DNA of 64,000 bases from Lysobacter gummosus (GTDB lineage: Bacteria; Pseudomonadota; Gammaproteobacteria; Xanthomonadales; Xanthomonadaceae), in contig NZ_CP011131.1 in assembly GCF_001442805.1 (NCBI RefSeq), positions 5,890,001-5,954,000 of the forward strand, in the 5' to 3' direction. This document shows, piece by piece, positions 1 through 64,000 of this stretch. Below the pieces are notes generated by a model. The model searched no databases. It saw nothing but the letters and a program-made list of their open reading frames with translations, and had not been told where the DNA came from. A program made the translations under genes and the position numbers. Position 1 is the first letter of the stretch. The number at the start of each line of letters is the position of its first letter.

Positions 1-201
1 CCACACCGGCCGCACGCCGCCCAGCAGCGGCATCGCCACCAGCAGCATCGGCAGAGTGAACAGATAGCGCAGCGCCGCGGTCCAGGCCCAATGCCCGCCA
101 GCGTTGGCGGCGGCGCGGTTGAGCACGTAGGTGCAGGTGAAGAACAGCGCCGAAGCCAGTGCGATCGACACCGCCCACAAGGCCTGGCGGCTGGCGCTCA
201 T
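1..201 (-). CDS. EmrE/DMT-type multidrug transporter, N-terminal part only
   Basis: This is an open frame running off the left edge of the window; about 67 codons are visible. The N-terminus MSASRQALWAVSIALASALF is hydrophobic and is followed by TCTYVLNRAAANAGG and a second membrane segment. That pattern fits the multidrug-resistance efflux transporter family of the drug/metabolite transporter superfamily in the inner membrane. Its ATG overlaps the bioC stop (ATGA at 198-201), so it is translationally coupled to bioC and is the last visible gene of this minus-strand cluster. The assignment rests on the first membrane segments only. Confidence 0.6.
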   Translation of the reverse strand, partial: MSASRQALWAVSIALASALFFTCTYVLNRAAANAGGHWAWTAALRYLFTLPMLLVAMPLLGGVRPVW

Positions 202-1109
202 GGACGCTGCCGGACGCGGATGCTCGACGCCGGCACCTGCACCTCGTCGATGCCGCCGACCCGGATCGGCGTGCCCGGCTCCGGGCCCCAGGCGTGGGCG
301 TAGATGACTTCCCAGGTCGCCGGCAGCTGGCCGCGCGCATCGCGCAGCGGCTCGTAGGCCTGCGCGGCGCGGGCGAAGCGCGCGCGCCCGGTCAGGCTGC
401 GCCGGCGCGTGACCATCGCATTGGTCGCGCCGAGCGTGCGCAGTTCGCGCATCAGATGGCCCAGGTCGGGATGACCGAGGGTGAACTCGTCGCGATCGAG
501 CACCGGATTCTTGAACCCGGACGCGATCAGGGCATCGCCGAACTGGGCGATCGACGGAAACAGGCTCACGTGCGGCGCCGCGTCGGCTTCGGCGAAGGCG
601 CCGCGCAGTTCGAACAAGGTGTCCGGGCCGAAGGTCGATATCAGCAACAGTCCGCCGGGCTTGAGCACGCGGCGGAAACCGGCGAACACCGCCGGCAGGT
701 CTTCCACCCATTGCAGGCACAGGTTCGAGAACAGCACATCGACGCTGGAGTCGCGCAGCGGCAGCGCGCGCGCGTCGGCGCAGACCACGTCCGGCCGGCG
801 CGCGCCACCGAGCAGGCGCGGGCGCCAGCCGCCTTCGCCGAAATGCGTGCGCGCCTCGCGCAGCATCGGCACGGCCAGATCCAGCGCGATCACCTGCGCG
901 CGCGGCCAGCGCTTCTGCATCGCCGCGCTCAGATGGCCGGGGCCGCAGCCGACATCGAGCACGACTTCGGGCGCGCGATCGTCGAGGTAATCCAGGGTCT
1001 CCGACAAACGCGCGCCGACTTCGCGCTGCAGCGCGGCGGCACTGTCGTAGCCGTGCGCGGCGCGCGAGAACGAGCGGCGAACCTGGCGGTGGTCGAACAG
1101 ATCGGTCAT
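198..1109 (-). CDS. bioC: malonyl-[acyl-carrier protein] O-methyltransferase BioC
   Basis: BioC uses S-adenosylmethionine to methylate the free carboxyl of malonyl-ACP. This lets the fatty acid synthase build the pimeloyl moiety of biotin in the cytoplasm. The 303-residue protein begins MTDLFDHRQVRRSFSRAA, as BioC proteins do, and has the class I methyltransferase motif VLDVGCGPGHLS near residue 50, then VDVLFSNLCLQWVED and LKPGGLLLISTFGPDTL. It is longer than the roughly 250-residue E. coli enzyme, mainly in the C-terminal half. It lies about 100 nt downstream of bioH on the same strand, which supports the assignment strongly. Confidence 0.93.
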   Translation of the reverse strand: MTDLFDHRQVRRSFSRAAHGYDSAAALQREVGARLSETLDYLDDRAPEVVLDVGCGPGHLSAAMQKRWPRAQVIALDLAVPMLREARTHFGEGGWRPRLLGGARRPDVVCADARALPLRDSSVDVLFSNLCLQWVEDLPAVFAGFRRVLKPGGLLLISTFGPDTLFELRGAFAEADAAPHVSLFPSIAQFGDALIASGFKNPVLDRDEFTLGHPDLGHLMRELRTLGATNAMVTRRRSLTGRARFARAAQAYEPLRDARGQLPATWEVIYAHAWGPEPGTPIRVGGIDEVQVPASSIRVRQRP

Positions 1110-1207
1110 GGACTTCGGGCTTGCCTGTTGCTGTGTAGGGGATTCATGCGCGGCGGGTGCGCGCGCGGAGCGGATTCGAATGCGTCGGCGTCATCGCCGC
1201 AGTGGTA

Positions 1208-2005
1208 TCACGCCGCGCCCGACTGGGCTTGCGCCGCCTCGACGAAGGCCTCGATGGTCTGCGCGACTTCGTCGGTCGCGCCGAGAAACGGCGCGTGGCC
1301 GGCCTGGGCGATCACCACGCTGCGGCCGCGCGGCGCCAGCGCGGCGGCGGCCGGCATCGCCCCGGAGGGCACCAGTCGGTCGCGGCGTCCGGAAATCCAC
1401 AGGCTGGGCACTTGCAGATTGGGCAGTTCCTCGCGCACGTCGAATTCGTCCAGCAAGGTCAGGCCTTCGTGCAGCGCGCGTTCGGCCGGTTCGCCGCGTT
1501 CGAAGGCTTGTTGCTTGAGATGGCGCAGTTCGTCCTGCGCGCTGGGCGAGCCCAGCGCTTCCAGGGCCAGGAAGCCTTCCAGCGTGCCGCGGAAATCGCG
1601 CTGCAAGGCCTCGCCGAAATTGCGGAACAGATCCGGCGACACGCCGTGCGGCCAGTCGGTCCCGACCACGAAGCGCGGCGAGGACGCGATCAGGACCAGG
1701 CCGCGCACGCTGCGCGGATGATCCAGTCCGGCGCGCAGCGCGACCTGACCGCCGAGCGACCAGCCCAGCCAGTAGGCATCGGGGATGCGCTCGACCAGAT
1801 CCGCCGCGAGCGCCTTGGGATCGAGCGCGGTGGCGTCCTCGCGCGCGTAGCCGTGGCCGGGCAGATCGATCAGGTGCACGGTGTAATGCGCGGCCAGGCG
1901 TTCGACCAGCGACGCGAACAGGCCGCCGTGCATGGCCCAGCCGTGGATCAGGGCGATGGCCGGGCGTCCGCTGTCGGGGGAGGCGCCGGTGGTTTGGATG
2001 TACAT
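1208..2005 (-). CDS. bioH: pimeloyl-[acyl-carrier protein] methyl ester esterase BioH
   Basis: BioH is an alpha/beta hydrolase that removes the methyl group from pimeloyl-ACP methyl ester, ending the synthesis phase opened by BioC. Visible are the oxyanion region ALIHGWAMHGG, the nucleophile elbow GWSLGGQ, the acid region WISGRRDRLVP and the catalytic histidine in AQAGHAPFL. I chose the ATG at 2005 (MYIQTTGASP) because it aligns with the usual BioH N-terminus. The frame stays open to 2185, but the extra codons read through a dispersed inverted repeat and give a low-complexity peptide. No good Shine-Dalgarno sequence is visible at 2005, so the exact start is uncertain. Confidence 0.9.
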   Translation of the reverse strand: MYIQTTGASPDSGRPAIALIHGWAMHGGLFASLVERLAAHYTVHLIDLPGHGYAREDATALDPKALAADLVERIPDAYWLGWSLGGQVALRAGLDHPRSVRGLVLIASSPRFVVGTDWPHGVSPDLFRNFGEALQRDFRGTLEGFLALEALGSPSAQDELRHLKQQAFERGEPAERALHEGLTLLDEFDVREELPNLQVPSLWISGRRDRLVPSGAMPAAAALAPRGRSVVIAQAGHAPFLGATDEVAQTIEAFVEAAQAQSGAA

Positions 2006-2125
2006 GGGGGAAGGAGGTCCGTACTGCGGTGCGTTGGTGCTGAGCTGGGTGTTGCGTGTCTGCGAAGCGGCGATGGCTGTGTCGGTTCTATCGGCTTCGC
2101 GCTTATGTTCTTGCCGTGGTTTTTT

Positions 2126-2216
2126 GCCGTCATTCCCGCGAATGCGGGAGTCCAGCGACTTTCGTGCGAGTACCGTCAAAGTCACTGGATTCCCGCGTTC
2201 GCGGGAATGACGGTAG
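2126..2216. repeat. Inverted pair of dispersed CATTCCCGCG repeats
   Basis: Two copies of a motif beginning GCCGTCATTCCCGCG and continuing into GGGAGTCCAG-GACTTT face each other, at about 2126-2162 and 2180-2216, with about 17 nt between them. The layout is that of a small MITE-like or REP-like intergenic element. It lies just upstream of bioH, between it and the ACT-domain gene, and accounts for the spurious N-terminal extension of the bioH frame. Confidence 0.75.
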
Positions 2217-2322
2217 GAGGGTGGCCCGGCGGAAGAAGTTCATCGGCTCCGGCACGAGTCGTAGCTCAGGCCTGAAACGTAACTCAGGCCCGAATCGCAA
2301 CGTCGTCCCGAATCGTGCCTCC

Positions 2323-2775
2323 TCATACCCCCGCCTCACCGCGCAAGGAATGCAACGCCGCCAACGCTTCGTCGCAGCGATCCGCCGGCACCAGCAAATG
2401 ATCGTGATAGAACCCGGCCAATACGTTGCACGGAATGCCGTGCCGGGTCAGCGCGCGCGAGAACGCCGCGGTCAGACCCACCGCTTCCAGCGCCGAATGC
2501 ACACGCAAGGTCAGCCACGCGGCGACGAAGTCGTACTTCACGCCATGCGCGTCGGCATCGGCGCGGCGCAGCACGCAGGTCAGGCCTTCGTTCTCGGTCA
2601 CCGTCGCCAAGGCGAGCTCGCGCAAGGGCGAGCGCGCATCGGACGTGCTCGCGTAAACGTACTCGCCTTCGCGCACATCGACCTGCAGGCCGGCCAGCAT
2701 CTGCGCCAGATCGGTTTGCGCGATCGATCCAGCCGCCGCGCCCGCGTCCGACGTCGAAGACGGCCCGGCGCTCAT
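2323..2775 (-). CDS. ACT domain-containing protein
   Basis: A 150-residue protein with an Ala/Ser/Thr-rich first 20 residues followed by an ACT-like region: [36 protein letters not shown], and a C-terminal half with [18 protein letters not shown] and [10 protein letters not shown]. This resembles the small stand-alone ACT proteins related to amino-acid-sensing modules. The ligand is not deducible. Its ATG overlaps the bioF stop (ATGA at 2772-2775), so it is translationally coupled to bioF and probably co-transcribed with the biotin genes. A role in biotin synthesis is not established. Confidence 0.8.
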
Positions 2776-4004
2776 CGCGCCGCGGTGGCCGGCGCGGCCG
2801 CGCCGCTGTCGCTGCGTTCGATCGCCACGCGTTCGGCCGCGCGCGCCAGCGCTTCGATCAGGCCATCGACCTGTTCGCGCGTGTGCAGGGCCGAGAAAGT
2901 CACGCGCAAACGCGCGCGGCCTTCGGGCACGGTCGGCGGACGGATCGCGGCGACCCAGTACCCTTGTTGCTCCAGGGCCTGCGCCATCGCCAGCGCGCGG
3001 CGATCGTCGCCGCACATCACCGGCTGGATCGGCGTGCCCGAATGCAGCAGTTCCAGACCGAGCTTGCCCGCGCGTTCGCGGAAATGCGCGGTCAACTCGG
3101 CGAGTTTTTCGCGCCGCCAATGATCGCTGCGGGCGAGCTTGATCGCCGCGCGCGTCGCCGCAGCCTGCGCCGGCGGCAACGCGGTGGTGTACAGATGGCT
3201 GCGCGCGGTTTCGGCCAGATGGCCGATCAGGTCGGCATCGCCGTGCAAGGCCGCGCCATAGCTGCCCAGCGCCTTGCCGAAGGTCGCCAGCTGCAACGGC
3301 ACTTCCTGCACCGACAGACGCGCCGCGGCGACCGTGCCGCGCCCGTCCGGGCCGATGACGCCGACGCCGTGCGCGTCGTCCACGTACAGCACCGCTTTCT
3401 GCGCGCGCGCCACCAGGGCCAGGTCGCGCAGCGGCGCGATGTCGCCGTCCATGCTGAAAACGCCGTCGGTGGCGAGCATCGCCATGCCGTCGGGCACGTT
3501 GCGCAGTTGCCGGATCGCGCCTTCCGGATCGGCGTGCGGATAGCGGCGCAGGCGGCAGCCGGCCAGGCGTGCGGCGTCGATCAGGCTGGCGTGATTGAGA
3601 CGGTCCTGCACGCAGACATCTTCTTCTTCCAGCAGGCCCTGCACCGCGGCGATATTGGCCAGGAAGCCGCTGCCGAACAGCAGCGCGCGCGGCGAACCCA
3701 GCCAGTCGGCGAGTTCGCGCTCGAGCGCTTCATGCTGGGCGTGGTGGCCGCAGACCAGATGCGAGGCCAATCCCCCGGTCCCTTCGCGCGACGCCGCATC
3801 CTGGAAGGCGTTGGTCACAGCGAAATGCTGCGACAGCCCCAGGTAGTCGTTGCCGCAGAAGTTGACCAGCGAGCGGCCTTCGACCTCGCAGCGCGCGCCG
3901 TCGCGATGGGTGACCACGCGGTGGGTGCGGCTGCGCGCGTTCGCCACGCGCTGGGCCTGGGCTGTTTGAATCCGTTCGCGCCAAAGGGTTCGCTGGCTGC
4001 TCAT
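2772..4004 (-). CDS. bioF: 8-amino-7-oxononanoate synthase BioF
   Basis: BioF condenses pimeloyl-ACP (or -CoA) with L-alanine using pyridoxal phosphate and gives 8-amino-7-oxononanoate, the first committed biotin intermediate. The 410-residue protein is a fold-type I alpha-oxoamine synthase. It has [13 protein letters not shown] near the N-terminus, [14 protein letters not shown], the PLP-site segment [18 protein letters not shown], and the Schiff-base lysine in [12 protein letters not shown]. Eighteen nucleotides separate it from bioB upstream, and it overlaps the ACT gene downstream. Confidence 0.95.
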
Positions 4005-4022
4005 CGCGGAAGCTCCGCCGCT

Positions 4023-5060
4023 TCAGGCGGCGCAGGTGTGGGCGGACTGTTCGGAATGTTCCTCAATACTCGCATGGACGGTGCCGGCGGTCTCGACGAT
4101 TTGCATCGGCTTGAGGCCCAGGCGGTCGAACAGGGCGAGGTCGCGCTCGGTATCCGGATTGCCGGTGGTCAGCAGTTTTTCGCCGTAGAAGATCGAATTG
4201 GCGCCGGCCAGGAAGCACAGCGCCTGCAGTTCGTCGCTCATCGCCTCGCGTCCGGCCGACAGGCGGACCATCGACTTGGGCATCAGCAGGCGCGCAACTG
4301 CGATGGTGCGCACGAATTCGAAGGGATCCAGCTCGGCCGTGCCGGCCAGCGGCGTGCCTTCGACCTGGACCAGCCGGTTGATCGGCACCGAATCCGGATG
4401 CGCCGGCAGGTTGGCCAGGGTCTGCAGCAGGCCGGCGCGCTGGCCGCGCGACTCGCCCATGCCGACGATGCCGCCGCAGCAGGTCTTCATGCCGACATCG
4501 CGCACGTGCTCCAGCGTGTCCAGGCGGTCCTGGAACTCGCGGGTGTGGATGATCTCGTTATAGAACTCCGGCGCGGTGTCCAGATTGTGGTTGTAGTAGT
4601 CCAGGCCGGCCGCCTTCAGCGACTTGGCCTGATCGCCCGACAACATGCCCAGGGTGGCGCAGGTTTCCAGGCCCAGGGCCTTCACCTCGCGGATCATCGC
4701 CGCGACCTTCGGGATATCGCGGTCCTTCGGCGAGCGCCAGGCCGCGCCCATGCAGAAGCGCGAAGCGCCGGCGGCCTTGGCCTGCCTGGCTTTCTCCAGC
4801 ACCGCCTCGGTGCTCATCAGCTTGGTCGCGTCCACGCCGGTGTGATAGCGCGCGGCCTGCGGGCAGTAGCTGCAGTCTTCCGGGCAGCCGCCGGTCTTGA
4901 CCGACAGCAAGGTGCTGACCTGGACTTCGGTCGGATCGAAATTCTCCCGGTGCGCGCTCGCGGCGCGGTGCAGCAACTCGGGGAACGGCAGATCGAACAG
5001 CGCGCGGACCTCGGCGCGGGACCAATCGTGGCGGAGCGGAGTGGAACTCGGAGAGGACAT
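4023..5060 (-). CDS. bioB: biotin synthase BioB
   Basis: BioB is a radical SAM enzyme that inserts sulfur into dethiobiotin. The protein shows the radical-SAM cluster motif in [10 protein letters not shown] (CxxxCxxC) around residue 55. It also has [17 protein letters not shown], the dethiobiotin-binding region [15 protein letters not shown], and [20 protein letters not shown] near the C-terminus. The ATG at 5060 ([15 protein letters not shown]) gives 345 residues, the usual size. The frame is open for another 105 codons upstream, but those codons cross intergenic repeats and are unlikely to be translated. It is the first gene of the bioB-bioF-ACT group and is divergent from comF. Confidence 0.95.
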
Positions 5061-5273
5061 AGGCACCGGGGCTGGCTCCAGCGGGACTGCACTGACGGCG
5101 GGCAAAAGGGGACCGGCCGCCAGACGGCCGGAGCCGGCAGTCTGGGAAGCGCGCGGCCGGCTGTCAACCGATCCTGCCGTGATCGAGTTGACAGCTTTGG
5201 GCGGGGCGTATGGGTGGAATTTGTCGCGAGGCCGGGCGCAGGGCCCGCCACCGCGCCCTGTGCGCGCCCCTGC

Positions 5274-5440
5274 GAAGTCTTTATGTGGGAGGGCCTGCAG
5301 GCCCGATGCTTTCCGCTCCGGAGCAACAGCCCGACCAAAGCGCAGAAACAGATTGCCGAGCGAATGACCGCTCACCGCGTCCCGCTGAGGTCTTTTGTGG
5401 GAGGGCCTTCAGGCCCGATGCTTTTCGCTCCGGAGCGACG
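5274..5440. repeat. Two direct copies of a GGGCCT-AGGCCC intergenic repeat
   Basis: The bioB-comF interval (5061-5537) contains two near-identical copies of a repeat of about 50 bp. Each contains GTGGGAGGGCCT, then a variable dinucleotide, then AGGCCCGATGCTTT and CGCTCCGGAGC. They lie at about 5274-5327 and 5391-5440. A more diverged relative, with CCTTCAGGCCCGACGCCTTC, is at about 8790-8830. The repeat carries short palindromes and has no coding potential. No promoter could be placed with confidence in this divergent interval. Confidence 0.7.
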
Positions 5441-5537
5441 AGCCCGCCCGCAGAACAATGTAGTCGCGGACTTCCCCGACGCCCGCCCCCACCTTCCCCC
5501 GACAGCCCTGGCGCCCACGGCAAGCCAAGCTGCACCG

Positions 5538-6644
5538 ATGACCTTCGCCGCCTCCGCGATAGACGCGCCGCGCGCCGGCGGACTCTTGCGCCGCCTGGGC
5601 TGGTCGCTGTGGCCGCCGCGCTGCCTGATCTGCGGCGAGGCCGGCGCCGACGGTCGCGACCTGTGTCCGATCTGCGCGGCCGCATGGCCGTGGATGGGCA
5701 CGGCCTGTCTGGCCTGCGCCTTGCCGTTGGCGGCTCCGGCGGCGCTCGCTGGGCGGATGAGCCATATCGTGGGCACGGTCGATGGCGCTGATCATCGGGA
5801 AACCAGTGCGCGCATCGGCGATGACAATGCGCTCACTCACGGCCCGCCGCACGCTTGGCCCGAAGCAGCAGCCAACGCCCACGCCGGTGCCGGTGCCGGT
5901 GCCGGTGCCGCAAGCATCGCCCCAATCTGCGGCCACTGCCTGCACCGCCCGCGTTTGCTGAGCGAAGTCCACGCCGCCTGCATCTATCGCGCACCGCTGG
6001 ATCGATTGCTGCCGCGCTTCAAGTTCCATCGCGATCTGGCCGCGGGCCGTCTGCTCGCGACGATGATGGCGCGAGCCATCGCGGCGAAATTCGAGTCTGG
6101 CGGTCTACATCGCTTCGATGATCGCAACGATGCGGCGCGCACATCGGCCACGACAACGCTCTGCGTCCCGGCCAGCGGCGCCGACCCGCTCGAATTCCAC
6201 GCAGCAAAAAGCGATTCGCATGCGGGCGATGCTAGAGGCCATTCATCGTGGACGTACTCGCCAATCAATGCACCGATCGCTACGTCATCCACGACACCGA
6301 TCCTCATCCCGATCCCCCTGCACCGCGCGCGCCTGCGCGAACGCGGCTACGACCAGGCGCTCGAACTCGCACGCCCCCTCGCCCGCGAGCTGCGCCTGCC
6401 CTTGCTGGACGACGCCCTGCTGCGCCTGCGCAACACACCCGCGCAATCGCGCCTGGACGCCGCGCATCGCCGGCGCAACCTGCGCGATGCCTTCGCCTGG
6501 CGCAGCGCCGCAGCAATTCCCGCGCATGTGGTGCTGATCGACGACGTCATGACCACCGGCGCCACCTTGCACGCCGCCGCGCGAACGCTGCGGCGCGCGG
6601 GCGTGCAGCGCGTCGATGCCTGGGTCTGCGCCCGCGTGTTGTGA
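5538..6644 (+). CDS. comF: ComF-family phosphoribosyltransferase-like protein with internal insertions
   Basis: ComF-type proteins support uptake of transforming DNA and combine an N-terminal zinc ribbon with a phosphoribosyltransferase fold. Here the ribbon appears as CLICGEAGADGRDLCPIC and, further on, CLACALPL and ICGHCL. The C-terminal domain has IPIPLHRARLRERGYDQA, SRLDAAHRRRNLRDAF and the PRPP loop VVLIDDVMTTGATLHAA. At 368 residues it is about 120 longer than typical ComF. The extra length is in two low-complexity inserts, about residues 75-125 with a run of GAGAGAG, and about residues 190-255. The start MTFAASAIDAPRAGG is the ATG best placed before the zinc ribbon. The much longer open frame upstream is GC-driven. 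Confidence 0.82.
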   Translation: MTFAASAIDAPRAGGLLRRLGWSLWPPRCLICGEAGADGRDLCPICAAAWPWMGTACLACALPLAAPAALAGRMSHIVGTVDGADHRETSARIGDDNALTHGPPHAWPEAAANAHAGAGAGAGAASIAPICGHCLHRPRLLSEVHAACIYRAPLDRLLPRFKFHRDLAAGRLLATMMARAIAAKFESGGLHRFDDRNDAARTSATTTLCVPASGADPLEFHAAKSDSHAGDARGHSSWTYSPINAPIATSSTTPILIPIPLHRARLRERGYDQALELARPLARELRLPLLDDALLRLRNTPAQSRLDAAHRRRNLRDAFAWRSAAAIPAHVVLIDDVMTTGATLHAAARTLRRAGVQRVDAWVCARVL

Positions 6645-6710
6645 GCGCGTTGCGTCCTATGCCAACGCGACGCGGGCGCAGCCCGAGCTGCGCCCTGCCC
6701 CGCCCCAACG

Positions 6711-8438
6711 CTACGGCGACCCCGCCAACGCCTGCGCCGGCTGCACCCGCGCCGCATTGACCCGGATCGACCAACTGCGCGAATGCTGCAACAGACCACC
6801 GGCCATCGCCGCGCTCACGAACGCGGTCTTGTCGGTGACGCGCAATTCCAGCGTGCGCGTCGCCGGCGTCGCCGTGTCCTGGCGGAAATCGTAGGTCGCC
6901 GAGGTCGCACCCGGAATCGCGGTGCCGTCGAGGTACCACTGCACCGCGACCGTGCCGATGCTCGGCCGCAACAACGCCGCCGAAAAGCGTTTGGTGGTAC
7001 CGCGCGCATACGCCACCGCCGCGGCCGGCGACGGCGATTCGGTGCCCGGCTCGATCAGATCGATGCCGGCCGCGGGCGAACCGAAGCCGCCGCGGTAGAG
7101 CTTGAGCACGTACTCCTGCCGACACACCGGGCAGAACGGATGCTCCAGCGCACGCATCATGCAGGCGTCGACTGGCCGGTACATGCCGCTGGTGAGGTAA
7201 CGCGCGCCCTGGAACAACCCGGTCCCGGCGGTGCCGGCCGGCGTCGGGATCGGCAGGCCGGGGGTAAACCAACTACGCCACTTCACCAGGCTGGCGTTGG
7301 TTTGATTGGTGACGTTGGCCTCGCACGGTACGTTGCCTCCGGCATCGCTACAGGCCGGGAAACCTGGGTACGCCGAGTCGTACTCGTCGGCGAGGCCGGT
7401 CACGCTGTGGCCGAATTCGTGGATCGCGATCGATGGGGCAATGGTATGCGCGGAAATAGTCGAGACCGCCCCGCCGGTGCCGCCATACACCGGATCGTTG
7501 ACCATCACCATGACCTTGTCCCAATTGGGATATCCGGCCGCCGCAGCCATCACCTTGGATGAGCGAGTAGTCAACGCGCGATGAAGTTGGTTGGTGCAAA
7601 AGGTCGCATCGAACGCGGTATTGACGAAGGCTCCCGCACGCGGATCGTTGCGCGCTTCGACATCGGCGCAGCAACTTGTGCCAGTGCAGCCCGCCTGGTA
7701 GGGCGGATGATCGGCGCCGGACTGGCTCGAGGCGACGAAGCCGGTCTGCCAGTTCACAAAATTCTGGTAATCCTTGTACGGGCTGATGTTGAACAGACCC
7801 GCCTTCATCACCTCGGCGTGATTGGCGAAGGCGGCCTGTTCGGCGCTGGTGTAGCCGTCGCCGAGCACCAGGATGTCGAGCCGATTGCCCGAATTGGCAG
7901 CCTTGGCCCCATCGGCCTGGTCATCGATTGCGAGCGGCATCGCCTTGCGTGCGCTCGCTGCGAGCGGCAACTGCGCGGAACGGATCGCCAGCTCACGAAA
8001 ATCGAAGCGCTGCGCCACCTTGGCCGCGCCGTCCCCGGCGAGTTCGATCGCGTCTGCGACCGCCAGCGGAACCCTCACCACGAATGCGCGGTGCGGGTCG
8101 CGCATCGGCCGATGCAACTCGACTCGGCCATGACCACGTTCGGGATCCAGGGCGAACTCGGCGCGCAGGAATTGCGGCACTGGGGCTTCATAGACTTGCG
8201 CGCTCCTCACGCCGGCGCGCGAGACTCGATACTCGACCCGCTCGAGGCCACCTTCGGAGCGCGGCAGATGGCGCAGATCGCGCTGCGGATCGTCCAACTG
8301 CACCTGGGTGTAGAACATCGGCCGGGCTTGGCCCTGTGCATCCATCTCGAAGACGGCGTAGTGCGCTGGCACGGCAGCTTGAGCCCAGCCCGTCGCCAAC
8401 GACAAGATGGCCGAACACAGCAACATGGACGGTTTCAT
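6711..8438 (-). CDS. Secreted M64-family (IgA peptidase-type) metallopeptidase
   Basis: A 575-residue exported protein. The signal peptide MKPSMLLCSAILSLATGWAQA is followed by AVPAHYAVFE. Residues about 20-150 form a beta-rich N-terminal domain (VRVPLAVADAIELAG). The catalytic domain starts at NRLDILVLGDGYTSAEQ, and the zinc motif is HEFGHSVTGLADEY (HExxHxxGxxDE), as in peptidase family M64. A C-terminal Ig-like segment (VQWYLDGTAIPGATSATYDF) ends the protein. The ATG at 8438 is preceded by AGGGGGA. The target substrate is unknown; an extracellular proteolytic role fits a predatory or biofilm-degrading bacterium. Confidence 0.87.
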   Translation of the reverse strand: MKPSMLLCSAILSLATGWAQAAVPAHYAVFEMDAQGQARPMFYTQVQLDDPQRDLRHLPRSEGGLERVEYRVSRAGVRSAQVYEAPVPQFLRAEFALDPERGHGRVELHRPMRDPHRAFVVRVPLAVADAIELAGDGAAKVAQRFDFRELAIRSAQLPLAASARKAMPLAIDDQADGAKAANSGNRLDILVLGDGYTSAEQAAFANHAEVMKAGLFNISPYKDYQNFVNWQTGFVASSQSGADHPPYQAGCTGTSCCADVEARNDPRAGAFVNTAFDATFCTNQLHRALTTRSSKVMAAAAGYPNWDKVMVMVNDPVYGGTGGAVSTISAHTIAPSIAIHEFGHSVTGLADEYDSAYPGFPACSDAGGNVPCEANVTNQTNASLVKWRSWFTPGLPIPTPAGTAGTGLFQGARYLTSGMYRPVDACMMRALEHPFCPVCRQEYVLKLYRGGFGSPAAGIDLIEPGTESPSPAAAVAYARGTTKRFSAALLRPSIGTVAVQWYLDGTAIPGATSATYDFRQDTATPATRTLELRVTDKTAFVSAAMAGGLLQHSRSWSIRVNAARVQPAQALAGSP

Positions 8439-9565
8439 AGCGATTTCCCCCTGTAGGCCGCAAACGAATGCGTATCTGCGCAGGCGACTGGGTGAAGCCG
8501 CAGCGGCGCGGATGCCGGCGTCGTGCCGCAATGCGCGGTCGGCGACGCCAGCACGCTACTGCACGCGCGCACGGCCGAGCGCCGCGACGATCACAGTATT
8601 AGGGCGTACATCGGCTGTGGTTTTGTGATGCGCTACGGCGAAACGCATGCTCGCTAGCATCTGGGCTGATAGAGAGTGACTCTATTGCGCCAATCGAAAC
8701 CTGCCGGCTTGAAGCAGCGCAGATAGCCGCCGATGTCGCCGCAAGAGTTCAGCCCCCCGCTTTTGCAGCGGGACGCATGCGCGCTGTATTTTCCGCTCGG
8801 GCGAAGCCCTTCAGGCCCGACGCCTTCCGTCGGCCGCAGCGCGGCTTCGACCCGCGCGGAGCCGAAAACGTCGGGACTCAAGAGCCTCGCCTGCTCCGTG
8901 CGTCGCGCCTCCTGCGCGACGCGCGGCCCCAATACCATCCATGGCCATCCGTGGTCGTCCATGCCCTTCCGCAAGCCTTGCCTTCCCTTGCCCCACCCGA
9001 TGGCGGAATCCTTTCCGCCACGCGCGCCATCCCGGGCGCATCCCCGATTCCGATCGCCCACCATCCATGGCGGTGGTTTCCCTACGCCTCGCCTCCTGGC
9101 GAGCCTGATCGAATCGAGCGGGGGTTTGCTGATTACTGTCCGGCGTCCCTGCCGTGTCGGAACCGACCTTCATCGCGAGCGCTCGGCCGACGAGGACGCA
9201 TGTCGCCCGCGATGTTCCCTGGTCCGATTCCGAAGTCCTTTGAAGTCTCCCGAAGTCCTTTCCCGATAGCCGACGAAGTCCGTTTCAAGCCCCGCTTAGC
9301 GCAGGAAATCCGTTTCCTTTCGCGTGGAGCCATTGTCGCGCAGACAGGTCGCACAGGCTGAGAAGTGCGGGCGTATCGACGGAAAAAACCGCGGTTTATT
9401 CCAGTGTGGAGGTGGAGCGCGACCTCCTTGTTGCGCTCCCGCCGCGGCAGCCCGACGCGACGTCTCCACCCACACAGCATCGCCCGCCGCCCCGATCCGG
9501 GGCAGTCGGGCATCGTCGCGAACGAGGGTAGGATTTTTCCGGTTGCGCGGACGGCGGCTTCGCGC
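8439..9565. other. Intergenic region without a supported gene
   Basis: About 1.1 kb between two minus-strand genes. Open frames here have no recognisable domains and are explained by GC bias. The segment contains a diverged copy of the AGGCCCGA-type repeat near 8790-8830 and a block of ATCCATGG/CCATCCGTGG repeats near 8935-8970. I see no promoter or RNA gene that I could defend. Confidence 0.5.
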
Positions 9566-11008
9566 TTACGGCATGACCGGCGGGTGATAGCTCAGGGTCA
9601 GCCCGAGCAACCACAGCAGTCCCAGCACCAGCGGAATGTGCACCAGCAACTGGATGAAGGTGAATCCGACGATGTCGCGCGCCTTCAGTCCCAGCACGCC
9701 CAGCAGCGGCAGCATCCAGAACGGATTGATCAGGTTCGGCAGCGCCTCGGCGGCGTTGTAGACCTGCACCGCCCAGCCCAGATGCACTTTCAGATCGTTG
9801 GCGGCCTGCATCACATAGGGCGCTTCGATGATCCATTTGCCGCCGCCGGAGGGCACGAAGAAGCCCAGCACCGCCGAGTACACGCCCATGACCAAGGTGA
9901 AGGTGTCGGTATCGGCCACGCGCACGAACACGCTGGACAGATGATGCGCCAGGGTCTGGCCGTCGCTGCCCTTGGCCGCGGTCAGCAGGCTGGCGATGCC
10001 GCCGTACAGCGGGAACTGGATCAGCACGCCGGTGGTGCTCGGCACCGCGCGCGCGACCGCGTTGAGGAAACTGCGCGGGCGCCAGTGCAGCAGCAGGCCG
10101 GCGGTCAGGAACGCGAAGTTGTATGTGTTGAGGTTGGCGATGGCGCTGACCAAAGGCTTGGCGGAGAACTCCACCACCAGCCAGCCCAGGCTCATCGCCG
10201 CCAGCAGCAGCGTGATCAGCGGGCTGTACTCCAGCCATTCGCCCGGACGCTTGCGCGGCGGCAGCGTGGCGGCGTTCTTTTCTTCGATCGCGAAATGCTC
10301 GGCACCGTCGAAATCGCGCGCGCGCCGCACCGATGCGCCGCGCGGCGCGGTGACGAAGCAGACCAGCAGCGACACCGCGATCAACGCCGCGGTCAGCACC
10401 ACCGACTGCCACAACAAAATGGTTTCGCTGAAAGGGATCACGCCGGTGATGGCCAGCAAGGCCGGCGGCATGCTCGCCGGATTGGCCTGCAACTGCGCGG
10501 CCGATGAGCTCAAGCCCATCGCCCACACCGCGCCCAGGCCGAGATACGCCGCCGCGCCGGCCGCGCGGTAATCCATGTCCAGATCCTCGCGACGCGCCAG
10601 CGCGCGCACCAGCAGGCCGCCGAACACCAGCGAGAAACCCCAGCTCAGCAGTGAGGTCAGCATGCTGATCAGGCCGACGTAGCAGATCGCGCCGCGACCG
10701 CTGCGCGGGACGCGGGCGAGCGCGTCTATCACCCGCGCCACCGCCGGCGCGGTCGCGACGACATAGCCGCCGATGACCACGAAGGCCATCTGCATGGTGA
10801 AGGGAATCAGGCTCCAGTAACCGTCGCCGAACGCCGACGCGGTGGCCGTGGGCGTGGCGCCGAAACCCAGCGCGGCGACCGCGACGATGACCACGCCGAG
10901 CGCCGCGAACACATACGCGTCGGGAAACCAGCGTTCGGCCCAGGCCGCGCTGCGCAGGGCGAAGCGCGCGAGCGGGCCGTCGGCGGGAGCGGAGGCGGCT
11001 GAGTTCAT
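9566..11008 (-). CDS. Short-chain fatty acid transporter, AtoE family
   Basis: A 480-residue polytopic inner-membrane protein of the AtoE/short-chain fatty acid permease family. The family imports acetoacetate, butyrate and related acids. Family-typical segments include ERWFPDAYVFAALGVVIVA at the N-terminus, IPFTMQMAFVVIGGYVVAT, LTSLLSWGFSLVFGGLLVR, VFVRVADTDTFTLVMGVYSA and the glycine-rich FFVPSGGGKWIIEAPYVM. About a dozen hydrophobic helices are visible. The ATG at 11008 has AGGA about 10 nt upstream. No catabolic partner gene is adjacent. Confidence 0.9.
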   Translation of the reverse strand: MNSAASAPADGPLARFALRSAAWAERWFPDAYVFAALGVVIVAVAALGFGATPTATASAFGDGYWSLIPFTMQMAFVVIGGYVVATAPAVARVIDALARVPRSGRGAICYVGLISMLTSLLSWGFSLVFGGLLVRALARREDLDMDYRAAGAAAYLGLGAVWAMGLSSSAAQLQANPASMPPALLAITGVIPFSETILLWQSVVLTAALIAVSLLVCFVTAPRGASVRRARDFDGAEHFAIEEKNAATLPPRKRPGEWLEYSPLITLLLAAMSLGWLVVEFSAKPLVSAIANLNTYNFAFLTAGLLLHWRPRSFLNAVARAVPSTTGVLIQFPLYGGIASLLTAAKGSDGQTLAHHLSSVFVRVADTDTFTLVMGVYSAVLGFFVPSGGGKWIIEAPYVMQAANDLKVHLGWAVQVYNAAEALPNLINPFWMLPLLGVLGLKARDIVGFTFIQLLVHIPLVLGLLWLLGLTLSYHPPVMP

Positions 11009-11135
11009 GGCGGGATTCCTGCGACGGGGCTTGGCGATTGTCCAAGCCTGGGCCGGACGGGCCACTTGCACTTTAGTCGCACAGCCGCCGCCGCGGCGAG
11101 GGCGCGCGCCGCCGCCACGGCGCGCCCGCGTTGCC

Positions 11136-11660
11136 TTACGGCGTCTTGGCCGGCGCGATCCGCGCCTTGGCCCGCTTGCCCGAGCCGATGATCGCCTCGG
11201 CCCGCAGCTCGAAGCTGGCGTCCTTCGAATACAGGCCGCTGGTCGCGACCGCGGTCCAGGCCGGATAGTGGTCCTGGAAGAACTCGCGATGCACCTTCAG
11301 CACCGGCGCGATGCGGCGGCGGAATTCCTCGTGATCGCGGGCAACGTGAAAGCTGTGCATCTCCACCACATCGTCCATGCTGGCGCCGGCGCTGCGCAGG
11401 TGCGCCTGCAGTTGCTGGAACAGCCAGCGCGCCTTGGCCTCGTCGTCGGCGCCTTCCAGCGCGGGAATGCCCGAGACGATCACGCGATCGCCGATCTTCA
11501 CCACCGGCGAGTAGTGCAGGTCGTGATACGAACTCTCCCAGCCTTCCGGCGCGAGATGCTCGCGAGCGGGCGCCGAAGCCGGCGGCGCGGCGACGGCCGG
11601 CAGTGCCGCCGCGACGCAGAGCGCGGCCGGGAGAATCAGGGAACGCAGCCAGACGCGCAT
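11136..11660 (-). CDS. Exported RidA-family (YjgF/L-PSP) protein
   Basis: RidA proteins hydrolyse reactive enamine/imine intermediates; many members have other or unknown substrates. This 174-residue member has an N-terminal signal peptide (MRVWLRSLILPAALCVAAAL, then PAVAA), which is unusual for cytosolic RidA and places it in the periplasm. The domain covers YSPVVKIGDRVIVSG, ARWLFQQLQAHLRSAGAS, MHSFHV and YPAWTAVATSGLYSKDASFE. I took the ATG at 11660, which has GGAG at the right distance. Substrate not deducible. Confidence 0.82.
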   Translation of the reverse strand: MRVWLRSLILPAALCVAAALPAVAAPPASAPAREHLAPEGWESSYHDLHYSPVVKIGDRVIVSGIPALEGADDEAKARWLFQQLQAHLRSAGASMDDVVEMHSFHVARDHEEFRRRIAPVLKVHREFFQDHYPAWTAVATSGLYSKDASFELRAEAIIGSGKRAKARIAPAKTP

Positions 11661-11751
11661 GAGCCACTCCGCAGCCGATAAGGCGGCCATTGCACGCCAG
11701 CGGCGCGGCGCTGTCATTGCCCGCGATCGCGGTTTCGGCGGATTTCGCGCC

Positions 11752-12663
11752 TCAGGCCGCCGCGGAGGTCGCGCGCAGGGCGTAGTCCAGCGCCAGGCCG
11801 GCGAAGATCGTCAGCCCCACCCAGTGGTTGTGCAGGAACGCGCGGAAGCAGGCCTCGCGTTCGCGATGGCGGGCGATGACGAACTCGTACACCACCAGCG
11901 CGGCCGCGACCGCCAGGCCGCCGAAGTACCACATCCCCAGCTCCGCACGCTGGCCGACCAGGCCCAGCGCGAGGAACATGAGCGCATACAACACGCCGAT
12001 CGCGACCAGGTCCAGATCGCCGAACAAGATCGCGGTGGATTTGGAGCCCATCTTCAGATCGTCCTCGCGGTCGACGATGGCGTACCAGGTGTCGTAAGCG
12101 GTGGACCACAGGATATTGGCCGCATACAGCAGCCACGCCAGCGCCGGCACCTCGCCGCGCACCGCCGCGAACGCCATCGGAATGCCCCAGCCGAAGGCCA
12201 TGCCCAGATAGACCTGCGGCAGATAGGTGTAGCGCTTGAGATAGGGATAACTGGCCGCCAGCACCACGCCGACGAAACTCATCAGGATGGTCAACCGGTT
12301 CAAGCTCAGGACCAGCCCGAACGCCACCAGCATCAACACCGCGAACACCGCCAGCGCCTCGCGTCCGCGCACCTCGCCGGTCGCCAGCGGCCGGTGTTTG
12401 GTGCGCTCGACATGCGGATCGAGCCAGCGATCGGCGTAGTCGTTGATCACGCAGCCCGCCGCCCGGGTCAGCCAGACCCCGGCGCTGAACACGAACCACG
12501 TCCACAGCGGCGGCACGCCCTCAGCCGCGATCCATAGCCCCCACCAGGTCGGCCAGAGCAGCAACAGCCACCCGATCGGCCGATCGCCGCGGGTCAACTT
12601 CCAATAAAGCGACAGCCGCCGGCGCCAGTCCGGCGCGGGCATGGGGGAATGAGCGTGTTCCAT
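11752..12663 (-). CDS. ubiA: 4-hydroxybenzoate octaprenyltransferase UbiA
   Basis: UbiA transfers the polyprenyl chain to 4-hydroxybenzoate in ubiquinone synthesis, in the inner membrane. Both Asp-rich metal-diphosphate motifs are present: [19 protein letters not shown] near residue 75 and [14 protein letters not shown] near residue 195. The rest is hydrophobic helices, beginning with [17 protein letters not shown]. The ATG at 12663 ([16 protein letters not shown]) gives 303 residues, near family length. The longer upstream frame is not supported, and no strong ribosome site is visible. Confidence 0.94.
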
Positions 12664-12978
12664 AGGCGCATAGATTAGCGCGAGGTCTTCGCGGCATCTG
12701 CGTTGGGGTGGGTCGGGTGCTTGGCCGGTGTGGGCGTGTTCGGATGCGGCCCGGCGATGGCGGCGGCTGGCTGTTGCGGGGTTAGCGGACCTGAGTGCAA
12801 GCGGCCGGCCGCTTAAGCTACGTGTTTCAGGGCCGAACGCCTTCCGCTGTCGGGCTGGTACCGTCATCGCCGGCCCGCCGCCCCGGGACCGTGCGGCCGC
12901 CCCCAACGCGACGTCACCCAAACCGCTGGATTCCGTTAGAATGCACGGCCGCACGACACCCTCGTGCGCACCGACAAC

Positions 12979-13055
12979 GCGCCTGTAGCTCAGCCGGATA
13001 GAGTAGTGGCTTCCGAAGCCATTGGTCGGGGGTTCGAATCCCTCCAGGCGCGCCA
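12979..13055 (+). tRNA. tRNA-Arg (anticodon CCG)
   Basis: The sequence folds as a full cloverleaf. The acceptor stem is GCGCCTG with CAGGCGC, discriminator G, and encoded CCA at 13053-13055. The D arm starts TAGCTCAGCC. The anticodon loop is TTCCGAA with CCG in the middle, and the T arm is GGGTTCGAATCCC with one flanking pair. The anticodon stem has one G-U pair at its base. The accessory island begins immediately downstream, the usual relation between tRNA genes and integration sites. Confidence 0.95.
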
Positions 13056-13489
13056 AACTCCCAGCCTCAACTTTTTCTACGCCTCGTCGCAACGACGAAA
13101 AAGGCCTTATTTCCGAGGCTTTTGGCGTTTTCCATTGGTCGGCGAGTTATCCACAGAGGGGCTGTTTGGTTATTTTTTCGCCTCTCTCCGGGCCTTTTTC
13201 TCCAAGCCATTGGTCGGCCGACCATTGCTCGCCCTTGAAAATCAGGCACTTACAGAGGCCGGTTTTTTCGATTCTTTGAGGCCGAGGCACCATCAAACCA
13301 CTTGATCCGACCAACCATTGAAGGGGCGTCGGCAATTGGTTCCACATTCGACTTGGGGGGCATGACTTAGCCGAACCTCTCAACGATTCTTCTTGTGATC
13401 AATCCGGCAGCCCGGACGTACACTGGAAGCCACGCCTCAGCCCGGCCTGCGGCCCCGGCCGTCACCCTAAACAATGGAAAAGGATGTCC
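13056..13489. other. AT-richer intergenic region with copies of a tRNA-derived word
   Basis: No gene is supported in this 430-bp stretch. The 14-mer AAGCCATTGGTCGG of the tRNA anticodon arm and variable region (13016-13029) recurs exactly at 13204-13217. Its 11-bp core CCATTGGTCGG recurs at 13132-13142, and GACCAACCATTG, related to the inverse, is near 13311-13322. These look like remnants of repeated recombination at the tRNA end, or a small repeat family. Confidence 0.6.
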
Positions 13490-13891
13490 ATGAACTCGGT
13501 TGCCCGCGTGTGCTCCCTGGTCATCGCCTCTGCCCTGGCTCGCGACGCCATCGCGGCGGACGGACGCGAGCTGTACCCCAGCTTCTTGGTCCACCCTCAC
13601 GCAGGAGCTGGGCCAGAGTTCAAATTCTCCGAAGCCTATGCCACCTCGGCATCGCCGGTGGTGATCACCGTTGTTGGACGGAAAATGAAGAAGTCCGACA
13701 GCAAGCACCGGACTAGCTTGCAAAGGCATTGGCTGTCGGTCCACCTGCCAGAGCGGATGGAGATCGTCATGCGCGAACAGGTTCTCTGCGATTTCAAGAC
13801 GGGTAACGACGCGTCGCGTTGCGACCGCTACGTCTTCGAAGGCGGTGGAAAGACACTGGACTACTACTTCTATCTGAATAACTGGCGCTGA
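13490..13891 (+). CDS. Secreted hypothetical protein
   Basis: A 133-residue protein that I do not recognise. Residues 1-23 (MNSVARVCSLVIASALARDA plus IAA) form a signal peptide, so the product is exported. The mature part is basic, has two cysteines (QVLCDFKTGNDASRCDRY) and ends DYYFYLNNWR. The ATG at 13490 was preferred to the one at 13484 because AGGA then lies at normal spacing. It is the first gene of the accessory island and runs in the same direction as the next two small genes, like gene cassettes. Confidence 0.7.
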   Translation: MNSVARVCSLVIASALARDAIAADGRELYPSFLVHPHAGAGPEFKFSEAYATSASPVVITVVGRKMKKSDSKHRTSLQRHWLSVHLPERMEIVMREQVLCDFKTGNDASRCDRYVFEGGGKTLDYYFYLNNWR

Positions 13892-13973
13892 CGATCGCAG
13901 ATCTTCGCTTTGGCGATCAATTTCGTGAACGAAGCCGCTTGGTGGCTCAGATCTGATGAGGGGTAGCGGGCTC

Positions 13974-14270
13974 ATGAAATATCGTTGCATCACCTTGGCA
14001 TTTATGACGTTCATTATTACGGCGTGTGGTTCGTCCTCAGTTGGGCATTCAGATACTCCGCAGACCGCGACCGGAGAAACGCCTATTCGCTACGTCATCT
14101 GCGGCCCCGGTGGCGATATGTGTTTTGTCGCTGCCAGGTTCAACGACTTTGATGGCTGTGAGAGCCACAAGAAATGGTCAGAGATGCTCTGTGATAGCAA
14201 GAGCACTCCTGGCCAGATGGCTTGCCGGGAAGATAGTCAAAGAATTGGCACTGCCTACTGCACCAAATAG
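13974..14270 (+). CDS. Small putative lipoprotein
   Basis: A 98-residue protein starting MKYRCITLAFMTFIITACGS. The hydrophobic stretch ends in TAC, compatible with a lipobox, so the product is probably anchored in the membrane through the cysteine. The mature part has further cysteines in YVICGPGGDMCFVAA, GCESHKKWSEMLC, MACRED and the C-terminal AYCTK. The even number suggests disulfides. No family recognised. An attC-like palindrome follows the stop codon, supporting a cassette origin. Confidence 0.65.
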   Translation: MKYRCITLAFMTFIITACGSSSVGHSDTPQTATGETPIRYVICGPGGDMCFVAARFNDFDGCESHKKWSEMLCDSKSTPGQMACREDSQRIGTAYCTK

Positions 14271-14330
14271 ACACAACAACAGACTCAACCGAAGCCGCTT
14301 CGCGGCTGGGCATATTTCAGGCGTTAGCCG
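14271..14330 (+). repeat. attC-like site (integron cassette recombination site candidate)
   Basis: The 60 bp after the lipoprotein gene contain ACTCAAC (fits the RYYYAAC core) at 14283-14289, a central palindrome GAAGCCGCTTCGCGGCT, and TTTCAGGCGTTAGCC ending near 14329. The order and the CAGGCGTTAG end resemble integron attC sites such as those of aadA cassettes. The last positions (GTTAGCC) do not fully fit GTTRRRY. No integron integrase is visible in the window. Confidence 0.45.
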
Positions 14331-14348
14331 CTTCTTGGAGAGCCCTTA

Positions 14349-14873
14349 GTGGCCGATATCGAATGGGGATCAATCGCCGACTGGGTATCTGGAATCGGCT
14401 CGCTCACCGCGGCAACAGTGGCGCTGTACGTCGCGCATTCGTCCCAGCGTGTGCGCCTACGCGCACACTGTGGCCATCGATTGATCATTGGAATCGACCA
14501 CCCGCGAGAAGACGTTTTTACCGTCACCGCTACCAACGTCTCTCAGCGCCCGACGGTCGTCACGAATATCGGCTTCACTTTTGGAGTGTGGCGCTGGAAG
14601 CAGCACGGAATCTTCAACTTCATACAGGATGACATCGGACATGGCATCCCCAAGCCCCTCGTAGACGGTGAGTCCGGAACCTGGAGTGCGCGCCTCGGAC
14701 CTGACAATCACTGGGTCAAAGATCTAGTTGAAAAACTCCAAGTCAACTGGTGGTCAGTTCTTACTTGGAGGATTCACATCCACACGTCGAATGGCGGGAC
14801 AACTACAGTGCGCCCCGAGAGGAACATTCGTGACATGCTTTTGGCTGAGATCGCTGCACGGAAAATTAGCTAG
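14349..14873 (+). CDS. Single-pass membrane hypothetical protein, cassette-like
   Basis: A 174-residue protein starting at GTG with TTGGAGAG about 8 nt upstream. The N-terminus WGSIADWVSGIGSLTAATVA followed by LYVAH is one membrane segment. The rest is a soluble domain with VFTVTATNVSQRPTVVTNIG (an Ig-like beta pattern), WSARLGPDNHW and IHIHTSNGGTTTVRPERN. Proteins with a W-SGIGSL-type membrane anchor and such a beta domain are common hypotheticals in mobile regions and integron cassettes. Function unknown. Confidence 0.72.
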   Translation: MADIEWGSIADWVSGIGSLTAATVALYVAHSSQRVRLRAHCGHRLIIGIDHPREDVFTVTATNVSQRPTVVTNIGFTFGVWRWKQHGIFNFIQDDIGHGIPKPLVDGESGTWSARLGPDNHWVKDLVEKLQVNWWSVLTWRIHIHTSNGGTTTVRPERNIRDMLLAEIAARKIS

Positions 14874-14880
14874 CAATCGG

Positions 14881-14916
14881 TTCAAGCCGAAGCCGCTTCG
14901 AGGCTCGACTAAGGCG
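14881..14916 (+). repeat. GAAGCCGCTTCG palindrome (degenerate attC-like element)
   Basis: Directly after the membrane-protein stop lies TTCAAGCCGAAGCCGCTTCG followed by AGGCTCGACTAAGG. The left arm matches attC-type sites, but no GTTA core follows. Related palindromes recur at 13931-13950, 20024-20053, 45893-45921, 56939-56960 and 57409-57438, so it also belongs to a dispersed repeat family outside the island. Confidence 0.5.
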
Positions 14917-15057
14917 CCGAATTTCACAGCGGAATTTGACGCGCCCACGGCTCCCAAGTTCAAACCAGTCTCTTCACGCCAGGGAACACAGAGCTACATC
15001 CAGGTATTTAGAGCAACTTAGGTCAGCCAGCACGCCATAGATCGTGAAGTCGCTTAC

Positions 15058-16164
15058 TTACACCCGCACGATCCCCGTGCCCGGCGTTCGCAATTTCTGA
15101 AGCCACTTAGAGATGCCTTCCCGATCGATCTCCTGGATAGGATATCCTCGCGTCGAAATGACTGTCCGAGCGCCAGGACTGAGCTCTGACGTTGTAACAA
15201 TCAGGCCGTAGTCCGCTCCTTCGTGCGTGACGTCGGCGTAGAGCCCTTTTACGACCACCTTTTCCACCTTCGCCTTCTGGCGCTTGCACTGTGCGATCAG
15301 GTGCGGATTACTGATTTCCGCGTCGCCTGCTTTCCATACGCGTACGTCAACTCCATCGTCATTGCTGCCCGGTCCTAGCTCTACGCGGAAGCCCTCGCGA
15401 TGGAAAAACTCAGCGGTCAGTTCTTCAAATTTTCGCCAATGCATCTCTGGCAACCGGTCTTCTTGGCGCTGGAGATAGTCAATAAAGCGCTGATCAATGA
15501 ATCTGCCCAGCTCAGGCGGCTCGTTGCTTCCTTTGAAAAGGTCAGCCAAGGGGACGCGAGAGTTCCATTCCACATAGCGAAGGCCAGTGTGCGGACTTAG
15601 CCGCTGGCCTCGATCAATTGCATCAAGCTTTTCCATCGCAATATCTAGGCCAACTGCGCCGAACGCTTTCTCGCTCGCATCCAGGAAGGGGCGCGGATCA
15701 ATCTTCCTGCTTCCCGCCTCTTTAGCGCGAGCCATCATCATCGGCATGATCTTTACAAAGAGGTCGAGCACGCCCAGGTATTCGGTCAAGTGCGTTCCCT
15801 GATACTTATGGTAAAGCCAAGCACCAGTGATGTCGCCATTGAACTGTTCCGCCGTGTGGCCAATCCGGTGAAGTAGGCGATAAAAGAGCTCGTCGTATTC
15901 CTCTGAGCATAAGCGAACGTGATTAACCTCTGAAGCCCGGATCAACTCCTTGTCGCGGAGGCTATCCAGATGCGTATAGAGGTCCTCTAGCGATAGAGCC
16001 AAACCGGATTTGTAGCCCGCGGTCTCCGAGAGGGTCTCCGCCAACACCTGCGGCGCAAATGTCATCCCACCCATTCCCCGGCTCCTTGACATGATCAGAT
16101 CTTCATAGAGTTCGATGATGCCACGCACCACGCGAGCATAGACAGAACAATGCGCCTGGAGCAC
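15058..16164 (-). CDS. Mrr-type restriction endonuclease-like protein
   Basis: A 368-residue protein whose C-terminal ~130 residues form an Mrr-like PD-(D/E)xK nuclease domain. The segment WRKFEELTAEFFHREGFRVE is followed by GPGSNDDGVDVRVW (catalytic Asp) and LIAQCKRQKAKVEKVVV (Q-x-K), then GADYGLIVTTSELSPGA. Such enzymes are often modification-dependent (type IV) nucleases. The N-terminal 240 residues are helical and unrecognised and may sense the substrate. No methylase gene is adjacent. The start may be at 16164 or at the methionine at 16092 (MSRSRGMGG). Confidence 0.8.
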   Translation of the reverse strand: MLQAHCSVYARVVRGIIELYEDLIMSRSRGMGGMTFAPQVLAETLSETAGYKSGLALSLEDLYTHLDSLRDKELIRASEVNHVRLCSEEYDELFYRLLHRIGHTAEQFNGDITGAWLYHKYQGTHLTEYLGVLDLFVKIMPMMMARAKEAGSRKIDPRPFLDASEKAFGAVGLDIAMEKLDAIDRGQRLSPHTGLRYVEWNSRVPLADLFKGSNEPPELGRFIDQRFIDYLQRQEDRLPEMHWRKFEELTAEFFHREGFRVELGPGSNDDGVDVRVWKAGDAEISNPHLIAQCKRQKAKVEKVVVKGLYADVTHEGADYGLIVTTSELSPGARTVISTRGYPIQEIDREGISKWLQKLRTPGTGIVRV

Positions 16165-16456
16165 CAGAGAAAAGTTCCGACCGATGGACTGCTCCGCGGT
16201 TCGAGCGCAGCGCAGGGCCTCCCAGAGATCCTACCGGGTGCCAGCTCTCAGCCCTTCAGTGATGTTTCGCGGGGCCAAAAGGGCGGGCGATAAACTTCGG
16301 GCTAGGTGACTCGACGAATTGAATTCTGGACCTGCAGTGGAATCGCGCACGTCAAGCGAGATGCTATGGCTGCTTCCGAATACTCAGACTGAAAAAGCAA
16401 TGACACGATCGAGTTCGATGTGCCATTCCTCAGCTTAACCGCAGGAGCGCCCCACG

Positions 16457-16550
16457 ATGCCCACTCCCGCAGTCGAGCAGTTTGGCGGCCCCTCTGCGAA
16501 CGCTATTCCCACCCAAGCTCACGCGCGATACGTCGTCGGTACTGCGTATC
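16457..16550 (+). pseudogene. Start of a gene cut by the IS3-family element
   Basis: An ATG preceded by GCAGGAGC opens MPTPAVEQFGGPSANAIPTQ and runs 31 codons to the left inverted repeat of the insertion sequence at 16551. Beyond the right end, CGCCTCGAAAAACAACAAG starts a short open stretch ending in TAG at about 17842. The two halves may belong to one small gene split by the insertion. The frame does not join cleanly and no target duplication was seen, so this is tentative. Confidence 0.35.
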
Positions 16551-16613
16551 TGAATCGCCCAGGGTTTCGTAGACATCTCGCAGCCATAAACTATGGCTTA
16601 AGTGGAGGTGGTT

Positions 16614-16886
16614 ATGAGCGCGAAGCGATACACCGATGAGTTCAAGATCGAAGCGGTCCGTCAGATCGTGGAGTACGGGCGGCCGGTGGCCGAAGTAGCC
16701 GAGCGCCTGGGCGTGTCGGTGCACAGCCTGTACGGCTGGCGGCGTCAGCAAGGCAAAAGCGATGTGGTTCGTCGTGTGGAAAAAGATCAGAACGCGGACG
16801 TGCGACGCCTGAAGGCAGAACTTCGGCGCGTGACTGAAGAACGAGACATCCTAAAAAAAGCCGCCGCGTACTTTGCCAAGGGGTAA
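16614..16886 (+). CDS. IS3-family transposase OrfA (HTH protein)
   Basis: Starts MSAKRYTDEFKIEAVRQIVE. It has a helix-turn-helix (GRPVAEVAERLGVSVHSLYG) and a C-terminal leucine-zipper-like coil (VRRLKAELRRVTEERDILKK). It binds the IS ends and forms the N-terminus of the OrfAB transposase when ribosomes slip -1 on AAAAAAAG at 16853-16860. I took the ATG at 16614; an ATG at 16602 is in the same frame. Confidence 0.9.
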   Translation: MSAKRYTDEFKIEAVRQIVEYGRPVAEVAERLGVSVHSLYGWRRQQGKSDVVRRVEKDQNADVRRLKAELRRVTEERDILKKAAAYFAKG

Positions 16887-16888
16887 AG

Positions 16889-17755
16889 GTGAAGTACGCC
16901 TTCATGAAGCAGCACGCCGACGAGTTCGGCCTGGCCGCAATGTGCCGTGTCTTGGGCATAAACCGCAGCGGTTACTACGCTTGGCTTCACGCGCCGGCCA
17001 GTGCGCGTGCACGCGACGACCAACGTCTGTTGGGATTGATCAAGCACAGTTGGTTGGAAAGCGGCTCGATCTACGGCCATCGCAAGATCACCACGGACCT
17101 GCGCGAGTTGGGTGAAACGTGCAGCAAACACCGCGTTGCGCGTTTGATGAAGCAAGAAGGGCTGCGCGCCATGGTGGGCTACGGCCGGCGGCCGCGGCCG
17201 TTGAGCGGGCCGATCGGCGCCGTCGCCAACAACGTGCTGGCGCGTGAGTTCACAGCGCAAGAACCCAATCGGGCCTGGGTGACCGACATCACCTACATTC
17301 GCACCCACGAAGGCTTCTTGTACTTGGCCGTCGTGCTCGATCTGTTCTCCCGCAGGATCGTGGGCTGGGCCACGCGTCCAACGCAGCACTCCGATCTGGT
17401 GCTGCAGGCGCTGCTAGCGGCGGTGTGGCGACGCAAGCCCGCGCCTGGTTTGCTCTTGCACTCGGATCAAGGCAGTCAGTTCACGAGCGAAGACTGGCAG
17501 AGCTTTTTGAAGGCCCACGGCATCGTGTGCAGCATGAGCCGACGCGGTAACTGTCACGACAACGCCGCGATGGAAAGCTTCTTCCAGTTGCTCAAGCGCG
17601 AACGGGTTAAGCAACGGATCTACCATACCCATGACAAAGCACGAGGCGATGTGTTCGATTACATCGAGCTGTTCTACAACCCCAAACGACGGCACAGTTC
17701 CAACAATGGCCTGTCCCCGATAGAGTTTGAAAGGCGGTACGCACTAAACGGCTGA
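16889..17755 (+). CDS. IS3-family transposase OrfB (DDE integrase)
   Basis: A 288-residue rve-type integrase domain: HTH_21-like MCRVLGINRSGYYAWL and IYGHRKITTDLRELG at the N-terminus. The first Asp is in RAWVTDITYIRT, the second in LLLHSDQGSQFTS, and the Glu in NCHDNAAMESFFQLLKRE. The C-terminus has FYNPKRRHSSNNGLSP. It lies in the -1 frame relative to OrfA and is normally made as an OrfAB fusion. Apparently intact. Confidence 0.92.
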   Translation: MKYAFMKQHADEFGLAAMCRVLGINRSGYYAWLHAPASARARDDQRLLGLIKHSWLESGSIYGHRKITTDLRELGETCSKHRVARLMKQEGLRAMVGYGRRPRPLSGPIGAVANNVLAREFTAQEPNRAWVTDITYIRTHEGFLYLAVVLDLFSRRIVGWATRPTQHSDLVLQALLAAVWRRKPAPGLLLHSDQGSQFTSEDWQSFLKAHGIVCSMSRRGNCHDNAAMESFFQLLKRERVKQRIYHTHDKARGDVFDYIELFYNPKRRHSSNNGLSPIEFERRYALNG

Positions 17756-17784
17756 CGACTGTCTACAAAAACCTGGGCGATTCA

Positions 17785-18111
17785 CGCCTCGAAAAACAAC
17801 AAGCCAGCCAAGAGTACAGTGATGACTCGGCGGACGAAGCCTAGACGATGATGGGCATCAACAAATCGAGGCATGGAGGAAGCCGACATTTCCAGTATGC
17901 CGACTAGGAATGCCAGCCCCATCAACCTCGCCATTGGGGCTCATCACACTACGGGCATCATCAAGCACTAGCATCGAAACGTTGGTATTTCGCCACCACC
18001 GGCGAATCAGCAATGCATCGGATCTCAATGGCTCTGTGCCGCATCCCTGGGATGCGGTTTGATGCCGTTCTGTTGCCCGACCTTTTAAATGCAATTGTTA
18101 GCGGCGTAGAG
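17785..18111. other. Intergenic stretch with a hairpin and a GTTAGC end
   Basis: No gene supported. At 18039-18057 lies the perfect palindrome CCGCATCCCTGGGATGCGG. It is followed at 18091-18103 by GCAATTGTTAGCG, which resembles the 3' end of an attC site. A weak third attC candidate on the plus strand is therefore possible at about 18031-18105. The gene that follows runs on the other strand. Confidence 0.35.
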
Positions 18112-19371
18112 TCAGTCCTTGAACTTGCCTACACGGCGACCGCAGGTCACGTAGCGAGCGCGCGAGCGCCATGCGACATCGAGACTAGGCTCACGGATGC
18201 GCTCGAACAGTTTAGCGAGGGTTTCGTCGTCGTCCGCATCACAGGCGAAGCTGGCGTAATTCTGTAAATTCCACTGATCCGGATAACGCGCGATCACGTC
18301 GTCAAAACCCTCGCGCATGCGCGCCCAGTTGGCCTCCGTCTCCAGAAACAGCTTGTCGCGAAACTGAGTCTGCGAGGCGTACCAATAGATGCGAGCGTAC
18401 ATCCCGTGCCCTTCGCTTTGCTGGGTCCGAGCAACCGCCTCGCTGGCGAAATGCTCGATCTGCTCGGCGCTACCGTTCCATTTTGGAAGCAGGTACTCCA
18501 ACATAGAGAAGTACATTTCGTAGTACGTCGGAAACTTGTTCAATCCTTCGTCGAAGGTCGAAAACGGACTCTTCTGCTGACTCTTGAGCAGATTTATCGT
18601 CAGCGCGTAGTACTCCGGCCGCGTCGAAGCGATGGCCTTCTCGGCATCGAGATATTCTTTGGTCTGACGCAACCATTCGAAGAACGGCTGCCAATTTCGT
18701 TTGTCCACGTTGGCGGAATAATCTCCGCCGCGGAACGCCCAAGCACGTCGAAACATGAGGTGTGCGCGCAGCAATCGCGCCAAAGCTGAACCCGGTCGGT
18801 CGTGCAGCCATTTCTGCAAGACTGCGTCGCTGCGCTGGTACTGTTCCGCGCTCCCTGCTTCGCCAGCCACCCCCTTGAGGCCTGCATACACGACACTGCT
18901 TTTCCACAGGCCACTGGGGGTACGCGCCGACCGTTGCGCAACGTCGTCGTAAAGCGCGTCGAGTTTGGCAAAATCGCCAGCAGCGAACAGCGCTTGCGCC
19001 TGCCCGGCAAGCGCTTCACGCATATCCAGTTCGGGACCATCTACCAGCGCCCGCTTCAGCTCTTCACGACGCTGCGCTTCGCGCTGTGGCGCGTTGCGTT
19101 GGTATTCAGCTACTCGCTGACGCACGTCTTCTGGGGTGGGATTGCGTAGTCGCTCCACCTGCCTGCGCATTTCTTCCACTCGGCTCTCAACGCGGGCTTG
19201 GCGTTCGACCATTGCGGCTTTTTGTGACGCGCTCCTCTGCTCTGCCGTTAAACGAGCCGCTTCTGAAGATGCGGATGGTTCAGCCCGGGTTTGCGCCTGT
19301 AGCGGGCCAACCAGTGCCAGCATCAGCGACACCACGAACCAGCTGCCAACCGCTTGGTGATTTCTGTCCAT
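18112..19371 (-). CDS. Exported DUF4034-like protein
   Basis: A 419-residue protein with a signal peptide (WFVVSLMLALVGPLQAQ). A charged coiled-coil region at about residues 40-110 (RQARVESRVEEMRRQVERLR, then AEYQRNAPQREAQRREELKR) is followed by a helical repeat domain: LAGQAQALFAAGDFAKLDAL, ARLLRAHLMFRRAWAFRGG, YYEMYFSMLEYLLPKWNGS, WARMREGFDDVIARYP, then FACDADDDETLAKLFERI. The domain resembles TPR-like DUF4034 proteins of xanthomonads. Function unknown. The DUF number is from memory. Confidence 0.65.
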   Translation of the reverse strand: MDRNHQAVGSWFVVSLMLALVGPLQAQTRAEPSASSEAARLTAEQRSASQKAAMVERQARVESRVEEMRRQVERLRNPTPEDVRQRVAEYQRNAPQREAQRREELKRALVDGPELDMREALAGQAQALFAAGDFAKLDALYDDVAQRSARTPSGLWKSSVVYAGLKGVAGEAGSAEQYQRSDAVLQKWLHDRPGSALARLLRAHLMFRRAWAFRGGDYSANVDKRNWQPFFEWLRQTKEYLDAEKAIASTRPEYYALTINLLKSQQKSPFSTFDEGLNKFPTYYEMYFSMLEYLLPKWNGSAEQIEHFASEAVARTQQSEGHGMYARIYWYASQTQFRDKLFLETEANWARMREGFDDVIARYPDQWNLQNYASFACDADDDETLAKLFERIREPSLDVAWRSRARYVTCGRRVGKFKD

Positions 19372-19591
19372 AACGAGCTTCCCTTCCCAGTTTAGTTTGA
19401 TCTGTAATGTGCAAATCGCTCCAGTCCATTCCTACGAGCGATATTTGTTTAGCACGTCAATGCTCGCGCGTTCTACGGAAAGACACAAGCTGATCACACC
19501 GGAATACAGTACGGCCGTTACCATCAGCGTTCATTAGGATGGTGAAGCGCGGACCCGATCGAGAGTCCCGACATGGGCGGCGCCTGATCTG

Positions 19592-19960
19592 ATGTTGCGT
19601 GTTGCACACCTAGGGAAACGCAACATGCGCAACACGACGTGATGGATGTGGAGGCACCCTGGTTGAGCCAGATTCGAGGAGAGAGATGCCCCTCCCCCCC
19701 CTCTTTTGCGCTGTGCAAGACCGGCGAACATCCGTGCCGCCTCCTCCTGCGTCAGATCGGACGGTAACCCGAATGTTGTTGCGTTGTTTCGTTTTCCTAG
19801 GGGCGCAACGCGCAACACGCAACAATCACGACCGTCGCCCTGACGATGTCCGGTGGCTGAAGATCGCGATTGGCCGCGCGATTACGCCTGCGTTTACCTC
19901 GACTCGCCGCCGGCAATGTTGCGCGTGTTGCGCTTCCTCATGCGCGCAACACGCAACAAC
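19592..19960. repeat. Three copies of a ~50-bp TTGCGTGTTGCG palindrome
   Basis: Three imperfect inverted repeats lie at 19592-19637, 19773-19824 and 19915-19960. Each has a left arm like TGTTGCGYGTTGCG, a short centre (CACCTAGGG, TTCCTAGGGG or CTTCCTCATG) and a right arm like GCGCAACACGCAACA. The gaps between copies are unrelated in sequence. They sit in a non-coding stretch (19372-20353) between the DUF4034-like gene and the propeller-like gene. Confidence 0.8.
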
Positions 19961-20353
19961 TCAGAGCAGTTCAGTAGGCCGACGAACGCTCGTCAAGCAG
20001 AGGTGACGCGGAACCCTTCTCTAGGCCGAGCCGCGAAGCGGCTCCGGCTCGGGCGAATTTCCAGGCCTGATTACTGCCTTGTGACTTTGTGCGCGGCCGT
20101 CTTTCAAAAAGAGTTGCTCTGTCAGTCTTCGGCGAAGTTGTTCCACCTCTTGGCGTGGATCGCCGGCTGCACTGTGTGGTTAATCACGGTCGTTCACTCA
20201 CAAAACCTCACGCGATGAGCTTGGTCACAGCAGAAATTGACTGAACGCAGGACGGTGTTACCGCTGGCGGCGTGATGCGCCGTTGCCGGCCGTGACTTCG
20301 ACCCCAACCCCCGGTGCCCAGCCGGGTGTCGCTCTGTCGCCGGAGAGTTTCTT

Positions 20354-21463
20354 ATGCGCCCCTCGACCATGCTCTTTTCTGTGTTGCTGCTCTACGCCGC
20401 CGCATCCGCGGCATTCGCGGCCAACCCGTACCCGGAGTCGATCCTTGTGCTCGATCAACTTGCCGGCTCGGAAGGCCGCGGCTATTTGTTCGCCGTGAAC
20501 CAGGCAAACGGCTATCGAAGGGTGGTCTCGGACTTCGCAGACCCCGCACAGGGCGTCCTTGGCGTCGACCCGAGTGGCATGACGCGGATACCTGCAGGCT
20601 TGCTGGGCGGAAATGATCGCTGGCTGATCACCGATGCCAACGGCGGGACCGATGGTCGCGGTGCGCTCTACGAAGTAGACCTGACCAGTGGCGCGCGAAC
20701 CCTGGTCAGCGACTTGGGCAATCCGCAACAAGGCCCGCTAGGGCTCTATCCCGAAGATGTCCTGTACATCTCGCCCGCGCTACTGGCCCCGATCAGTGGA
20801 ACGTTAGTGGTCGACCCCTTTGGCGGCACCGACGAACTCGGCGCGGTGTTCAAGATCTGGACGGATGGGCGCCGGACTTTGATGGCGGATCTCGGCGATA
20901 ACCACGGACCGAAGGGTTTCTATCCCACGGCTCTGGCATGGCGGCCTGGTCTGCTTGGACTGGGCGGCCATCTGCTGGTGGCCGACAGCAGCGCGGGAAC
21001 CAATCAGCATGGCGCCTTGTTCGCAATCGATCCCATCAACAAGGCACGGACGGTCTTGAGCGATTTCGGCGATCCCAACCAGGGATGGACCGATCCTCGA
21101 TCCGAAAGCGGGCCGACCTTCGTTCTGACCGGCCCCAACGGGAGCATTCTCGTGCTGGTCTCCCTGGGGGGAACCGATGCACGGGGGGCCGTCGTCCAGG
21201 TCGATCCCACATCGGGCTATCGCAGCCTCGTCAGCGATCTTGGCGATGCCAGCCAAGGACCGATTGGGGACGTGCCCGTCGCCATGAGCTGGTCCGCCAA
21301 CCAACAGTGGCTGTATGTCGTCGATGCGATGGCCGGCACCGACGCGAAAGGACTCTTGCTGCAGATCGATCCGGCAACCGGGTTCCGACAGGCGATCAGC
21401 AACTTCGGCATCTCCAGCCAGGGCCGCTTGGGCGAATACCCGAGTGCGGTCGAAGCCAACTGA
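20354..21463 (+). CDS. Secreted repeat protein, probably a beta-propeller
   Basis: A 369-residue exported protein. The signal peptide ends ASAAFA before ANPYPESILV. The mature part consists of about six to seven repeats of roughly 50 residues. Each contains a motif such as GGTDGRGALYEVDLTSGAR followed by TLVSDLGNPQQGPLG; variants are AGSEGRGYLFAVNQANG, AGTNQHGALFAIDPINKAR and AGTDAKGLLLQIDPATGFR. The repeat length and pattern fit a propeller of the NHL/SMP-30 kind. No catalytic residues recognised. GAGAG lies upstream of the ATG. It is followed by the secreted ubiquitin gene 69 nt downstream on the same strand, so the two may be co-transcribed. Confidence 0.78.
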   Translation: MRPSTMLFSVLLLYAAASAAFAANPYPESILVLDQLAGSEGRGYLFAVNQANGYRRVVSDFADPAQGVLGVDPSGMTRIPAGLLGGNDRWLITDANGGTDGRGALYEVDLTSGARTLVSDLGNPQQGPLGLYPEDVLYISPALLAPISGTLVVDPFGGTDELGAVFKIWTDGRRTLMADLGDNHGPKGFYPTALAWRPGLLGLGGHLLVADSSAGTNQHGALFAIDPINKARTVLSDFGDPNQGWTDPRSESGPTFVLTGPNGSILVLVSLGGTDARGAVVQVDPTSGYRSLVSDLGDASQGPIGDVPVAMSWSANQQWLYVVDAMAGTDAKGLLLQIDPATGFRQAISNFGISSQGRLGEYPSAVEAN

Positions 21464-21532
21464 CCCGTCCAGCACAATCACTCCATCGCCGATGCATAGC
21501 TCATGCGTAGCGATTCGCAAGAGGACAATCTA

Positions 21533-21841
21533 ATGACATCAACGACCTGTCGCCCGCTGATCCATCTGGCCGCACTGCTGTTGCTGATGGCCTCGTGGTC
21601 TTCGCATGCGTTCCCGCTCTACGTAAAGACCCTGACCGGAAAGACGATCACTATTGAAGTGGAGCCATCCGATTCGATTGAAAACGTAAAAGCGAAAATC
21701 CAGGACAGTGAAGGCATTCCTCCCGATCAGCAGCGCCTGATCGCTAAGGGAAAGCAAATGGAAGACGGCCGAACCCTCGACGATTATGCGATCCGGAAAG
21801 AGGAGACTATTCACCTCGTGCTGCGACTGCGAGGGGGCTAG
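21533..21841 (+). CDS. Secreted ubiquitin with free C-terminal LRLRGG
   Basis: A 102-residue protein: a 26-residue signal peptide ([20 protein letters not shown], then SWSSHA) followed by exactly 76 residues that align without gaps to eukaryotic ubiquitin. By hand alignment with human ubiquitin from memory, 61 of 76 positions are identical. Conserved are K6, K11, K27, K29, K48, K63, the L8/I44/H68/V70 patch and the C-terminal LRLRGG, which ends at the stop codon and needs no processing. Changes include K33S, F45A, A46K, N60A and residues 1-4 (FPLY). Signal peptidase cleavage after SHA would release a mature ubiquitin of normal length outside the cytoplasm. GAGGA precedes the ATG. The gene looks less GC-rich than core genes. 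No E1, E2 or deubiquitinase gene is visible in the window. Likely horizontally acquired. Confidence 0.95.
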
Positions 21842-22164
21842 CCTCTTGGAAGATGACGCCCAATCCTCTTTGGCATCAGGATCATTTACAGCGCACGGCA
21901 GGACCATTGCGTCTGCCGTTCCATCAACGCAGGGCCGGTGTTGAGCTCTGCGCCAAGGCGACGGTCGGCTCAGCTCCGCCAGCATGCTGGCGGGGCTGGT
22001 CCACAAGCGGAACTGGCGCAAGGCCCGCGAAGCAACGGGCAAGGACAGCAGCAAGCCGAATATGGTTACCGGCGGCCACGCCAGGAAAAAATGCCTGCGC
22101 TATTTCGACGTCGAGCAGCGCATAGCGTCCTTGATGCCGGGCGACTATCGCCTGACGATCGAGC

Positions 22165-22350
22165 ACCTGGACGAGCTTCCAGATGAAACGACGATGCCCA
22201 ACTTTCGCCGATTTCTCGAACGCCCCGAATCTGGCGGGCAATCTGCCCGATCGAGTAAGCGCGCGCTTGGCGCCTTGAGGTCAAAGTCTGCGCGCCGGGA
22301 CGATCGTGGATGCGGCGATCGTCGTCTCGCCGAGCTCGACCAAGAATTGA
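22165..22350 (+). pseudogene. Remnant of an IS5-type transposase
   Basis: Two fragments in different frames resemble IS5-family transposases: ELPDETTMPNFRRFLER (compare the family's PDETT...FRRLLE) at about 22174-22225, and RAGTIVDAAIVVSPSSTKN (compare GTIVDATII..PSSTKN) at about 22291-22347. The middle part and C-terminal half are missing. The rest of 21842-22794 has no supported gene. The remnant shows past insertion next to the ubiquitin gene. Confidence 0.55.
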
Positions 22351-22794
22351 GACGGCGAACGAAATAAAATCGAAAAGACCCTATCCGCAACTTTCAACCG
22401 GCAGGCCCAAGTAGTTGAACAGGATCCGTATCTAACTGCAGGCAGCCGCGAACTTGCAGCTGATGGAGGCTCCAATAGCCGGGGGACACGGACCTCGCGA
22501 GGAGGCGCTAATTTATGTCGCGCGGTGCGACGCGGCTCTTCGGCCCGCGCGATCAGCCCACGACAGTCATGGCGGATGCTGTACTTCCAATCAGGCAATC
22601 CAGCCTGGTCAGCAACGCCGCCCATTGCTCGCTGGTCGCACCTGCGCTTGTCGCGTCGCGTAGTGCACGGCTCCCACAGATTTGAAGCGCAACATCGTTC
22701 GGCTATTGCGTGGCGACGATGAATTCACAACGCGGCTGCCACCATCGCGGCGCCACCGAATTGGCGGTGGCGTCATGCATAGGGACTTCATGCC

Positions 22795-23178
22795 ATGAGA
22801 ACCCCGCACATTTGCAGCTTTATCGGTCTCGCCTCAGTGGCGTTTACGGGCAGCGCAATCGCGGGACATGATCCGCAATGCGTTGCCGAGTGGGATAAAT
22901 CCTCCGCCCACACGACGTGCACTACCCATGAATATTTCGTGCAAGAAGAAGGCAAGTGCAAGTTTCAAGGACGATGTGTTCGCCTTGAGCGGGACATCGA
23001 CGGGACGCGATTTACCACCACTGGCGGGCCGGGAGATGCCTATGCGGATTATTGGTATCTTCAGGATGTCAGCAAGCTCGTGAACTGTGATGGCAAGCTG
23101 AAAGTCGATACTTGCAAGAGAGAAGACACCGGCTCAGCCCCGTGGCCAGAGCGTTCAAGCAACTATTGGGATAGATGA
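22795..23178 (+). CDS. Secreted Cys-rich hypothetical protein
   Basis: A 127-residue protein with signal peptide MRTPHICSFIGLASVAFTGS then AIA, followed by GHDPQCVAEWDKSS. The mature part has six cysteines (QCVAEW, TTCTTHEYF, GKCKFQGRC, VNCDGKL, DTCKRED), consistent with three disulfides in an extracytoplasmic protein. It ends PWPERSSNYWDR. No family recognised. It lies between the ubiquitin and VMO-I-like genes on the same strand. Its small size, export and cysteines suggest an extracellular effector or inhibitor, but that is inference. Confidence 0.68.
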   Translation: MRTPHICSFIGLASVAFTGSAIAGHDPQCVAEWDKSSAHTTCTTHEYFVQEEGKCKFQGRCVRLERDIDGTRFTTTGGPGDAYADYWYLQDVSKLVNCDGKLKVDTCKREDTGSAPWPERSSNYWDR

Positions 23179-23321
23179 AAAGCCACTAGGCCCGCATGAG
23201 CCGCGATGCGTTTTCAACTGAAGAGGAATGGATCCACCACCTCCTTGCCTATCCAGTCGTTCAGCAAACGATGTGGTGCGCCTGCAGCGCACCGCATGTC
23301 AGTCATGCCTAGGGAGCCGTC

Positions 23322-23903
23322 ATGAAAAGGTTGATCACCCATTTAATCGGCGGGATTGCTATCGCCTTCTGCGGCTCAACTGCCGCACAAATTTTGGAAA
23401 GTCCAATCGCCACCAGTAACGGAGACTGGAAGCCATGGGTCTTCTGTCCGCCAGGGCAGTATGCATACGGAGTAAAACTGCTTGTGCAGCCCTATCAGGG
23501 ACAGGACAAGGACGATACCGGCGTCAATAACATCGCTCTGATTTGCTCCTATCCCGGGGATTACACAAAGGGGCATGAGGTTTTCACGGTCGGCGGTCTG
23601 CTCGGGCGATGGGGGACCGAGCACAACTGCTACGGTCGCGTCACGGGCATGCAGTTCCGGTCGGAACCAGACCAGGGTGACGGGGACGATACGGGCCTCA
23701 ACAATATCCGTATTTTCTGCAATGACAGCCGTGATGACTACATCCAAGCCGAAGGCAATGCATTGGGATACTGGACCAATGCAAGGCACTGCGATACTCA
23801 ACGGGCCGTCTGCGGCATTTCACTCCAGGTCGAGGCACCAAGCGCAGGCGATAATACGGCCGTAAACAACGTCAGGTTCGAGTGCTGCTCTATGTCTGAG
23901 TAG
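23322..23903 (+). CDS. Secreted VMO-I-like (vitelline membrane outer layer I) protein
   Basis: A 193-residue exported protein with signal peptide MKRLITHLIGGIAIAFCGST, then AA. The mature part shows three internal repeats of about 55 residues, each ending in a motif of the type DTGVNNIALICSYPG, DTGLNNIRIFCNDS and NTAVNNVRFECCS. Each is preceded by WxxWxxCPPGQYAYGVKL-like or WGTEHNCYGRVTGMQFR segments. Threefold GDDTALN-I-C repeats are typical of the VMO-I fold (beta-prism), known from egg vitelline membrane and eukaryotic secretions. AGGGAG precedes the ATG. Ligand unknown; the fold suggests carbohydrate binding. Confidence 0.8.
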   Translation: MKRLITHLIGGIAIAFCGSTAAQILESPIATSNGDWKPWVFCPPGQYAYGVKLLVQPYQGQDKDDTGVNNIALICSYPGDYTKGHEVFTVGGLLGRWGTEHNCYGRVTGMQFRSEPDQGDGDDTGLNNIRIFCNDSRDDYIQAEGNALGYWTNARHCDTQRAVCGISLQVEAPSAGDNTAVNNVRFECCSMSE

Positions 23904-24060
23904 TGGCAGGGGCCATATGGCCTCCTCCAACGCAAGCTATAAATTTTCTGCCCGCTCGGCTCTTCGGCCCCGGTGTTTTGCCTGCATAGCCGCTTGGCTC
24001 CAGGTGCCCGCTTCTTCCGCTCTCTCGGGAACGGGACGGACTACCTACTTAAGGAGCCCT

Positions 24061-24336
24061 TATGCCCAGCTGCGACAGCTTCGCGAACTCGCATTCACTG
24101 CCCAACAGGGACGCTGCTGTTACTGCGGCAGTGCCATGCGGCTAGCCTCTCCGTCCGAACTGGACCTGCGGCTATCCGCAGCGCTGATGCGGTAATGTAT
24201 CGCTGAGCATTTGCTCGCTCGCAGGGACGGTGGTCGAAACACCAGGGGTAACATCGCTGCCGCCTGCTGGCTCTGCAACCAGCGGAGACGTCGACGGAAG
24301 CATCCCCCTGTCCCTGGGCGGGCGCGAAGGAGCTGA
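24061..24336 (+). pseudogene. HNH endonuclease gene with an in-frame stop
   Basis: The frame encodes AQLRQLRELAFTAQQGRCCY, CGSAMRLASPSELDLRLSA, then a TAA at 24193-24195. It continues CIAEHLLARRDGGRNTRGNI, AAACWLCNQRRRRRKHP to TGA at 24334-24336. Together this is a small HNH nuclease (CxxC, AEHLLARRDGG, N, CxxCN). A C-to-T change in CAA, which would leave QCIAEH, explains the stop. The nearest ATG with an AAGGAG site (24061) is in another frame, so a second lesion near the start is likely. Read as a decayed gene. Confidence 0.7.
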
Positions 24337-24524
24337 TCGATGAGCGACAGCAGGAAGAAATATTGTGAGTCGGCTTTTCACTAGGAGTAGTTATCGCATG
24401 CGGCACTGCTAGCGGTGGCCTCACGTTCCTCGTGAGTTGATCAACCTCGTCTGGAACTCAGCACCAACATCAGCAAGAACGCCCACACGTATAGACGTTA
24501 TGGGCGTACGCAGTTGGGCCGGCC

Positions 24525-24859
24525 TCACGGTTTGGGAGCGACCTTGAGCGCAAGGCTCGCATCCTTGGTATCGAACCTCAAATAGTTCACGCCACAATCG
24601 GACTGCTTTCCCGCGACCCTCAAATATCGACCGTGCGGATCTCGGATTTTATAGAGATCGCCCTTATAGCTGCCCAGGTTTTGCGAGCCGAAGTCGTAGC
24701 TACCGGAGGGAATGAAAGAGAAGCGCTCATGGCCAGAGGATCCGGACGATCGAACGTAACCATCTGATTGGTACAAGTAGTGGCCGCTGTAGCTTGAACA
24801 TGATTCGCCCCGTTACGAAAGGCAACAACTCGCTTTCTGCACACCGCAATATCCGCCAC
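24525..24859 (-). pseudogene. Small hypothetical gene, probably frameshifted
   Basis: Two minus-strand frames join at a G-run near 24810. The upstream frame from a GTG at 24859 reads VADIAVCRKRVVAFRNG. The downstream frame reads GESCSSYSGHYLYQSDGYV, HERFSFIPSGSYDFGSQNLG, LYKIRDPHGRYLRVAG and ends KVAPKP at 24525. Adding one G would fuse them into about 112 residues. The short aromatic, Gly-rich repeats look like a beta-trefoil or similar binding domain, but I do not recognise the family. It starts about 35 nt from an attC-like site. Confidence 0.45.
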
Positions 24860-24889
24860 GCCTTTCGTCAGCCATGCCCCCTCGGATGC

Positions 24890-24952
24890 TGGTTAACGCT
24901 TGAAGTGACCAAAAGCCGCGAAGCGGCTTCGGCTTTCGCGTGAGTCCAGCAT
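24890..24952 (-). repeat. attC-like site on the minus strand
   Basis: Read on the minus strand, the segment contains GAAAGCCGAAGCCGCTTCGC, GGCTTTTGGTCACTTCAAGC and GTTAACC. The palindromic centre and the CAAGCGTTA end closely match integron attC sites of the aadA type. The frameshifted small gene begins just after it in the same orientation, as in a cassette array. The 5' core (RYYYAAC) is not clear. It marks the right edge of the accessory island. Confidence 0.45.
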
Positions 24953-24990
24953 ATTTATAGAACTCCAGCGATGCGCCTGCGGATTTCTCG

Positions 24991-25884
24991 TCAAGCGGAA
25001 GCGTAGACCTTGGCTTGAGCGATCTTGATATCGCGCACCGGCGAAGCTCCGAACATGCGGCCGTATTCGCGAGTGAATTGCGGAACGCTTTCGTAACCCA
25101 CGGCGTAAGCGGCATTGCTGGCCGAAGCGCCCTCCGACAGCATCATTCGCCGCGCTTCGATCAAGCGCAGTTGTTTTTGGAACTGCAGGGGAGACAACGT
25201 AGTAACAGAGCGAAAGTGCTGATGGAAAGTGGATGGGCTCATGCCTGCGGCCTCGGCAAGGTGTTCGATCCGCAGAGGGTGCGCATAATCGGATCGGATG
25301 ATCGCCACCGCCCGGGCCACGCGATGGGCGGTGCCCTCGGCCATGCCCAGATTGCGAATGGCCGGGCCGTGACGGCCGGACATGAGCCAGAAGTGCATCT
25401 CCCGCATCAACTGCGTTTTCAGAACGGGAACAGCCGCGGGGCGATCGAGCAGGCGCATCAGGCGCAGCGCGGCATTGGCGACTTCGTTTTCGGTTGGCTC
25501 TACCCGAACCGGAGCACCGATCGCTTCCCGTGCAATATCCATCTCAAGCGCGAGCGCTTCGATGACCGCCGGGTCCAGCTCAAACACCAGCGAGTAGTAC
25601 GGTGTGCTGACGTTGGCTCGGGTGATCTGGCTCACCGTGGGCACATCGGCAGTGATGAGCAGCGAGTCACCGGCGCCGAAATCAAACGTGCGATGGCCCA
25701 TCATCACGCGCTTGCTGCCTTGTACGACAAGCGCGATCAACGGACGCGAGATGGCGTATTGGAGTTCACTGACCTGGGTGGCGCGAATCGTCGCCAGTCC
25801 CGCGATCGGGGTGTCCGCGACGCCGTGCGCGTCAGAGTGAAAATCAGCATAGCGACGCACGGCGGTGAGCAGAGTTTCGTCCAT
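24991..25884 (-). CDS. AraC-family transcriptional regulator
   Basis: An N-terminal AraC_N-type sensory domain (LQYAISRPLIALVVQGSKRV, FDFGAGDSLLITADVPTVSQ) is followed by two helix-turn-helix motifs: LRIEHLAEAAGMSPSTFHQH and ASNAAYAVGYESVPQFTREY. The start MDETLLTAVRRYADFHSDAH at 25884 aligns with the family; the frame extends to 25941. It is divergent from the short-chain dehydrogenase gene at 26129 and very likely regulates it, a common arrangement for this subfamily. Confidence 0.88.
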   Translation of the reverse strand: MDETLLTAVRRYADFHSDAHGVADTPIAGLATIRATQVSELQYAISRPLIALVVQGSKRVMMGHRTFDFGAGDSLLITADVPTVSQITRANVSTPYYSLVFELDPAVIEALALEMDIAREAIGAPVRVEPTENEVANAALRLMRLLDRPAAVPVLKTQLMREMHFWLMSGRHGPAIRNLGMAEGTAHRVARAVAIIRSDYAHPLRIEHLAEAAGMSPSTFHQHFRSVTTLSPLQFQKQLRLIEARRMMLSEGASASNAAYAVGYESVPQFTREYGRMFGASPVRDIKIAQAKVYASA

Positions 25885-26128
25885 AGGCGGACGGTAGTCC
25901 GGGTCGGCCTGGGACGCAACCGTGAACGGAGGATCAGGCAAGAACCACCGGATGCAATTACTCGCGGTTATTGGCGTTCATGTCGCATCAGAATCCAGCC
26001 TCAGCCTTCGAGGACCGCGGCCTCAGTCGGAGAAATAGGCAAAAATATCGCAGGAACCGGCAATCGGCTCCGGGGCTCTGGCCAGACACTGGCCTTGTCG
26101 GATCGACACCACTTCACGGGAGCCCTAT

Positions 26129-26884
26129 ATGTCCACTATTTCGATCGTCACCGGTGCCAGCCGCGGCCTGGGCCGCAACACCGCATTTAGCATTGCCCGT
26201 CGAGGCGGCGATGTAATCCTGACCTACCGCAGCGGAGAAGCCGAAGCGCGCGAGGTCGTCAACGAGATCCAAACTCTGGGCCGCAAGGCGGTCGCCCTGC
26301 CATTAAATGCCAGCGACGTCTCGACATTCGCTGGCTTCACTGCGAGCGTCGGCGCAATGCTTAAGGATGTCTGGGGTCGCGATACCTTTGATCACTTAGT
26401 CAACAACGCGGGCCATGGCCACATGGCGGCTTTCGCCGAGACAACCGAAGCGCAGTTCGACGCGTTGTTCAATGTCCACGTCAAAGGCGTGTTCTTCCTG
26501 ACCCAAGCGCTGCTGCCGCTACTGGCCGATGCAGGGCGCATCATCAACTTGTCTTCGGGCCTGACTCGGGTGACCAGTCCCGGCTTCTCCGCCTACTCCA
26601 CCGCCAAGGGCGCGGTCGAGACTCTCAGCGTTTGCATGGCCAAGGAACTGGCCAGCCGCGGCATTACCGTCAACACCGTAGCGCCGGGCGCGATCGAGAC
26701 TGACTTCCTGGGTGGTGCGGTACGCGACATGCCTGAGCTCAACCAGCAGTTTGCCGGCATGACCGCGCTGGGTCGGGTCGGCGTACCCGATGACATCGGC
26801 CCGATGATCGCCAGCCTGCTGGGACCAGACAACCGCTGGATCACCGGTCAGCGCATCGAGGTCTCCGGCGGTCAAGTCATCTGA
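26129..26884 (+). CDS. SDR-family NAD(P)-dependent oxidoreductase
   Basis: A 251-residue classical short-chain dehydrogenase. The cofactor motif is TGASRGLG at residue 8, then NNAGHGHM, the active-site Ser in INLSSGLTR, YSTAK (YxxxK) and GAIETDFLGGAV. The C-terminus WITGQRIEVSGGQVI is family-typical. Substrate not deducible. GGGAG lies upstream of the ATG. Divergent from the AraC regulator. Confidence 0.9.
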   Translation: MSTISIVTGASRGLGRNTAFSIARRGGDVILTYRSGEAEAREVVNEIQTLGRKAVALPLNASDVSTFAGFTASVGAMLKDVWGRDTFDHLVNNAGHGHMAAFAETTEAQFDALFNVHVKGVFFLTQALLPLLADAGRIINLSSGLTRVTSPGFSAYSTAKGAVETLSVCMAKELASRGITVNTVAPGAIETDFLGGAVRDMPELNQQFAGMTALGRVGVPDDIGPMIASLLGPDNRWITGQRIEVSGGQVI

Positions 26885-27347
26885 TCTCGCCGCATTTGCA
26901 AACAGCCCTGCGTTGCTCGGTTACCCGTGGCGCGGCGATAGAGTGCTCCACGCTCCATCTCCAGTGAGTAAGCGTGAGGATGCGACTGGAACGGATATCT
27001 CGGACTACGCCGCTGTCTGAAAGCGACGATCTGCTCAGCAAATCGGCTTGGCAGTGTCCTGCGTGAAATGGATTCCCCACGAACCGGTAGACGGGCTTCT
27101 TCTTGGGGATTGGACTGCGCGCGCCCGAATCGCGTGATCACCTCGTTGAGATGGAGTCGCCGCATGATTCTTGCATGCTCAACCGGCCCCACACGAACTG
27201 CCGGCTTGTCGAGTGAGTTCTTCGTAGTGCGAACGCGGCGACGACGATCTGGCGCCAGCATCCAAGGTAATGGAGTCAGCGCGGCTTAGCGCCGCCGCTG
27301 TTGGCTGTCGGGTCCGCATGCTCTGATGAGCAAAGGCAAGGGCGCGC
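26885..27347. other. Intergenic region without a supported gene
   Basis: About 460 bp between the SDR gene and the large lipoprotein gene. No domain, RNA gene or convincing promoter was found; open frames here are short and lack ribosome sites. Confidence 0.5.
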
Positions 27348-30300
27348 ATGAATGCCAGTGCATCTGTTTCCGCCAGTCGGCGCCTGTGTTTCGCCGCCAC
27401 GGTGGCGCTTTCGCTGATCGTCGCTTCCGGTTGCGATCGCGGCGGCAAGAGCGAGGGCGGCGCGGCGCAAAAGGCCGGAAGCGCGCTGCAATGCGACGCC
27501 CCGCCCTATCTCGCCGGTACCTCCTATGTGCAGGGCGATCGGGTGCAGAACAAAGGCCAGCTCTATGAATGCTGGAGAGACGAGGATGGTCCACCGCAGG
27601 GCATCGGCAGTTGGGCGTGGTGCGCGCAGTCGGCTTACGAACCGGGCGGGCCAGATCCGGATTGGTGGCCCAACGCGTGGAAACATATTGATTCCTGCGA
27701 CGGCGGCGGTGGCGAAGGCAATCAACTGATCCTGCGCTTCGCCATGGCGAGCGATACCGTACTGAATAATCGCAGCGACGCCGCGGCGGCGCCGCCCGCG
27801 TCGACGCCGGTGACCGGAACCTTGCGATGCAAGGGCGAAGAGACTCCAGTCAGCGGTACGTGGGGCGCGGGCATCAAGGTCGAAGCGCTCAGCCGCTGCG
27901 ATTACCACCTGACCTTGAATGCGATCGACGGGCGCCTGCCGCTGACATCGCCCGCGAAGGTGACCTTCGCGCTGCAGGCGGGCGACCGGCGCGATCTGCT
28001 CATGGAGTACCGGCCCGCGCTGGCGATAGACAAACTGCGAACGATTCCCGGCATGAAGATCGAGGTGTTCGCCCAGGGCATGCGCCAGCCGCGGCAGATG
28101 GCCATGGGGAAGGGCGTGCTGTATGTGGGATCGAGCGCGATCCCGTCTTACGCCTACAAAGGCATCTCCGGTTTCGTGTATGCGCTACCGCTCGATGCGG
28201 CCGGTCGCCCAACCGGCGCCGTCCACCTCATCGCCTCTTCGCTGGAAGAACCAATGGGCGTGGCTTACCGCGACGGCGACCTCTACTACTCGACGACCGG
28301 CGCCCTGCATCGCGTGCGCAATGTCGATGCGACGTACAAAGACGCGCACTCCGAGCAGGTGCTCAAGTTCCCGGCCGACGACACGCTGTTTCCGCTGCCC
28401 GCGCTGGAAACCGGATCGCAGACCCGCGTCTGGCACATGAAGCATCCGCTGCATTTCAATCCCTACGATGCCGACGACGACGGTCTGTACACCGCGATCG
28501 GCACTCCCTGCAATCTGTGCATGGTGCCGGCCGATCCGCGCTACGGCACCTTGCTGCGCTACGACCTCGGCACCGGCAGCGCCACGATCATCGCCAAGGG
28601 CGTGCGCAACTCGGTCGGGTTCGACTGGCATCCCGATACCCGGCAGATCTGGTTCGGCGACAATAATCGGCAAGGCTTCGCCAATCCCGAAGAGATCAAC
28701 CGATTGGCGACGAGCGGCCAGCATTTCGGCCGGCCGTATGTGTTCGGCCACAATACGATGGGTTTCACTCAGGCCGAGTACGACAGGCCCCTGCAGGAGA
28801 TCGTGCCTAACCTGGTCAGCGGCGCCATCGTTTCGGACAAGCCGCTCGCCTCGATCGATCCGAAGGACTATGTGCCGCCCGCGTTGCAGTTGGCCGGCAA
28901 TACCTCGCCGTCCGGGCTCAAGTTCTGGAACGGCGTCGCCGGACCGGACGGCACGCGCCGCTTCCTGGTCGCGCAACATGGCCTGGGCAGGGAAGCCGCG
29001 CGGCCGGGCATGAATCTGCTGATGGTCACCGTGGCCAGCGATTCGCGGGTGGTGCAGGAATTCCCCGTGATCGACGGCTGGATCCAGGACTTCGACAAGG
29101 CCGACGCCTATTGCCTGACCCCGGCCTGCGTGGGACGTCCGACCGACCTGCTGGTCCTCGACGAGCGCAACGTCCTGCTGTCGGACGATGTGGCCGGCGT
29201 GATCTACAAGCTCAGCTACGATCCCTCCGGCCTGCGCGATGCCTCGCTCGCGCTGCAAGCGGGCGAGTCGCCGTCGCAGAGCATCGCCGGCGAGATGATC
29301 GGCGGAACCCTGGTCGATCCGGAAGGGCACAAGCGTTATTTCCAGCTGGCGTGGAAGGCGCCGGCGATCGTCTTGAACGGGATCGCCGACGGCGCCTACA
29401 ACGTGCATATGGCCGATATAGAGACCGACGACGGCACCGTGTGGATCCCGCTGGATCGCGATCAGCAGATCACGATCGATGCGAGCAACAAGCATGCCGT
29501 CGTGCAGTTGGGCTATCGCGAGCTCCCGGAGGGCATCGCGGCCGACGTTCGGGTGCGCGCGCCGCCCAAACCGGCGTCGGCCGAGGAGGCGCAGTGGCAT
29601 GTCGATATCCGGACCGGAAACAATAGCCGTCGCCAGGCGATCCCCTGGGGCGGCACCGCGACGATCACCCTGCCCTACGGTAAGCACGACATCGTCTATC
29701 CGTACTATCCCGGCGCGCTGCCGCAGCCGAGCCTGCAGCATGTGCCGGTCAACGAGGAAACGCAGGACTTCGATCTCGAGGCGATGAGCTACCGTGAGGT
29801 CGGCAACCTGGGCGAGGTGGTGCTGGCCGAAACCTGCATCAACTGCCACTCGCCGGAGTTCTTCGACGACCCGCGCAAGGCGCTCACCTGGGAAGTGGCG
29901 GGCACGCCGGCGCTGATCGCCAGGATCAAGGCGATGCCGCTGTCGGGGCATTGCGACGACGCCTGCGCCGGCGCGGTGTCCTCGCATCTCATCGACACGG
30001 TGTGGGCGCCGTACTTGAATCCGACCGAGTCGTTCGGCGCGCGCCAGGTGCGGTTGCTGGCGACGCACGAATACCTCAACAGTGTGGCCGATCTGTTCCA
30101 CGTCGCAGTCAATCCGGCCAAGTTGCCCACGGTAGAGTCGGACCGGGAGTTCAAGTACCCGGGCCAGGCCGACCTGGGCGTGCTGTCGGCCGAAGCGGTC
30201 AGGAAATACTTCGACATGGCCGTCGAGGTCGCCGCCAAGGCCGATCTCGCCGCATTGGGTTATCACGCCGGCGGCGATGCGCGGGCCTTCGTGTCCAAGA

Positions 30301-31514
30301 CCGGACGCAAGGTGTTCCGGCGGCAGCTGAGCGACATCGAGATCGGCCGCTATGCCGCGCTTGCGACGGACGAGCAGGGCGCGCGCGACGCGCTGGCGGC
30401 GATGCTGGTCTCGCCCTATTTCCTTTATCGCAGCGAATTGGGCGCTCCGGGCCACGACGGGGCCGCCAAGCTGACAGCGGAAGAACTGGCCACGGCCTTG
30501 TCGTTCTCCTTCCTCGGCACGACACCGGACGAGGCCTTGCTCGACCGCGCGGCAAGCGGCGGCCTGGATACGTCAGAGGCGATCGGCGCCGAAGTCGACC
30601 GGATGATGCAGTCCGACGCCGGAATCGCCCAATTCGCGCGCTTCATCCGCTACTACACCAACACCCCGCGCGAGATATACCGCAAGCCCGGTCTCGATGA
30701 CGACACCATCCACGCGATGCAGGAGGAACAGCGGCTGTTCGTCGGCGATATGTTCAAGAACGGCAGCGCGACCATGGACGAATTGTTCAATCCGGCCTAC
30801 ACGTACTTGAACGACAAGCTGGCCGCGCATTACGGCATCAGCGGCGTATCGGGCGGCGAGTTCCGCAAGATCGACGTCGACGACAAGCGCGGCGGCATTC
30901 TCCACCAGGGCCTCACCCAGGTGGCGACCTCGGACTACGAGGCCACCGCGCTGGTCCGGCGCGGCATCATGATCCGCGAGAACATGTTCTGCCATGCCTT
31001 CGGCGCGCCGGTGGAAGCCGGCCCCGATGAGCCCGAGTATCCGCCCCGGCCGATCAGCACCCGCGAGCGCTGGGATGCGATCAACGGACAGCATGCGTCG
31101 GCGGGGCGTTGCTGGCAATGCCATCAGTTCATGAACGATACCGGCGCATCGATGGAGCACTACGATTCGGCCGGGCGCTACCGCGAACTCGAGCGCGCCT
31201 ACAACTTCGACCAGTACGACGAGATGGTACGCATCAATGCGGCGGGCCCGTTGCTCGACGCCAGCGGCTCGTTCGACCTGGGCCCGGTCGAGAACGTCCG
31301 CGGCATCGCCAGGATCTTGCCGAAGAATCCGTCCGCGCAGGCCTGCATGGCCGACAGCTACTTCCGTTACGCCTTCGGCAACAAGGCCGACCGGCAAAGC
31401 ATCGGCGCCGTGCGCCAGATGAGCGACGTGCTCAAGGAAGGCAGATCGCTGCGCGAAATGCTCAGGACAATGGCGCTGTCGCAGGCCTATCTCTACAAGA
31501 AGGACAGGGACTGA
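27348..31514 (+). CDS. Giant lipoprotein: CBM5/12, dehydrogenase-like propeller, CxxCH, DUF1592/1588
   Basis: A 1388-residue exported lipoprotein. LSLIVASGC is the lipobox (C29). Residues about 48-117 resemble a chitin-binding CBM5/12: YVQGDRVQNKGQLYECWRD ... WWPNAWKHIDSC. Residues about 227-625 look like a sugar/sorbosone-dehydrogenase-type propeller (IEVFAQGMRQPRQMAMGKG; FDWHPDTRQIWFGDNN). A haem-type CINCH lies near residue 830. The C-terminal third matches the planctomycete/myxobacterial DUF1587-1595-1592-1588-1585 set: THEYLNSVADLF, LVSPYFLYRSELG, ALSFSFLGTTPDEALLDRA, RGGILHQGLTQVATS, CWQCH (about 1255) and YFRYAFGNKADRQ. It is followed after 2 nt by the DUF1552 gene, its usual partner. 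An electron-transferring oxidation of a polysaccharide is plausible but inferred. Confidence 0.82.
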   Translation: MNASASVSASRRLCFAATVALSLIVASGCDRGGKSEGGAAQKAGSALQCDAPPYLAGTSYVQGDRVQNKGQLYECWRDEDGPPQGIGSWAWCAQSAYEPGGPDPDWWPNAWKHIDSCDGGGGEGNQLILRFAMASDTVLNNRSDAAAAPPASTPVTGTLRCKGEETPVSGTWGAGIKVEALSRCDYHLTLNAIDGRLPLTSPAKVTFALQAGDRRDLLMEYRPALAIDKLRTIPGMKIEVFAQGMRQPRQMAMGKGVLYVGSSAIPSYAYKGISGFVYALPLDAAGRPTGAVHLIASSLEEPMGVAYRDGDLYYSTTGALHRVRNVDATYKDAHSEQVLKFPADDTLFPLPALETGSQTRVWHMKHPLHFNPYDADDDGLYTAIGTPCNLCMVPADPRYGTLLRYDLGTGSATIIAKGVRNSVGFDWHPDTRQIWFGDNNRQGFANPEEINRLATSGQHFGRPYVFGHNTMGFTQAEYDRPLQEIVPNLVSGAIVSDKPLASIDPKDYVPPALQLAGNTSPSGLKFWNGVAGPDGTRRFLVAQHGLGREAARPGMNLLMVTVASDSRVVQEFPVIDGWIQDFDKADAYCLTPACVGRPTDLLVLDERNVLLSDDVAGVIYKLSYDPSGLRDASLALQAGESPSQSIAGEMIGGTLVDPEGHKRYFQLAWKAPAIVLNGIADGAYNVHMADIETDDGTVWIPLDRDQQITIDASNKHAVVQLGYRELPEGIAADVRVRAPPKPASAEEAQWHVDIRTGNNSRRQAIPWGGTATITLPYGKHDIVYPYYPGALPQPSLQHVPVNEETQDFDLEAMSYREVGNLGEVVLAETCINCHSPEFFDDPRKALTWEVAGTPALIARIKAMPLSGHCDDACAGAVSSHLIDTVWAPYLNPTESFGARQVRLLATHEYLNSVADLFHVAVNPAKLPTVESDREFKYPGQADLGVLSAEAVRKYFDMAVEVAAKADLAALGYHAGGDARAFVSKTGRKVFRRQLSDIEIGRYAALATDEQGARDALAAMLVSPYFLYRSELGAPGHDGAAKLTAEELATALSFSFLGTTPDEALLDRAASGGLDTSEAIGAEVDRMMQSDAGIAQFARFIRYYTNTPREIYRKPGLDDDTIHAMQEEQRLFVGDMFKNGSATMDELFNPAYTYLNDKLAAHYGISGVSGGEFRKIDVDDKRGGILHQGLTQVATSDYEATALVRRGIMIRENMFCHAFGAPVEAGPDEPEYPPRPISTRERWDAINGQHASAGRCWQCHQFMNDTGASMEHYDSAGRYRELERAYNFDQYDEMVRINAAGPLLDASGSFDLGPVENVRGIARILPKNPSAQACMADSYFRYAFGNKADRQSIGAVRQMSDVLKEGRSLREMLRTMALSQAYLYKKDRD

Positions 31515-31516
31515 CT

Positions 31517-32896
31517 ATGACGCATCTCTACGCACGACGCGTTTTTCTGCGCAACCTCGCGGTCGCCGCCTCGGCGGCGTCGCTGGGCCTGCCCTTGTTC
31601 GGTTGCGGCGGTCCACGCATGAGCGCCTTGGCCGGCGGGGCGAAACTCAAGGTCGTGTTCTTCGTGGTGCCCGACGGCCTGGCGGTGGACTCGTGGACCG
31701 GCAACAGCTTCGGCGACGGCCAGGGTCTGTGGCATCCCACCGCGAACAGCGGCGACAGCACCGACTTCGAGCTGCGCGATGTCAGCGCGGAATTGACGGC
31801 TTATCGCGCGAAGTCGCTGTACTTGCGCGGGTTGATGTTGGGCGAGGGCAACTCGGGCCACAACGGTTGGAACGTGGTGCTGCGCGACCGCGAGGCGAAG
31901 TTGCCCAGCATCGATGTGATCCTCGGGCTCGATCCGGCGATGACCGGCTCGAACCTCACGTTCCGATCGCTGTTCTCCGGTCCGCATGCCGGCATCGACG
32001 GATCGCCATGGTTCGTGTCCTGGTCCGGCGCGAACGCGATCAGAACGCCGGAGCGCGACCCGGTGTTGCTGCACGAAGCGGTGTTCGGGCTGGCCAGCCG
32101 TGACGTGCGAGCCGCGCGGTCGCGGGGCAAGCACATCTTCGAACCCGCGCTGGCGGACATCCGCGAATTGCGTCAGCGCCTGTCGGGCGCGCAGAAGCAG
32201 AAGCTGGATACGCAACTGGACTCGATCGAACAGGTCATGGCCGACATGGAAGGCGAGCTGCCCGCGCCGGGAGAATGCAGCGTCGGTACCGCGCCGGAAA
32301 CGCATCCGATCGCGTCCGCGGAATTTCGCACCCGGGTCCAGGCCGCGCACGAACGGGTCGTCGCCAACGCGCTGGCCTGCGGCGTTACCCGGGTGGCGAC
32401 GATCCAGATCGCGCGCTCGGCCGAGCAGTTGAACATTCTCGACGTCACCAGCGCGAAGAATCCGCACGACTGCGCGCATCGCTATGCGGGTTCGCAAGAG
32501 TGGAGCGGAACGAGAAAGTGGTATGCCAGGCGCGCCAAACTGTTCATGGACGAGTTGGCCCGCTATGACGATCCTGACGTCAGCGGCGACAAGCTGATCG
32601 ACCATACCTTGGTCGTGGTGACCAGCGAGATGGCCGACGGCGCGCCCGAGCACCAGATCGATATGCCGCTGCTGCTGATGGGCGGTGCGTCGGGACTGCT
32701 GCGCAATGGCGCCGGCAACGGCCGCTGCTTCAACATAGCTCCGCAGGCCGATCGCGATCATCACACCGGCAACCCAGTCATCGGCAAGCGCTTCGTCGAT
32801 ATGCCGCGAATCTGGAACACGGTGGCGGCGGCTTGCGGTATCGAGCCGCCTTACCCGGGCGGTGTAGTGACCGGGATATTCAATAACGTCGGTTAG
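31517..32896 (+). CDS. DUF1552-family exported protein
   Basis: A 459-residue protein. The N-terminus YARRVFLRNLAVAASAASLG, then LPLFGC, combines a twin-arginine-like RRVFLR with a lipobox, so it is probably Tat-exported and possibly lipidated. Family-type segments are LKVVFFVVPDGLAVDSWTG, LYLRGLMLGEGNSGHNGW, SIDVILGLDPAM, ARSRGKHIFEPALADIRELR and HTLVVVTSEMADGAPEHQID. DUF1552 proteins occur next to DUF1592-type proteins in Planctomycetes, Myxococcota and others. The 2-nt spacing from the preceding stop shows an operon. Biochemical function unknown. Confidence 0.82.
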   Translation: MTHLYARRVFLRNLAVAASAASLGLPLFGCGGPRMSALAGGAKLKVVFFVVPDGLAVDSWTGNSFGDGQGLWHPTANSGDSTDFELRDVSAELTAYRAKSLYLRGLMLGEGNSGHNGWNVVLRDREAKLPSIDVILGLDPAMTGSNLTFRSLFSGPHAGIDGSPWFVSWSGANAIRTPERDPVLLHEAVFGLASRDVRAARSRGKHIFEPALADIRELRQRLSGAQKQKLDTQLDSIEQVMADMEGELPAPGECSVGTAPETHPIASAEFRTRVQAAHERVVANALACGVTRVATIQIARSAEQLNILDVTSAKNPHDCAHRYAGSQEWSGTRKWYARRAKLFMDELARYDDPDVSGDKLIDHTLVVVTSEMADGAPEHQIDMPLLLMGGASGLLRNGAGNGRCFNIAPQADRDHHTGNPVIGKRFVDMPRIWNTVAAACGIEPPYPGGVVTGIFNNVG

Positions 32897-32989
32897 CAAT
32901 TGCAATTCAGGCTGACATGAACTTGCGCAGTGCGACGCTGGAAAATGTAAACAAACGCTGAACATTGCAAATGTGGCCCAAAAAAAGGC

Positions 32990-33018
32990 CTTGAAACGGC
33001 TATGGCGAGCCCTAGTTG
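32990..33018 (+). promoter_or_regulatory. Sigma-32 (heat shock)-like promoter
   Basis: CTTGAAA at 32990-32996, 13 nt, then CCCTAGTT at 33010-33017. This matches the RpoH consensus CTTGAAA-N11-16-CCCATNT in spacing and most bases. It lies about 50 nt before the Hsp20 start, where a heat-shock promoter is expected. Confidence 0.7.
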
Positions 33019-33067
33019 AAGCTGCGGGCGGACAGACCGCCCTCTTTGACCAATGGAGACCCTTGCC

Positions 33068-33544
33068 ATGAACACTATGGTTCGTAATCCCCAATGGCCG
33101 ACGCTGAATACATCGAAGCAAGATCCGGTCCGCCATTTCATGGACCAACTGTTCAACGATGTGTTCTTGCGTAGCACCACGACAGACGAATCGTCTGTCG
33201 TCACGAGTCAGTGGGTTCCGCTCGTTGACATCCAGGAAGAGAACGACAAGTTCGTTATCTTTGCCGACCTTCCCGGCGTCGATCCCAAGCAGATCGAGGT
33301 CCAGATGGAGAAGGGCATCCTGACGATTCGCGGCGAGCGCCGTATCGATAGTCGCCAGTCCCAGAGCTTCGCGCGTACCGAGCGGCAGCACGGTACCTTC
33401 CATCGCCGTTTTGCTCTTCCCGACAGCGCGGACCCCGAGGGGATCTCGGCATCGGGCAGCAATGGTGTGTTGGAGGTCGTCATTCCCAAGCGTCCGGAAA
33501 CGACGCCGCGGCGCATTCCGGTGGGCCTGGTCCACAATTCGTAA
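33068..33544 (+). CDS. Hsp20-family small heat shock protein
   Basis: An ATP-independent chaperone that holds unfolding proteins. The alpha-crystallin domain covers WVPLVDIQEENDKFVIFADL, PGVDPKQIEVQMEKGILTI, RGERR, FHRRFALPDSADPEGISAS and the NGVLEVVIPKRPE (I/V-x-I/V) C-terminal region. About 158 residues from the ATG at 33068, which has GGAGA at proper spacing; an upstream ATG at 33053 contains that ribosome site. The sigma-32-like promoter and a downstream terminator define a single-gene unit. Confidence 0.93.
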   Translation: MNTMVRNPQWPTLNTSKQDPVRHFMDQLFNDVFLRSTTTDESSVVTSQWVPLVDIQEENDKFVIFADLPGVDPKQIEVQMEKGILTIRGERRIDSRQSQSFARTERQHGTFHRRFALPDSADPEGISASGSNGVLEVVIPKRPETTPRRIPVGLVHNS

Positions 33545-33549
33545 CCTTT

Positions 33550-33582
33550 GCGCGGCCCGCGCTTGCGGGCCGCGCTTTTAAC
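33550..33582 (+). terminator. Intrinsic terminator of the Hsp20 gene
   Basis: GCGCGGCCCGC, loop GCTT, GCGGGCCGCGC, then TTTT, starting 6 nt after the Hsp20 stop. A strong GC stem with a short T-run, typical of Rho-independent termination. Confidence 0.8.
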
Positions 33583-33594
33583 GGCGGGCTCATT

Positions 33595-33873
33595 ATGGAC
33601 CGCACCACCGAAGAGGCTATTTCGTCACTGCAGGCGCAAGTGTCCGTTCAGCACTTGGTGCTGCTCAGTGTGATCAAAGCACATCCACAGCCAGCGGCCC
33701 TGCTGCAAGAGTGGCACCGTGTTCGGGCCGATGCGATCGACTGCAAATCCGCCATACCAAGCACGAGCCGCCACAGCGAGCTCGTACGAGAACGGTGCGA
33801 GAATTTCGCGGAAGAATGGACTGCGCAACTGGTAGACGCTGCCGTGGATAGCTCTACCCACAAACCCGCGTGA
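33595..33873 (+). CDS. Small hypothetical helical protein
   Basis: A 92-residue protein (MDRTTEEAISSLQAQVSVQH ... AEEWTAQLVDAAVDSSTHKP) predicted mostly helical, with no signal peptide or known motif. It starts about 50 nt after the Hsp20 stop, beyond the terminator. No clear Shine-Dalgarno sequence. The composition fits a cytoplasmic protein; function unknown. Confidence 0.5.
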   Translation: MDRTTEEAISSLQAQVSVQHLVLLSVIKAHPQPAALLQEWHRVRADAIDCKSAIPSTSRHSELVRERCENFAEEWTAQLVDAAVDSSTHKPA

Positions 33874-34033
33874 TCGGCCGGCCGATCGCCCGCCTATGCA
33901 TCCGCCGCCAACTCGCCGATCGTGGTGCGCATGCCAGAGGCCGGCGCCCGCGCCTGGTTTTGTTCTGGGCAGGATCCGGCGGGCCTTCAGGTCCGTGAGG
34001 ACATCCTGGCGCGATACGACATCCGATTGACTG

Positions 34034-34267
34034 TCAAACGCGATCCTTCGCAGCCGCGACGCCCGCGTGGTGAGCGCAATGTGCGCAGCAGAAGAAGCGA
34101 CCATCGTGCTCGATGCCGTGACCGACGATGCGGCAATCGCAATGCTCGCAGCGCGGAGCCATGGCGTGAATAGCGCATTCAAACGAATCGAAAGTGCCAG
34201 AGCGATCAGGCATCGAGACGGTGAAAGATTTGTCGTAGGAATTTCCGCAGACATCGCACGTGGCCAT
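34034..34267 (-). CDS. Prokaryotic metallothionein-like Cys-rich protein
   Basis: A 77-residue protein with nine cysteines and many histidines: MATCDVCGNSYDKSF, SFECAIHAMAPRCEHCDCR, FFCCAHCAHHAGV. CxxC pairs spaced along the chain match the small bacterial proteins annotated as prokaryotic metallothionein, presumed to bind zinc or other metals in the cytoplasm. The ATG at 34267 has AAGGAG 7 nt upstream, a strong site. It overlaps longer but unsupported open frames. Confidence 0.82.
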   Translation of the reverse strand: MATCDVCGNSYDKSFTVSMPDRSGTFDSFECAIHAMAPRCEHCDCRIVGHGIEHDGRFFCCAHCAHHAGVAAAKDRV

Positions 34268-34322
34268 GTCGTGACTCCTTGGTTGTTCGGACGTCGGCTG
34301 GATTCGAAAATCGCAGTCCGCT

Positions 34323-34628
34323 TTAGCGGGCAAACGGCCGGTCCGCAGTATGGATTGGCCGGATCTCAAGAATTTCATCGAGCCACAAGTAACGCGTTCG
34401 GTTTGCGATGTTGGGGTCGTCCAATCGAACGACAGCGTTGACACCCTCGTTTCCAGCAGGGTCGAGGAAGGTCTGAAGACTCGGACGAGTCGTTACCACT
34501 CCGACTTGACGGCTTCCATCGATCAGCACCAGATCAACTTGTGCCTCATCCGGCAATCCCTCGATCAGGAGGCTCAATCGGCCGATATCGGAGGGTGCGG
34601 TATACACGCGATCGGCGAGCTGGGTCAT
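34323..34628 (-). CDS. DUF3247-family protein
   Basis: A 101-residue protein: MTQLADRVYTAPSDIGRLSL, LPDEAQVDLVLIDGSRQVG, VVTTRPSLQTFLDPAGNEG and RTRYLWLDEILEIRPI. These are the hallmarks of DUF3247, a family known essentially from Xanthomonadaceae, which supports the taxonomic placement. The fold of the family is a small beta barrel; role unknown. The ATG at 34628 has AGGAG at 8 nt. The metallothionein-like gene lies 55 nt downstream on the same strand. Confidence 0.85.
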   Translation of the reverse strand: MTQLADRVYTAPSDIGRLSLLIEGLPDEAQVDLVLIDGSRQVGVVTTRPSLQTFLDPAGNEGVNAVVRLDDPNIANRTRYLWLDEILEIRPIHTADRPFAR

Positions 34629-35307
34629 CTTGCGACTCCTGCGGCAGTCGGCGGAAAGGATTTGCATCTGTTCCATTGAGGGGACGCGACAGGCGACCGA
34701 CAAAGGACTTCACCCTCCTCACGTTTGGCGCAGATGCCCACGTCCTGATAGCGATACGCGGGCGCTGAATGCGCGAACTTTGAATCATGATCCGACCGAC
34801 GATGTTGGCCTTTTACTATGGCGACCAGGCATTTCCGCCTGGGCATGACGTTACATGCGGTGAAGTTAAGATGCGGCCACCGCGGTGTGCACGAAGTGTT
34901 GGATTCAGTCTCGTGGCGCCGCCATGAACGGCGCGAACCGGACGTATCGGCTAAGTGCGCGACCAGTTCCGGGGGCCACCATTGAAGCTGGCCGACCGGG
35001 TTAGGACTAGAATCGATTATCTCGTTAGAACTTGTACGATCAAGCATGTCTTCAAGCTACCAGTTCTCCCGTGGTGGGCATCAGCTGCATCACGTCGCCG
35101 AATGCCGCCATCGTCGCGACTACTCGTTATTCCGACCCGCTGTTCGGAAATCAAAGATCTCGGTTGATCTCGCGAACCAGGAGCCAATCGCCATCTGACT
35201 GGCTCCGGGCACGTCTATGCCATTTGGCCGCCGCCGTCGGCAGGTCGCTCATGTGCGCTCAGTTAGTTCATCGGCGACCGAATCCGCGTGATCGATCGCG
35301 AACCGCA
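34629..35307. other. Intergenic region without a supported gene
   Basis: About 680 bp between two minus-strand genes. Several short open frames have no ribosome site or domain. The left part must contain the promoter of the DUF3247 gene, but no clear -35/-10 pair could be chosen. Confidence 0.45.
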
Positions 35308-37839
35308 CTAACACCATGCGATCGGAAATCGTTCGAGCGCGCGGAAGGTATAGGCGTCTCTCCACGCCAGCCCACCCGGTACCGGTTGGAAACGCTGCCT
35401 GGAAAGCGCCACGAAGACGCGTTGCAACTCCAGCCGCGCCAACGGAGCGCCCAGGCAGTAGTGCGCGCCATTGGAAAACGCGACGTGATGCCTGGCTGAG
35501 CGCGCCAGATCGAGTCTGTCCGGATCGTGGAAGGCCGCTGGATCGCGATTGGCCGAGGCGAGCATGAAAGTAATGGAACTCCCGCGCGGGATGCGCTGAC
35601 CGGCCACCTCAAGGTCTTCGAGCGCGAAGCGCATGACGAACATCACCGGGCAGTCGTAGCGCAACAGCTCCTCCGAGGCGTTCTCGGCCAGCCCCGGATC
35701 GGATCGCAATCGCTCAAGCTGATCGGGATGACGCAGCAATGCCAGCGCTCCATTACCGATGCTGTTGGTGGTGGTCTCGAATCCGGCCAGATAGGACATC
35801 GCGATATGCGCCACCAGTTCGTCCGGCGTGATGCCTTGCGCGATCGCATCGTTGACGTCCAGGCGCGCGCCGCCTGGCGTGTGCGGTGGCGTTTTACGCA
35901 GGCGCTGCACGTGACCGTGCAGGTAACGCGTGAACTCCTCGGCGCTCCGCTCCGCTTTGCGCATGGCTTGCAGGGACATCCCGGAGTCCAACCCCGCAGC
36001 GAGGTCTCGCGCCCATTGCGTCACCTGGGCCGAGTCCGCATCCGGCACGCCATAGATCAACGAGATTATGCCTACCGGAAGCGGAAGCGCCAGATCGCGC
36101 ATGAGATCCGGCTGCGACTTCGCACGCATATCGGCCATCAATGTCTCGACGCGCTCGTCGATGCAGTCAGCCAAGCCGCGGATGGATTCGTGCGAGAACG
36201 ATGGCGAGAACACTTTGCGAAGGACTGTATGCCGCGGCGCATCGATGAACAGCAAGAATTTGTTGTAGAGCTGGGCCAACGCCGATGCGTCCTGGTTCCG
36301 GAACCAACTGCTGAGCGCGGATGGTCTAGCGCTTTCACTGCCGATGCCCTCGACATGGTCGATCGCCCGGGCATCGACCGAAAGCAACCGGTTGCGCAGG
36401 CCGGCAGACACGTCTGCGTGGCGCGTCACCCACCACTGCGACAGGGCGTCCTGGAAGATCGGCGTGTGTTCGCGCAACTGGTTCAGGAACGGATACGGAT
36501 CTTCGCGGAAATCGGGGTGATGCGGATCGAAGTGGACACGCGCCCCATCCACCCGCAGGGCACGTCCGACCTTAGTCACCACAGCCGCAGGTCGCAGACG
36601 GTCGAAGTCGATAAGCATGTCCGCCGCCGTGTTCAGCGGCTCCTGCATGGCGGCACCCAACTCGGCAGAATGCGGCGGCATGACCATGCTGAAGTGATCG
36701 CCCGGGGTTTCCACGATGCGCAGGTCGGCGCACAGCCCGCCCCATCCCAAGGTCGATGAGTCGAATTGGGAACGCACACGTCGCTCGGGATGCATGGCCT
36801 CAGCCGGAAAACCTTCTGCCGAACGGAACAGAATCACCGGTCCGCCGTAGGGACGCGGGCGATAGCGCGTCATCGCGACGAAACCTTTGCGATAAGTCGC
36901 GATCACGTGAGCCGCGGTCGGGTAGGAAGCCAGCAACGACCACAGGAGTTGCAGCTGCTCATCTACGGGCAGCCCACTCAGGCGCTCGGCGCGAATCGGC
37001 TTGAGGGGACGCTCGGAGAAGCGGCAGTACACACCGATCACCTCGAACAACGCCATGACCTCATCATCCTGAAGAGCCTCGTCCTCCGATTCGCTGTTAG
37101 GTGAATCCAACAGCATCAACGGCGCCACCTGCTGACCTTGTTCGGCCAGCATCTGCGCCATTTCGTAGGCGACCACCCCACCGAAAGAATGACCCGCGAT
37201 GGCATAGGGACCGTGCGGCTGGATCGCGCGCATCTCATCCACGTGGCGGCGCGCGATTTCCTCGATCGATCCCAGCGGGGGCTCCAGCCCATCGACACCC
37301 GGCATCTGAAAGGCGATGCAAGCCCGATTCGTATGCAAAGCCTTGCACAGGGACGACAAATAATAGGTCGTACCGTTGAGCCCAGGAATCAGAAACAGTG
37401 GCGCAGCGATCCGCCAGTCGCGTAACAAGGTCGCTCGTGCTTTGCGGTCCCAGGCCCGTGGGTGCAGTAACTCAGCCGAGTGGATCTTGCCGTCCACAGC
37501 TCCGGCACTGCCCTGGAGTTGCTCTATCTTCGTCACCAATTCGTCGAAGCTCGTCGATCCCAGCAAGGTGCTGATCGGGATCGCGACACCAAACTTCCGC
37601 TCAATGTAACCGAGGAGTTCCATGCTTCCGAGCGAATCGATTCCTACATCGGACAGAAGCGTGTCGGGCCGCAGCGCAACCTCTTTCGCCCGAGTTAAGC
37701 GGCCGACCTCTCCGGCGATGTCCTCGGCGATCTCCCGCCGACGCTCGATCGCACCCAGGCGCCGCTCCCCGTTCGCGACGTCGATGTCCGACTCGCCGAC
37801 AGAACCTTTGATGTTGACACCCGGGTCAGCTCTTTCCAT
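35308..37839 (-). CDS. Three-domain fusion: acyl carrier protein - thioesterase - cytochrome P450
   Basis: About 843 residues in one frame. Residues about 33-110 form an ACP/PCP with the phosphopantetheine serine in DVGIDSLGSMELL (S69). Residues about 145-400 form a type I thioesterase: LIPGLNGTTYYLSSLCKAL, nucleophile GHSFGG (S218) and catalytic His in GDHFSMV. Residues about 435-843 form a P450 with the I-helix AGFETT (about 685), ExxR in EELLR (about 724) and haem ligand FSNGAHYCLGAPLAR (C795). It has no reductase domain and no adjacent PKS/NRPS modules, so substrate loading must come from elsewhere. ACP-bound hydroxylation followed by TE release is inferred. The start is uncertain; the frame is open to 37989. 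Confidence 0.85.
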   Translation of the reverse strand: MERADPGVNIKGSVGESDIDVANGERRLGAIERRREIAEDIAGEVGRLTRAKEVALRPDTLLSDVGIDSLGSMELLGYIERKFGVAIPISTLLGSTSFDELVTKIEQLQGSAGAVDGKIHSAELLHPRAWDRKARATLLRDWRIAAPLFLIPGLNGTTYYLSSLCKALHTNRACIAFQMPGVDGLEPPLGSIEEIARRHVDEMRAIQPHGPYAIAGHSFGGVVAYEMAQMLAEQGQQVAPLMLLDSPNSESEDEALQDDEVMALFEVIGVYCRFSERPLKPIRAERLSGLPVDEQLQLLWSLLASYPTAAHVIATYRKGFVAMTRYRPRPYGGPVILFRSAEGFPAEAMHPERRVRSQFDSSTLGWGGLCADLRIVETPGDHFSMVMPPHSAELGAAMQEPLNTAADMLIDFDRLRPAAVVTKVGRALRVDGARVHFDPHHPDFREDPYPFLNQLREHTPIFQDALSQWWVTRHADVSAGLRNRLLSVDARAIDHVEGIGSESARPSALSSWFRNQDASALAQLYNKFLLFIDAPRHTVLRKVFSPSFSHESIRGLADCIDERVETLMADMRAKSQPDLMRDLALPLPVGIISLIYGVPDADSAQVTQWARDLAAGLDSGMSLQAMRKAERSAEEFTRYLHGHVQRLRKTPPHTPGGARLDVNDAIAQGITPDELVAHIAMSYLAGFETTTNSIGNGALALLRHPDQLERLRSDPGLAENASEELLRYDCPVMFVMRFALEDLEVAGQRIPRGSSITFMLASANRDPAAFHDPDRLDLARSARHHVAFSNGAHYCLGAPLARLELQRVFVALSRQRFQPVPGGLAWRDAYTFRALERFPIAWC

Positions 37840-38319
37840 CGCGGCACCGTTGGGAGAACGGATACGGGTGAGTTGACCCGACGCTGCCGTCTTGTCAATC
37901 GACCCAGGCTGCAAAAGTCCGCAACCTCGCGGAACTGCGATGCAGCTCAAAGCCTGTTGCTGCCGACCGCACAATCCGACGGTGAGCATCCGTGATGTTC
38001 AGAGAGCGAACGCTCTGCATGATCGATAAAAATCCGGGCGCAGTCTCGATTGCGTCGACTTCGCCGTTGAGACGTCCTTTTTGGCTTCTTTGTAATCGGT
38101 TCTTATCAGCGACAATGGGCCCGAACAAGGTCGCGCCGCGCCGCGCCTTCGCCTTGAATAGACCATCAAGTACGCGCACTAAATTTTGACATTTCCTTCA
38201 AGGAATAATCACGCCCAAGAAAAATCACGACCTCTGCGCGCAGCATTGGCTACGCTTAGCGGTGGCCGCGAGTTACGTGATCCAGCACGTCGCGCTCATT
38301 ACGCAGAGGAGATTGACGT

Positions 38320-38685
38320 ATGGCATCCGTTAGATACATTGCGAACGAAATCGACAAGTCCGTTGCGTTCTATCGGGACCGCTTGGGTTTTGCAGTCGCG
38401 AAGCACAATCCAGGAAAATTCGCCGAGCTGGCCCGCGAGGACCTGCATCTTTTCCTCAATGCGCCCGGAGCCGGCAGCGCCGGTAAGGCAGGGGGCTCTC
38501 CTCAGCCGGGCGGATGGAACAGGTTCATGATCGTGACAGACGATCTCGACGGAATAATCGGCGAGCTGCGCAAGGCTGGAGAAAGCTTCCGCGGCGACAT
38601 CGCGCAGGCGGGAGCGGGACGGCAAATCCTGCTTCAGGATCCGTCGGGAAATGTCGTCGAGTTGTTCGAATATGCGAAGCATTGA
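38320..38685 (+). CDS. VOC-family (glyoxalase-like) protein
   Basis: A 121-residue vicinal-oxygen-chelate protein. The N-terminal half is MASVRYIANEIDKSVAFYRD then RLGF, and the C-terminal half is MIVTDDLDGIIGELRKAGES and ILLQDPSGNVVELFEY. The Glu in VELFEY is one usual metal ligand; the N-terminal histidine is not obvious. Members include glyoxalases, dioxygenases and antibiotic-binding proteins; the specific role is unknown. GAGGAG lies upstream. Divergent from the ACP-TE-P450 gene, so self-resistance is conceivable but unsupported. Confidence 0.82.
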   Translation: MASVRYIANEIDKSVAFYRDRLGFAVAKHNPGKFAELAREDLHLFLNAPGAGSAGKAGGSPQPGGWNRFMIVTDDLDGIIGELRKAGESFRGDIAQAGAGRQILLQDPSGNVVELFEYAKH

Positions 38686-38810
38686 TCGACGTATCTGTAC
38701 GTCGTTACCGCGGGCCCGCTTCAGTCGCTCGCGACATCGCTCACCGGTATCCGCGCTGCCGGCCGCTCTACCCGCTGCGCGGCCCTGAGCGGGCCGCGCA
38801 GCCCCCGCGC

Positions 38811-39803
38811 TCAACGCAGCGGAATCGCCACCGGCCGCAGCGGCGCGGCGTCGCCGCCGCGGATCTTGAGCGGGCCGCCGATAAAAGCGAACTCGTAGAC
38901 GCGGTCGCGCGAAAGCTCGTCCAGCGCGATCAGCTCGATGATCGGCACGCCGTGCTGAGCCAGCAGGTAGGTATGCAGCGGCACGTACTCGCCCTGCACT
39001 TCCGAGGGAAACGTCTCCAGGCTCAGGTTGTCGGCGCCGACCACCATCGCCCCCGCCTCCTCGACCAGATAGCGCGCCGCGTCGATGCCCAGCCCCGGCG
39101 GCTGCGCGATGTAGGCATCGGCCTTCTCGAACAGCTTCATCCGGCCGGTGCGGATCAGCACGATGTCGCCGCGCTGCAGTTGCGTCTTCTGTTTCTCCAG
39201 CGCCGCGAGCAGGTCCTGGCGGGTGATGCGGTATTGGTCGGGCAGCATGTCCACGCCCTTGGCCGCGGCGATGTCGAGCAGCACCCCGCGTGCGATCAGC
39301 GGCGGAAACTTCTCTATACCGGCCTTGTTCCAGCCTCGATCGCCCAGGTGCTGGTCGGCTTCGAAGCCGTTCCAGATCCGCCCGCCGATGCCGAAATGGT
39401 TGAGCGCGTCGATGTGAGTGCCGGTGTGGCTGTACATCGAGAACGCGGTGCCGGTGTAGCTGGTATGGGCGTTCATCGCCGCGCCGACCTGCATCGGGTC
39501 GTCGACCTGGGTGCCGCGCGGGGTGTGGGTCATCCAGAACTGGTAGTGCGGATCGCCGGCGGCCTGCCAGCTCGGCATGCCGACGAAGTACTCGGTCGCC
39601 AGGTCGTAGACCTTGCCGCCGCGCAGGCGGCCGAGCACGGCGGCGCGCGACTGCTCGGTGATCATGTTGAGCCGGCCGATCTGGTCATCGGCGCCCCAAG
39701 GGCTGCGGCCGACGTCGGCGGCGTTGCTGGCGACGGCGGTTCCGGCGGCGGTGGCCAAGGCCAGCGCGAGCGCGGCGCCGGCCAGAGAGTGGGCGAGTTT
39801 CAT
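38811..39803 (-). CDS. Exported cyclase-family (kynurenine formamidase-like) protein
   Basis: A 330-residue protein with signal peptide MKLAHSLAGAALALALATAA. The domain has SPWGADDQIGRLNMIT, the metal-binding HTGTHIDALNHFG, GVLLDIAAAKG, RGDIVLIRTGRM and IIELIALDELSRDRVYEFAF. That is the cyclase/kynurenine-formamidase family (HxGTHxDxxxH). Export is unusual for kynurenine formamidase itself, so substrate assignment is open. The ATG at 39803 has GGAG 8 nt upstream. The LysR gene lies upstream on the same strand. Confidence 0.85.
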   Translation of the reverse strand: MKLAHSLAGAALALALATAAGTAVASNAADVGRSPWGADDQIGRLNMITEQSRAAVLGRLRGGKVYDLATEYFVGMPSWQAAGDPHYQFWMTHTPRGTQVDDPMQVGAAMNAHTSYTGTAFSMYSHTGTHIDALNHFGIGGRIWNGFEADQHLGDRGWNKAGIEKFPPLIARGVLLDIAAAKGVDMLPDQYRITRQDLLAALEKQKTQLQRGDIVLIRTGRMKLFEKADAYIAQPPGLGIDAARYLVEEAGAMVVGADNLSLETFPSEVQGEYVPLHTYLLAQHGVPIIELIALDELSRDRVYEFAFIGGPLKIRGGDAAPLRPVAIPLR

Positions 39804-39942
39804 CGGATTCTCCATGCGTTCGCGCCGGGGCGGCGCGGATCATGCGGCGTGGCGCCGCGTTGGGATCAGCATGGGCGCGCCGGCGCCGGCGGAACAGCCG
39901 CAGCGGGTGCAGGGACTATTCGCTGGCGGTCAGCAATCGCCG

Positions 39943-40851
39943 TCAACCATCGCCGTCGAGCGCGGCCGGCAGATGCGCGGCGAGGAAATCGAGGAAGGCA
40001 CGCACCTTGGCCGGCAGGTGCCGGCCGGTGGCGTAGACCGTGTGCACCTGGCGCGGCGCCTGGCGATGGCGCGGCAACACCTCGCGCAAGCGCCCGGCGG
40101 CGATCTGCGGCCGCGCCACGAACGCCGGCAGGCTGCCGATGCCGTGGCCGTCGAGCAACAGGTCGCGCAGCAGCAGGCTGTTGTTGGCGGCCGCGCGCGG
40201 CGCCGGCAGCGCGAAGTCGCGCTCGCCGTCCGTGTCCTGCAGGCGCCAGGCGCGCGGCGACTGCGACAGGCTGTAGCCGAGCAGCGCATGCCCGCACAGT
40301 TCCTGCGGCGTGCGAGGCTCGCCGCGGCGCTGAAGATAATCGGGCGCTGCGCAGAGCAGTTGCTCGACTCGCCCGAGCCGGCGCGCGATCAGGCTGGAGT
40401 CTTCCAGTTCCGCGCGCAACCGCACCGCCACGTCGAAACCTTCGCCGACCAGATCCACGACGCGGTCTTCCAGCACCAGGTCCAGGCGCAGATGCGCATG
40501 CTCGGCGAGAAACCGGCTCAGCAGCGGCGACAGCACGCACAAGCCGAACGACAGCGGCGCGTTGACCCGCAGCAGACCGTCCACGCGCTCGGAGCCTTCG
40601 CGCATGCGTTGCTCCAGCGCGTCGATTTCGTCGAGCAGGCGGCAGCATTCGGTGAAATACAGGCGGCCGCCGTCGGTGAGGCTCATGCGCCGGGTAGTAC
40701 GCTGAAGCAGCACCGTGCCCAGGCGCGCCTCAAGCTGGCGCACCTGCTTGCTCAGGCCGGCGGCCGACAGCGCCAGATCGTCGGCGGCGCGGGCGAAACT
40801 GCCCAGCTCGACCACGCGGCGGAAGCTGCGCATCGGGGCGAGGGAATCCAT
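39943..40851 (-). CDS. LysR-family transcriptional regulator
   Basis: A 302-residue regulator. The winged HTH comprises MRSFRRVVELGSFARAADDL, ALSAAGLSKQVRQLEARLG and RTTRRMSLTDGGRLYF. The effector domain has LLRVNAPLSFG, VRLRAELEDSSLIARRLG and GIGSLPAFVA. The ATG at 40851 (MDSLAPMRS) is the family start. It precedes the cyclase-family gene by 139 nt on the same strand and may control it. Confidence 0.88.
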   Translation of the reverse strand: MDSLAPMRSFRRVVELGSFARAADDLALSAAGLSKQVRQLEARLGTVLLQRTTRRMSLTDGGRLYFTECCRLLDEIDALEQRMREGSERVDGLLRVNAPLSFGLCVLSPLLSRFLAEHAHLRLDLVLEDRVVDLVGEGFDVAVRLRAELEDSSLIARRLGRVEQLLCAAPDYLQRRGEPRTPQELCGHALLGYSLSQSPRAWRLQDTDGERDFALPAPRAAANNSLLLRDLLLDGHGIGSLPAFVARPQIAAGRLREVLPRHRQAPRQVHTVYATGRHLPAKVRAFLDFLAAHLPAALDGDG

Positions 40852-41102
40852 GCAGTGGCTGCTCGGCGGTGAGGGGCGGCCATGATGCCGCTGCCGCGGC
40901 CCGGCGGCCAGCGCGGGCTCAGCCGGCCGCGCTTTCCGGTGTCGCGCCCACAAGCACGCCATGCTGAAGCGTGGTCAGCGTTGGCATCAGCGCAGACCTG
41001 TAGCGCCGGGAATGGGCTTGCCTGCACTTCCAGCCAGTCGGCGTAAGCATGCAGTTCCTCGACGTAGGGGAACCAAGCAACTCAGCACCTGGGCAGAACA
41101 TG

Positions 41103-41136
41103 AAAAAGGCCGGCGCTTCGCGGCAGCCGGCCTTGT
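41103..41136 (-). terminator. Intrinsic terminator of the 41155-41688 lipoprotein gene
   Basis: Read on the minus strand: AAGGCCGGCTGCCGCGAAGC, then GCCGGCCTTTTT. A 9-bp GC stem followed by a T-run, about 20 nt after the stop codon. Confidence 0.75.
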
Positions 41137-41154
41137 TCGTCATCGGCGCAACGC

Positions 41155-41688
41155 TCAGCCGCCGGACTGCTGCAACTGGATGCCGTGCTTCTTGGCGTAG
41201 GCGCCCTGGGCGTCGTTCAAGTCGCTCATTTGGGTTTCCAGATCCTTGCCCAGGCGCTCAAGCTCGGCCCCCAGGGGCGCGACCTGCTCGTCGCTGAAAC
41301 CGTCCGGCAACGCAGCGATCTTCTGCATCCTCTCGTAGATGCTGTCGGCGGTCTTGAGGTAGCTCGCGGTCATGTCGCGCAGTGCGACCGCGTCCTCCGG
41401 CGGCGGAAAGGTCTGCACCTGGACCAGCACCTGCGCCAGTTCAGCACGCGCATGGCCCAGCGGGCCTGCGTACTGCTTCATGTTCTTGCGTTCCTGCAGC
41501 GACCGGGTGAACGCTTCGCCCTGCTCGCCGCCGAGCCAGCGATTGATGTATTCGGTCGCGCCGTTCCAGGCCGAGACGTTGTGCAGCAGGTATTCGTCGG
41601 GAGTCATGGTGCTGCGGCCGCCGCTGGAGCAGGCGGCGACGAACAGCGAAAGCAAGCCGATCAGTACGAGATGACGAAACTTATTCAA
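41155..41688 (-). CDS. Putative lipoprotein
   Basis: A 177-residue protein starting at TTG with AAGGAC about 8 nt upstream. MNKFRHLVLIGLLSLFVAAC ends in a lipobox cysteine. The mature part is helical, with charged amphipathic segments (TRSLQERKNMKQYAGPLGHA, YLKTADSIYERMQKIAAL, LGAELERLGKDLETQMSDLN), typical of periplasmic coiled-coil lipoproteins. No family recognised. Confidence 0.75.
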   Translation of the reverse strand: MNKFRHLVLIGLLSLFVAACSSGGRSTMTPDEYLLHNVSAWNGATEYINRWLGGEQGEAFTRSLQERKNMKQYAGPLGHARAELAQVLVQVQTFPPPEDAVALRDMTASYLKTADSIYERMQKIAALPDGFSDEQVAPLGAELERLGKDLETQMSDLNDAQGAYAKKHGIQLQQSGG

Positions 41689-42567
41689 AACGATGTCCTT
41701 TCAATGAGGTGAATGCTTCCGATGCCGGGCCGCGGCCTTGCGTGGCCCGTCGGTAGCCAAGCCCGTGCCAAGGCCGCCGCCCTCGTGATCGCGCGCAGCC
41801 TCAGGTCGCACGAGCGACCGGCGGCGTAGATACGGGTGAGAGACGTCGCGAACCGCTGAAGCGGGGCCGCGGCAACGAACACAGACGGCGATCGATGCGA
41901 CCGCGCGGGCATGGTAACCCCGCGTCGGCTCGGCGATCAAACCAGAGACGTCCGTCGGGCGACATAGCTTTGCGAACCTTGGCCCGATAGGCCAATCAGC
42001 CAAGGCCGCTTCGCGTCCCGGCTTGATTCGGGCGCCGGGCCGCCATGATGGAGGTGACGTCGCTCAATTTCGCAAGCCTCGCGGCGGGCAATTAATGCTT
42101 ATCGTCAAAGGTATCCACGCATTCGATTTTGAACGGCTTGATAGACCAGGCAACCCACCATTCACCTTGGCCGTAACCATGAGTTCGTGCGTGGCCTGAC
42201 AACTCATTCAGGCCTGAGCCGCATCGCGACTGATCAAGTCGAGGCTTATATCAATCTGGAAATTTCGCGACTTCTGACATCGGAGCGCGATGGAAGGAAA
42301 TCTCGTTTCTTAGCGGACAGATTGCTCGCGCTTTCGTCTCACTCTCGCCGTGCGGCGTCACCGCCGCGCCTTAGCGGGCGCAACGGCGACTCTGACCCGG
42401 GCGAACGGCTCAGCCCAAGGCATTATTCAATGATTCGCAGCCAATGAAACCGACGCAAGCACAATGCGTGCGCCGTACATGACGCATGCTGTCTGCCCTC
42501 GCAGCCTCGGCCCATCGAGCGCACCTGGCGCCGCGCCTGATCTGCCAGAATATATCCAGGACAGGCA
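41689..42567. other. Intergenic region without a supported gene
   Basis: About 880 bp between divergent genes. It becomes AT-richer from about 42060 on. Short open frames on either strand lack ribosome sites and domains. One GCCGCTTCGCG word is present near 42004 without the full palindrome. Nothing else could be supported. Confidence 0.45.
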
Positions 42568-43224
42568 ATGAGATTCCATAATCCCATGAGCAGCAGACGA
42601 TACGGTTGGACGCTGGCGAGCACTCTGACGCTAATCGGCATGATTGGCATGTCCTGGGGAAACATCGCGAGGGCGCAATGCCCCGCGGGCATTCCCAACA
42701 ACCCCGGCTGTATCCCGCCCAATGCCTGGCCGCAGAACCAGCCGAGGCCGGCAGCACCCGCCATCCCTTCACCGCCGCCACCGCCTCGCGACTTTGTGCT
42801 CAAGGCTTACGGCGCCTTCGCCTATGCTCCCCAGACCGGCGCGATTGGCCACAGCAACGATCCGCGTTGGCAGCTTCCGTCGCAGGAAAACGGGATCACG
42901 GCGGTCGAGCATATAAGTAAACGTAGTGCCGAACGCGCTGCGCTCGATCGATGCGTGGAAAAGGGTGGCGGCAAGAGCTGCAAGATCATCGCCAATTACC
43001 GCAATGAGTGTGCGGCGTTCATGGTCGGAACCGGCATGCCTGGCGCCCCCTCGACAAACGCCGCTACTGGCGCTGGCGGCCTTGCCGGTGGACGCATCTA
43101 TGTCGGTCGTGGCGCAAGCAAGATCGACGCCCAGCGCGCGAGCCAAGCGCTATGCTCGGCTGAATCGGCGCAATGCGCGCCTGGCTGGGCAGACTGCGTC
43201 AAGGATTTCAGCACGAAGGATTAG
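42568..43224 (+). CDS. Exported DUF4189-family protein
   Basis: A 218-residue protein. The signal peptide (WTLASTLTLIGMIGMSWGNI, then ARAQ) is followed by a Pro-rich linker (NPGCIPPNAWPQNQPRPAAP and a run of seven Pro) and a C-terminal domain: KAYGAFAYAPQTGAIGHSND, RSAERAALDRCVEKGGGKSC, NECAAFMVG and SQALCSAESAQCAPGWADCV. This is the DUF4189 pattern, common in xanthomonads. The role is unclear; some members are encoded near secretion-system effectors in relatives, which is not seen here. AGGA lies 6-7 nt upstream of the ATG. Confidence 0.8.
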   Translation: MRFHNPMSSRRYGWTLASTLTLIGMIGMSWGNIARAQCPAGIPNNPGCIPPNAWPQNQPRPAAPAIPSPPPPPRDFVLKAYGAFAYAPQTGAIGHSNDPRWQLPSQENGITAVEHISKRSAERAALDRCVEKGGGKSCKIIANYRNECAAFMVGTGMPGAPSTNAATGAGGLAGGRIYVGRGASKIDAQRASQALCSAESAQCAPGWADCVKDFSTKD

Positions 43225-43344
43225 TGTTGCCGATCGTCTCGGTTTACTAACGAGTCGCTCAGGGATTGCAATGAAGGCCTGCGCGGGGAGAAGGCGCCAT
43301 CTTCGGAGCTTTCCGTCATTCGATGCGCCCGATCGCTTTAACGA

Positions 43345-44283
43345 TCAAGACTCGCGCCCGGCCAAGTCTCGCAACTGTTTCTGCATCAACCCGCGCACTT
43401 CCGGCATCGGGATTCGCGCCAGCTCTGCCAGCGGCCGCCCGCGGCCGATCTCGCGGGCGATTGCCAAGCCGACGAGATAGCCTCCACGCGCCGGTTCCGG
43501 CCCTTTGTAGCCGGCACCGAAAAAGCGATTGGAATCCTCCGGTGCGGTGGAGTCCATGACTGCCAGCAGTTTGGCGGCGAGTTCGCGCACCGTAGCCTCA
43601 TCGGCGGAGGCTAGCTTCTGGTCGTCGAGCAGGACATGCAAAAGCGATGCGTCTGGATTCAGGCGTTCGCTGACGTAGGTGGCCAAACCCTCCAACCACA
43701 GCGAACCGTAGACCGGCGGCGCCTCGTCCATCAGCAATTGCGGCAGGTGCTGTCCGTGATACAGATGGAATGATTCGTGATCGAGGAACACCGACAAATT
43801 GGCGTCGGCGCCGTGATAGCGGACGATTCCGTCAATGCCGACGAACAGCGGCAACTTGCCCTGCCAGGGCTGTAAATGGCCATCGAACATAAACAGCGAG
43901 GGCATCAGGTAAATCGGCGCTCGCTCGCGACGGAAATCCGGAAACTCCCGCTGGAAATGCTGCGCGTGACGCTTGTAGTGATCGTCGAACCCGTGGCTCA
44001 GGCGCCGGGCATCGACAGCGATGGCATCGAACTTCGGCAGCCAAGTGGCCAGCCGTTCGTAGGTCGGCTTGAGCCCGGCGCCGGCATACAGCTCGGCATT
44101 GGGCAGGAAGAACGCGGCGCGGATCGCCTCCACTCGATCGCCGGCGTCGCGCCCGGCGTCGTATGCGCGCCAGAACGCTGGCATCAGATCGGTTGGCGGC
44201 TGCGCCTGGGCGGCGGGAAGCTGTCCAACAGCGGCAAGCAAGACTGAGAAGGTCGTTAAACGCAGCAAGTCGCGACGCTGCAT
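43345..44283 (-). CDS. Exported HExxH zinc peptidase-like protein
   Basis: A 312-residue protein whose N-terminus MQRRDLLRLTTFSVLLAAVG has a twin-arginine-like RRDLLR and a cleavable signal. In the middle lies FLDHESFHLYHGQ, an HExxH motif, and about 30 residues later LWLEGLATYVSERLNP, which supplies the third ligand Glu as in gluzincins of the DUF2268 kind. Upstream are LPNAELYAGAGLKPTYERLA and LMPSLFMFDGHLQPWQG. Likely a periplasmic metallopeptidase; substrate unknown. Confidence 0.72.
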   Translation of the reverse strand: MQRRDLLRLTTFSVLLAAVGQLPAAQAQPPTDLMPAFWRAYDAGRDAGDRVEAIRAAFFLPNAELYAGAGLKPTYERLATWLPKFDAIAVDARRLSHGFDDHYKRHAQHFQREFPDFRRERAPIYLMPSLFMFDGHLQPWQGKLPLFVGIDGIVRYHGADANLSVFLDHESFHLYHGQHLPQLLMDEAPPVYGSLWLEGLATYVSERLNPDASLLHVLLDDQKLASADEATVRELAAKLLAVMDSTAPEDSNRFFGAGYKGPEPARGGYLVGLAIAREIGRGRPLAELARIPMPEVRGLMQKQLRDLAGRES

Positions 44284-44468
44284 CGCGGGTTTTCCGGAGT
44301 AAGTTCGAACATAGGATGCGACATCCGATCACGACGTTCAAACGCCTCAATCATTTCGGATCCAACACGACCGACATCGCTTCTCGTTGCCGATAGGTAT
44401 AGCAACCGCACCACGCCTCGGGAGCCGGTTGGAAAGACGGCGTCGCCAACGCCGTCGATGGTTGTCTC

Positions 44469-44502
44469 GCGGGCTGGGCCACTCGCCGTCAGCCCAGCCC
44501 GC
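44469..44502 (-). terminator. Terminator-like hairpin after the alpha/beta hydrolase gene
   Basis: GCGGGCTGGGC and GCCCAGCCCGC form an 11-bp stem around a 12-nt loop, about 10 nt beyond the hydrolase stop. There is no clear T-run, so termination is likely but not certain. Confidence 0.5.
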
Positions 44503-44511
44503 GAACGCACT

Positions 44512-45393
44512 CTATTTGAGGTGAGCGACGATTCCGGCGATGATCGCGTCGAGAAGCGGCTGCGGCAGGTCGTGCCCCATACCCTCGACACCCTTCTCGG
44601 GGTCCCCCAGCCATTCGGCCCCGGGGATCGCGTCACGCGTGGCCTTGCCGCCGGAGATGTGGATGAGCGCGTCCTCGTTGCCGTGGATGACCAGCGTCGG
44701 CAAGGTCAGGCCATTGAGCTCCTTCGTACGATCGCCTGCGAGCAGGATCGCGCCGACTTGACGTGCGCCGCCGCCGGGGTGGGCCGGGCCACCGTTCGAG
44801 TCGAGCGAGCGCTTGTAAGCCGCCTCGGCAAGCGCTCGACGACGCGGCGCCTCTTCTGCGGCATAAGTATCCGAGCCGATAAGCGCGTACAGCGCCGCGA
44901 CATGATCGATCGCGCCTTCCGGGTCGGACGGCGGCTCCTTGATCAACTCCGCAATGACGCCGGGCTGCGCATATCCGACCCAGATATTGCCGGTGGTGCT
45001 CATGATCGAGCACAGGCTGCGCGCGCGCGCGGGGTAGTTGATCGCCAGTCTCTGCGCGATCATGCCGCCCATCGAAGCCCCGACGATATGGGCGTTGTCG
45101 ATCCCAAGGTGATTCAGCAACTGGATCGCGTCATAGGCCATGTCCACAAGGCGATACCCGTCGGCGGGCGGCGCCCCGGTCCGCCATCGGGTCAAGCCGC
45201 TGTCGCGGTTGTCGAAGCGGATGACCCAATGCTGCTCTTTCAGCTTGTCGACGAGTGGCTGCGGCCAATGGATCAACTGGGAGTTCAGGCCCATGATCAA
45301 CAGCACGGGCGGGTGCGTTGGGTCGCCGTCGACCCGATAGCACAGTTTCACGTCTTCGATCTCAACGAATAAGTCTTCGGACTTCACCGTCAT
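44512..45393 (-). CDS. Alpha/beta-fold hydrolase
   Basis: A 293-residue hydrolase. It has the oxyanion region VLLIMGLNSQLIHWP, FDNRDSGLTRW, the nucleophile elbow GASMGGMIAQRLA, the acid region LVIHGNEDALIHISGG and the His in GMGHDLPQPLLDAI. This resembles the aclacinomycin methylesterase/RdmC-like group. Substrate unknown. GGAG at good distance from the ATG. No clear operon partner. Confidence 0.87.
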   Translation of the reverse strand: MTVKSEDLFVEIEDVKLCYRVDGDPTHPPVLLIMGLNSQLIHWPQPLVDKLKEQHWVIRFDNRDSGLTRWRTGAPPADGYRLVDMAYDAIQLLNHLGIDNAHIVGASMGGMIAQRLAINYPARARSLCSIMSTTGNIWVGYAQPGVIAELIKEPPSDPEGAIDHVAALYALIGSDTYAAEEAPRRRALAEAAYKRSLDSNGGPAHPGGGARQVGAILLAGDRTKELNGLTLPTLVIHGNEDALIHISGGKATRDAIPGAEWLGDPEKGVEGMGHDLPQPLLDAIIAGIVAHLK

Positions 45394-45938
45394 CAGTTTT
45401 CTCCGCTACTGGCATCGTGGATAGGTATTTATGGATCTGGGGATAGAACGGCCCAACGTTTCTCGACTACAACCCATTGAGCGACTCGCCGCGGCCTGCA
45501 TATCGATCAGCCGCGTTCGAGCCGCCCTGAAACTGGCAGCAACGCGGTAACAAGAAAAAATGAGCCGGCTGTCTAAGCCCTGGCCGACGCAGCTTGCGAA
45601 CAAGTTCTGCTGCAAGTTCTGCTGGATATACCGCCCATTCCGATCCGGTTCCGAGACCGGGTAGACGGACTCCGATTGGATCACCGAATTTAACGAACAA
45701 GCACGAAAACTCACCGCGCTTAAGCGCGCCGCTGAATTTTCCTTGTGCTTACCAATTGTGCCGGGCGCATCGTCGCGATGCGAAGCGCAGCACAGTGCTC
45801 GTTGATGAAGCCGTATTCAACTCGGGCTCTCTCGCGGCGGTCGCCTATATACGGCGACGCAATTGCCTGAGCAGGCTTCGAACAGTTTATGCAAGCCGAA
45901 GCCGCTTCGCGGCTCGACCCTGGCGGAAGCGTTCTGCC
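45394..45938. other. Intergenic region with a GAAGCCGCTTCGCGGC palindrome
   Basis: About 545 bp between the alpha/beta hydrolase start and the H-NS stop. At 45893-45921 lies GCAAGCCGAAGCCGCTTCGC followed by GGCTCGACC, the same palindrome found in the island near 14900. A direct repeat of GCAAGTTCTGCTG occurs near 45600-45625. No gene supported. Confidence 0.5.
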
Positions 45939-46358
45939 TCAGCGCTGTTTGATGAGCGTTCGTCGGCCTATTGGACTGTTCTTGCGAGCGGTCGGCTTGG
46001 CCAGGCCGGGGATCAGGAAATCAGCGACGCTGCGGCCATGCTTCGTTTTCTGGGCCAGCCACCGCGGCATCCGCCCACGGCCCGACCAGGTGTTGCGCTT
46101 GTTGTCCGGGTCGCGGTACTTGGCGGCAACCTTGCTCGCCTTTCGCCGCGGAGCCCGCTTCTTGCCGGCGATCTCGGCTACCGGCCGATCCCCATAGAGT
46201 TCGTCGATCGTATAACCGTGCTGAGCGGCGAGTGCGATCACTGTCCGACGCACCGAGGCAATGGGGCGACGGCTGGATATCAGCTGTTTCCGCCGCTCCG
46301 CGGCATTCAGAAGGGAATTGAGTTCCGACAGGCTGAGCTTTTCGACATCGATTTTCAT
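45939..46358 (-). CDS. H-NS-like nucleoid-associated protein
   Basis: A 139-residue protein. The N-terminal oligomerisation helix is MKIDVEKLSLSELNSLLNAA, the linker is basic (AGKKRAPRRKASKVAAKY), and the DNA-binding core YRDPDNKRNTWSGRGRMPRW carries the H-NS-type TWSGRGR-P-W motif. H-NS proteins silence AT-rich acquired DNA, relevant to the AT-richer island in this window. Single-gene unit. Confidence 0.9.
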   Translation of the reverse strand: MKIDVEKLSLSELNSLLNAAERRKQLISSRRPIASVRRTVIALAAQHGYTIDELYGDRPVAEIAGKKRAPRRKASKVAAKYRDPDNKRNTWSGRGRMPRWLAQKTKHGRSVADFLIPGLAKPTARKNSPIGRRTLIKQR

Positions 46359-46643
46359 GCCGCACAGGGTCCTGCCATGCCTATCAGCCTGTCAAGCACC
46401 AACGCCAGGGCCTGGGCGAATGCGCCTGGCCTGGGATCTCGATTCGTCGAGCCGCGAAAGAGCCCCACTCGCGCGGCCAAATCGTCGGGGGGGGATATGT
46501 CTTTGCCACCACAGATGCAGGAGCAGCCCAATGGTTCGGTATGGAATCAAACAAGAATCAGCTCCCTTCCTTTGGCGGTGCATCCCGTGAAGATACCCTC
46601 CCCTTCATGCTCCCGCCGACTCAGCTGGGCCTACAATCGCGCC

Positions 46644-46955
46644 ATGGAATATCAATTGATCATCAAGTTCTGGCGCAAGTCGCTGGCGGACGAAGCTTTC
46701 CTCGCCACGATCGAAGCCGAGTTGAAGCAGGCCTTGGGCGCCACCGTCGAATTGGAGGGGCTCGACGTCAGCGCAAAGGAGATCAATCTTTTCATGCTCA
46801 CGTCCGATCCCCGCCATTCTTTCCGGCGCGCTAAAGACGTTCTGGAAAGACTGGGCACGCTGAATGCGGTTTCGGCCGCATTCCGTCTTTCGGGCGGCGC
46901 GCAATTGACTTCGATCTGGCCGCTTCGCTCCACTCGCAAGTTCAAGCTTCCCTAG
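46644..46955 (+). CDS. Conserved hypothetical protein
   Basis: A 103-residue protein: MEYQLIIKFWRKSLADEAFL, AELKQALGATVELEGLDVSA, KEINLFMLTSDPRHSFRRA and LTSIWPLRSTRKFKLP. The alternating beta/alpha pattern suggests a ferredoxin-like fold. Similar small proteins are widespread in Proteobacteria as hypotheticals. I do not know a function. The longer frame upstream (from about 45594) is not supported. Confidence 0.7.
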   Translation: MEYQLIIKFWRKSLADEAFLATIEAELKQALGATVELEGLDVSAKEINLFMLTSDPRHSFRRAKDVLERLGTLNAVSAAFRLSGGAQLTSIWPLRSTRKFKLP

Positions 46956-47042
46956 CTGGAAAGCCGTGAATTGCGGCCTGCGTAAGCCCTTTGTCCTGGG
47001 GCGAGCGAAGCGGGACCCGTCCTTCGGCCCGAATCATCGCGA

Positions 47043-48530
47043 TCAGCTTGATCGAGACGGCGGACGCGTATCACCTGCATCACGCAGCAGTGCATCCGAA
47101 GCCTGGATCCCGGACAACATGGCGGACGGCACTCCATAGCCCGGAAACGTGGTTTGACCCGCCAGATACAGGCCTTGAATGCGCGTGGAATGGGGAAAGA
47201 ATTGTCCCGGAGCCGCGCCAGGCGCGATGCCGTACAGCGCGCCTTCGTAGAGGTTACGATCTGTCGCGAAGGTGTTCGGGTCCAGCACGCGCAAGGTATC
47301 GATCGACAACGCCGGGAGCTTCTGCCTGAGTCCTTCAATGAAGTTTTCCACGGTTTGCTTCGTCAGCTCACGGCTCCAGTCCGACGCCGATGCGATGCCG
47401 CTTACGGGCGCGAAGAACTCGATGACCGCTTTGTTCTGGGGAGCCAGTTCCGGAAGCGTTGTGGTTGGGTTGGTGAATGAGAGCCACCGGGGCACTTCCG
47501 GGGTCGCCGTGTGCATCCGCCCCTGATCGCGCATCTTCGGAACATGGTTGACGATGAAAGCGTCGTCGGCGATGGCGTCGCAGCCGATCTGTATCGCAAT
47601 GGCCCGATGCGACAGCGGCGAACGCCGGGCCCTTTTCAACAGCGCGGCAGGAACCGCGTCTTCCGGCAACAACCGTGTCGCCAACTCGAACCCGGAGCAG
47701 GTGGCGACGACATGGCGCGACTCAATCAGTTCTCCGGTCGATAATTCAACACCGCGCAGTTTTCCGCCGGCTACCCACAGTTTGCTCGCCCGCTGTCCAT
47801 AGCGAATCGCCACCGAATGCGTTTGGGCAGCCCGAAGCAGCGCTGCGGGAATCATGCCCATGCCGCCGCGCGGCAGATGGAAGCCCTCCTCCAGCAGCGC
47901 CATGAACCCGATGATCTGCGTGGCGGGCAAGCGCGCAGGCGCCGTACCCGTGTAGAGCAGCGTCGAGGCGACGGCCGCTTGTACGTCCGGATCGGCGAAA
48001 TACCTGGATATCAGCCGTTCGACGCTGCCGTGCATGCGCGGCAGGTATTTCCACAGGCGGGCGATGACGTGCGGCAACGAGGGCTCGGCGGGCAGAACAT
48101 CACGGACCAGGGTCCGGTAGATCGGTCCCCAATGCTTCTGCAACCTGTCGAGTCCCTGCCGCAGGCTGACAGTCCTTTCCCTTGCGTTGGCGCCTTCCAC
48201 ATACGACCTGTCTGCGCTTGAAAGATGGATCGCAGTGCCGTTGTCCAGAACGGTCCGCTGGGGATTTGCGATGGGAACCAGGGACAGCTCGCTATCGAAA
48301 TCGATACCCAACCGGGCGAACGTCGCTTTCAACACGGAAGGCACGGCGACGTATAACGCGCCGTTGTTGAACGTAAATCCGTCCACCGTGCTGGTGGAGC
48401 AGCATCCGCCGGCGGCCTCGGACGCCTCCAGCACAGTGACCTTCCGTCCCGATCGCGCAAGGTGGACGGCCGCACTGAGGCCGGCCAAGCCGGCTCCGAT
48501 GATCACCACAGGTTCGTCGCTGCTGGCCAT
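47043..48530 (-). CDS. FAD-dependent phytoene desaturase-like oxidoreductase
   Basis: A 495-residue flavoprotein. The N-terminal dinucleotide-binding motif is VVIIGAGLAGLSAAVHLARS, then EASEAAGGCCSTSTVDGFTF. Also visible are a conserved middle part (GFHLPRGGMGMIPAALLRAA) and the FAD-binding C-terminus GLYLAGQTTFPGYGVPSAML. This is the CrtI/carotenoid isomerase family, which desaturates or isomerises isoprenoid chains. No phytoene synthase gene is adjacent, so carotenoid synthesis is not proven; oxidation of another isoprenoid is possible given the terpene operon 2 kb away. Divergent from a TetR gene with a shared operator region. Confidence 0.82.
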   Translation of the reverse strand: MASSDEPVVIIGAGLAGLSAAVHLARSGRKVTVLEASEAAGGCCSTSTVDGFTFNNGALYVAVPSVLKATFARLGIDFDSELSLVPIANPQRTVLDNGTAIHLSSADRSYVEGANARERTVSLRQGLDRLQKHWGPIYRTLVRDVLPAEPSLPHVIARLWKYLPRMHGSVERLISRYFADPDVQAAVASTLLYTGTAPARLPATQIIGFMALLEEGFHLPRGGMGMIPAALLRAAQTHSVAIRYGQRASKLWVAGGKLRGVELSTGELIESRHVVATCSGFELATRLLPEDAVPAALLKRARRSPLSHRAIAIQIGCDAIADDAFIVNHVPKMRDQGRMHTATPEVPRWLSFTNPTTTLPELAPQNKAVIEFFAPVSGIASASDWSRELTKQTVENFIEGLRQKLPALSIDTLRVLDPNTFATDRNLYEGALYGIAPGAAPGQFFPHSTRIQGLYLAGQTTFPGYGVPSAMLSGIQASDALLRDAGDTRPPSRSS

Positions 48531-48594
48531 TGTGCTTATCCGGTTTGAGTCGCGAGGCACCGCGCGCTTGACTATTTATGAACAACATGCAAAT

Positions 48595-48609
48595 TTGAAC
48601 ATTGTTCAA
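48595..48609. promoter_or_regulatory. Palindromic operator candidate between the FAD enzyme and TetR genes
   Basis: TTGAACATTGTTCAA: perfect 6-bp arms TTGAAC/GTTCAA around ATT, midway between the divergent starts at 48530 and 48634. This is the expected size and place for a TetR-family operator controlling both genes. Confidence 0.65.
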
Positions 48610-48633
48610 TCATAGAGCGCAAGCGCTCCGACC

Positions 48634-49251
48634 ATGACCCGCCTGGAACGCAAGCGACAACACACGCGCGATCGCATAGCCCAGACAGCGTTCGAGCTGT
48701 TTGAAACTCACGGCTACGACGCCGTGACGATGGACCAAATCGCGATCGCCGCCGATGTTGCCCGCGGCACCCTCTACAACCACTTCGCCGTAAAGGAAGC
48801 GGTGCTGGCGTACCAGATGCATGCGCAACTCAAGAGCGATCTCGCGCCGCTCATGGAAGAAGTGATGCGCTGTACCGGCTTCAACGGCCGGATGCTCACG
48901 CTGCTGGAAGCGTCGGCGGGTTGGTGGGATCAGAATCGTCGCTATCTCGCGCCCTACATCCGTTACCGGTTCGAGAGTGTCGGGCAGGTGCAGCCTGCCG
49001 GAGAGCCGACCTCCGACTTGGCGCTGGTCTACGAAATGCTTCTCGAACGCGGGCAGCTCGACGGCGAAATTCGCCGCGACTTATCGCCGCCTCAACTCGC
49101 GCACTATCTGCATTTTCTGTATCTGTCCGCGCTGATGCGCTGGCTGGCCGACGCCGACCTGTCGCTGGCCGAGCAGTTCGCGGACGTTCTGATGTTCTTC
49201 AATGAAGGCGCGAGGGCTGGCTCAACGCGCCGGAAGTCGCGCGATCAGTAG
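48634..49251 (+). CDS. TetR/AcrR-family transcriptional regulator
   Basis: A 205-residue repressor-type protein. The HTH is RDRIAQTAFELFETHGYDAV, TMDQIAIAADVARGTLYNHF, AVKEAVL. The C-terminal ligand domain is helical (LLEASAGWWDQNRRYLAPYI). Divergent from the phytoene-desaturase-like gene; the 15-bp palindrome between them is its likely binding site. Confidence 0.9.
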   Translation: MTRLERKRQHTRDRIAQTAFELFETHGYDAVTMDQIAIAADVARGTLYNHFAVKEAVLAYQMHAQLKSDLAPLMEEVMRCTGFNGRMLTLLEASAGWWDQNRRYLAPYIRYRFESVGQVQPAGEPTSDLALVYEMLLERGQLDGEIRRDLSPPQLAHYLHFLYLSALMRWLADADLSLAEQFADVLMFFNEGARAGSTRRKSRDQ

Positions 49252-49342
49252 CGTGGGCCAGTTCACCCACGACCAAAGGACGGATACAGAACGGGACGCC
49301 TGACCGGCGTCTCGTTCTTGCCTCGGTCCAGCATGCGAGCGT

Positions 49343-49795
49343 TTACTTCGCGCGCTCGATCTCAAAACCGCTCACATCGACGCCGAGGTTGAAGCCGCGT
49401 CCGGTGCCGCTGACCGCCAACGACACCTCGCCCTTGCTCATGACCAACCCTTCCGCGCTTTTAACCACACCCGCGTTCGCGCCGGCCGTGGCATAGGTTC
49501 CGTAAATCTCGTCGAGATTTTTCAGCTTGGTGAACTCACCCTTGCCGTTGTCGATGCTGTACTTTCCTGCGGTAAGCCCGGCGCCGCGGATGCGAATCCG
49601 GACGGCCGCGGTCTGACCGTTATCGCAAGTTACCTGCCCCGCGCCGTTGATGTGCTTGTATATGGCTGCCCAGCCCGAGGTGTTGAATGTCATGTGACAT
49701 TTGGTCTCGGCTTGCGCGGCACGCACGGGGTTGAGCGCGGTCACTCCAGCCATGGCCGCGGCGAAAACCGCCAAGCCAACGATGCGCGTAATCAT
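49343..49795 (-). CDS. Secreted hypothetical protein
   Basis: A 150-residue exported protein with signal peptide MITRIVGLAVFAAAMAGVTA ... ALNPVRAAQA. The mature part is beta-rich, with two cysteines (TKCHMTF, VTCDNGQ), IRIRGAGLTAGKYSIDNGKG and EVSLAVSGTGRGFNLGVDVS. Similar beta-rich exported hypotheticals exist in Proteobacteria; I cannot name a family. An excellent AAGGAGGAG site precedes the ATG. Confidence 0.72.
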   Translation of the reverse strand: MITRIVGLAVFAAAMAGVTALNPVRAAQAETKCHMTFNTSGWAAIYKHINGAGQVTCDNGQTAAVRIRIRGAGLTAGKYSIDNGKGEFTKLKNLDEIYGTYATAGANAGVVKSAEGLVMSKGEVSLAVSGTGRGFNLGVDVSGFEIERAK

Positions 49796-49962
49796 GTCGC
49801 TCCTCCTTGGGGAAGTTGCGAAGGCCCTTGATTTCGACCTTCGCCATAGCTTTCGGGATTGCTTGTTCAAACTGGGGTAGTCCGTGTTAGCGCGGCGCGA
49901 AGTCATGGCTGCCGTCGTATTCGCAATACTTTGACATCCGCTCGCGAGTCTGGAGGCCGTGC

Positions 49963-50391
49963 TTAGAACACGATCTTGATCGAGGACGCGCTGCGCTCCG
50001 CCTCGCCGTGGTACACCGCTTCGATGTTGTTTCCATCCGGGTCCAGTGCGAATGCCGCGTAGTAGCCGGGGTGGTAAGGCCGCTCGCCGGGCGCGCCATG
50101 ATCGCGTCCGCCATGCGCCAGGGCGGCGCGATGGAAAGCTTCGACCATGGCACGATCGCGCGCCTGGAAGGCCAGATGATGGCGTCCGGTCAACTCGCCC
50201 TGCGCGGCCTGGCTGTCGGCGGTAGACACGAACAGCTCATCGGCCCAGAAATAGTCATCGCCGGTGCCGGCGACCGGCACCTGCAGCGCTTCGAATACAG
50301 CGGAGTAGAAGCGCCGACTCGCTTCCAGGTCGCGAACCACCAGTTGAATATGATCAATCAGACGGCCACGGTGCAGCTCCTGCTTTTTCAT
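49963..50391 (-). CDS. VOC-family protein (glyoxalase/bleomycin resistance-like)
   Basis: A 142-residue VOC protein: LIDHIQLVVRDLEASRRFYS (His ligand), GELTGRHHLAFQARDRAMVE, AALAHGGRDHGAPGERPYHP, YYAAFALDPDGNNIEAVYHG (Glu ligand). All usual metal-ligand positions appear present, so catalysis is possible. Substrate unknown. The ATG at 50391 has GGGAG at 7 nt. Confidence 0.85.
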   Translation of the reverse strand: MKKQELHRGRLIDHIQLVVRDLEASRRFYSAVFEALQVPVAGTGDDYFWADELFVSTADSQAAQGELTGRHHLAFQARDRAMVEAFHRAALAHGGRDHGAPGERPYHPGYYAAFALDPDGNNIEAVYHGEAERSASSIKIVF

Positions 50392-50539
50392 GCTGAACTC
50401 CCGGAGGGCTTTATCCTGTTGCGTCATGGCAACGGTTCGCTGTCACCGCCATCTTGGCGATCGACTTGCTAAGCGCCCGTGCAGTCCAGCGTGAAATAGG
50501 GGTTACGGCCAAGCCTGCGGCCATGATCGATTCATCGGC

Positions 50540-50740
50540 GCTTCCTTCCCGAAAGCGCCCCAGATTGAACAAGCTCCCAGCGTCCCAGCGGCGCCTGACT
50601 GCGCGCAGCCGCTCCCATGCCCAAGCCGGCTTGAGCCGGCCCAGACAGGCCTGAATCCCAATCGTGGCGTCTGAGCAAGCTGCGCCGTAATGCGCGTCAT
50701 CGCCCTCTGGATTGCCCAGGGACGCAGGCGTCTCCGCCCA
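50540..50740 (-). pseudogene. Fragment resembling the C-terminus of a berberine-bridge-type FAD oxidase
   Basis: The minus frame reads NPEGDDAHYGAACS, AWAWERLRAVRRRWDAGSLF and NLGRFREG. It resembles the C-terminal BBE segment (RLRAVKRRYDPxNLF) of FAD-linked oxidases. No N-terminal FAD domain exists upstream, where the terpene synthase gene stands. Either a remnant of a larger gene or a chance similarity. Confidence 0.35.
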
Positions 50741-50742
50741 GC

Positions 50743-51846
50743 TCAATCGGGCGCGCGCATCTGCGCGATATCCGCAGCGGCGACCTCATCGGTAGACGGC
50801 AACGGGATGATAGTGACCTCGCCGGAGATGAATCGTTTCCCTTTGAAGTCCTTGCCATGGTAGCGCGTGCTGATGGCATGAAACTCCGCATTGCCCGACG
50901 CCAGATGCTCCAGTTCCGTCAGGTAGTCGCGTACATCGCTGTCGTTTCCCAGCGGCCCCGCCAGCACCCGGTCGCGAGCCGCGATCAGCCGGCGCTCATT
51001 GTCGGATACCAGCACCGCCAGCTTGTCCAGCGCGCCCTGAAGCGTAAGGCCTTCCAAGTGCATCAACAGCCAAACGGAATTGACCGAGTCGGCGATGTAT
51101 ATTTCCTTCCGGAACGAATACGGATCGTTCACCAGGGTAATCGAGTCGATGGCCGCGGTTCTGACCGCGACCAGAGACTCATCGGCCGCCAGCGCGTCCG
51201 TCATGTCTACATCGATCGCGTACTCGGTCATCATGGCGGCCCACTCGCCATAGTTGTCGACGCGCCGCAGCTCCAGGTAGCGCTCGAAGCTCAAGCTGTC
51301 CATCTGCAGCGCCAGCGAATCGGTCTGCCGAAGGATCATGGTATGCAGCGATTCCTCGAGGCGTTTCCACACGCGCGGCTTGGAGGCCAACTGCGCCTTG
51401 ATCGGGATCAAGCCTTCATAGAGCAGTTGGGCGATAGGCGCCGATGCGGGAGGCCGAATGCCCGCTATCGCATCGAAGTAGTGGCCGCGCAGCTCCGATT
51501 GCCGCTGCGCATCGCCGAGAACGTCCGGATTGGTGGTGGTGTCGTCTATGAGCGTGGTGATGCTCATCATCCGTTCTAAATAATAGATCCGGTCTTTCTT
51601 CGTATGCGGGTAAGCCAGGCCGCCATAGGAAGGCATGCTCATGGACAGGTAGTGATCGACCGCCTTCTGGCTTCCGTAATGCGCCAGGATGTAGCGGCTG
51701 TCGCTGAGGGCGACCTGGCGCTCGGCTTCGTCGTGATCCGGGTGCCAGAGCGGCTTCAGGGTCAGATGAAAGTCGGGATGATGTATTTTCTCCCCGGGCT
51801 TCGGCAGACCGGTCAGGTTGCGGACGAAGTTGGGCGCCTTGATCAT
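50743..51846 (-). CDS. Class I terpene synthase
   Basis: A 367-residue bacterial terpene cyclase. The Asp-rich motif is LIDDTTTN (D101, D102) and the second metal motif is NDPYSFRKE (N240, S244, E248), the NSE triad that binds Mg-diphosphate. The spacing of about 140 residues between motifs is normal for class I enzymes. WHPDHDEAERQ near residue 34 and the helical content fit the family. Product not deducible from sequence. It is the third gene of an idi-methyltransferase-terpene synthase operon; 57 nt separate it from the methyltransferase gene. GAGG precedes the ATG. Confidence 0.87.
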   Translation of the reverse strand: MIKAPNFVRNLTGLPKPGEKIHHPDFHLTLKPLWHPDHDEAERQVALSDSRYILAHYGSQKAVDHYLSMSMPSYGGLAYPHTKKDRIYYLERMMSITTLIDDTTTNPDVLGDAQRQSELRGHYFDAIAGIRPPASAPIAQLLYEGLIPIKAQLASKPRVWKRLEESLHTMILRQTDSLALQMDSLSFERYLELRRVDNYGEWAAMMTEYAIDVDMTDALAADESLVAVRTAAIDSITLVNDPYSFRKEIYIADSVNSVWLLMHLEGLTLQGALDKLAVLVSDNERRLIAARDRVLAGPLGNDSDVRDYLTELEHLASGNAEFHAISTRYHGKDFKGKRFISGEVTIIPLPSTDEVAAADIAQMRAPD

Positions 51847-51903
51847 CCCCGATCCTCTCGTTATGAAATGTTCTGCGTCTGAGTCCGCTACCCGTGACGC
51901 TTA

Positions 51904-52842
51904 TCAACGCGGCTTCAGGATGGCGCTGTAGATCGAAATCTGTTTCTTCACTATCGCCACCGCCAGGCTTTCGGTCATCACATGCAGCTCTTCCAGCGGC
52001 CCGCGGGCGCCGAGAGGAAAGTGTTTCTCTATGTTCGCCCGTATATCCAGAAGCCAACGTATCGCGTCGGCATTGCTGGGCAGTACGCGCATATCCTGGA
52101 TGCCGAATCCGCTGCGCTCCACGACCTCGGAAAAATGCTTCGGAGTCTTCCGATACTTACAGGCCAGCCGGTCGACGATGTCGGGCGTGTCGGACCTGTA
52201 TTTTTCAAGGTCGATGTTGTAGAGGTTGTCCGATACAACGACGGTGCTTTCCGAATGCACTCGCCGCCGCAATTTCTCCATGACGGTTTCGTACAGATCG
52301 TCGGGAAAATGCGAGATGACCCCGCGCATGACGACCAGATCGTACGGCGTGTCGGCGTCCGGCAGCAGATCGATATCCTTCGCGTTGCACTGATACAAAT
52401 TAATGCGGCCCGAAAGACCTAGTTCGGCATGAACCTTGGCGCCATGTTCCAACTGGGGACGACTGACATTGATGCCGTCCAGGCATTGGCACTCGGTAAA
52501 GCGATCAGCCAGATGCTTCAGAATCGAACCCCAGCCGCAGCCGATGTCGAGAATGCGCTTGACGGGCGCGCGGCCTGTGTCGAAGCCGGCCAGTTTCAGC
52601 TGCCGATCGAAATATCGGACACCCGACTCGTCGAGAGAAGCCGGTTGCGGCAAGACCGGGTCGTCGTAAACGCCGAACTGGAACAGAAGGCTGTTTCCAA
52701 TGACCTTGCGCCAATCTTGCGGATCGTCCTGGTAGGTGTATTCGACCTTGGCCTGGTACTCGTTGACACAGGCGCCCTGGATCGCCGTGATCGCCATCTG
52801 CTGGAGACTGTCCGCTGTACGACTACGCTTGAGATCTTCCAT
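51904..52842 (-). CDS. SAM-dependent methyltransferase of a terpene operon
   Basis: A 312-residue class I methyltransferase: [20 protein letters not shown] near residue 97, [34 protein letters not shown] and [16 protein letters not shown]. The cyclopropane-synthase/GPP- and FPP-methyltransferase-like arrangement (GCGWG, INVS) and the position directly upstream of a terpene synthase suggest C-methylation of a prenyl diphosphate, as in 2-methylisoborneol or sodorifen synthesis. The substrate chain length is unknown. The ATG at 52842 has GGAG 8 nt upstream; a GTG at 52848 is possible. Confidence 0.83.
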
Positions 52843-52948
52843 GTGCACACTCCACGGTGCGTCGATGCGATTGCCTTTTCGGCGACGGTCCTGACCTGAT
52901 CGTCTTCAAGCTCGCGGTCCGACCGAGCCAGCCACCTCGCGCCATGCT

Positions 52949-53494
52949 TCAGCCGTTTCGCGCGAGGCGAAGCAGTTCCGCTTCGCCGGTTGTCAACAGG
53001 ATCTTCTTCAGCCACACGGTGAACAGATCGGGCTGCGCGGTGAGCGAGTGGATCAGGGAAGGAATATCGATCCAGCGCCAGTCCGCTACCTCGTTGGGGT
53101 TGGGCGAAGGCGGGCGATCGAATCTGCCCAACAGAACGTGGTCGAGTTCATGTTCGACCATGTCCTCCGACACTCGCTCGCAATACAGAAAGCTGAAGGC
53201 CCTGCTTAGCGGGCAGTCGAACCCCATTTCCTCAAACAAGCGCCGGTGCGCCGCGGTTTCCAGATCCTCGCCGGCGCGCGGATGGCCGCAGCAGGTGTTG
53301 CTCCACAGTCCGGGAGAATGGTATTTGCCGTGGGCGCGCTGCTGCAGCAGCATTTCGCCATCGGGATTGAAGACGAAAATCGAGAAGGCGCGATGCAGCC
53401 AGCCGTTGCGATGAACCTGGATCTTCCCGGCGGTACCGACCTGCTGGTCGTCGCCGTCCACGAGAACCAAGGTGTCCTCCGGTTGAAATTCCAT
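52949..53494 (-). CDS. idi: Isopentenyl-diphosphate delta-isomerase, type I
   Basis: Idi interconverts IPP and DMAPP. This 181-residue Nudix-fold enzyme has HRAFSIFVFNPDGEMLLQQR, WSNTCCGHPRAGED (catalytic Cys, C68 or C69), RRLFEEMGF and EHELDHVLLG (catalytic Glu near 116), all as in E. coli Idi. It heads the operon with the methyltransferase (106 nt downstream) and the terpene synthase, and supplies DMAPP for that pathway. GGGAG at 9 nt. Confidence 0.94.
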   Translation of the reverse strand: MEFQPEDTLVLVDGDDQQVGTAGKIQVHRNGWLHRAFSIFVFNPDGEMLLQQRAHGKYHSPGLWSNTCCGHPRAGEDLETAAHRRLFEEMGFDCPLSRAFSFLYCERVSEDMVEHELDHVLLGRFDRPPSPNPNEVADWRWIDIPSLIHSLTAQPDLFTVWLKKILLTTGEAELLRLARNG

Positions 53495-54156
53495 TAGTCG
53501 ATGCTCCCAACAGCGGTGCCTAACAGGCGCTGGACTACGGCGTCGCGACGATAGCCAGAACTCGGCAGGACCGACGCGATCTCAGTCACCGTTCTTCACT
53601 CACCGGAAATAACCCAAACTAACCTGCCGGGCTTGGTTCGCTGTTTCCGGCGCAATGCAAACACCCATTGAAGGCCGAGCTTTCGAAAGGCCGCAGGGAC
53701 ACCGCAGAGAGTTCGCCGCCGGGAATTTGCGCACCCGCGGACTCCTGGGGTTCTTGCTAATCCCTTCGCGCCGGGGAACCGTTGGCGACGACACGCAACA
53801 TCTATCGATGCTCCCGAACTGAACGGCAATCGCGACCCGGATCGCTTCGACGTCCATCCCGCCCAGGAATGTCTGCTCACCATGACGCCGTGTCCGTCGA
53901 GAACATCGACGCGTTCGCATTTCCGCGCGGCCGCGATGGAAAGGTGACAAAAGTGCGGGTTTCGCCTATTCGGCCTGAGTATCGTCGATGCCGTGCAGCT
54001 GTGCTTACGCATAAGTGCCGATATGGATCCGTGGTGACCGCCCCATCGTGTCGTGCCCAAACGAATGTTTCTGAACCTCTCGATGCGATGGACGCGCAGG
54101 GAGCAGCGCATCGACAGAACGTGACCGCTCCCGCTCAACCATCAGAGGGAGTCACT
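53495..54156. other. Intergenic region without a supported gene
   Basis: About 660 bp between divergent genes; it should contain the idi operon promoter. No clear promoter, RNA or repeat could be chosen. Open frames on both strands show no domains. Confidence 0.45.
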
Positions 54157-54615
54157 ATGCGCCGGGACATGGAGTTGATTCGCAAAGTGCTGTTGGCCGT
54201 GGAGGCGTGCATCTCGCATCGCCTCATCGACGGATACTCGCAAGACGAGTTGCGTTACCACCAACTTCTGCTCATCAACGAAGGCCTGGTGGATGGTTGC
54301 TTCGTAGACGACTCGAACCATGCCGCCGAAGTTCCCACGGCGGTCATGTTGACGCGCCTGACCTGGGCCGGGCACGACTTCATCGAGGCGATCGGCGACG
54401 AAACCCGCTGGGGGAAAGTCAAAGCGTTCCTGGCCGATTCGGAAAAGCAGATCACCATTGAAACGGTGAAGACGGCGGTGACCCTCTTGTTCGGGTATGC
54501 CAAGCCATCCCGCGACACCGAGCCCCATGCCGCGGAGGTTCAGAATTTGCATCGCGCCGACTTTATCTATGCGCCGAATACTCTTTGCCGTTCTTGCCGG
54601 CGTATCGGCAGGTGA
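54157..54615 (+). CDS. DUF2513-family protein
   Basis: A 152-residue protein: MRRDMELIRKVLLAVEACIS, GYSQDELRYHQLLLINEGLV, LTRLTWAGHDFIEAIGDETR and WGKVKAF. This matches DUF2513, a winged-helix-like family often encoded by mobile elements. The C-terminus ends CRSCRRIGR. GAGGGAG at 6 nt. The family's function is unknown. Confidence 0.85.
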   Translation: MRRDMELIRKVLLAVEACISHRLIDGYSQDELRYHQLLLINEGLVDGCFVDDSNHAAEVPTAVMLTRLTWAGHDFIEAIGDETRWGKVKAFLADSEKQITIETVKTAVTLLFGYAKPSRDTEPHAAEVQNLHRADFIYAPNTLCRSCRRIGR

Positions 54616-54821
54616 CCATGCGTTCGCATCGGGCATCTTGCGAGATAGCGCGCTGGCGCATGCCGGGTTAAGCACGTCTACTGGACGCAGTGAGCGCCGC
54701 GCGCGCGAGCACATTGGGATGCGGCGGGCTCGGCCTGGAATGCAGCGATTCGGCGGCCGCCGTGGAACTGATCGCGGCCCCCGCTTAGGATGCGCAGTCC
54801 GCTACCTGAGCCGAGCCCGCC

Positions 54822-55733
54822 ATGACCGACTTGCGTGTGTATCAGATCGACGCCTTCACCCGGCAGCGCTACCAGGGCAACCCGGCCGGGGTGGTCGCCA
54901 ATGCCGAGGGGCTCAGCGACGAACACATGCAGCTGATCGCGCGTGAGCTCAACAATTCCGAGACCGCCTTCATCCTGCCCGCCGAAGCGCCCGACCACGA
55001 CGTGCGCGTGCGCTTCTTCACTCCGACCACCGAAGTGCCGGTCTGCGGCCATGCCACCGTCTCCGCCCATTTCGTCCTCGCCCTCGAACGCGGATTGCCG
55101 GCGCAGCCTTGTCGCCAGCTGACCGGCGCCGGCATCCAGGTCATCGAGACGCTGCGCAGCGGCGACAGCTTCCGTATCGCCATCGAACAGAACCGGCCGA
55201 GCTTCGAGCCGGCACTGTCGCCCGTGCTCGCGGCGGAAGTCGCGGCGGCCCTCGGCGTCGGCGCGGACGCCCTGGACCCGCGCTGTCCGCCGCAGTTCGT
55301 CTCGACCGGCCACGGCAAGTTGCTGATCGGCCTGCGCGAGCGCCGGCGATTGCAGGCGCTGGTGCCCGATGCCGCGCGCCTGATCGCGCTCGGCCCCGAG
55401 GTCGGCGCGAAGGGCTTCTTCGTCTTCAGCCTGGACCGCGAAGACGGCGACGATGCACTGACCCATGGCCGCATGTTCGCGCCGGCAATCGGCATCGCCG
55501 AAGACCCGGTCACCGGCAACGCCAACGGGCCGCTCGGCGCCTACCTTGTCAAGCACGGCCTGCTGGAGGCCCGCGACGGCGTCGCACGGTTCCGCGCACG
55601 CCAGCGAGCCGGCAACGGCCGCGCCGGCCACATGGACGTGACTGTCCGGGTCGAAGCCGGCGAACCCAGCGGCGTGCGCATCGAGGGCGACGCGGTGACC
55701 TGTTTCCAGGCAACGTTGCCGCGCGCGTTCTGA
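54822..55733 (+). CDS. PhzF-family isomerase-like protein
   Basis: A 303-residue two-lobed protein: VYQIDAFTRQRYQGNPAGVV, the catalytic Glu in ELNNSETAF (E47), VRFFTPTTEVPVCGHATVSA, AKGFFVFSL and FAPAIGIAEDPVTGNANGPL. PhzF isomerises dihydro-hydroxyanthranilate in phenazine synthesis, but stand-alone homologues are widespread and of unknown substrate; no phz genes are near. Close to full length and apparently intact. Confidence 0.9.
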   Translation: MTDLRVYQIDAFTRQRYQGNPAGVVANAEGLSDEHMQLIARELNNSETAFILPAEAPDHDVRVRFFTPTTEVPVCGHATVSAHFVLALERGLPAQPCRQLTGAGIQVIETLRSGDSFRIAIEQNRPSFEPALSPVLAAEVAAALGVGADALDPRCPPQFVSTGHGKLLIGLRERRRLQALVPDAARLIALGPEVGAKGFFVFSLDREDGDDALTHGRMFAPAIGIAEDPVTGNANGPLGAYLVKHGLLEARDGVARFRARQRAGNGRAGHMDVTVRVEAGEPSGVRIEGDAVTCFQATLPRAF

Positions 55734-55844
55734 CGGCTGTGGGTCGAGTCTTGACATACTGCCGATAGTCGCTACTTCCTTTGCCGGGATGCGATCCACA
55801 GCGATCGGCGAGAGTTCTCGAACGTCTACCTGGGAGTGCGAACC

Positions 55845-56882
55845 ATGCAGGGAAAGCTACTGGCGGGCCTGATGATCGCGGCGATAGCCGGGTCGGCGGC
55901 AGCGCAGCCGACGTCAGATACGGCCAAATCCTCGCCGACGCCTGCGAGCGTCGCGGACGCTCCTTCGGCCATCGTCGATATGGATGCGATCACGGTGACC
56001 GGCGTACAGCCGGGCCCGGGGCTGTGGAAGTTCCACAAGGGCGATCGGGTTCTGTGGATCCTCGGCACGCTGTCGCCGCTGCCCAAGAACATCACCTGGG
56101 TGTCCGACGATGTGAATGCAGCAATAGCGGCGTCGGGCGTTGCCTTGCAGGGCCCCGGCCTGGCCGTCACCGCCGACATCGGGTTGTTCGGCCGGCTGTC
56201 GCTGCTGCCTTCGCTGTTCAAACTGCGGAAAAATCCTAACGGGACCAAGCTTCAGGAAGCACTGCCACCGGATTTGTATGCGCGCTGGCAGGCGCTGAAA
56301 GTGAAGTACATCGGCAAGGATCGGACCAGCGAGAACTGGCGCCCTGTGTTCGCGGCAAACGAGCTCTATCAGGCCGCATTGGAGAAAAACGGCTTGGCCG
56401 AGTCCGGCGTTATCGGGCCTGTGCTGGACAAAGCCGTCAAAGCTGCGGGCATCGAGAAGCAATCCACGACCTTTACGATCAAGATCGATGATCCGAAGCA
56501 AACCTTGAAAGACTTCAACGCATCCACGCTCGACGACGTGCAGTGCTTCTGCAAGACCCTCGACAGGCTCGAGACCGATCTGGCGGTCATGAAGACTCGC
56601 GCCAATGCTTGGGCGGGCGGCGATATCGATACTCTGCGCACATTGCCTTACGACGACCAAGGCCTGGCTTGCCTGAGCGCGCTGACCGACTCGGGCTTCA
56701 CGCAAAAGCTGGGCATCGAGAATATCCAGGCGGAAATGGCTCGCCAGTGGTATCGGACCGTAGACGACGCGCTGCAGGAGCATAAGGTCGTATTCGCGGC
56801 GGTACCGATTTCGCAGTTGCTCAAATCGGACGGCGTCGTGGCCAAGTTGCAAGCCAAAGGCTATGAGGTCGAATCGCCGTAG
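55845..56882 (+). CDS. TraB/GumN-family exported protein
   Basis: A 345-residue protein with signal peptide MQGKLLAGLMIAAIAGSAAA. The domain has LWKFHKGDRVLWILGTLSPL and PKNITWVSDDVNAAIAAS, with the TraB/GumN G-T-H motif here as GTLS, losing the usual histidine. The middle is helical and the C-terminus is RTVDDALQEHKVVFAAVPIS ... GYEVESP. The family is suspected to contain metal-dependent proteases; loss of the HxxP-type residues suggests an inactive or variant member. GGGAG precedes the ATG. Confidence 0.75.
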   Translation: MQGKLLAGLMIAAIAGSAAAQPTSDTAKSSPTPASVADAPSAIVDMDAITVTGVQPGPGLWKFHKGDRVLWILGTLSPLPKNITWVSDDVNAAIAASGVALQGPGLAVTADIGLFGRLSLLPSLFKLRKNPNGTKLQEALPPDLYARWQALKVKYIGKDRTSENWRPVFAANELYQAALEKNGLAESGVIGPVLDKAVKAAGIEKQSTTFTIKIDDPKQTLKDFNASTLDDVQCFCKTLDRLETDLAVMKTRANAWAGGDIDTLRTLPYDDQGLACLSALTDSGFTQKLGIENIQAEMARQWYRTVDDALQEHKVVFAAVPISQLLKSDGVVAKLQAKGYEVESP

Positions 56883-56938
56883 CTCGCGGTGGATTTATCG
56901 CTGATTGTTCAGGCCCGCTTGTGGGCCGCGATACTCGC

Positions 56939-56960
56939 AAGCCGAAGTCACTTCGCAGCG
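56939..56960 (+). repeat. GAAGTCACTTCG palindrome of the dispersed family
   Basis: GCAAGCCGAAGTCACTTCGC lies just upstream of the membrane-protein gene; it is a variant of the palindrome at 14881 and 45893. Another member, TTCGAGCCGAAGCCGCCTGC followed by CGGCTTTT, follows the same gene at 57409-57438 and may act as its terminator. Confidence 0.45.
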
Positions 56961-56986
56961 CCATTTATTCAAGGATGAGACATCGC

Positions 56987-57406
56987 ATGCTCAAGAAGCT
57001 CAAATTCCCTTTGATCTACATCCTGGAATTGGCGCTGTGGTTCCCGCTGTTCGCAGGCTTCGTTACGGTCGTGGCTTTTATTGGGGCCGAGCCAATCGCA
57101 AGCCTCGATCTCGATGGCAGGTCGCTGCCGCCGACGTGGGAGGCTGCAGTCGCGAACCACGGCAAATTTCTTGAGGGGTATCTCATCGCCAACCACCCGG
57201 TGGCGTTTGGTCTTGGTGTGTTACTCCTGGTCGGCTCGGCCGCTGCGCTCTATCAGGTACACAAGGCGATGCTGTTCCAGCGCCAATCGGACGGCGCATC
57301 TCGCGCGATGGCCCACAACATCGCGCATGTCTGTGTAGGAGCTGCCGTGCTGGCCTTGGGTTACATTGCAGTCATGAATCTTTTTGTGGGAGTTTCGCCG
57401 GTCTGA
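56987..57406 (+). CDS. Integral membrane hypothetical protein
   Basis: A 139-residue protein with three predicted membrane helices: LIYILELALWFPLFAGFVTV (residues about 9-32), PVAFGLGVLLLVGSAAALYQ (about 72-92) and HVCVGAAVLALGYIAVMNLF (about 112-134). A soluble loop (SLDLDGRSLPPTWEAAVANH) lies between the first two. No family recognised. AAGGA lies 11 nt before the chosen ATG; an ATG at 56975 would abut it. Confidence 0.65.
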   Translation: MLKKLKFPLIYILELALWFPLFAGFVTVVAFIGAEPIASLDLDGRSLPPTWEAAVANHGKFLEGYLIANHPVAFGLGVLLLVGSAAALYQVHKAMLFQRQSDGASRAMAHNIAHVCVGAAVLALGYIAVMNLFVGVSPV

Positions 57407-57693
57407 GCCCGTTCGAGCCGAAGCCGCCTGCCGGCTTTTCTCCCTGCTAATCAGTCGCGCGCCCCGCCGCTGCGATAGAAGCGGCTCGCTCTGCCGGCCG
57501 CCAGGCGGGCGATCGCCGCTGCGCCAACGCCGGGCCGGCGCAATACAAGCTGATGATGATCGTCATGGCAAAATGATGCGCGCGTCGGCTAGCATTGCCG
57601 CTGGCCGATCATCGGGTTGCGCCGTAGCGGCGAGGTTCGAAAAACCGCATCGTCGCCGTTGTGTTTAATGGCCAGCTTCGAGGTCACGTCCGC

Positions 57694-58287
57694 ATGCTCG
57701 CGTCCATCATCGTCGCCAACCCCAGTCCCACGAGCCTGAGCCACGCGATGGCGCAGGCCGCGCAGGACGCAATGACCGGGCATGGGTATCGGGTCGCGTT
57801 CCACGACCTCTACGCCGAGGGTTTCAACCCGGTGCAGCCCACGGGCGAAAGCGGCAATGTCGCTTCGACCGATCCTTTGGTCGAACAGCATTGCGCGCAG
57901 CTTGCGCAAGCCGATCTGATCGCGATCTTCCATCCGAACTGGTGGGGCCAGCCGCCGGCGATTCTCAAGGGCTGGATCGATCGGGTGTTCCGCCTGGATA
58001 CGGCCTATGGCTATCCGCCCGGCGTGTCGTATGAGGGCGTGCCGGTGGGCTTGCTGAAAGCGCGGCACGCGCTGGTGTTCAATACCTCCAACACGCCGGC
58101 CGACCGCGAGGCGGCGGCCTTCGGCGATCCGCTCGAGGCGATCTGGACGCGCTGCGTGTTCGGTCTGTGCGGCGTGGACAGCGTGATCCGGCGCATGTAC
58201 GGCCCGGTGTCGGGGAGCAGCGCGCAGTTGCGGGCGCAGTGGCTGGACGAAGTCGCGGCGCTCGTGGCCGACGCGGCTCGGCGTTAG
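57694..58287 (+). CDS. NAD(P)H-dependent flavodoxin-like oxidoreductase
   Basis: A 197-residue Flavodoxin_2-type quinone/nitro reductase: MLASIIVANPSPTSLSHAMA (FMN phosphate loop), HDLYAEGFNPV, LIAIFHPNWWGQPPAILKGW, FRLDTAYGYPPG and HALVFNTSNTP. It likely acts as an FMN homodimer in the cytoplasm. I chose the ATG at 57694; a GTG at 57661 is in frame. Substrate unknown. Confidence 0.87.
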   Translation: MLASIIVANPSPTSLSHAMAQAAQDAMTGHGYRVAFHDLYAEGFNPVQPTGESGNVASTDPLVEQHCAQLAQADLIAIFHPNWWGQPPAILKGWIDRVFRLDTAYGYPPGVSYEGVPVGLLKARHALVFNTSNTPADREAAAFGDPLEAIWTRCVFGLCGVDSVIRRMYGPVSGSSAQLRAQWLDEVAALVADAARR

Positions 58288-58389
58288 TGGGCGCCATGCA
58301 AGCGCGGCCTGCGAGCGCTGGCCGCCACGCAGCCAGCCGCCGCGACGGGCCGGCGCGCAACCGCGTCAGCCTTCGCTGACCTTTGAAGG

Positions 58390-58419
58390 GTATCCCTCCC
58401 TCAAGCGAGGGAGGGATAC
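58390..58419. terminator. Bidirectional terminator-like hairpin
   Basis: GTATCCCTCCCTC, loop AAGC, GAGGGAGGGATAC: a perfect 13-bp stem between the convergent oxidoreductase (ending 58287) and beta-helix gene (ending 58435). No long T-run, but position and stability suggest termination in both directions. Confidence 0.6.
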
Positions 58420-58434
58420 CGCGAAGGTACCGCC

Positions 58435-60504
58435 TCAGTTCTGCGGATTCTCCAACAACACATCGTCGAGATAGAACGACGCGCCGCCGGTGCCGCTACC
58501 GAGCAGCAGAATGCGAGCGTTGGCCGTGGCCGCCGGCGCGGTCAGGGTCGATGCGATCTTCTGCCAACCCTCGGCCTGCGCCGGCACGGCCAGCGCAACG
58601 GTGTCGCTGCCGAGGATCGAACCGTCGCCGTTGCGCCATTCGATCACCGCGCGCACGTTGCTCGGCGCGCCCGCGCCGGCCTTGATCCAGGCGCTGAAGT
58701 GCTTGGCGCCGGCGCCGGTGCTGTAGCCGGGATAGTTGGCGACTTCCACGCCCCAATTGGATTCGACGACATTCACCCGCAGGCTGTAAGCGCCGCCGTG
58801 CGCCTGCTCGGCGACGCGGGCGACCTCGGCGTTGTACCAGGCGCTCCAGTTGCCGATCGAAGCTTCCAGCAACGAGGTGTCGGCATCCATCACATTGCCG
58901 GGCGGATTCGGCTGCTCCGGATTGGTCACCTGATCGGTGGTGCTGCCGACATCCTGGTTGTAGGGCGCGGCTTTCCAGGCGGAAAAACTGATGCGGTCGC
59001 CCCAGCGCGTGGCGAACTTCCACGGGCCGTAGTAGTGATTGTTCGCGAAGCGGTTGTTGGCGCCGAACATCACCTGGTCCTGGACGGCGCCGACCGTGTA
59101 CGGCGACCACGGCAGATTGTCCGCGCCGGTGGCTATCAGCGCTTGCGCGCCGCAGTACCCGGAGGTTCCGCACGGCACCACGGCCGGATTGAAGTAGAAC
59201 TCGTTGGAACTGACTTCGATGTTGCGCGAGTGCCAGCGGCAATCGGTGAAGAACGGTTCCTGCCCGACCTGGGTGTAGCACGGGTGAGTCGCGCTGATCG
59301 GATGGGTGTATTCGTAATCGTACGGCCCCTGGATCTGGTTCGGGCTGACGAAGGGCGTGCAATAGCTCTTGCTGGTGTTGCCGTTGGAGTTGCAGAAGCG
59401 GTTGGCGTTCTCGTAGATCGACACGCCGGAGAAATTGTCTTCGAAGTAGTTGTCGTTGATGCGAATCAGTGCCGCGCCCGAGACCGCGCTGGGCAGGCGA
59501 TCGTCGCCGCCGGATTCGGACAGGTAGACCGCCGGCGCCGGCGAGCCGCCGTTGCTCGCGCCCTTGCGCCAGGCGTTGCGCAGGAAGGTGTTGCCGCGGA
59601 TGGTGGCGTTGTAGCTGATTTCGTACCAGATGCCTTCGTCTTCGTTGTCGGCGATGTAATTGCCTTCGAACAGGAAGTCCATGTTGTTGGTATCGGCCCA
59701 CAAGCCCACGCTCTTGTTGTCGTGGACCCAGTTGTTGGTCACGCGCGCGCCGCGCACGTCCCAGAACTTGCCGCCGCCGGTGCAGCCGCAGCCCGGTTCC
59801 CGCGTTTCCCAGTCGTCGGTGTTGTTGCCGGCGATTTCGTTATGGTCCAGAACGATGTTCTTGATCGCCGAATCGCCCTCGACCGGCGGCTTGAACATGC
59901 TGAAGCCATACTGGCCGTTGTCCTTGAGGCAGTTGTACCGCACCACATTGTCGCTGCCGAGGAAGACGCCGGCGCCGTCGTTGTTCTGGATCGTGTTGTA
60001 CTCGATCAGCCAATGATCGCCGGCATCGTGATTGACCACGCCTTCGTTGTTGTTATCCGCGCCGCGGCCGAAGTTGACGATGGTGAGATAGCGCACGGTG
60101 ACGTGCTGGGCGCTGCCGGTAAAGGCATAGAGATTGAGATTGCGGCCGTCCAGCACCGCGCCCGGCGCGCCGACGTAGGTGGCGTTGTCGCGGGCGATGA
60201 TCTGGCCGTAGAGATCGTCGCCAAAGGTATGCACGCCGGTTTCGAACCAGAAGGTGGCGCCGGGACGATTGAAGTTGAAGCCGCTGTTGTCGCCGGCCGG
60301 AACCACCACCGCGCCGGCGGGCGCCGTCGCCGGGCCGGTCAGCAGCGCGGTATTGCCGCAGACCTGCGCCGGCGGTGCGCTCGGCCAGAGCAGGCCGGTG
60401 TGCGCCTGTCCCTCGGCGGCATAGCGCGCTTGCGTCTGCGCGTGCGCGGCCGGGACGAAGGCGGTGGCGGCGACGATCAGCGCCGGCAGCGCGCGACGCG
60501 CCAT
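58435..60504 (-). CDS. Secreted right-handed beta-helix protein with C-terminal carbohydrate-binding-like domain
   Basis: A 689-residue exported protein with signal peptide MARRALPALIVAATAFVPAA, then HA. Residues about 60-430 contain PbH1-type repeats: VTVRYLTIVNFGRGADNNNE, HWLIEYNTIQNNDGAGVFLG, KNIVLDHNEIAGNNTDDW, FLFEGNYIADNEDEGIWYE and TIRGNTFLRNAW. The C-terminal ~140 residues (WSAWYNAEVARVAEQAHGGA, HFSAWIKAGAGAPSNVRAVI, ARILLLGSGTGGASFYLDDV) resemble a jelly-roll CBM. Such proteins are often polysaccharide lyases. No catalytic residues assigned. An upstream GTG at 60549 is an alternative start. Confidence 0.82.
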   Translation of the reverse strand: MARRALPALIVAATAFVPAAHAQTQARYAAEGQAHTGLLWPSAPPAQVCGNTALLTGPATAPAGAVVVPAGDNSGFNFNRPGATFWFETGVHTFGDDLYGQIIARDNATYVGAPGAVLDGRNLNLYAFTGSAQHVTVRYLTIVNFGRGADNNNEGVVNHDAGDHWLIEYNTIQNNDGAGVFLGSDNVVRYNCLKDNGQYGFSMFKPPVEGDSAIKNIVLDHNEIAGNNTDDWETREPGCGCTGGGKFWDVRGARVTNNWVHDNKSVGLWADTNNMDFLFEGNYIADNEDEGIWYEISYNATIRGNTFLRNAWRKGASNGGSPAPAVYLSESGGDDRLPSAVSGAALIRINDNYFEDNFSGVSIYENANRFCNSNGNTSKSYCTPFVSPNQIQGPYDYEYTHPISATHPCYTQVGQEPFFTDCRWHSRNIEVSSNEFYFNPAVVPCGTSGYCGAQALIATGADNLPWSPYTVGAVQDQVMFGANNRFANNHYYGPWKFATRWGDRISFSAWKAAPYNQDVGSTTDQVTNPEQPNPPGNVMDADTSLLEASIGNWSAWYNAEVARVAEQAHGGAYSLRVNVVESNWGVEVANYPGYSTGAGAKHFSAWIKAGAGAPSNVRAVIEWRNGDGSILGSDTVALAVPAQAEGWQKIASTLTAPAATANARILLLGSGTGGASFYLDDVLLENPQN

Positions 60505-61032
60505 TTCGAGAACAGTGCGGGTGAACGGATATCGCGGAGTGATGGCCACGTTTGGATTCCGGATGGTGACAGACGATGGAGACAGACGCCCCGCTCCCTG
60601 CGGATGCGGACACTTCTTGCGCACGCCGGTCCGCTCACCCTCGCCGCGTCCGTGCCGGACCGGCGTATCGTCGAGTGCGTTCCCCGAGCGCGGTGGCGGC
60701 AATGCCGCAACCTGCGCTGTAGTCCCATGTCACGCGCTGGTCGCAATAGTGGCGGCTGTCATGTCGCTTCCGATATGCGAGACGCGTCGCATTATTCCGG
60801 CGGACTCCGGCCTTTGGATTGTCCTCAACCGGCATCGAATCTTGTACATGCGTTGGCATTGCGCGCGCCGGAGCGACGCCGCGATCGCGGCGATGCGGCC
60901 GGCGCGCCGCAGTACTATCGTTTGCGGACAGGCAGCGAGCCGGAGCCTGGATCGGCCGTCATCGGCAAACGGCTTAACACGAGCGTCATTGTCGTTCGGC
61001 AATGTGCGGACATGACTTGAACAGGAGCATGT
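60505..61032. other. Intergenic region without a supported gene
   Basis: About 530 bp between divergent genes. It must hold the promoters of the beta-helix and small secreted protein genes. No convincing site, RNA or repeat seen. Confidence 0.45.
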
Positions 61033-61314
61033 ATGAACATGAATAAGCGTTGGGTTTCCGCCGCGGCCTTCCTGATCTCAGCCGCCTTCAGCGGTGCCGT
61101 CTTCGCCGATCAGTATCGGTACGAGGTCATCGGGGAAGGCATCGGGCACGATCGCAATGAGGCCTACGAGGCCGCGTCTTACGATGCCAGCCGTAAGTGC
61201 TATCTGAGCTGGGGACGTTCCACCCAGGAGCAAACGATCCTGATCGAGGAGCAGCAGCCGGATACCGGCTACTGGTACGTCAAACTGACGGAAGGATGCA
61301 TTTCGGAAGACTGA
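61033..61314 (+). CDS. Small secreted hypothetical protein
   Basis: A 93-residue protein with signal peptide NKRWVSAAAFLISAAFSGAV, then FA. The mature part DQYRYEVIGEGIGHDRNEAY, EAASYDASRKCYLSWG and WYVKLTEGCISED has two cysteines and resembles a small dodecin-like or BON-like alpha/beta module, but no family is assigned. AGGAG lies upstream of the first ATG. Confidence 0.68.
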   Translation: MNMNKRWVSAAAFLISAAFSGAVFADQYRYEVIGEGIGHDRNEAYEAASYDASRKCYLSWGRSTQEQTILIEEQQPDTGYWYVKLTEGCISED

Positions 61315-61960
61315 GCCGGATAGCAGCAGGTCCGGATCGATGTCGAAGCAACCTTTTCGAACGCCGAGTCAGCGAGCGACAAGCCAGCCGGGCAATGCCC
61401 GGCTCGATTCGGACGTCGGCGATAGTTCGCATCTCGAAAGGCGCCCGCCGCCCTGCCAGCCTCCACGCCGAAGTCGCGGCGCGAATGGATGCGGCCTCTT
61501 AAAGTCTCGTTCCGGCCATTCGTAAACTCCCTGGCTGCCTCGGCTTCTGCGTGGCGACACAGGCGGGCTCATCGACGATGGTCAACGTGAGCCGTTCGAA
61601 CACGCCCAGGCGATGAGCGCGCGCGCCGAGACGTCTACGCTCGCGCAGTAATTCACCGGCTTGGGTGTCCGGTTCGAGCCTGCGATCGTCAACTACCCGG
61701 CGCTGCGGAAGCTTCCGGGACCGCAACGGCGCCGATGGCGATAAGCATGATGGACGGCGGCGCGCGACGCGTTTGGTGCGTATCAGGCATCACCGTGGGC
61801 CCCGTTCGCGGCCTACTGCCTCGCGCTCATCCTGCCTATAAATGGCATCCGGCCTTCCACCGCGCCCCTGCCCGGCACCTTGCGCGCCGAACGGCAACGG
61901 CTGCCGGCCGCGCGGTCGGTTCTGGCCCGGCATCCCCTCGTCCGTTTCGGAGATTTCGCT
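61315..61960. other. Intergenic region without a supported gene
   Basis: About 645 bp between two plus-strand genes. Short frames on both strands look like degraded sequence; no domain could be recognised. No promoter assigned. Confidence 0.45.
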
Positions 61961-62878
61961 ATGTTTTCCGTAGATACCACCTTGCACCCCGGCACCCAGC
62001 GGCCCGACGAACTGGTTCCGTCCCGTTACGCGCTGCGCATCGGCGAGATCGATGCGCTGGTGGTCAGCGACGGTGTGCTGCCGCTGCCGACCTCGACGAT
62101 GGCCACCAACGCCGATCCGGCCGACCTGGCGAACTGGCTGGATCACATGTTCATGCCGCCGGACGCGTTCGACTGGCCGTTGAACGTGATGGTGGCGCGC
62201 AGCGGCGATCAAACCATTCTCATCGACGCTGGGCTGGGAAGTCAGTTCTCCGGCTTTCCGCGCGCCGGGCAATTCCCGCAGCGACTGGAAGCGGCCGGCA
62301 TCGCGCTGGAGTCCGTCACCGACGTGGTGATCACTCACATGCACATGGATCACGTCGGCGGGCTGCTCGCCGACGGCGTGAAGCAGCGCCTGCGTCCGGA
62401 CGTGCGCATCCACGTGGCCGCGGCCGAAGTCGAGTTCTGGACCTCGCCGGATTTCTCCCACACCGTCATGCCCAAGCCGGTGCCGGGCGTGCTGCGCTCG
62501 ACCGCCACCAGTTTCTATAACGAATACCGCGACAATCTGCGGATCTTCCAGGATCGGCACGAAGTCGCGCCGGGCGTCGTCGTTCGCCTTACCGGCGGCC
62601 ACACCCCGGGACACAGCGTGGTCGATCTGGTGTCGGGCGGCGAACGGCTGATGTTCGCCGGCGACGCCATGTTCCCGGTCGGCTTCGATCATCCCGACTG
62701 GCATAACGGTTTCGAGCACGACCCGGAGGAATCGGCGCGCGTTCGTATCCGTCTGTTCCAGGAACTGGTGGAGACCCGCGGCCTGCTGGTAGCGGCGCAC
62801 CTGCCGTTCCCGTCGATCGGCCGGGTGGCGGCCGACGGCGACGCGTTTCGCTGGGTGCCGATCATCTGGGATTACTGA
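61961..62878 (+). CDS. MBL-fold metallo-hydrolase
   Basis: A 305-residue metallo-beta-lactamase-fold hydrolase: TILIDAGLGSQFSGFPRAGQ, the metal-binding THMHMDHVGG, RLTGGHTPGHSVVDLV and MFAGDAMFPVGFDHPD. The HxHxDH and GGHTPGH motifs define a dinuclear site as in AHL-lactonase-like and related MBL enzymes; a quorum-quenching role cannot be claimed. CGGAG precedes the ATG. The TetR gene downstream is convergent. Confidence 0.88.
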   Translation: MFSVDTTLHPGTQRPDELVPSRYALRIGEIDALVVSDGVLPLPTSTMATNADPADLANWLDHMFMPPDAFDWPLNVMVARSGDQTILIDAGLGSQFSGFPRAGQFPQRLEAAGIALESVTDVVITHMHMDHVGGLLADGVKQRLRPDVRIHVAAAEVEFWTSPDFSHTVMPKPVPGVLRSTATSFYNEYRDNLRIFQDRHEVAPGVVVRLTGGHTPGHSVVDLVSGGERLMFAGDAMFPVGFDHPDWHNGFEHDPEESARVRIRLFQELVETRGLLVAAHLPFPSIGRVAADGDAFRWVPIIWDY

Positions 62879-62945
62879 TCCGGTGCCGGCGGCGCGGGCC
62901 CGGGCGATCCTTGCCTGATTCATGCCGCTTGCGCGGCCGGCACGC

Positions 62946-63560
62946 TTACTCGGCCGCGAAGTGCGCCAGAAACATATCGGTGGCGGTGTTCGCTACCTGA
63001 TCGCGCTGGGCCGCCGTCAACACCGGCTGGCCCATCGTGATCTGCGGCCAGAACGCGAAGCCCTTGATCATGCCCTGCAGCAGCATCGAGGCGAAACGCG
63101 GGTCTTGCGTCTTCAGGCGGCCGTCCGCCGCCGCCGCGCGGATCCACACCGTCAGGCCTTCTTCCTTGTCGCCCATGCGCGCGAACATTTCCTGCGCGCG
63201 TTCGGGCGAAGGGATGATCGCGGCGATGGCCACGCGCACCAGCTCGATGAAATCCTCGTCGTGCAGCAACCGCAGCTTTTGCTGCACGAGTTCGAGCAAC
63301 TGCGGCCGCAGCGGCCGGTCCGGCCGGTAGGCCAACTCCGGCGACGCCACGGCGCGCTGCAGCAACTGCTGGAGGATTTGCGCGAACAACGCGTCCTTGC
63401 TCGGGAAGTGGTTGTAGACGGTGCGCTTGGAGACGCCGGCGCTGGCCGCGACGCGGTCCATGCTGGTGGCGTCGTAGCCGGCCTGGCGAAACTCGGCCAC
63501 GGCCGCCTCGAGGATGGCGGCGCGCTTGCGGTCGGTCAGGCGGGGGGCGGGAGCGGTCAT
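62946..63560 (-). CDS. TetR/AcrR-family transcriptional regulator
   Basis: A 204-residue regulator. The HTH is KRAAILEAAVAEFRQAGYDA, TSMDRVAASAGVSKRTVYNH, FPSKDALFAQIL. The C-terminal domain is helical (LLHDEDFIELVRVAIAAIIP, MLLQGMIKGFAFWPQITMGQ). Divergent from the MBL-fold gene at 63647, with a perfect palindrome between; it very likely represses that gene and itself. Confidence 0.92.
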   Translation of the reverse strand: MTAPAPRLTDRKRAAILEAAVAEFRQAGYDATSMDRVAASAGVSKRTVYNHFPSKDALFAQILQQLLQRAVASPELAYRPDRPLRPQLLELVQQKLRLLHDEDFIELVRVAIAAIIPSPERAQEMFARMGDKEEGLTVWIRAAAADGRLKTQDPRFASMLLQGMIKGFAFWPQITMGQPVLTAAQRDQVANTATDMFLAHFAAE

Positions 63561-63605
63561 GGGCGACAGGTTACACCGATGGGTTTACTTTCTCAAAAAG
63601 TACAC

Positions 63606-63621
63606 TACACTGGGCAGTGTA
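63606..63621. promoter_or_regulatory. Palindromic TetR operator candidate
   Basis: TACACTGGGCAGTGTA: perfect arms TACACTG/CAGTGTA around GG, between the divergent TetR (start 63560) and MBL-fold (start 63647) genes. The preceding bases (TACAC at 63601) overlap a possible promoter. Confidence 0.7.
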
Positions 63622-63646
63622 ATTATTCAGACAGCCTGATCGGCCC

Positions 63647-64000
63647 ATGCCTCGAGCCTCCCGCCTGCGCCGAATCAGCCTGCTAACCGGAGCCCTGATC
63701 GTGACTGCCTGCCTGTTTTCCGCCGCCAAGCCCCACCTGCCCGTCGCCGGGTACGCCGCCTCGCCGCAGTTCACGGACGGACGCTTCCGCAACCCCAATC
63801 CGCGCCCGGCCGCCGGGTTCTTGAAGATGCTGCGGATCATCGGCGACGCGCTGTGGAACAAGCCGGCCGACACCGTTCCGGCCGCCGCGCCGCCGGTGCT
63901 GGCGCTCACCCCGGAGCAACTGGCGCAGGCGCCGGACCACAGCCTGTTCCGCCTGGGGCACTCGACGATGCTGATCAAGCTGCGCGGCGGTTGGTGGATC
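63647..64000 (+). CDS. MBL-fold hydrolase (UlaG-like), N-terminal part
   Basis: An open frame running off the right edge; 118 codons visible. The N-terminus MPRASRLRRISLLTGALIVT is a membrane anchor or signal. Then come PNPRPAAGFLKMLRIIGDAL and LFRLGHSTMLIKLRGGWWI, which matches the start of the UlaG/NAPE-PLD-like MBL fold (WLGHSTxLI...G). The metal motif lies beyond the window. Divergent from the TetR gene and sharing its operator. Confidence 0.8.
   Translation, partial: MPRASRLRRISLLTGALIVTACLFSAAKPHLPVAGYAASPQFTDGRFRNPNPRPAAGFLKMLRIIGDALWNKPADTVPAAAPPVLALTPEQLAQAPDHSLFRLGHSTMLIKLRGGWWI

Follow-up and report, generated by a model that had tools for sequence, protein, structure and literature searches.

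Ubiquitin is a hallmark of eukaryotes, and its main work depends on its C-terminal Gly-Gly end. The locus described here raises the question of what use a bacterium might make of a ubiquitin that is preceded by an export signal. In the 64,000-nucleotide stretch of Lysobacter gummosus DNA that was analysed (the window, to which all coordinates refer), an open reading frame of 26 + 76 codons on the + strand (21533..21841) encodes such a protein. The first-pass annotation had described it as an exported ubiquitin of 76 mature residues ending in LRLRGG, and the present analysis confirms that description. The mature part (21611..21838, + strand) aligns without gaps to human ubiquitin, the only eukaryotic sequence used for comparison, with 61/76 residues identical, and terminates in LRLRGG followed by a stop; in a codon table of the nine genomes considered below, codons 74-76 are CGA GGG GGC, encoding Arg-Gly-Gly (21830..21838, + strand). 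The protein scores 95.5 bits against PF00240, passing the curated cut-off of 25.4, has the beta-grasp ubiquitin fold, and yields a structure model that aligns to residues 1-76 of 1ubq. The preceding 26 codons (21533..21610, + strand) specify a likely signal peptide whose end, Ser-His-Ala before Phe1, had already been proposed and is supported by hydrophobicity and the -3/-1 rule. On this rule-based reading, and in the model alignment to 1ubq, the signal peptide directly abuts ubiquitin residue 1. A ribosome-binding-site-like AAGAGGA, recognized by reading the sequence, lies 7 nt 5' of the ATG (21519..21525, + strand), in a region that aligns with the second Lysobacter locus described below.

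The window protein thus shares with eukaryotic ubiquitin its fold, its length, the I44 face and the LRLRGG end, but differs from it in the signal peptide, the M1F/Q2P start, F45A, A46K, K33S and other changes. Lysines 6, 11, 27, 29, 48 and 63 are retained, and these, like the three substitutions K33S, F45A and A46K, had been read correctly at the outset. A further difference from the eukaryotic system is that no recognized gene for E1, E2 or a DUB adjoins the ubiquitin gene, there being no Pfam or NCBIfam match to these enzymes among the neighbouring ORFs examined. A search of the whole genome with PF00179 (E2) returned 0 matches, which is no evidence of absence as the controls also went unmatched. 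The ubiquitin of a second species, Lysobacter sp. ISL-50 (G014), displays 90% identity to that of the window, and each of the two carries 15 changes relative to the human protein. Changes common to both are M1F, Q2P, I3L, F4 to Tyr or His, T22S, K33S, F45A, A46K, L50M, N60A, Q62 to Arg or Glu, S65E and L67I.

It could be argued that a ubiquitin gene in a bacterial assembly reflects eukaryotic contamination or an assembly artefact, ubiquitin being otherwise confined to eukaryotes by reputation. The window genome, however, is a single contig of 6,056,618 bases and the signal peptide is of bacterial type, while the homologous unit of ISL-50 differs at ~45% of synonymous sites and seven more genomes, all of a second family designated f12, carry the gene. 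The one-contig genome and the ISL-50 copy make contamination very unlikely, to the point that we regard it as negligible; the search of other strains therefore upholds the initial view that the gene is genuine. Between the window and ISL-50 the mature ubiquitin shows a dS of 0.709 and a dN of 0.048, values from which the protein is judged to be under strong purifying selection.

The first reading had missed a conserved gene directly upstream of ubiquitin. This partner gene (20354..21463, + strand) encodes 369 residues with a likely signal peptide, judged by eye, and a probable six-bladed beta-propeller. Comparison of the window with 19.9 kb of ISL-50 sequence by blastn showed that the homology (20332..21916, + strand; 78.8% identity) comprises the gene pair plus ~20 nt before it and 75 nt after it, delimiting a two-gene cassette. 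One other place in the window is homologous to the ISL-50 region, at 44347-45459, which by eye is an alpha/beta-hydrolase-like ORF. The partner protein had no match in a Pfam search, but its TIGR03803 repeats reach 45.6 bits over the whole protein against a cut-off of 44, although no single stretch passes alone. AlphaFold2 returned a model with about six four-stranded blades (pTM 0.76, mean pLDDT 70.7), generated from an alignment of two rows, the other four of the five models having a mean pLDDT <45. In Foldseek this model matched the KEAP1 Kelch domain best, with an E value of 1.6e-9 at 14% identity and a TM by query of 0.57; by sequence, no solved structural relative was found at E up to 1. 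Neither member of the pair had a match to a defence system in PADLOC, and RNA structure or terminator signals at the cassette ends did not exceed those of shuffled sequences.

To what extent the pair is a unit can be judged from its distribution. Searches with PF00240 matched 8/299 genomes of the order, 10/233 of f12 and 2/395 of the Lysobacter family, and the window ubiquitin protein matched 2/20 genomes of the genus, the family and genus counts both including the window's own genome; together these searches gave 15 distinct genomes with a match. A stand-alone exported ubiquitin occurs in 9/15, namely the window genome, ISL-50, G309, G357, G360, G366, G367, G378 and G383, and in all nine of these genomes of the order the propeller gene lies directly upstream on the same strand. 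Within f12 the propeller was found in 7/233 genomes, exactly the seven with the exported ubiquitin; as these span four genera they do not represent seven independent events. A further and more distant copy of the propeller (35%) is present in G366. Counting against strict pairing, the propeller is present in 6/20 genomes of the genus, four of which (54-55% identity) lack ubiquitin. In these four ubiquitin-less Lysobacter loci (L027-L030) the ORF before the propeller is in 4/4 cases a small one that looks exported and contains an EPTYEC stretch; it had no match among ORFs of >=80 residues in the ubiquitin-bearing loci. No third gene was common to all ubiquitin-bearing loci when ORFs of >=80 residues were compared over 20-kb stretches in 8/9 genomes, G360 being represented by a short contig only and omitted. 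The remaining members of the 15 are G202, G216 and G239, whose exported ubiquitins carry C-terminal tails of other kinds, a propeller match being absent from the 2-3 kb examined (the G202 contig stops ~220 nt upstream of ubiquitin, placing any neighbour outside the sequence), G277, which falls below the cut-off, and G119 and G243, whose ubiquitin-like ORFs lack a signal peptide. The latter two belong to one f12 genus (L019 1495-1722, 75 residues; L023 1495-1734, 79 residues) and are possibly cytosolic bacterial ubiquitins. More widely, 5/369 genomes of a class sample and 2/398 of a phylum sample had any PF00240 match, with 2 and 2 over the cut-off, both counts including the window's genome; in the phylum sample G1185 matched weakly. 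The first-pass annotation had considered such proteins very rare in bacteria. Scarcity holds for the genus (2/20), the family (2/395) and f12 (7/233), but with additional cases in Bacillota and Bacteroidota the occurrence is better termed patchy.

Where the two genes occur together they appear to have a shared history. When the nine genomes, which are related so that the comparisons are not independent, are set against one another in 36 pairs, synonymous divergence of ubiquitin and propeller is alike (Spearman 0.57, p 3e-4), with ubiquitin/propeller values of 0.39/0.41 for G360/G357, 0.54/0.52 for G309/G378 and 0.45/0.53 for the window/ISL-50 pair. For nonsynonymous differences the correlation is 0.86, and ubiquitin has the smaller value in 36/36 pairs. 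The alike synonymous divergence and the lower nonsynonymous divergence of ubiquitin indicate that the two genes have most likely moved as a pair and that ubiquitin is under the tighter constraint. Repeated fresh acquisition of ubiquitin from eukaryotes by each genus was set aside because the synonymous divergence of the two genes is similar; single-gene ubiquitin trees, which are weakly supported, were kept out of dating or rooting any transfer. In f12 the ubiquitins match the human protein at 72, 72, 70, 70, 68, 68 and 63 of 73 residues (n=7), and their dS is >1.4 or not computable in 18/21 pairs.

Among the nine cassette ubiquitins 27/73 positions vary, and none of these falls within the ten residues that we take to be the I44 face and its rim (P 0.0066 for random placement, uncorrected, the I44 face being one of six patches examined). 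The I36 and TEK patches are likewise invariant, while variation occurs in the F4 and D58 patches and at lysines 29 and 33, each of these lysines being changed in 2/9 proteins. Interaction with the propeller could by itself account for the constraint on ubiquitin.

The C-terminal tail has not been kept throughout. Codon 74 is a stop in 3/9 genomes: TGA in G378, where GGC GGC follows, TGA in G360, and TAG in G366, where GGA GAC follows. LRLRGG is intact in 6/9, including G309, G357 and G367, which are the same-genus relatives of G378, G360 and G366, respectively, and the propeller tree groups G309/G378, G357/G360 and G367/G366 with support of 0.80, 1.00 and 0.94. The simplest reading is that Arg-Gly-Gly has apparently been lost on three separate occasions. 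The three tail-less ubiquitins are otherwise 68-70/73 identical to the human protein. As the 3/9 members without the tail remain under constraint over the rest of their length, it is unlikely that what the cassette members share is a function in conjugation through Gly-Gly. The unchanged I44 face, the dispensable Gly-Gly and the linked propeller make non-covalent binding the simplest function, and this, rather than conjugation, is probably what the members have in common. The natural pairs with and without the tail provide ready-made natural experiments on the role of the ubiquitin tail.

How might such a protein act? From the computed features we infer its release from the cell, its binding to the propeller, the kind of target and its effect on that target. 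In this scheme the ubiquitin gene follows the propeller gene in a small accessory cassette whose two products are both exported. Most likely the two proteins would pass through the Sec pathway out of the cytoplasm, and signal peptidase would cleave just before ubiquitin residue 1. The folded ubiquitin of 73 to 76 residues would then be released, perhaps through a type II secretion system or in vesicles; a gspD gene is present in the window genome, which makes release by type II secretion possible. Outside the cell the protein would operate as a ubiquitin mimic, its I44 face binding non-covalently to proteins that recognize ubiquitin, and the propeller would be its dedicated partner, serving as carrier, holder or protective binder. 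WD40 propellers are reported to bind ubiquitin in eukaryotes (PMC5663479). With respect to the target, we lean towards eukaryotic microbes or hosts that the bacteria meet, such as fungi, amoebae and plants, over rival bacteria, as the near-eukaryotic f12 sequences point to a eukaryotic target; the 15 changes in each of the Lysobacter ubiquitins count against this reading. That the cassette encodes an exported, non-conjugating protein of some kind is likely. The full statement, an exported ubiquitin mimic with a propeller partner and a eukaryotic target, is more tentative and is proposed at somewhat less than even confidence. A little more speculative is the view of a mobile cassette in which the propeller is a dedicated ubiquitin-binding partner and selection has held the eukaryotic face nearly unchanged over long divergence, whereas the conjugation end has been given up on three or more occasions, for a purely non-covalent extracellular use.

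The proposal of a non-covalent mimic directed at eukaryotes must be weighed against other explanations. The earlier suggestion that the protein feeds into eukaryotic enzymes through Gly-Gly implies an effector that enters eukaryotic cells, is charged by E1, becomes attached to proteins and upsets the ubiquitin system. The intact LRLRGG in the window and 6/9 members and the six lysines kept in the window protein accord with conjugation. The loss of Arg-Gly-Gly from 3/9 proteins that remain nearly human in sequence, while same-genus relatives keep it, and the changes at K29 and K33 argue in the opposite direction, and we know of no route for the cassette ubiquitin into a eukaryotic cell. The part of the suggestion that concerned a eukaryotic-type ubiquitin with an export signal stands, but its use as a conjugatable effector is weakened and appears quite improbable. 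A second possibility is that ubiquitin is simply an exported beta-grasp domain that serves adhesion, surface architecture or periplasmic binding and is not aimed at any other organism. Consistent with this, ubiquitin fronts larger exported proteins in Cohnella, Ruminococcus, Subdoligranulum, G216, G617 and on a Ruminococcus albus plasmid. The cassette ubiquitin, in contrast, is not joined to other domains, and 9/9 members retain the I44 face unchanged, while the Ruminococcus and Subdoligranulum proteins are changed at L8; a purely structural role is accordingly improbable. It is very improbable, too, that the protein is the precursor of an antimicrobial peptide, from which cleavage frees a C-terminal fragment such as Ub65-76. 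Although a review counts a Ub65-76-like fragment and an oyster ubiquitin without Gly-Gly as antimicrobial (PMC10892293), the constraint spans the whole fold and 3/9 members end at residue 73.

The strongest competitor, which takes up the toxin idea of the first-pass annotation, derives from BfUbb, the product of Bacteroides fragilis ubb, and proposes that the cassette ubiquitin enters sensitive cells of the same or related strains and blocks a target there, the propeller acting as a protective or receptor-like partner. BfUbb is exported, has a mature form of 76 residues and in pure synthetic form is inhibitory to some strains of B. fragilis, and beta-propeller genes also lie beside ubb (PMC5705921). 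The patchy presence of the cassette is as expected for weapons, the loss of Gly-Gly in 3/9 members matches the described Gly-Gly-less tail of BfUbb (PMC3352274), and the Lysobacter ubiquitins have diverged from the eukaryotic sequence; this divergence and the BfUbb precedent keep an antibacterial role open. In contrast, BfUbb is given as 63% identical to human ubiquitin (PMC3352274), compared with 63-72/73 for the f12 members, and seemingly needs no immunity protein (PMC5705921). Bovine ubiquitin, moreover, is reported as inactive on the B. fragilis strains that BfUbb, which is potent on some strains, inhibits (PMC5705921), making the near-eukaryotic f12 proteins look less antibacterial. On balance a BfUbb-like antibacterial function is rather unlikely, and a non-covalent mimic with a eukaryotic target is the reading we prefer.

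BfUbb nevertheless remains, as first proposed, the closest published case. It shares with the window protein a signal peptide and a 76-residue mature form starting at ubiquitin residue 1 (PMC3352274, PMC5705921), and it is encoded by an accessory gene with beta-propeller genes nearby (PMC5705921). It differs in having Cys as its last residue and no Gly-Gly, where the window protein has LRLRGG, and is identical to human ubiquitin at 48/76 positions rather than 61/76 (PMC3352274). BfUbb is described as inhibiting ubiquitination in vitro (PMC3352274), and antibacterial activity is reported for BfUbb only (PMC5705921). The tight propeller-ubiquitin pair is a feature of the cassette; the B. fragilis propellers are likened to it by their reported presence beside ubb only (PMC5705921), which in print is not counted among the defining features of BfUbb. 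Among the matches listed in a search of the open-access literature (titles and abstract starts, subscription papers lying mostly outside), there was no Lysobacter ubiquitin or propeller-ubiquitin pair. The findings suggest that ubiquitin has been adopted by some bacteria as an exported tool with no need for chemical attachment. Near-identical bacterial ubiquitins that bear export signals, are linked to one partner and exist with and without Arg-Gly-Gly make testable the role of an exported ubiquitin in the absence of conjugation. They likewise allow a test of whether BfUbb is an isolated case or belongs to a practice more widespread among bacteria.

Bacterial ubiquitin-like conjugation operons and Pup are cytosolic systems with their own enzymes. 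They resemble the cassette in providing a ubiquitin-like protein or protein tag in bacteria, but the window ubiquitin is set apart by its export signal and the propeller gene next to it. Exported ubiquitins beyond the cassette occur in Bacillota and Bacteroidota, most of them fused to other domains. Flavobacterium collinsii has a stand-alone exported ubiquitin ending in LRTPPCN, and an exported ubiquitin is also found in a Flavobacteriaceae MAG. In the multi-domain proteins of Cohnella, Ruminococcus, R. albus pRUMAL01 and G617 the leader is joined to ubiquitin residue 1, as in the window, but other domains follow, whereas the window ubiquitin stands alone. In all 19 exported ubiquitins read by eye (nine cassette members and ten others) the leader extends as far as residue 1 of ubiquitin, the preceding residue being Ala in 17/19, Gly in 1/19 and Ser in 1/19. 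For the multi-domain proteins, a tblastn search with the propeller covered loci L003-L007 and found no match. In G617, which belongs to another family of the class, ubiquitin is followed by a fibronectin type III-like domain and a C-terminal membrane tail, by eye (L045 229-1191). On pRUMAL01 the exported protein has ubiquitin as its first domain and a longer tail (L058 3947-4687), and genes for a phospholipase C domain protein and a dockerin lie near it. The only plasmid relatives are this record and a Pseudoalteromonas one, the latter by annotation only. A viral or phage origin was rejected, there being no relative in viral contigs or phages and no PHROG match.

The surroundings of the cassette in the window have features of their own. 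From 13001 to 27000 the GC content, in 1-kb steps, is 0.54-0.62, compared with 0.65-0.72 in the first 13 kb and a mixed 0.58-0.72 in the remainder. This segment also contains an IS3-type transposase (16602-17755) and an Mrr-type restriction ORF (15058-16164), and in view of these genes and its low GC it may be an island. Downstream of ubiquitin, an ORF at 21984-22367 gives a partial match to glutamate decarboxylase (TIGR01788, 46.3 bits, far under the cut-off of 380.4) and is probably a gene remnant. An exported-looking ORF at 23322-23903, 1.5 kb downstream of ubiquitin, matches vitelline membrane outer layer protein I (VOMI; PF03762, E 1.1e-40), a family best known from animals.
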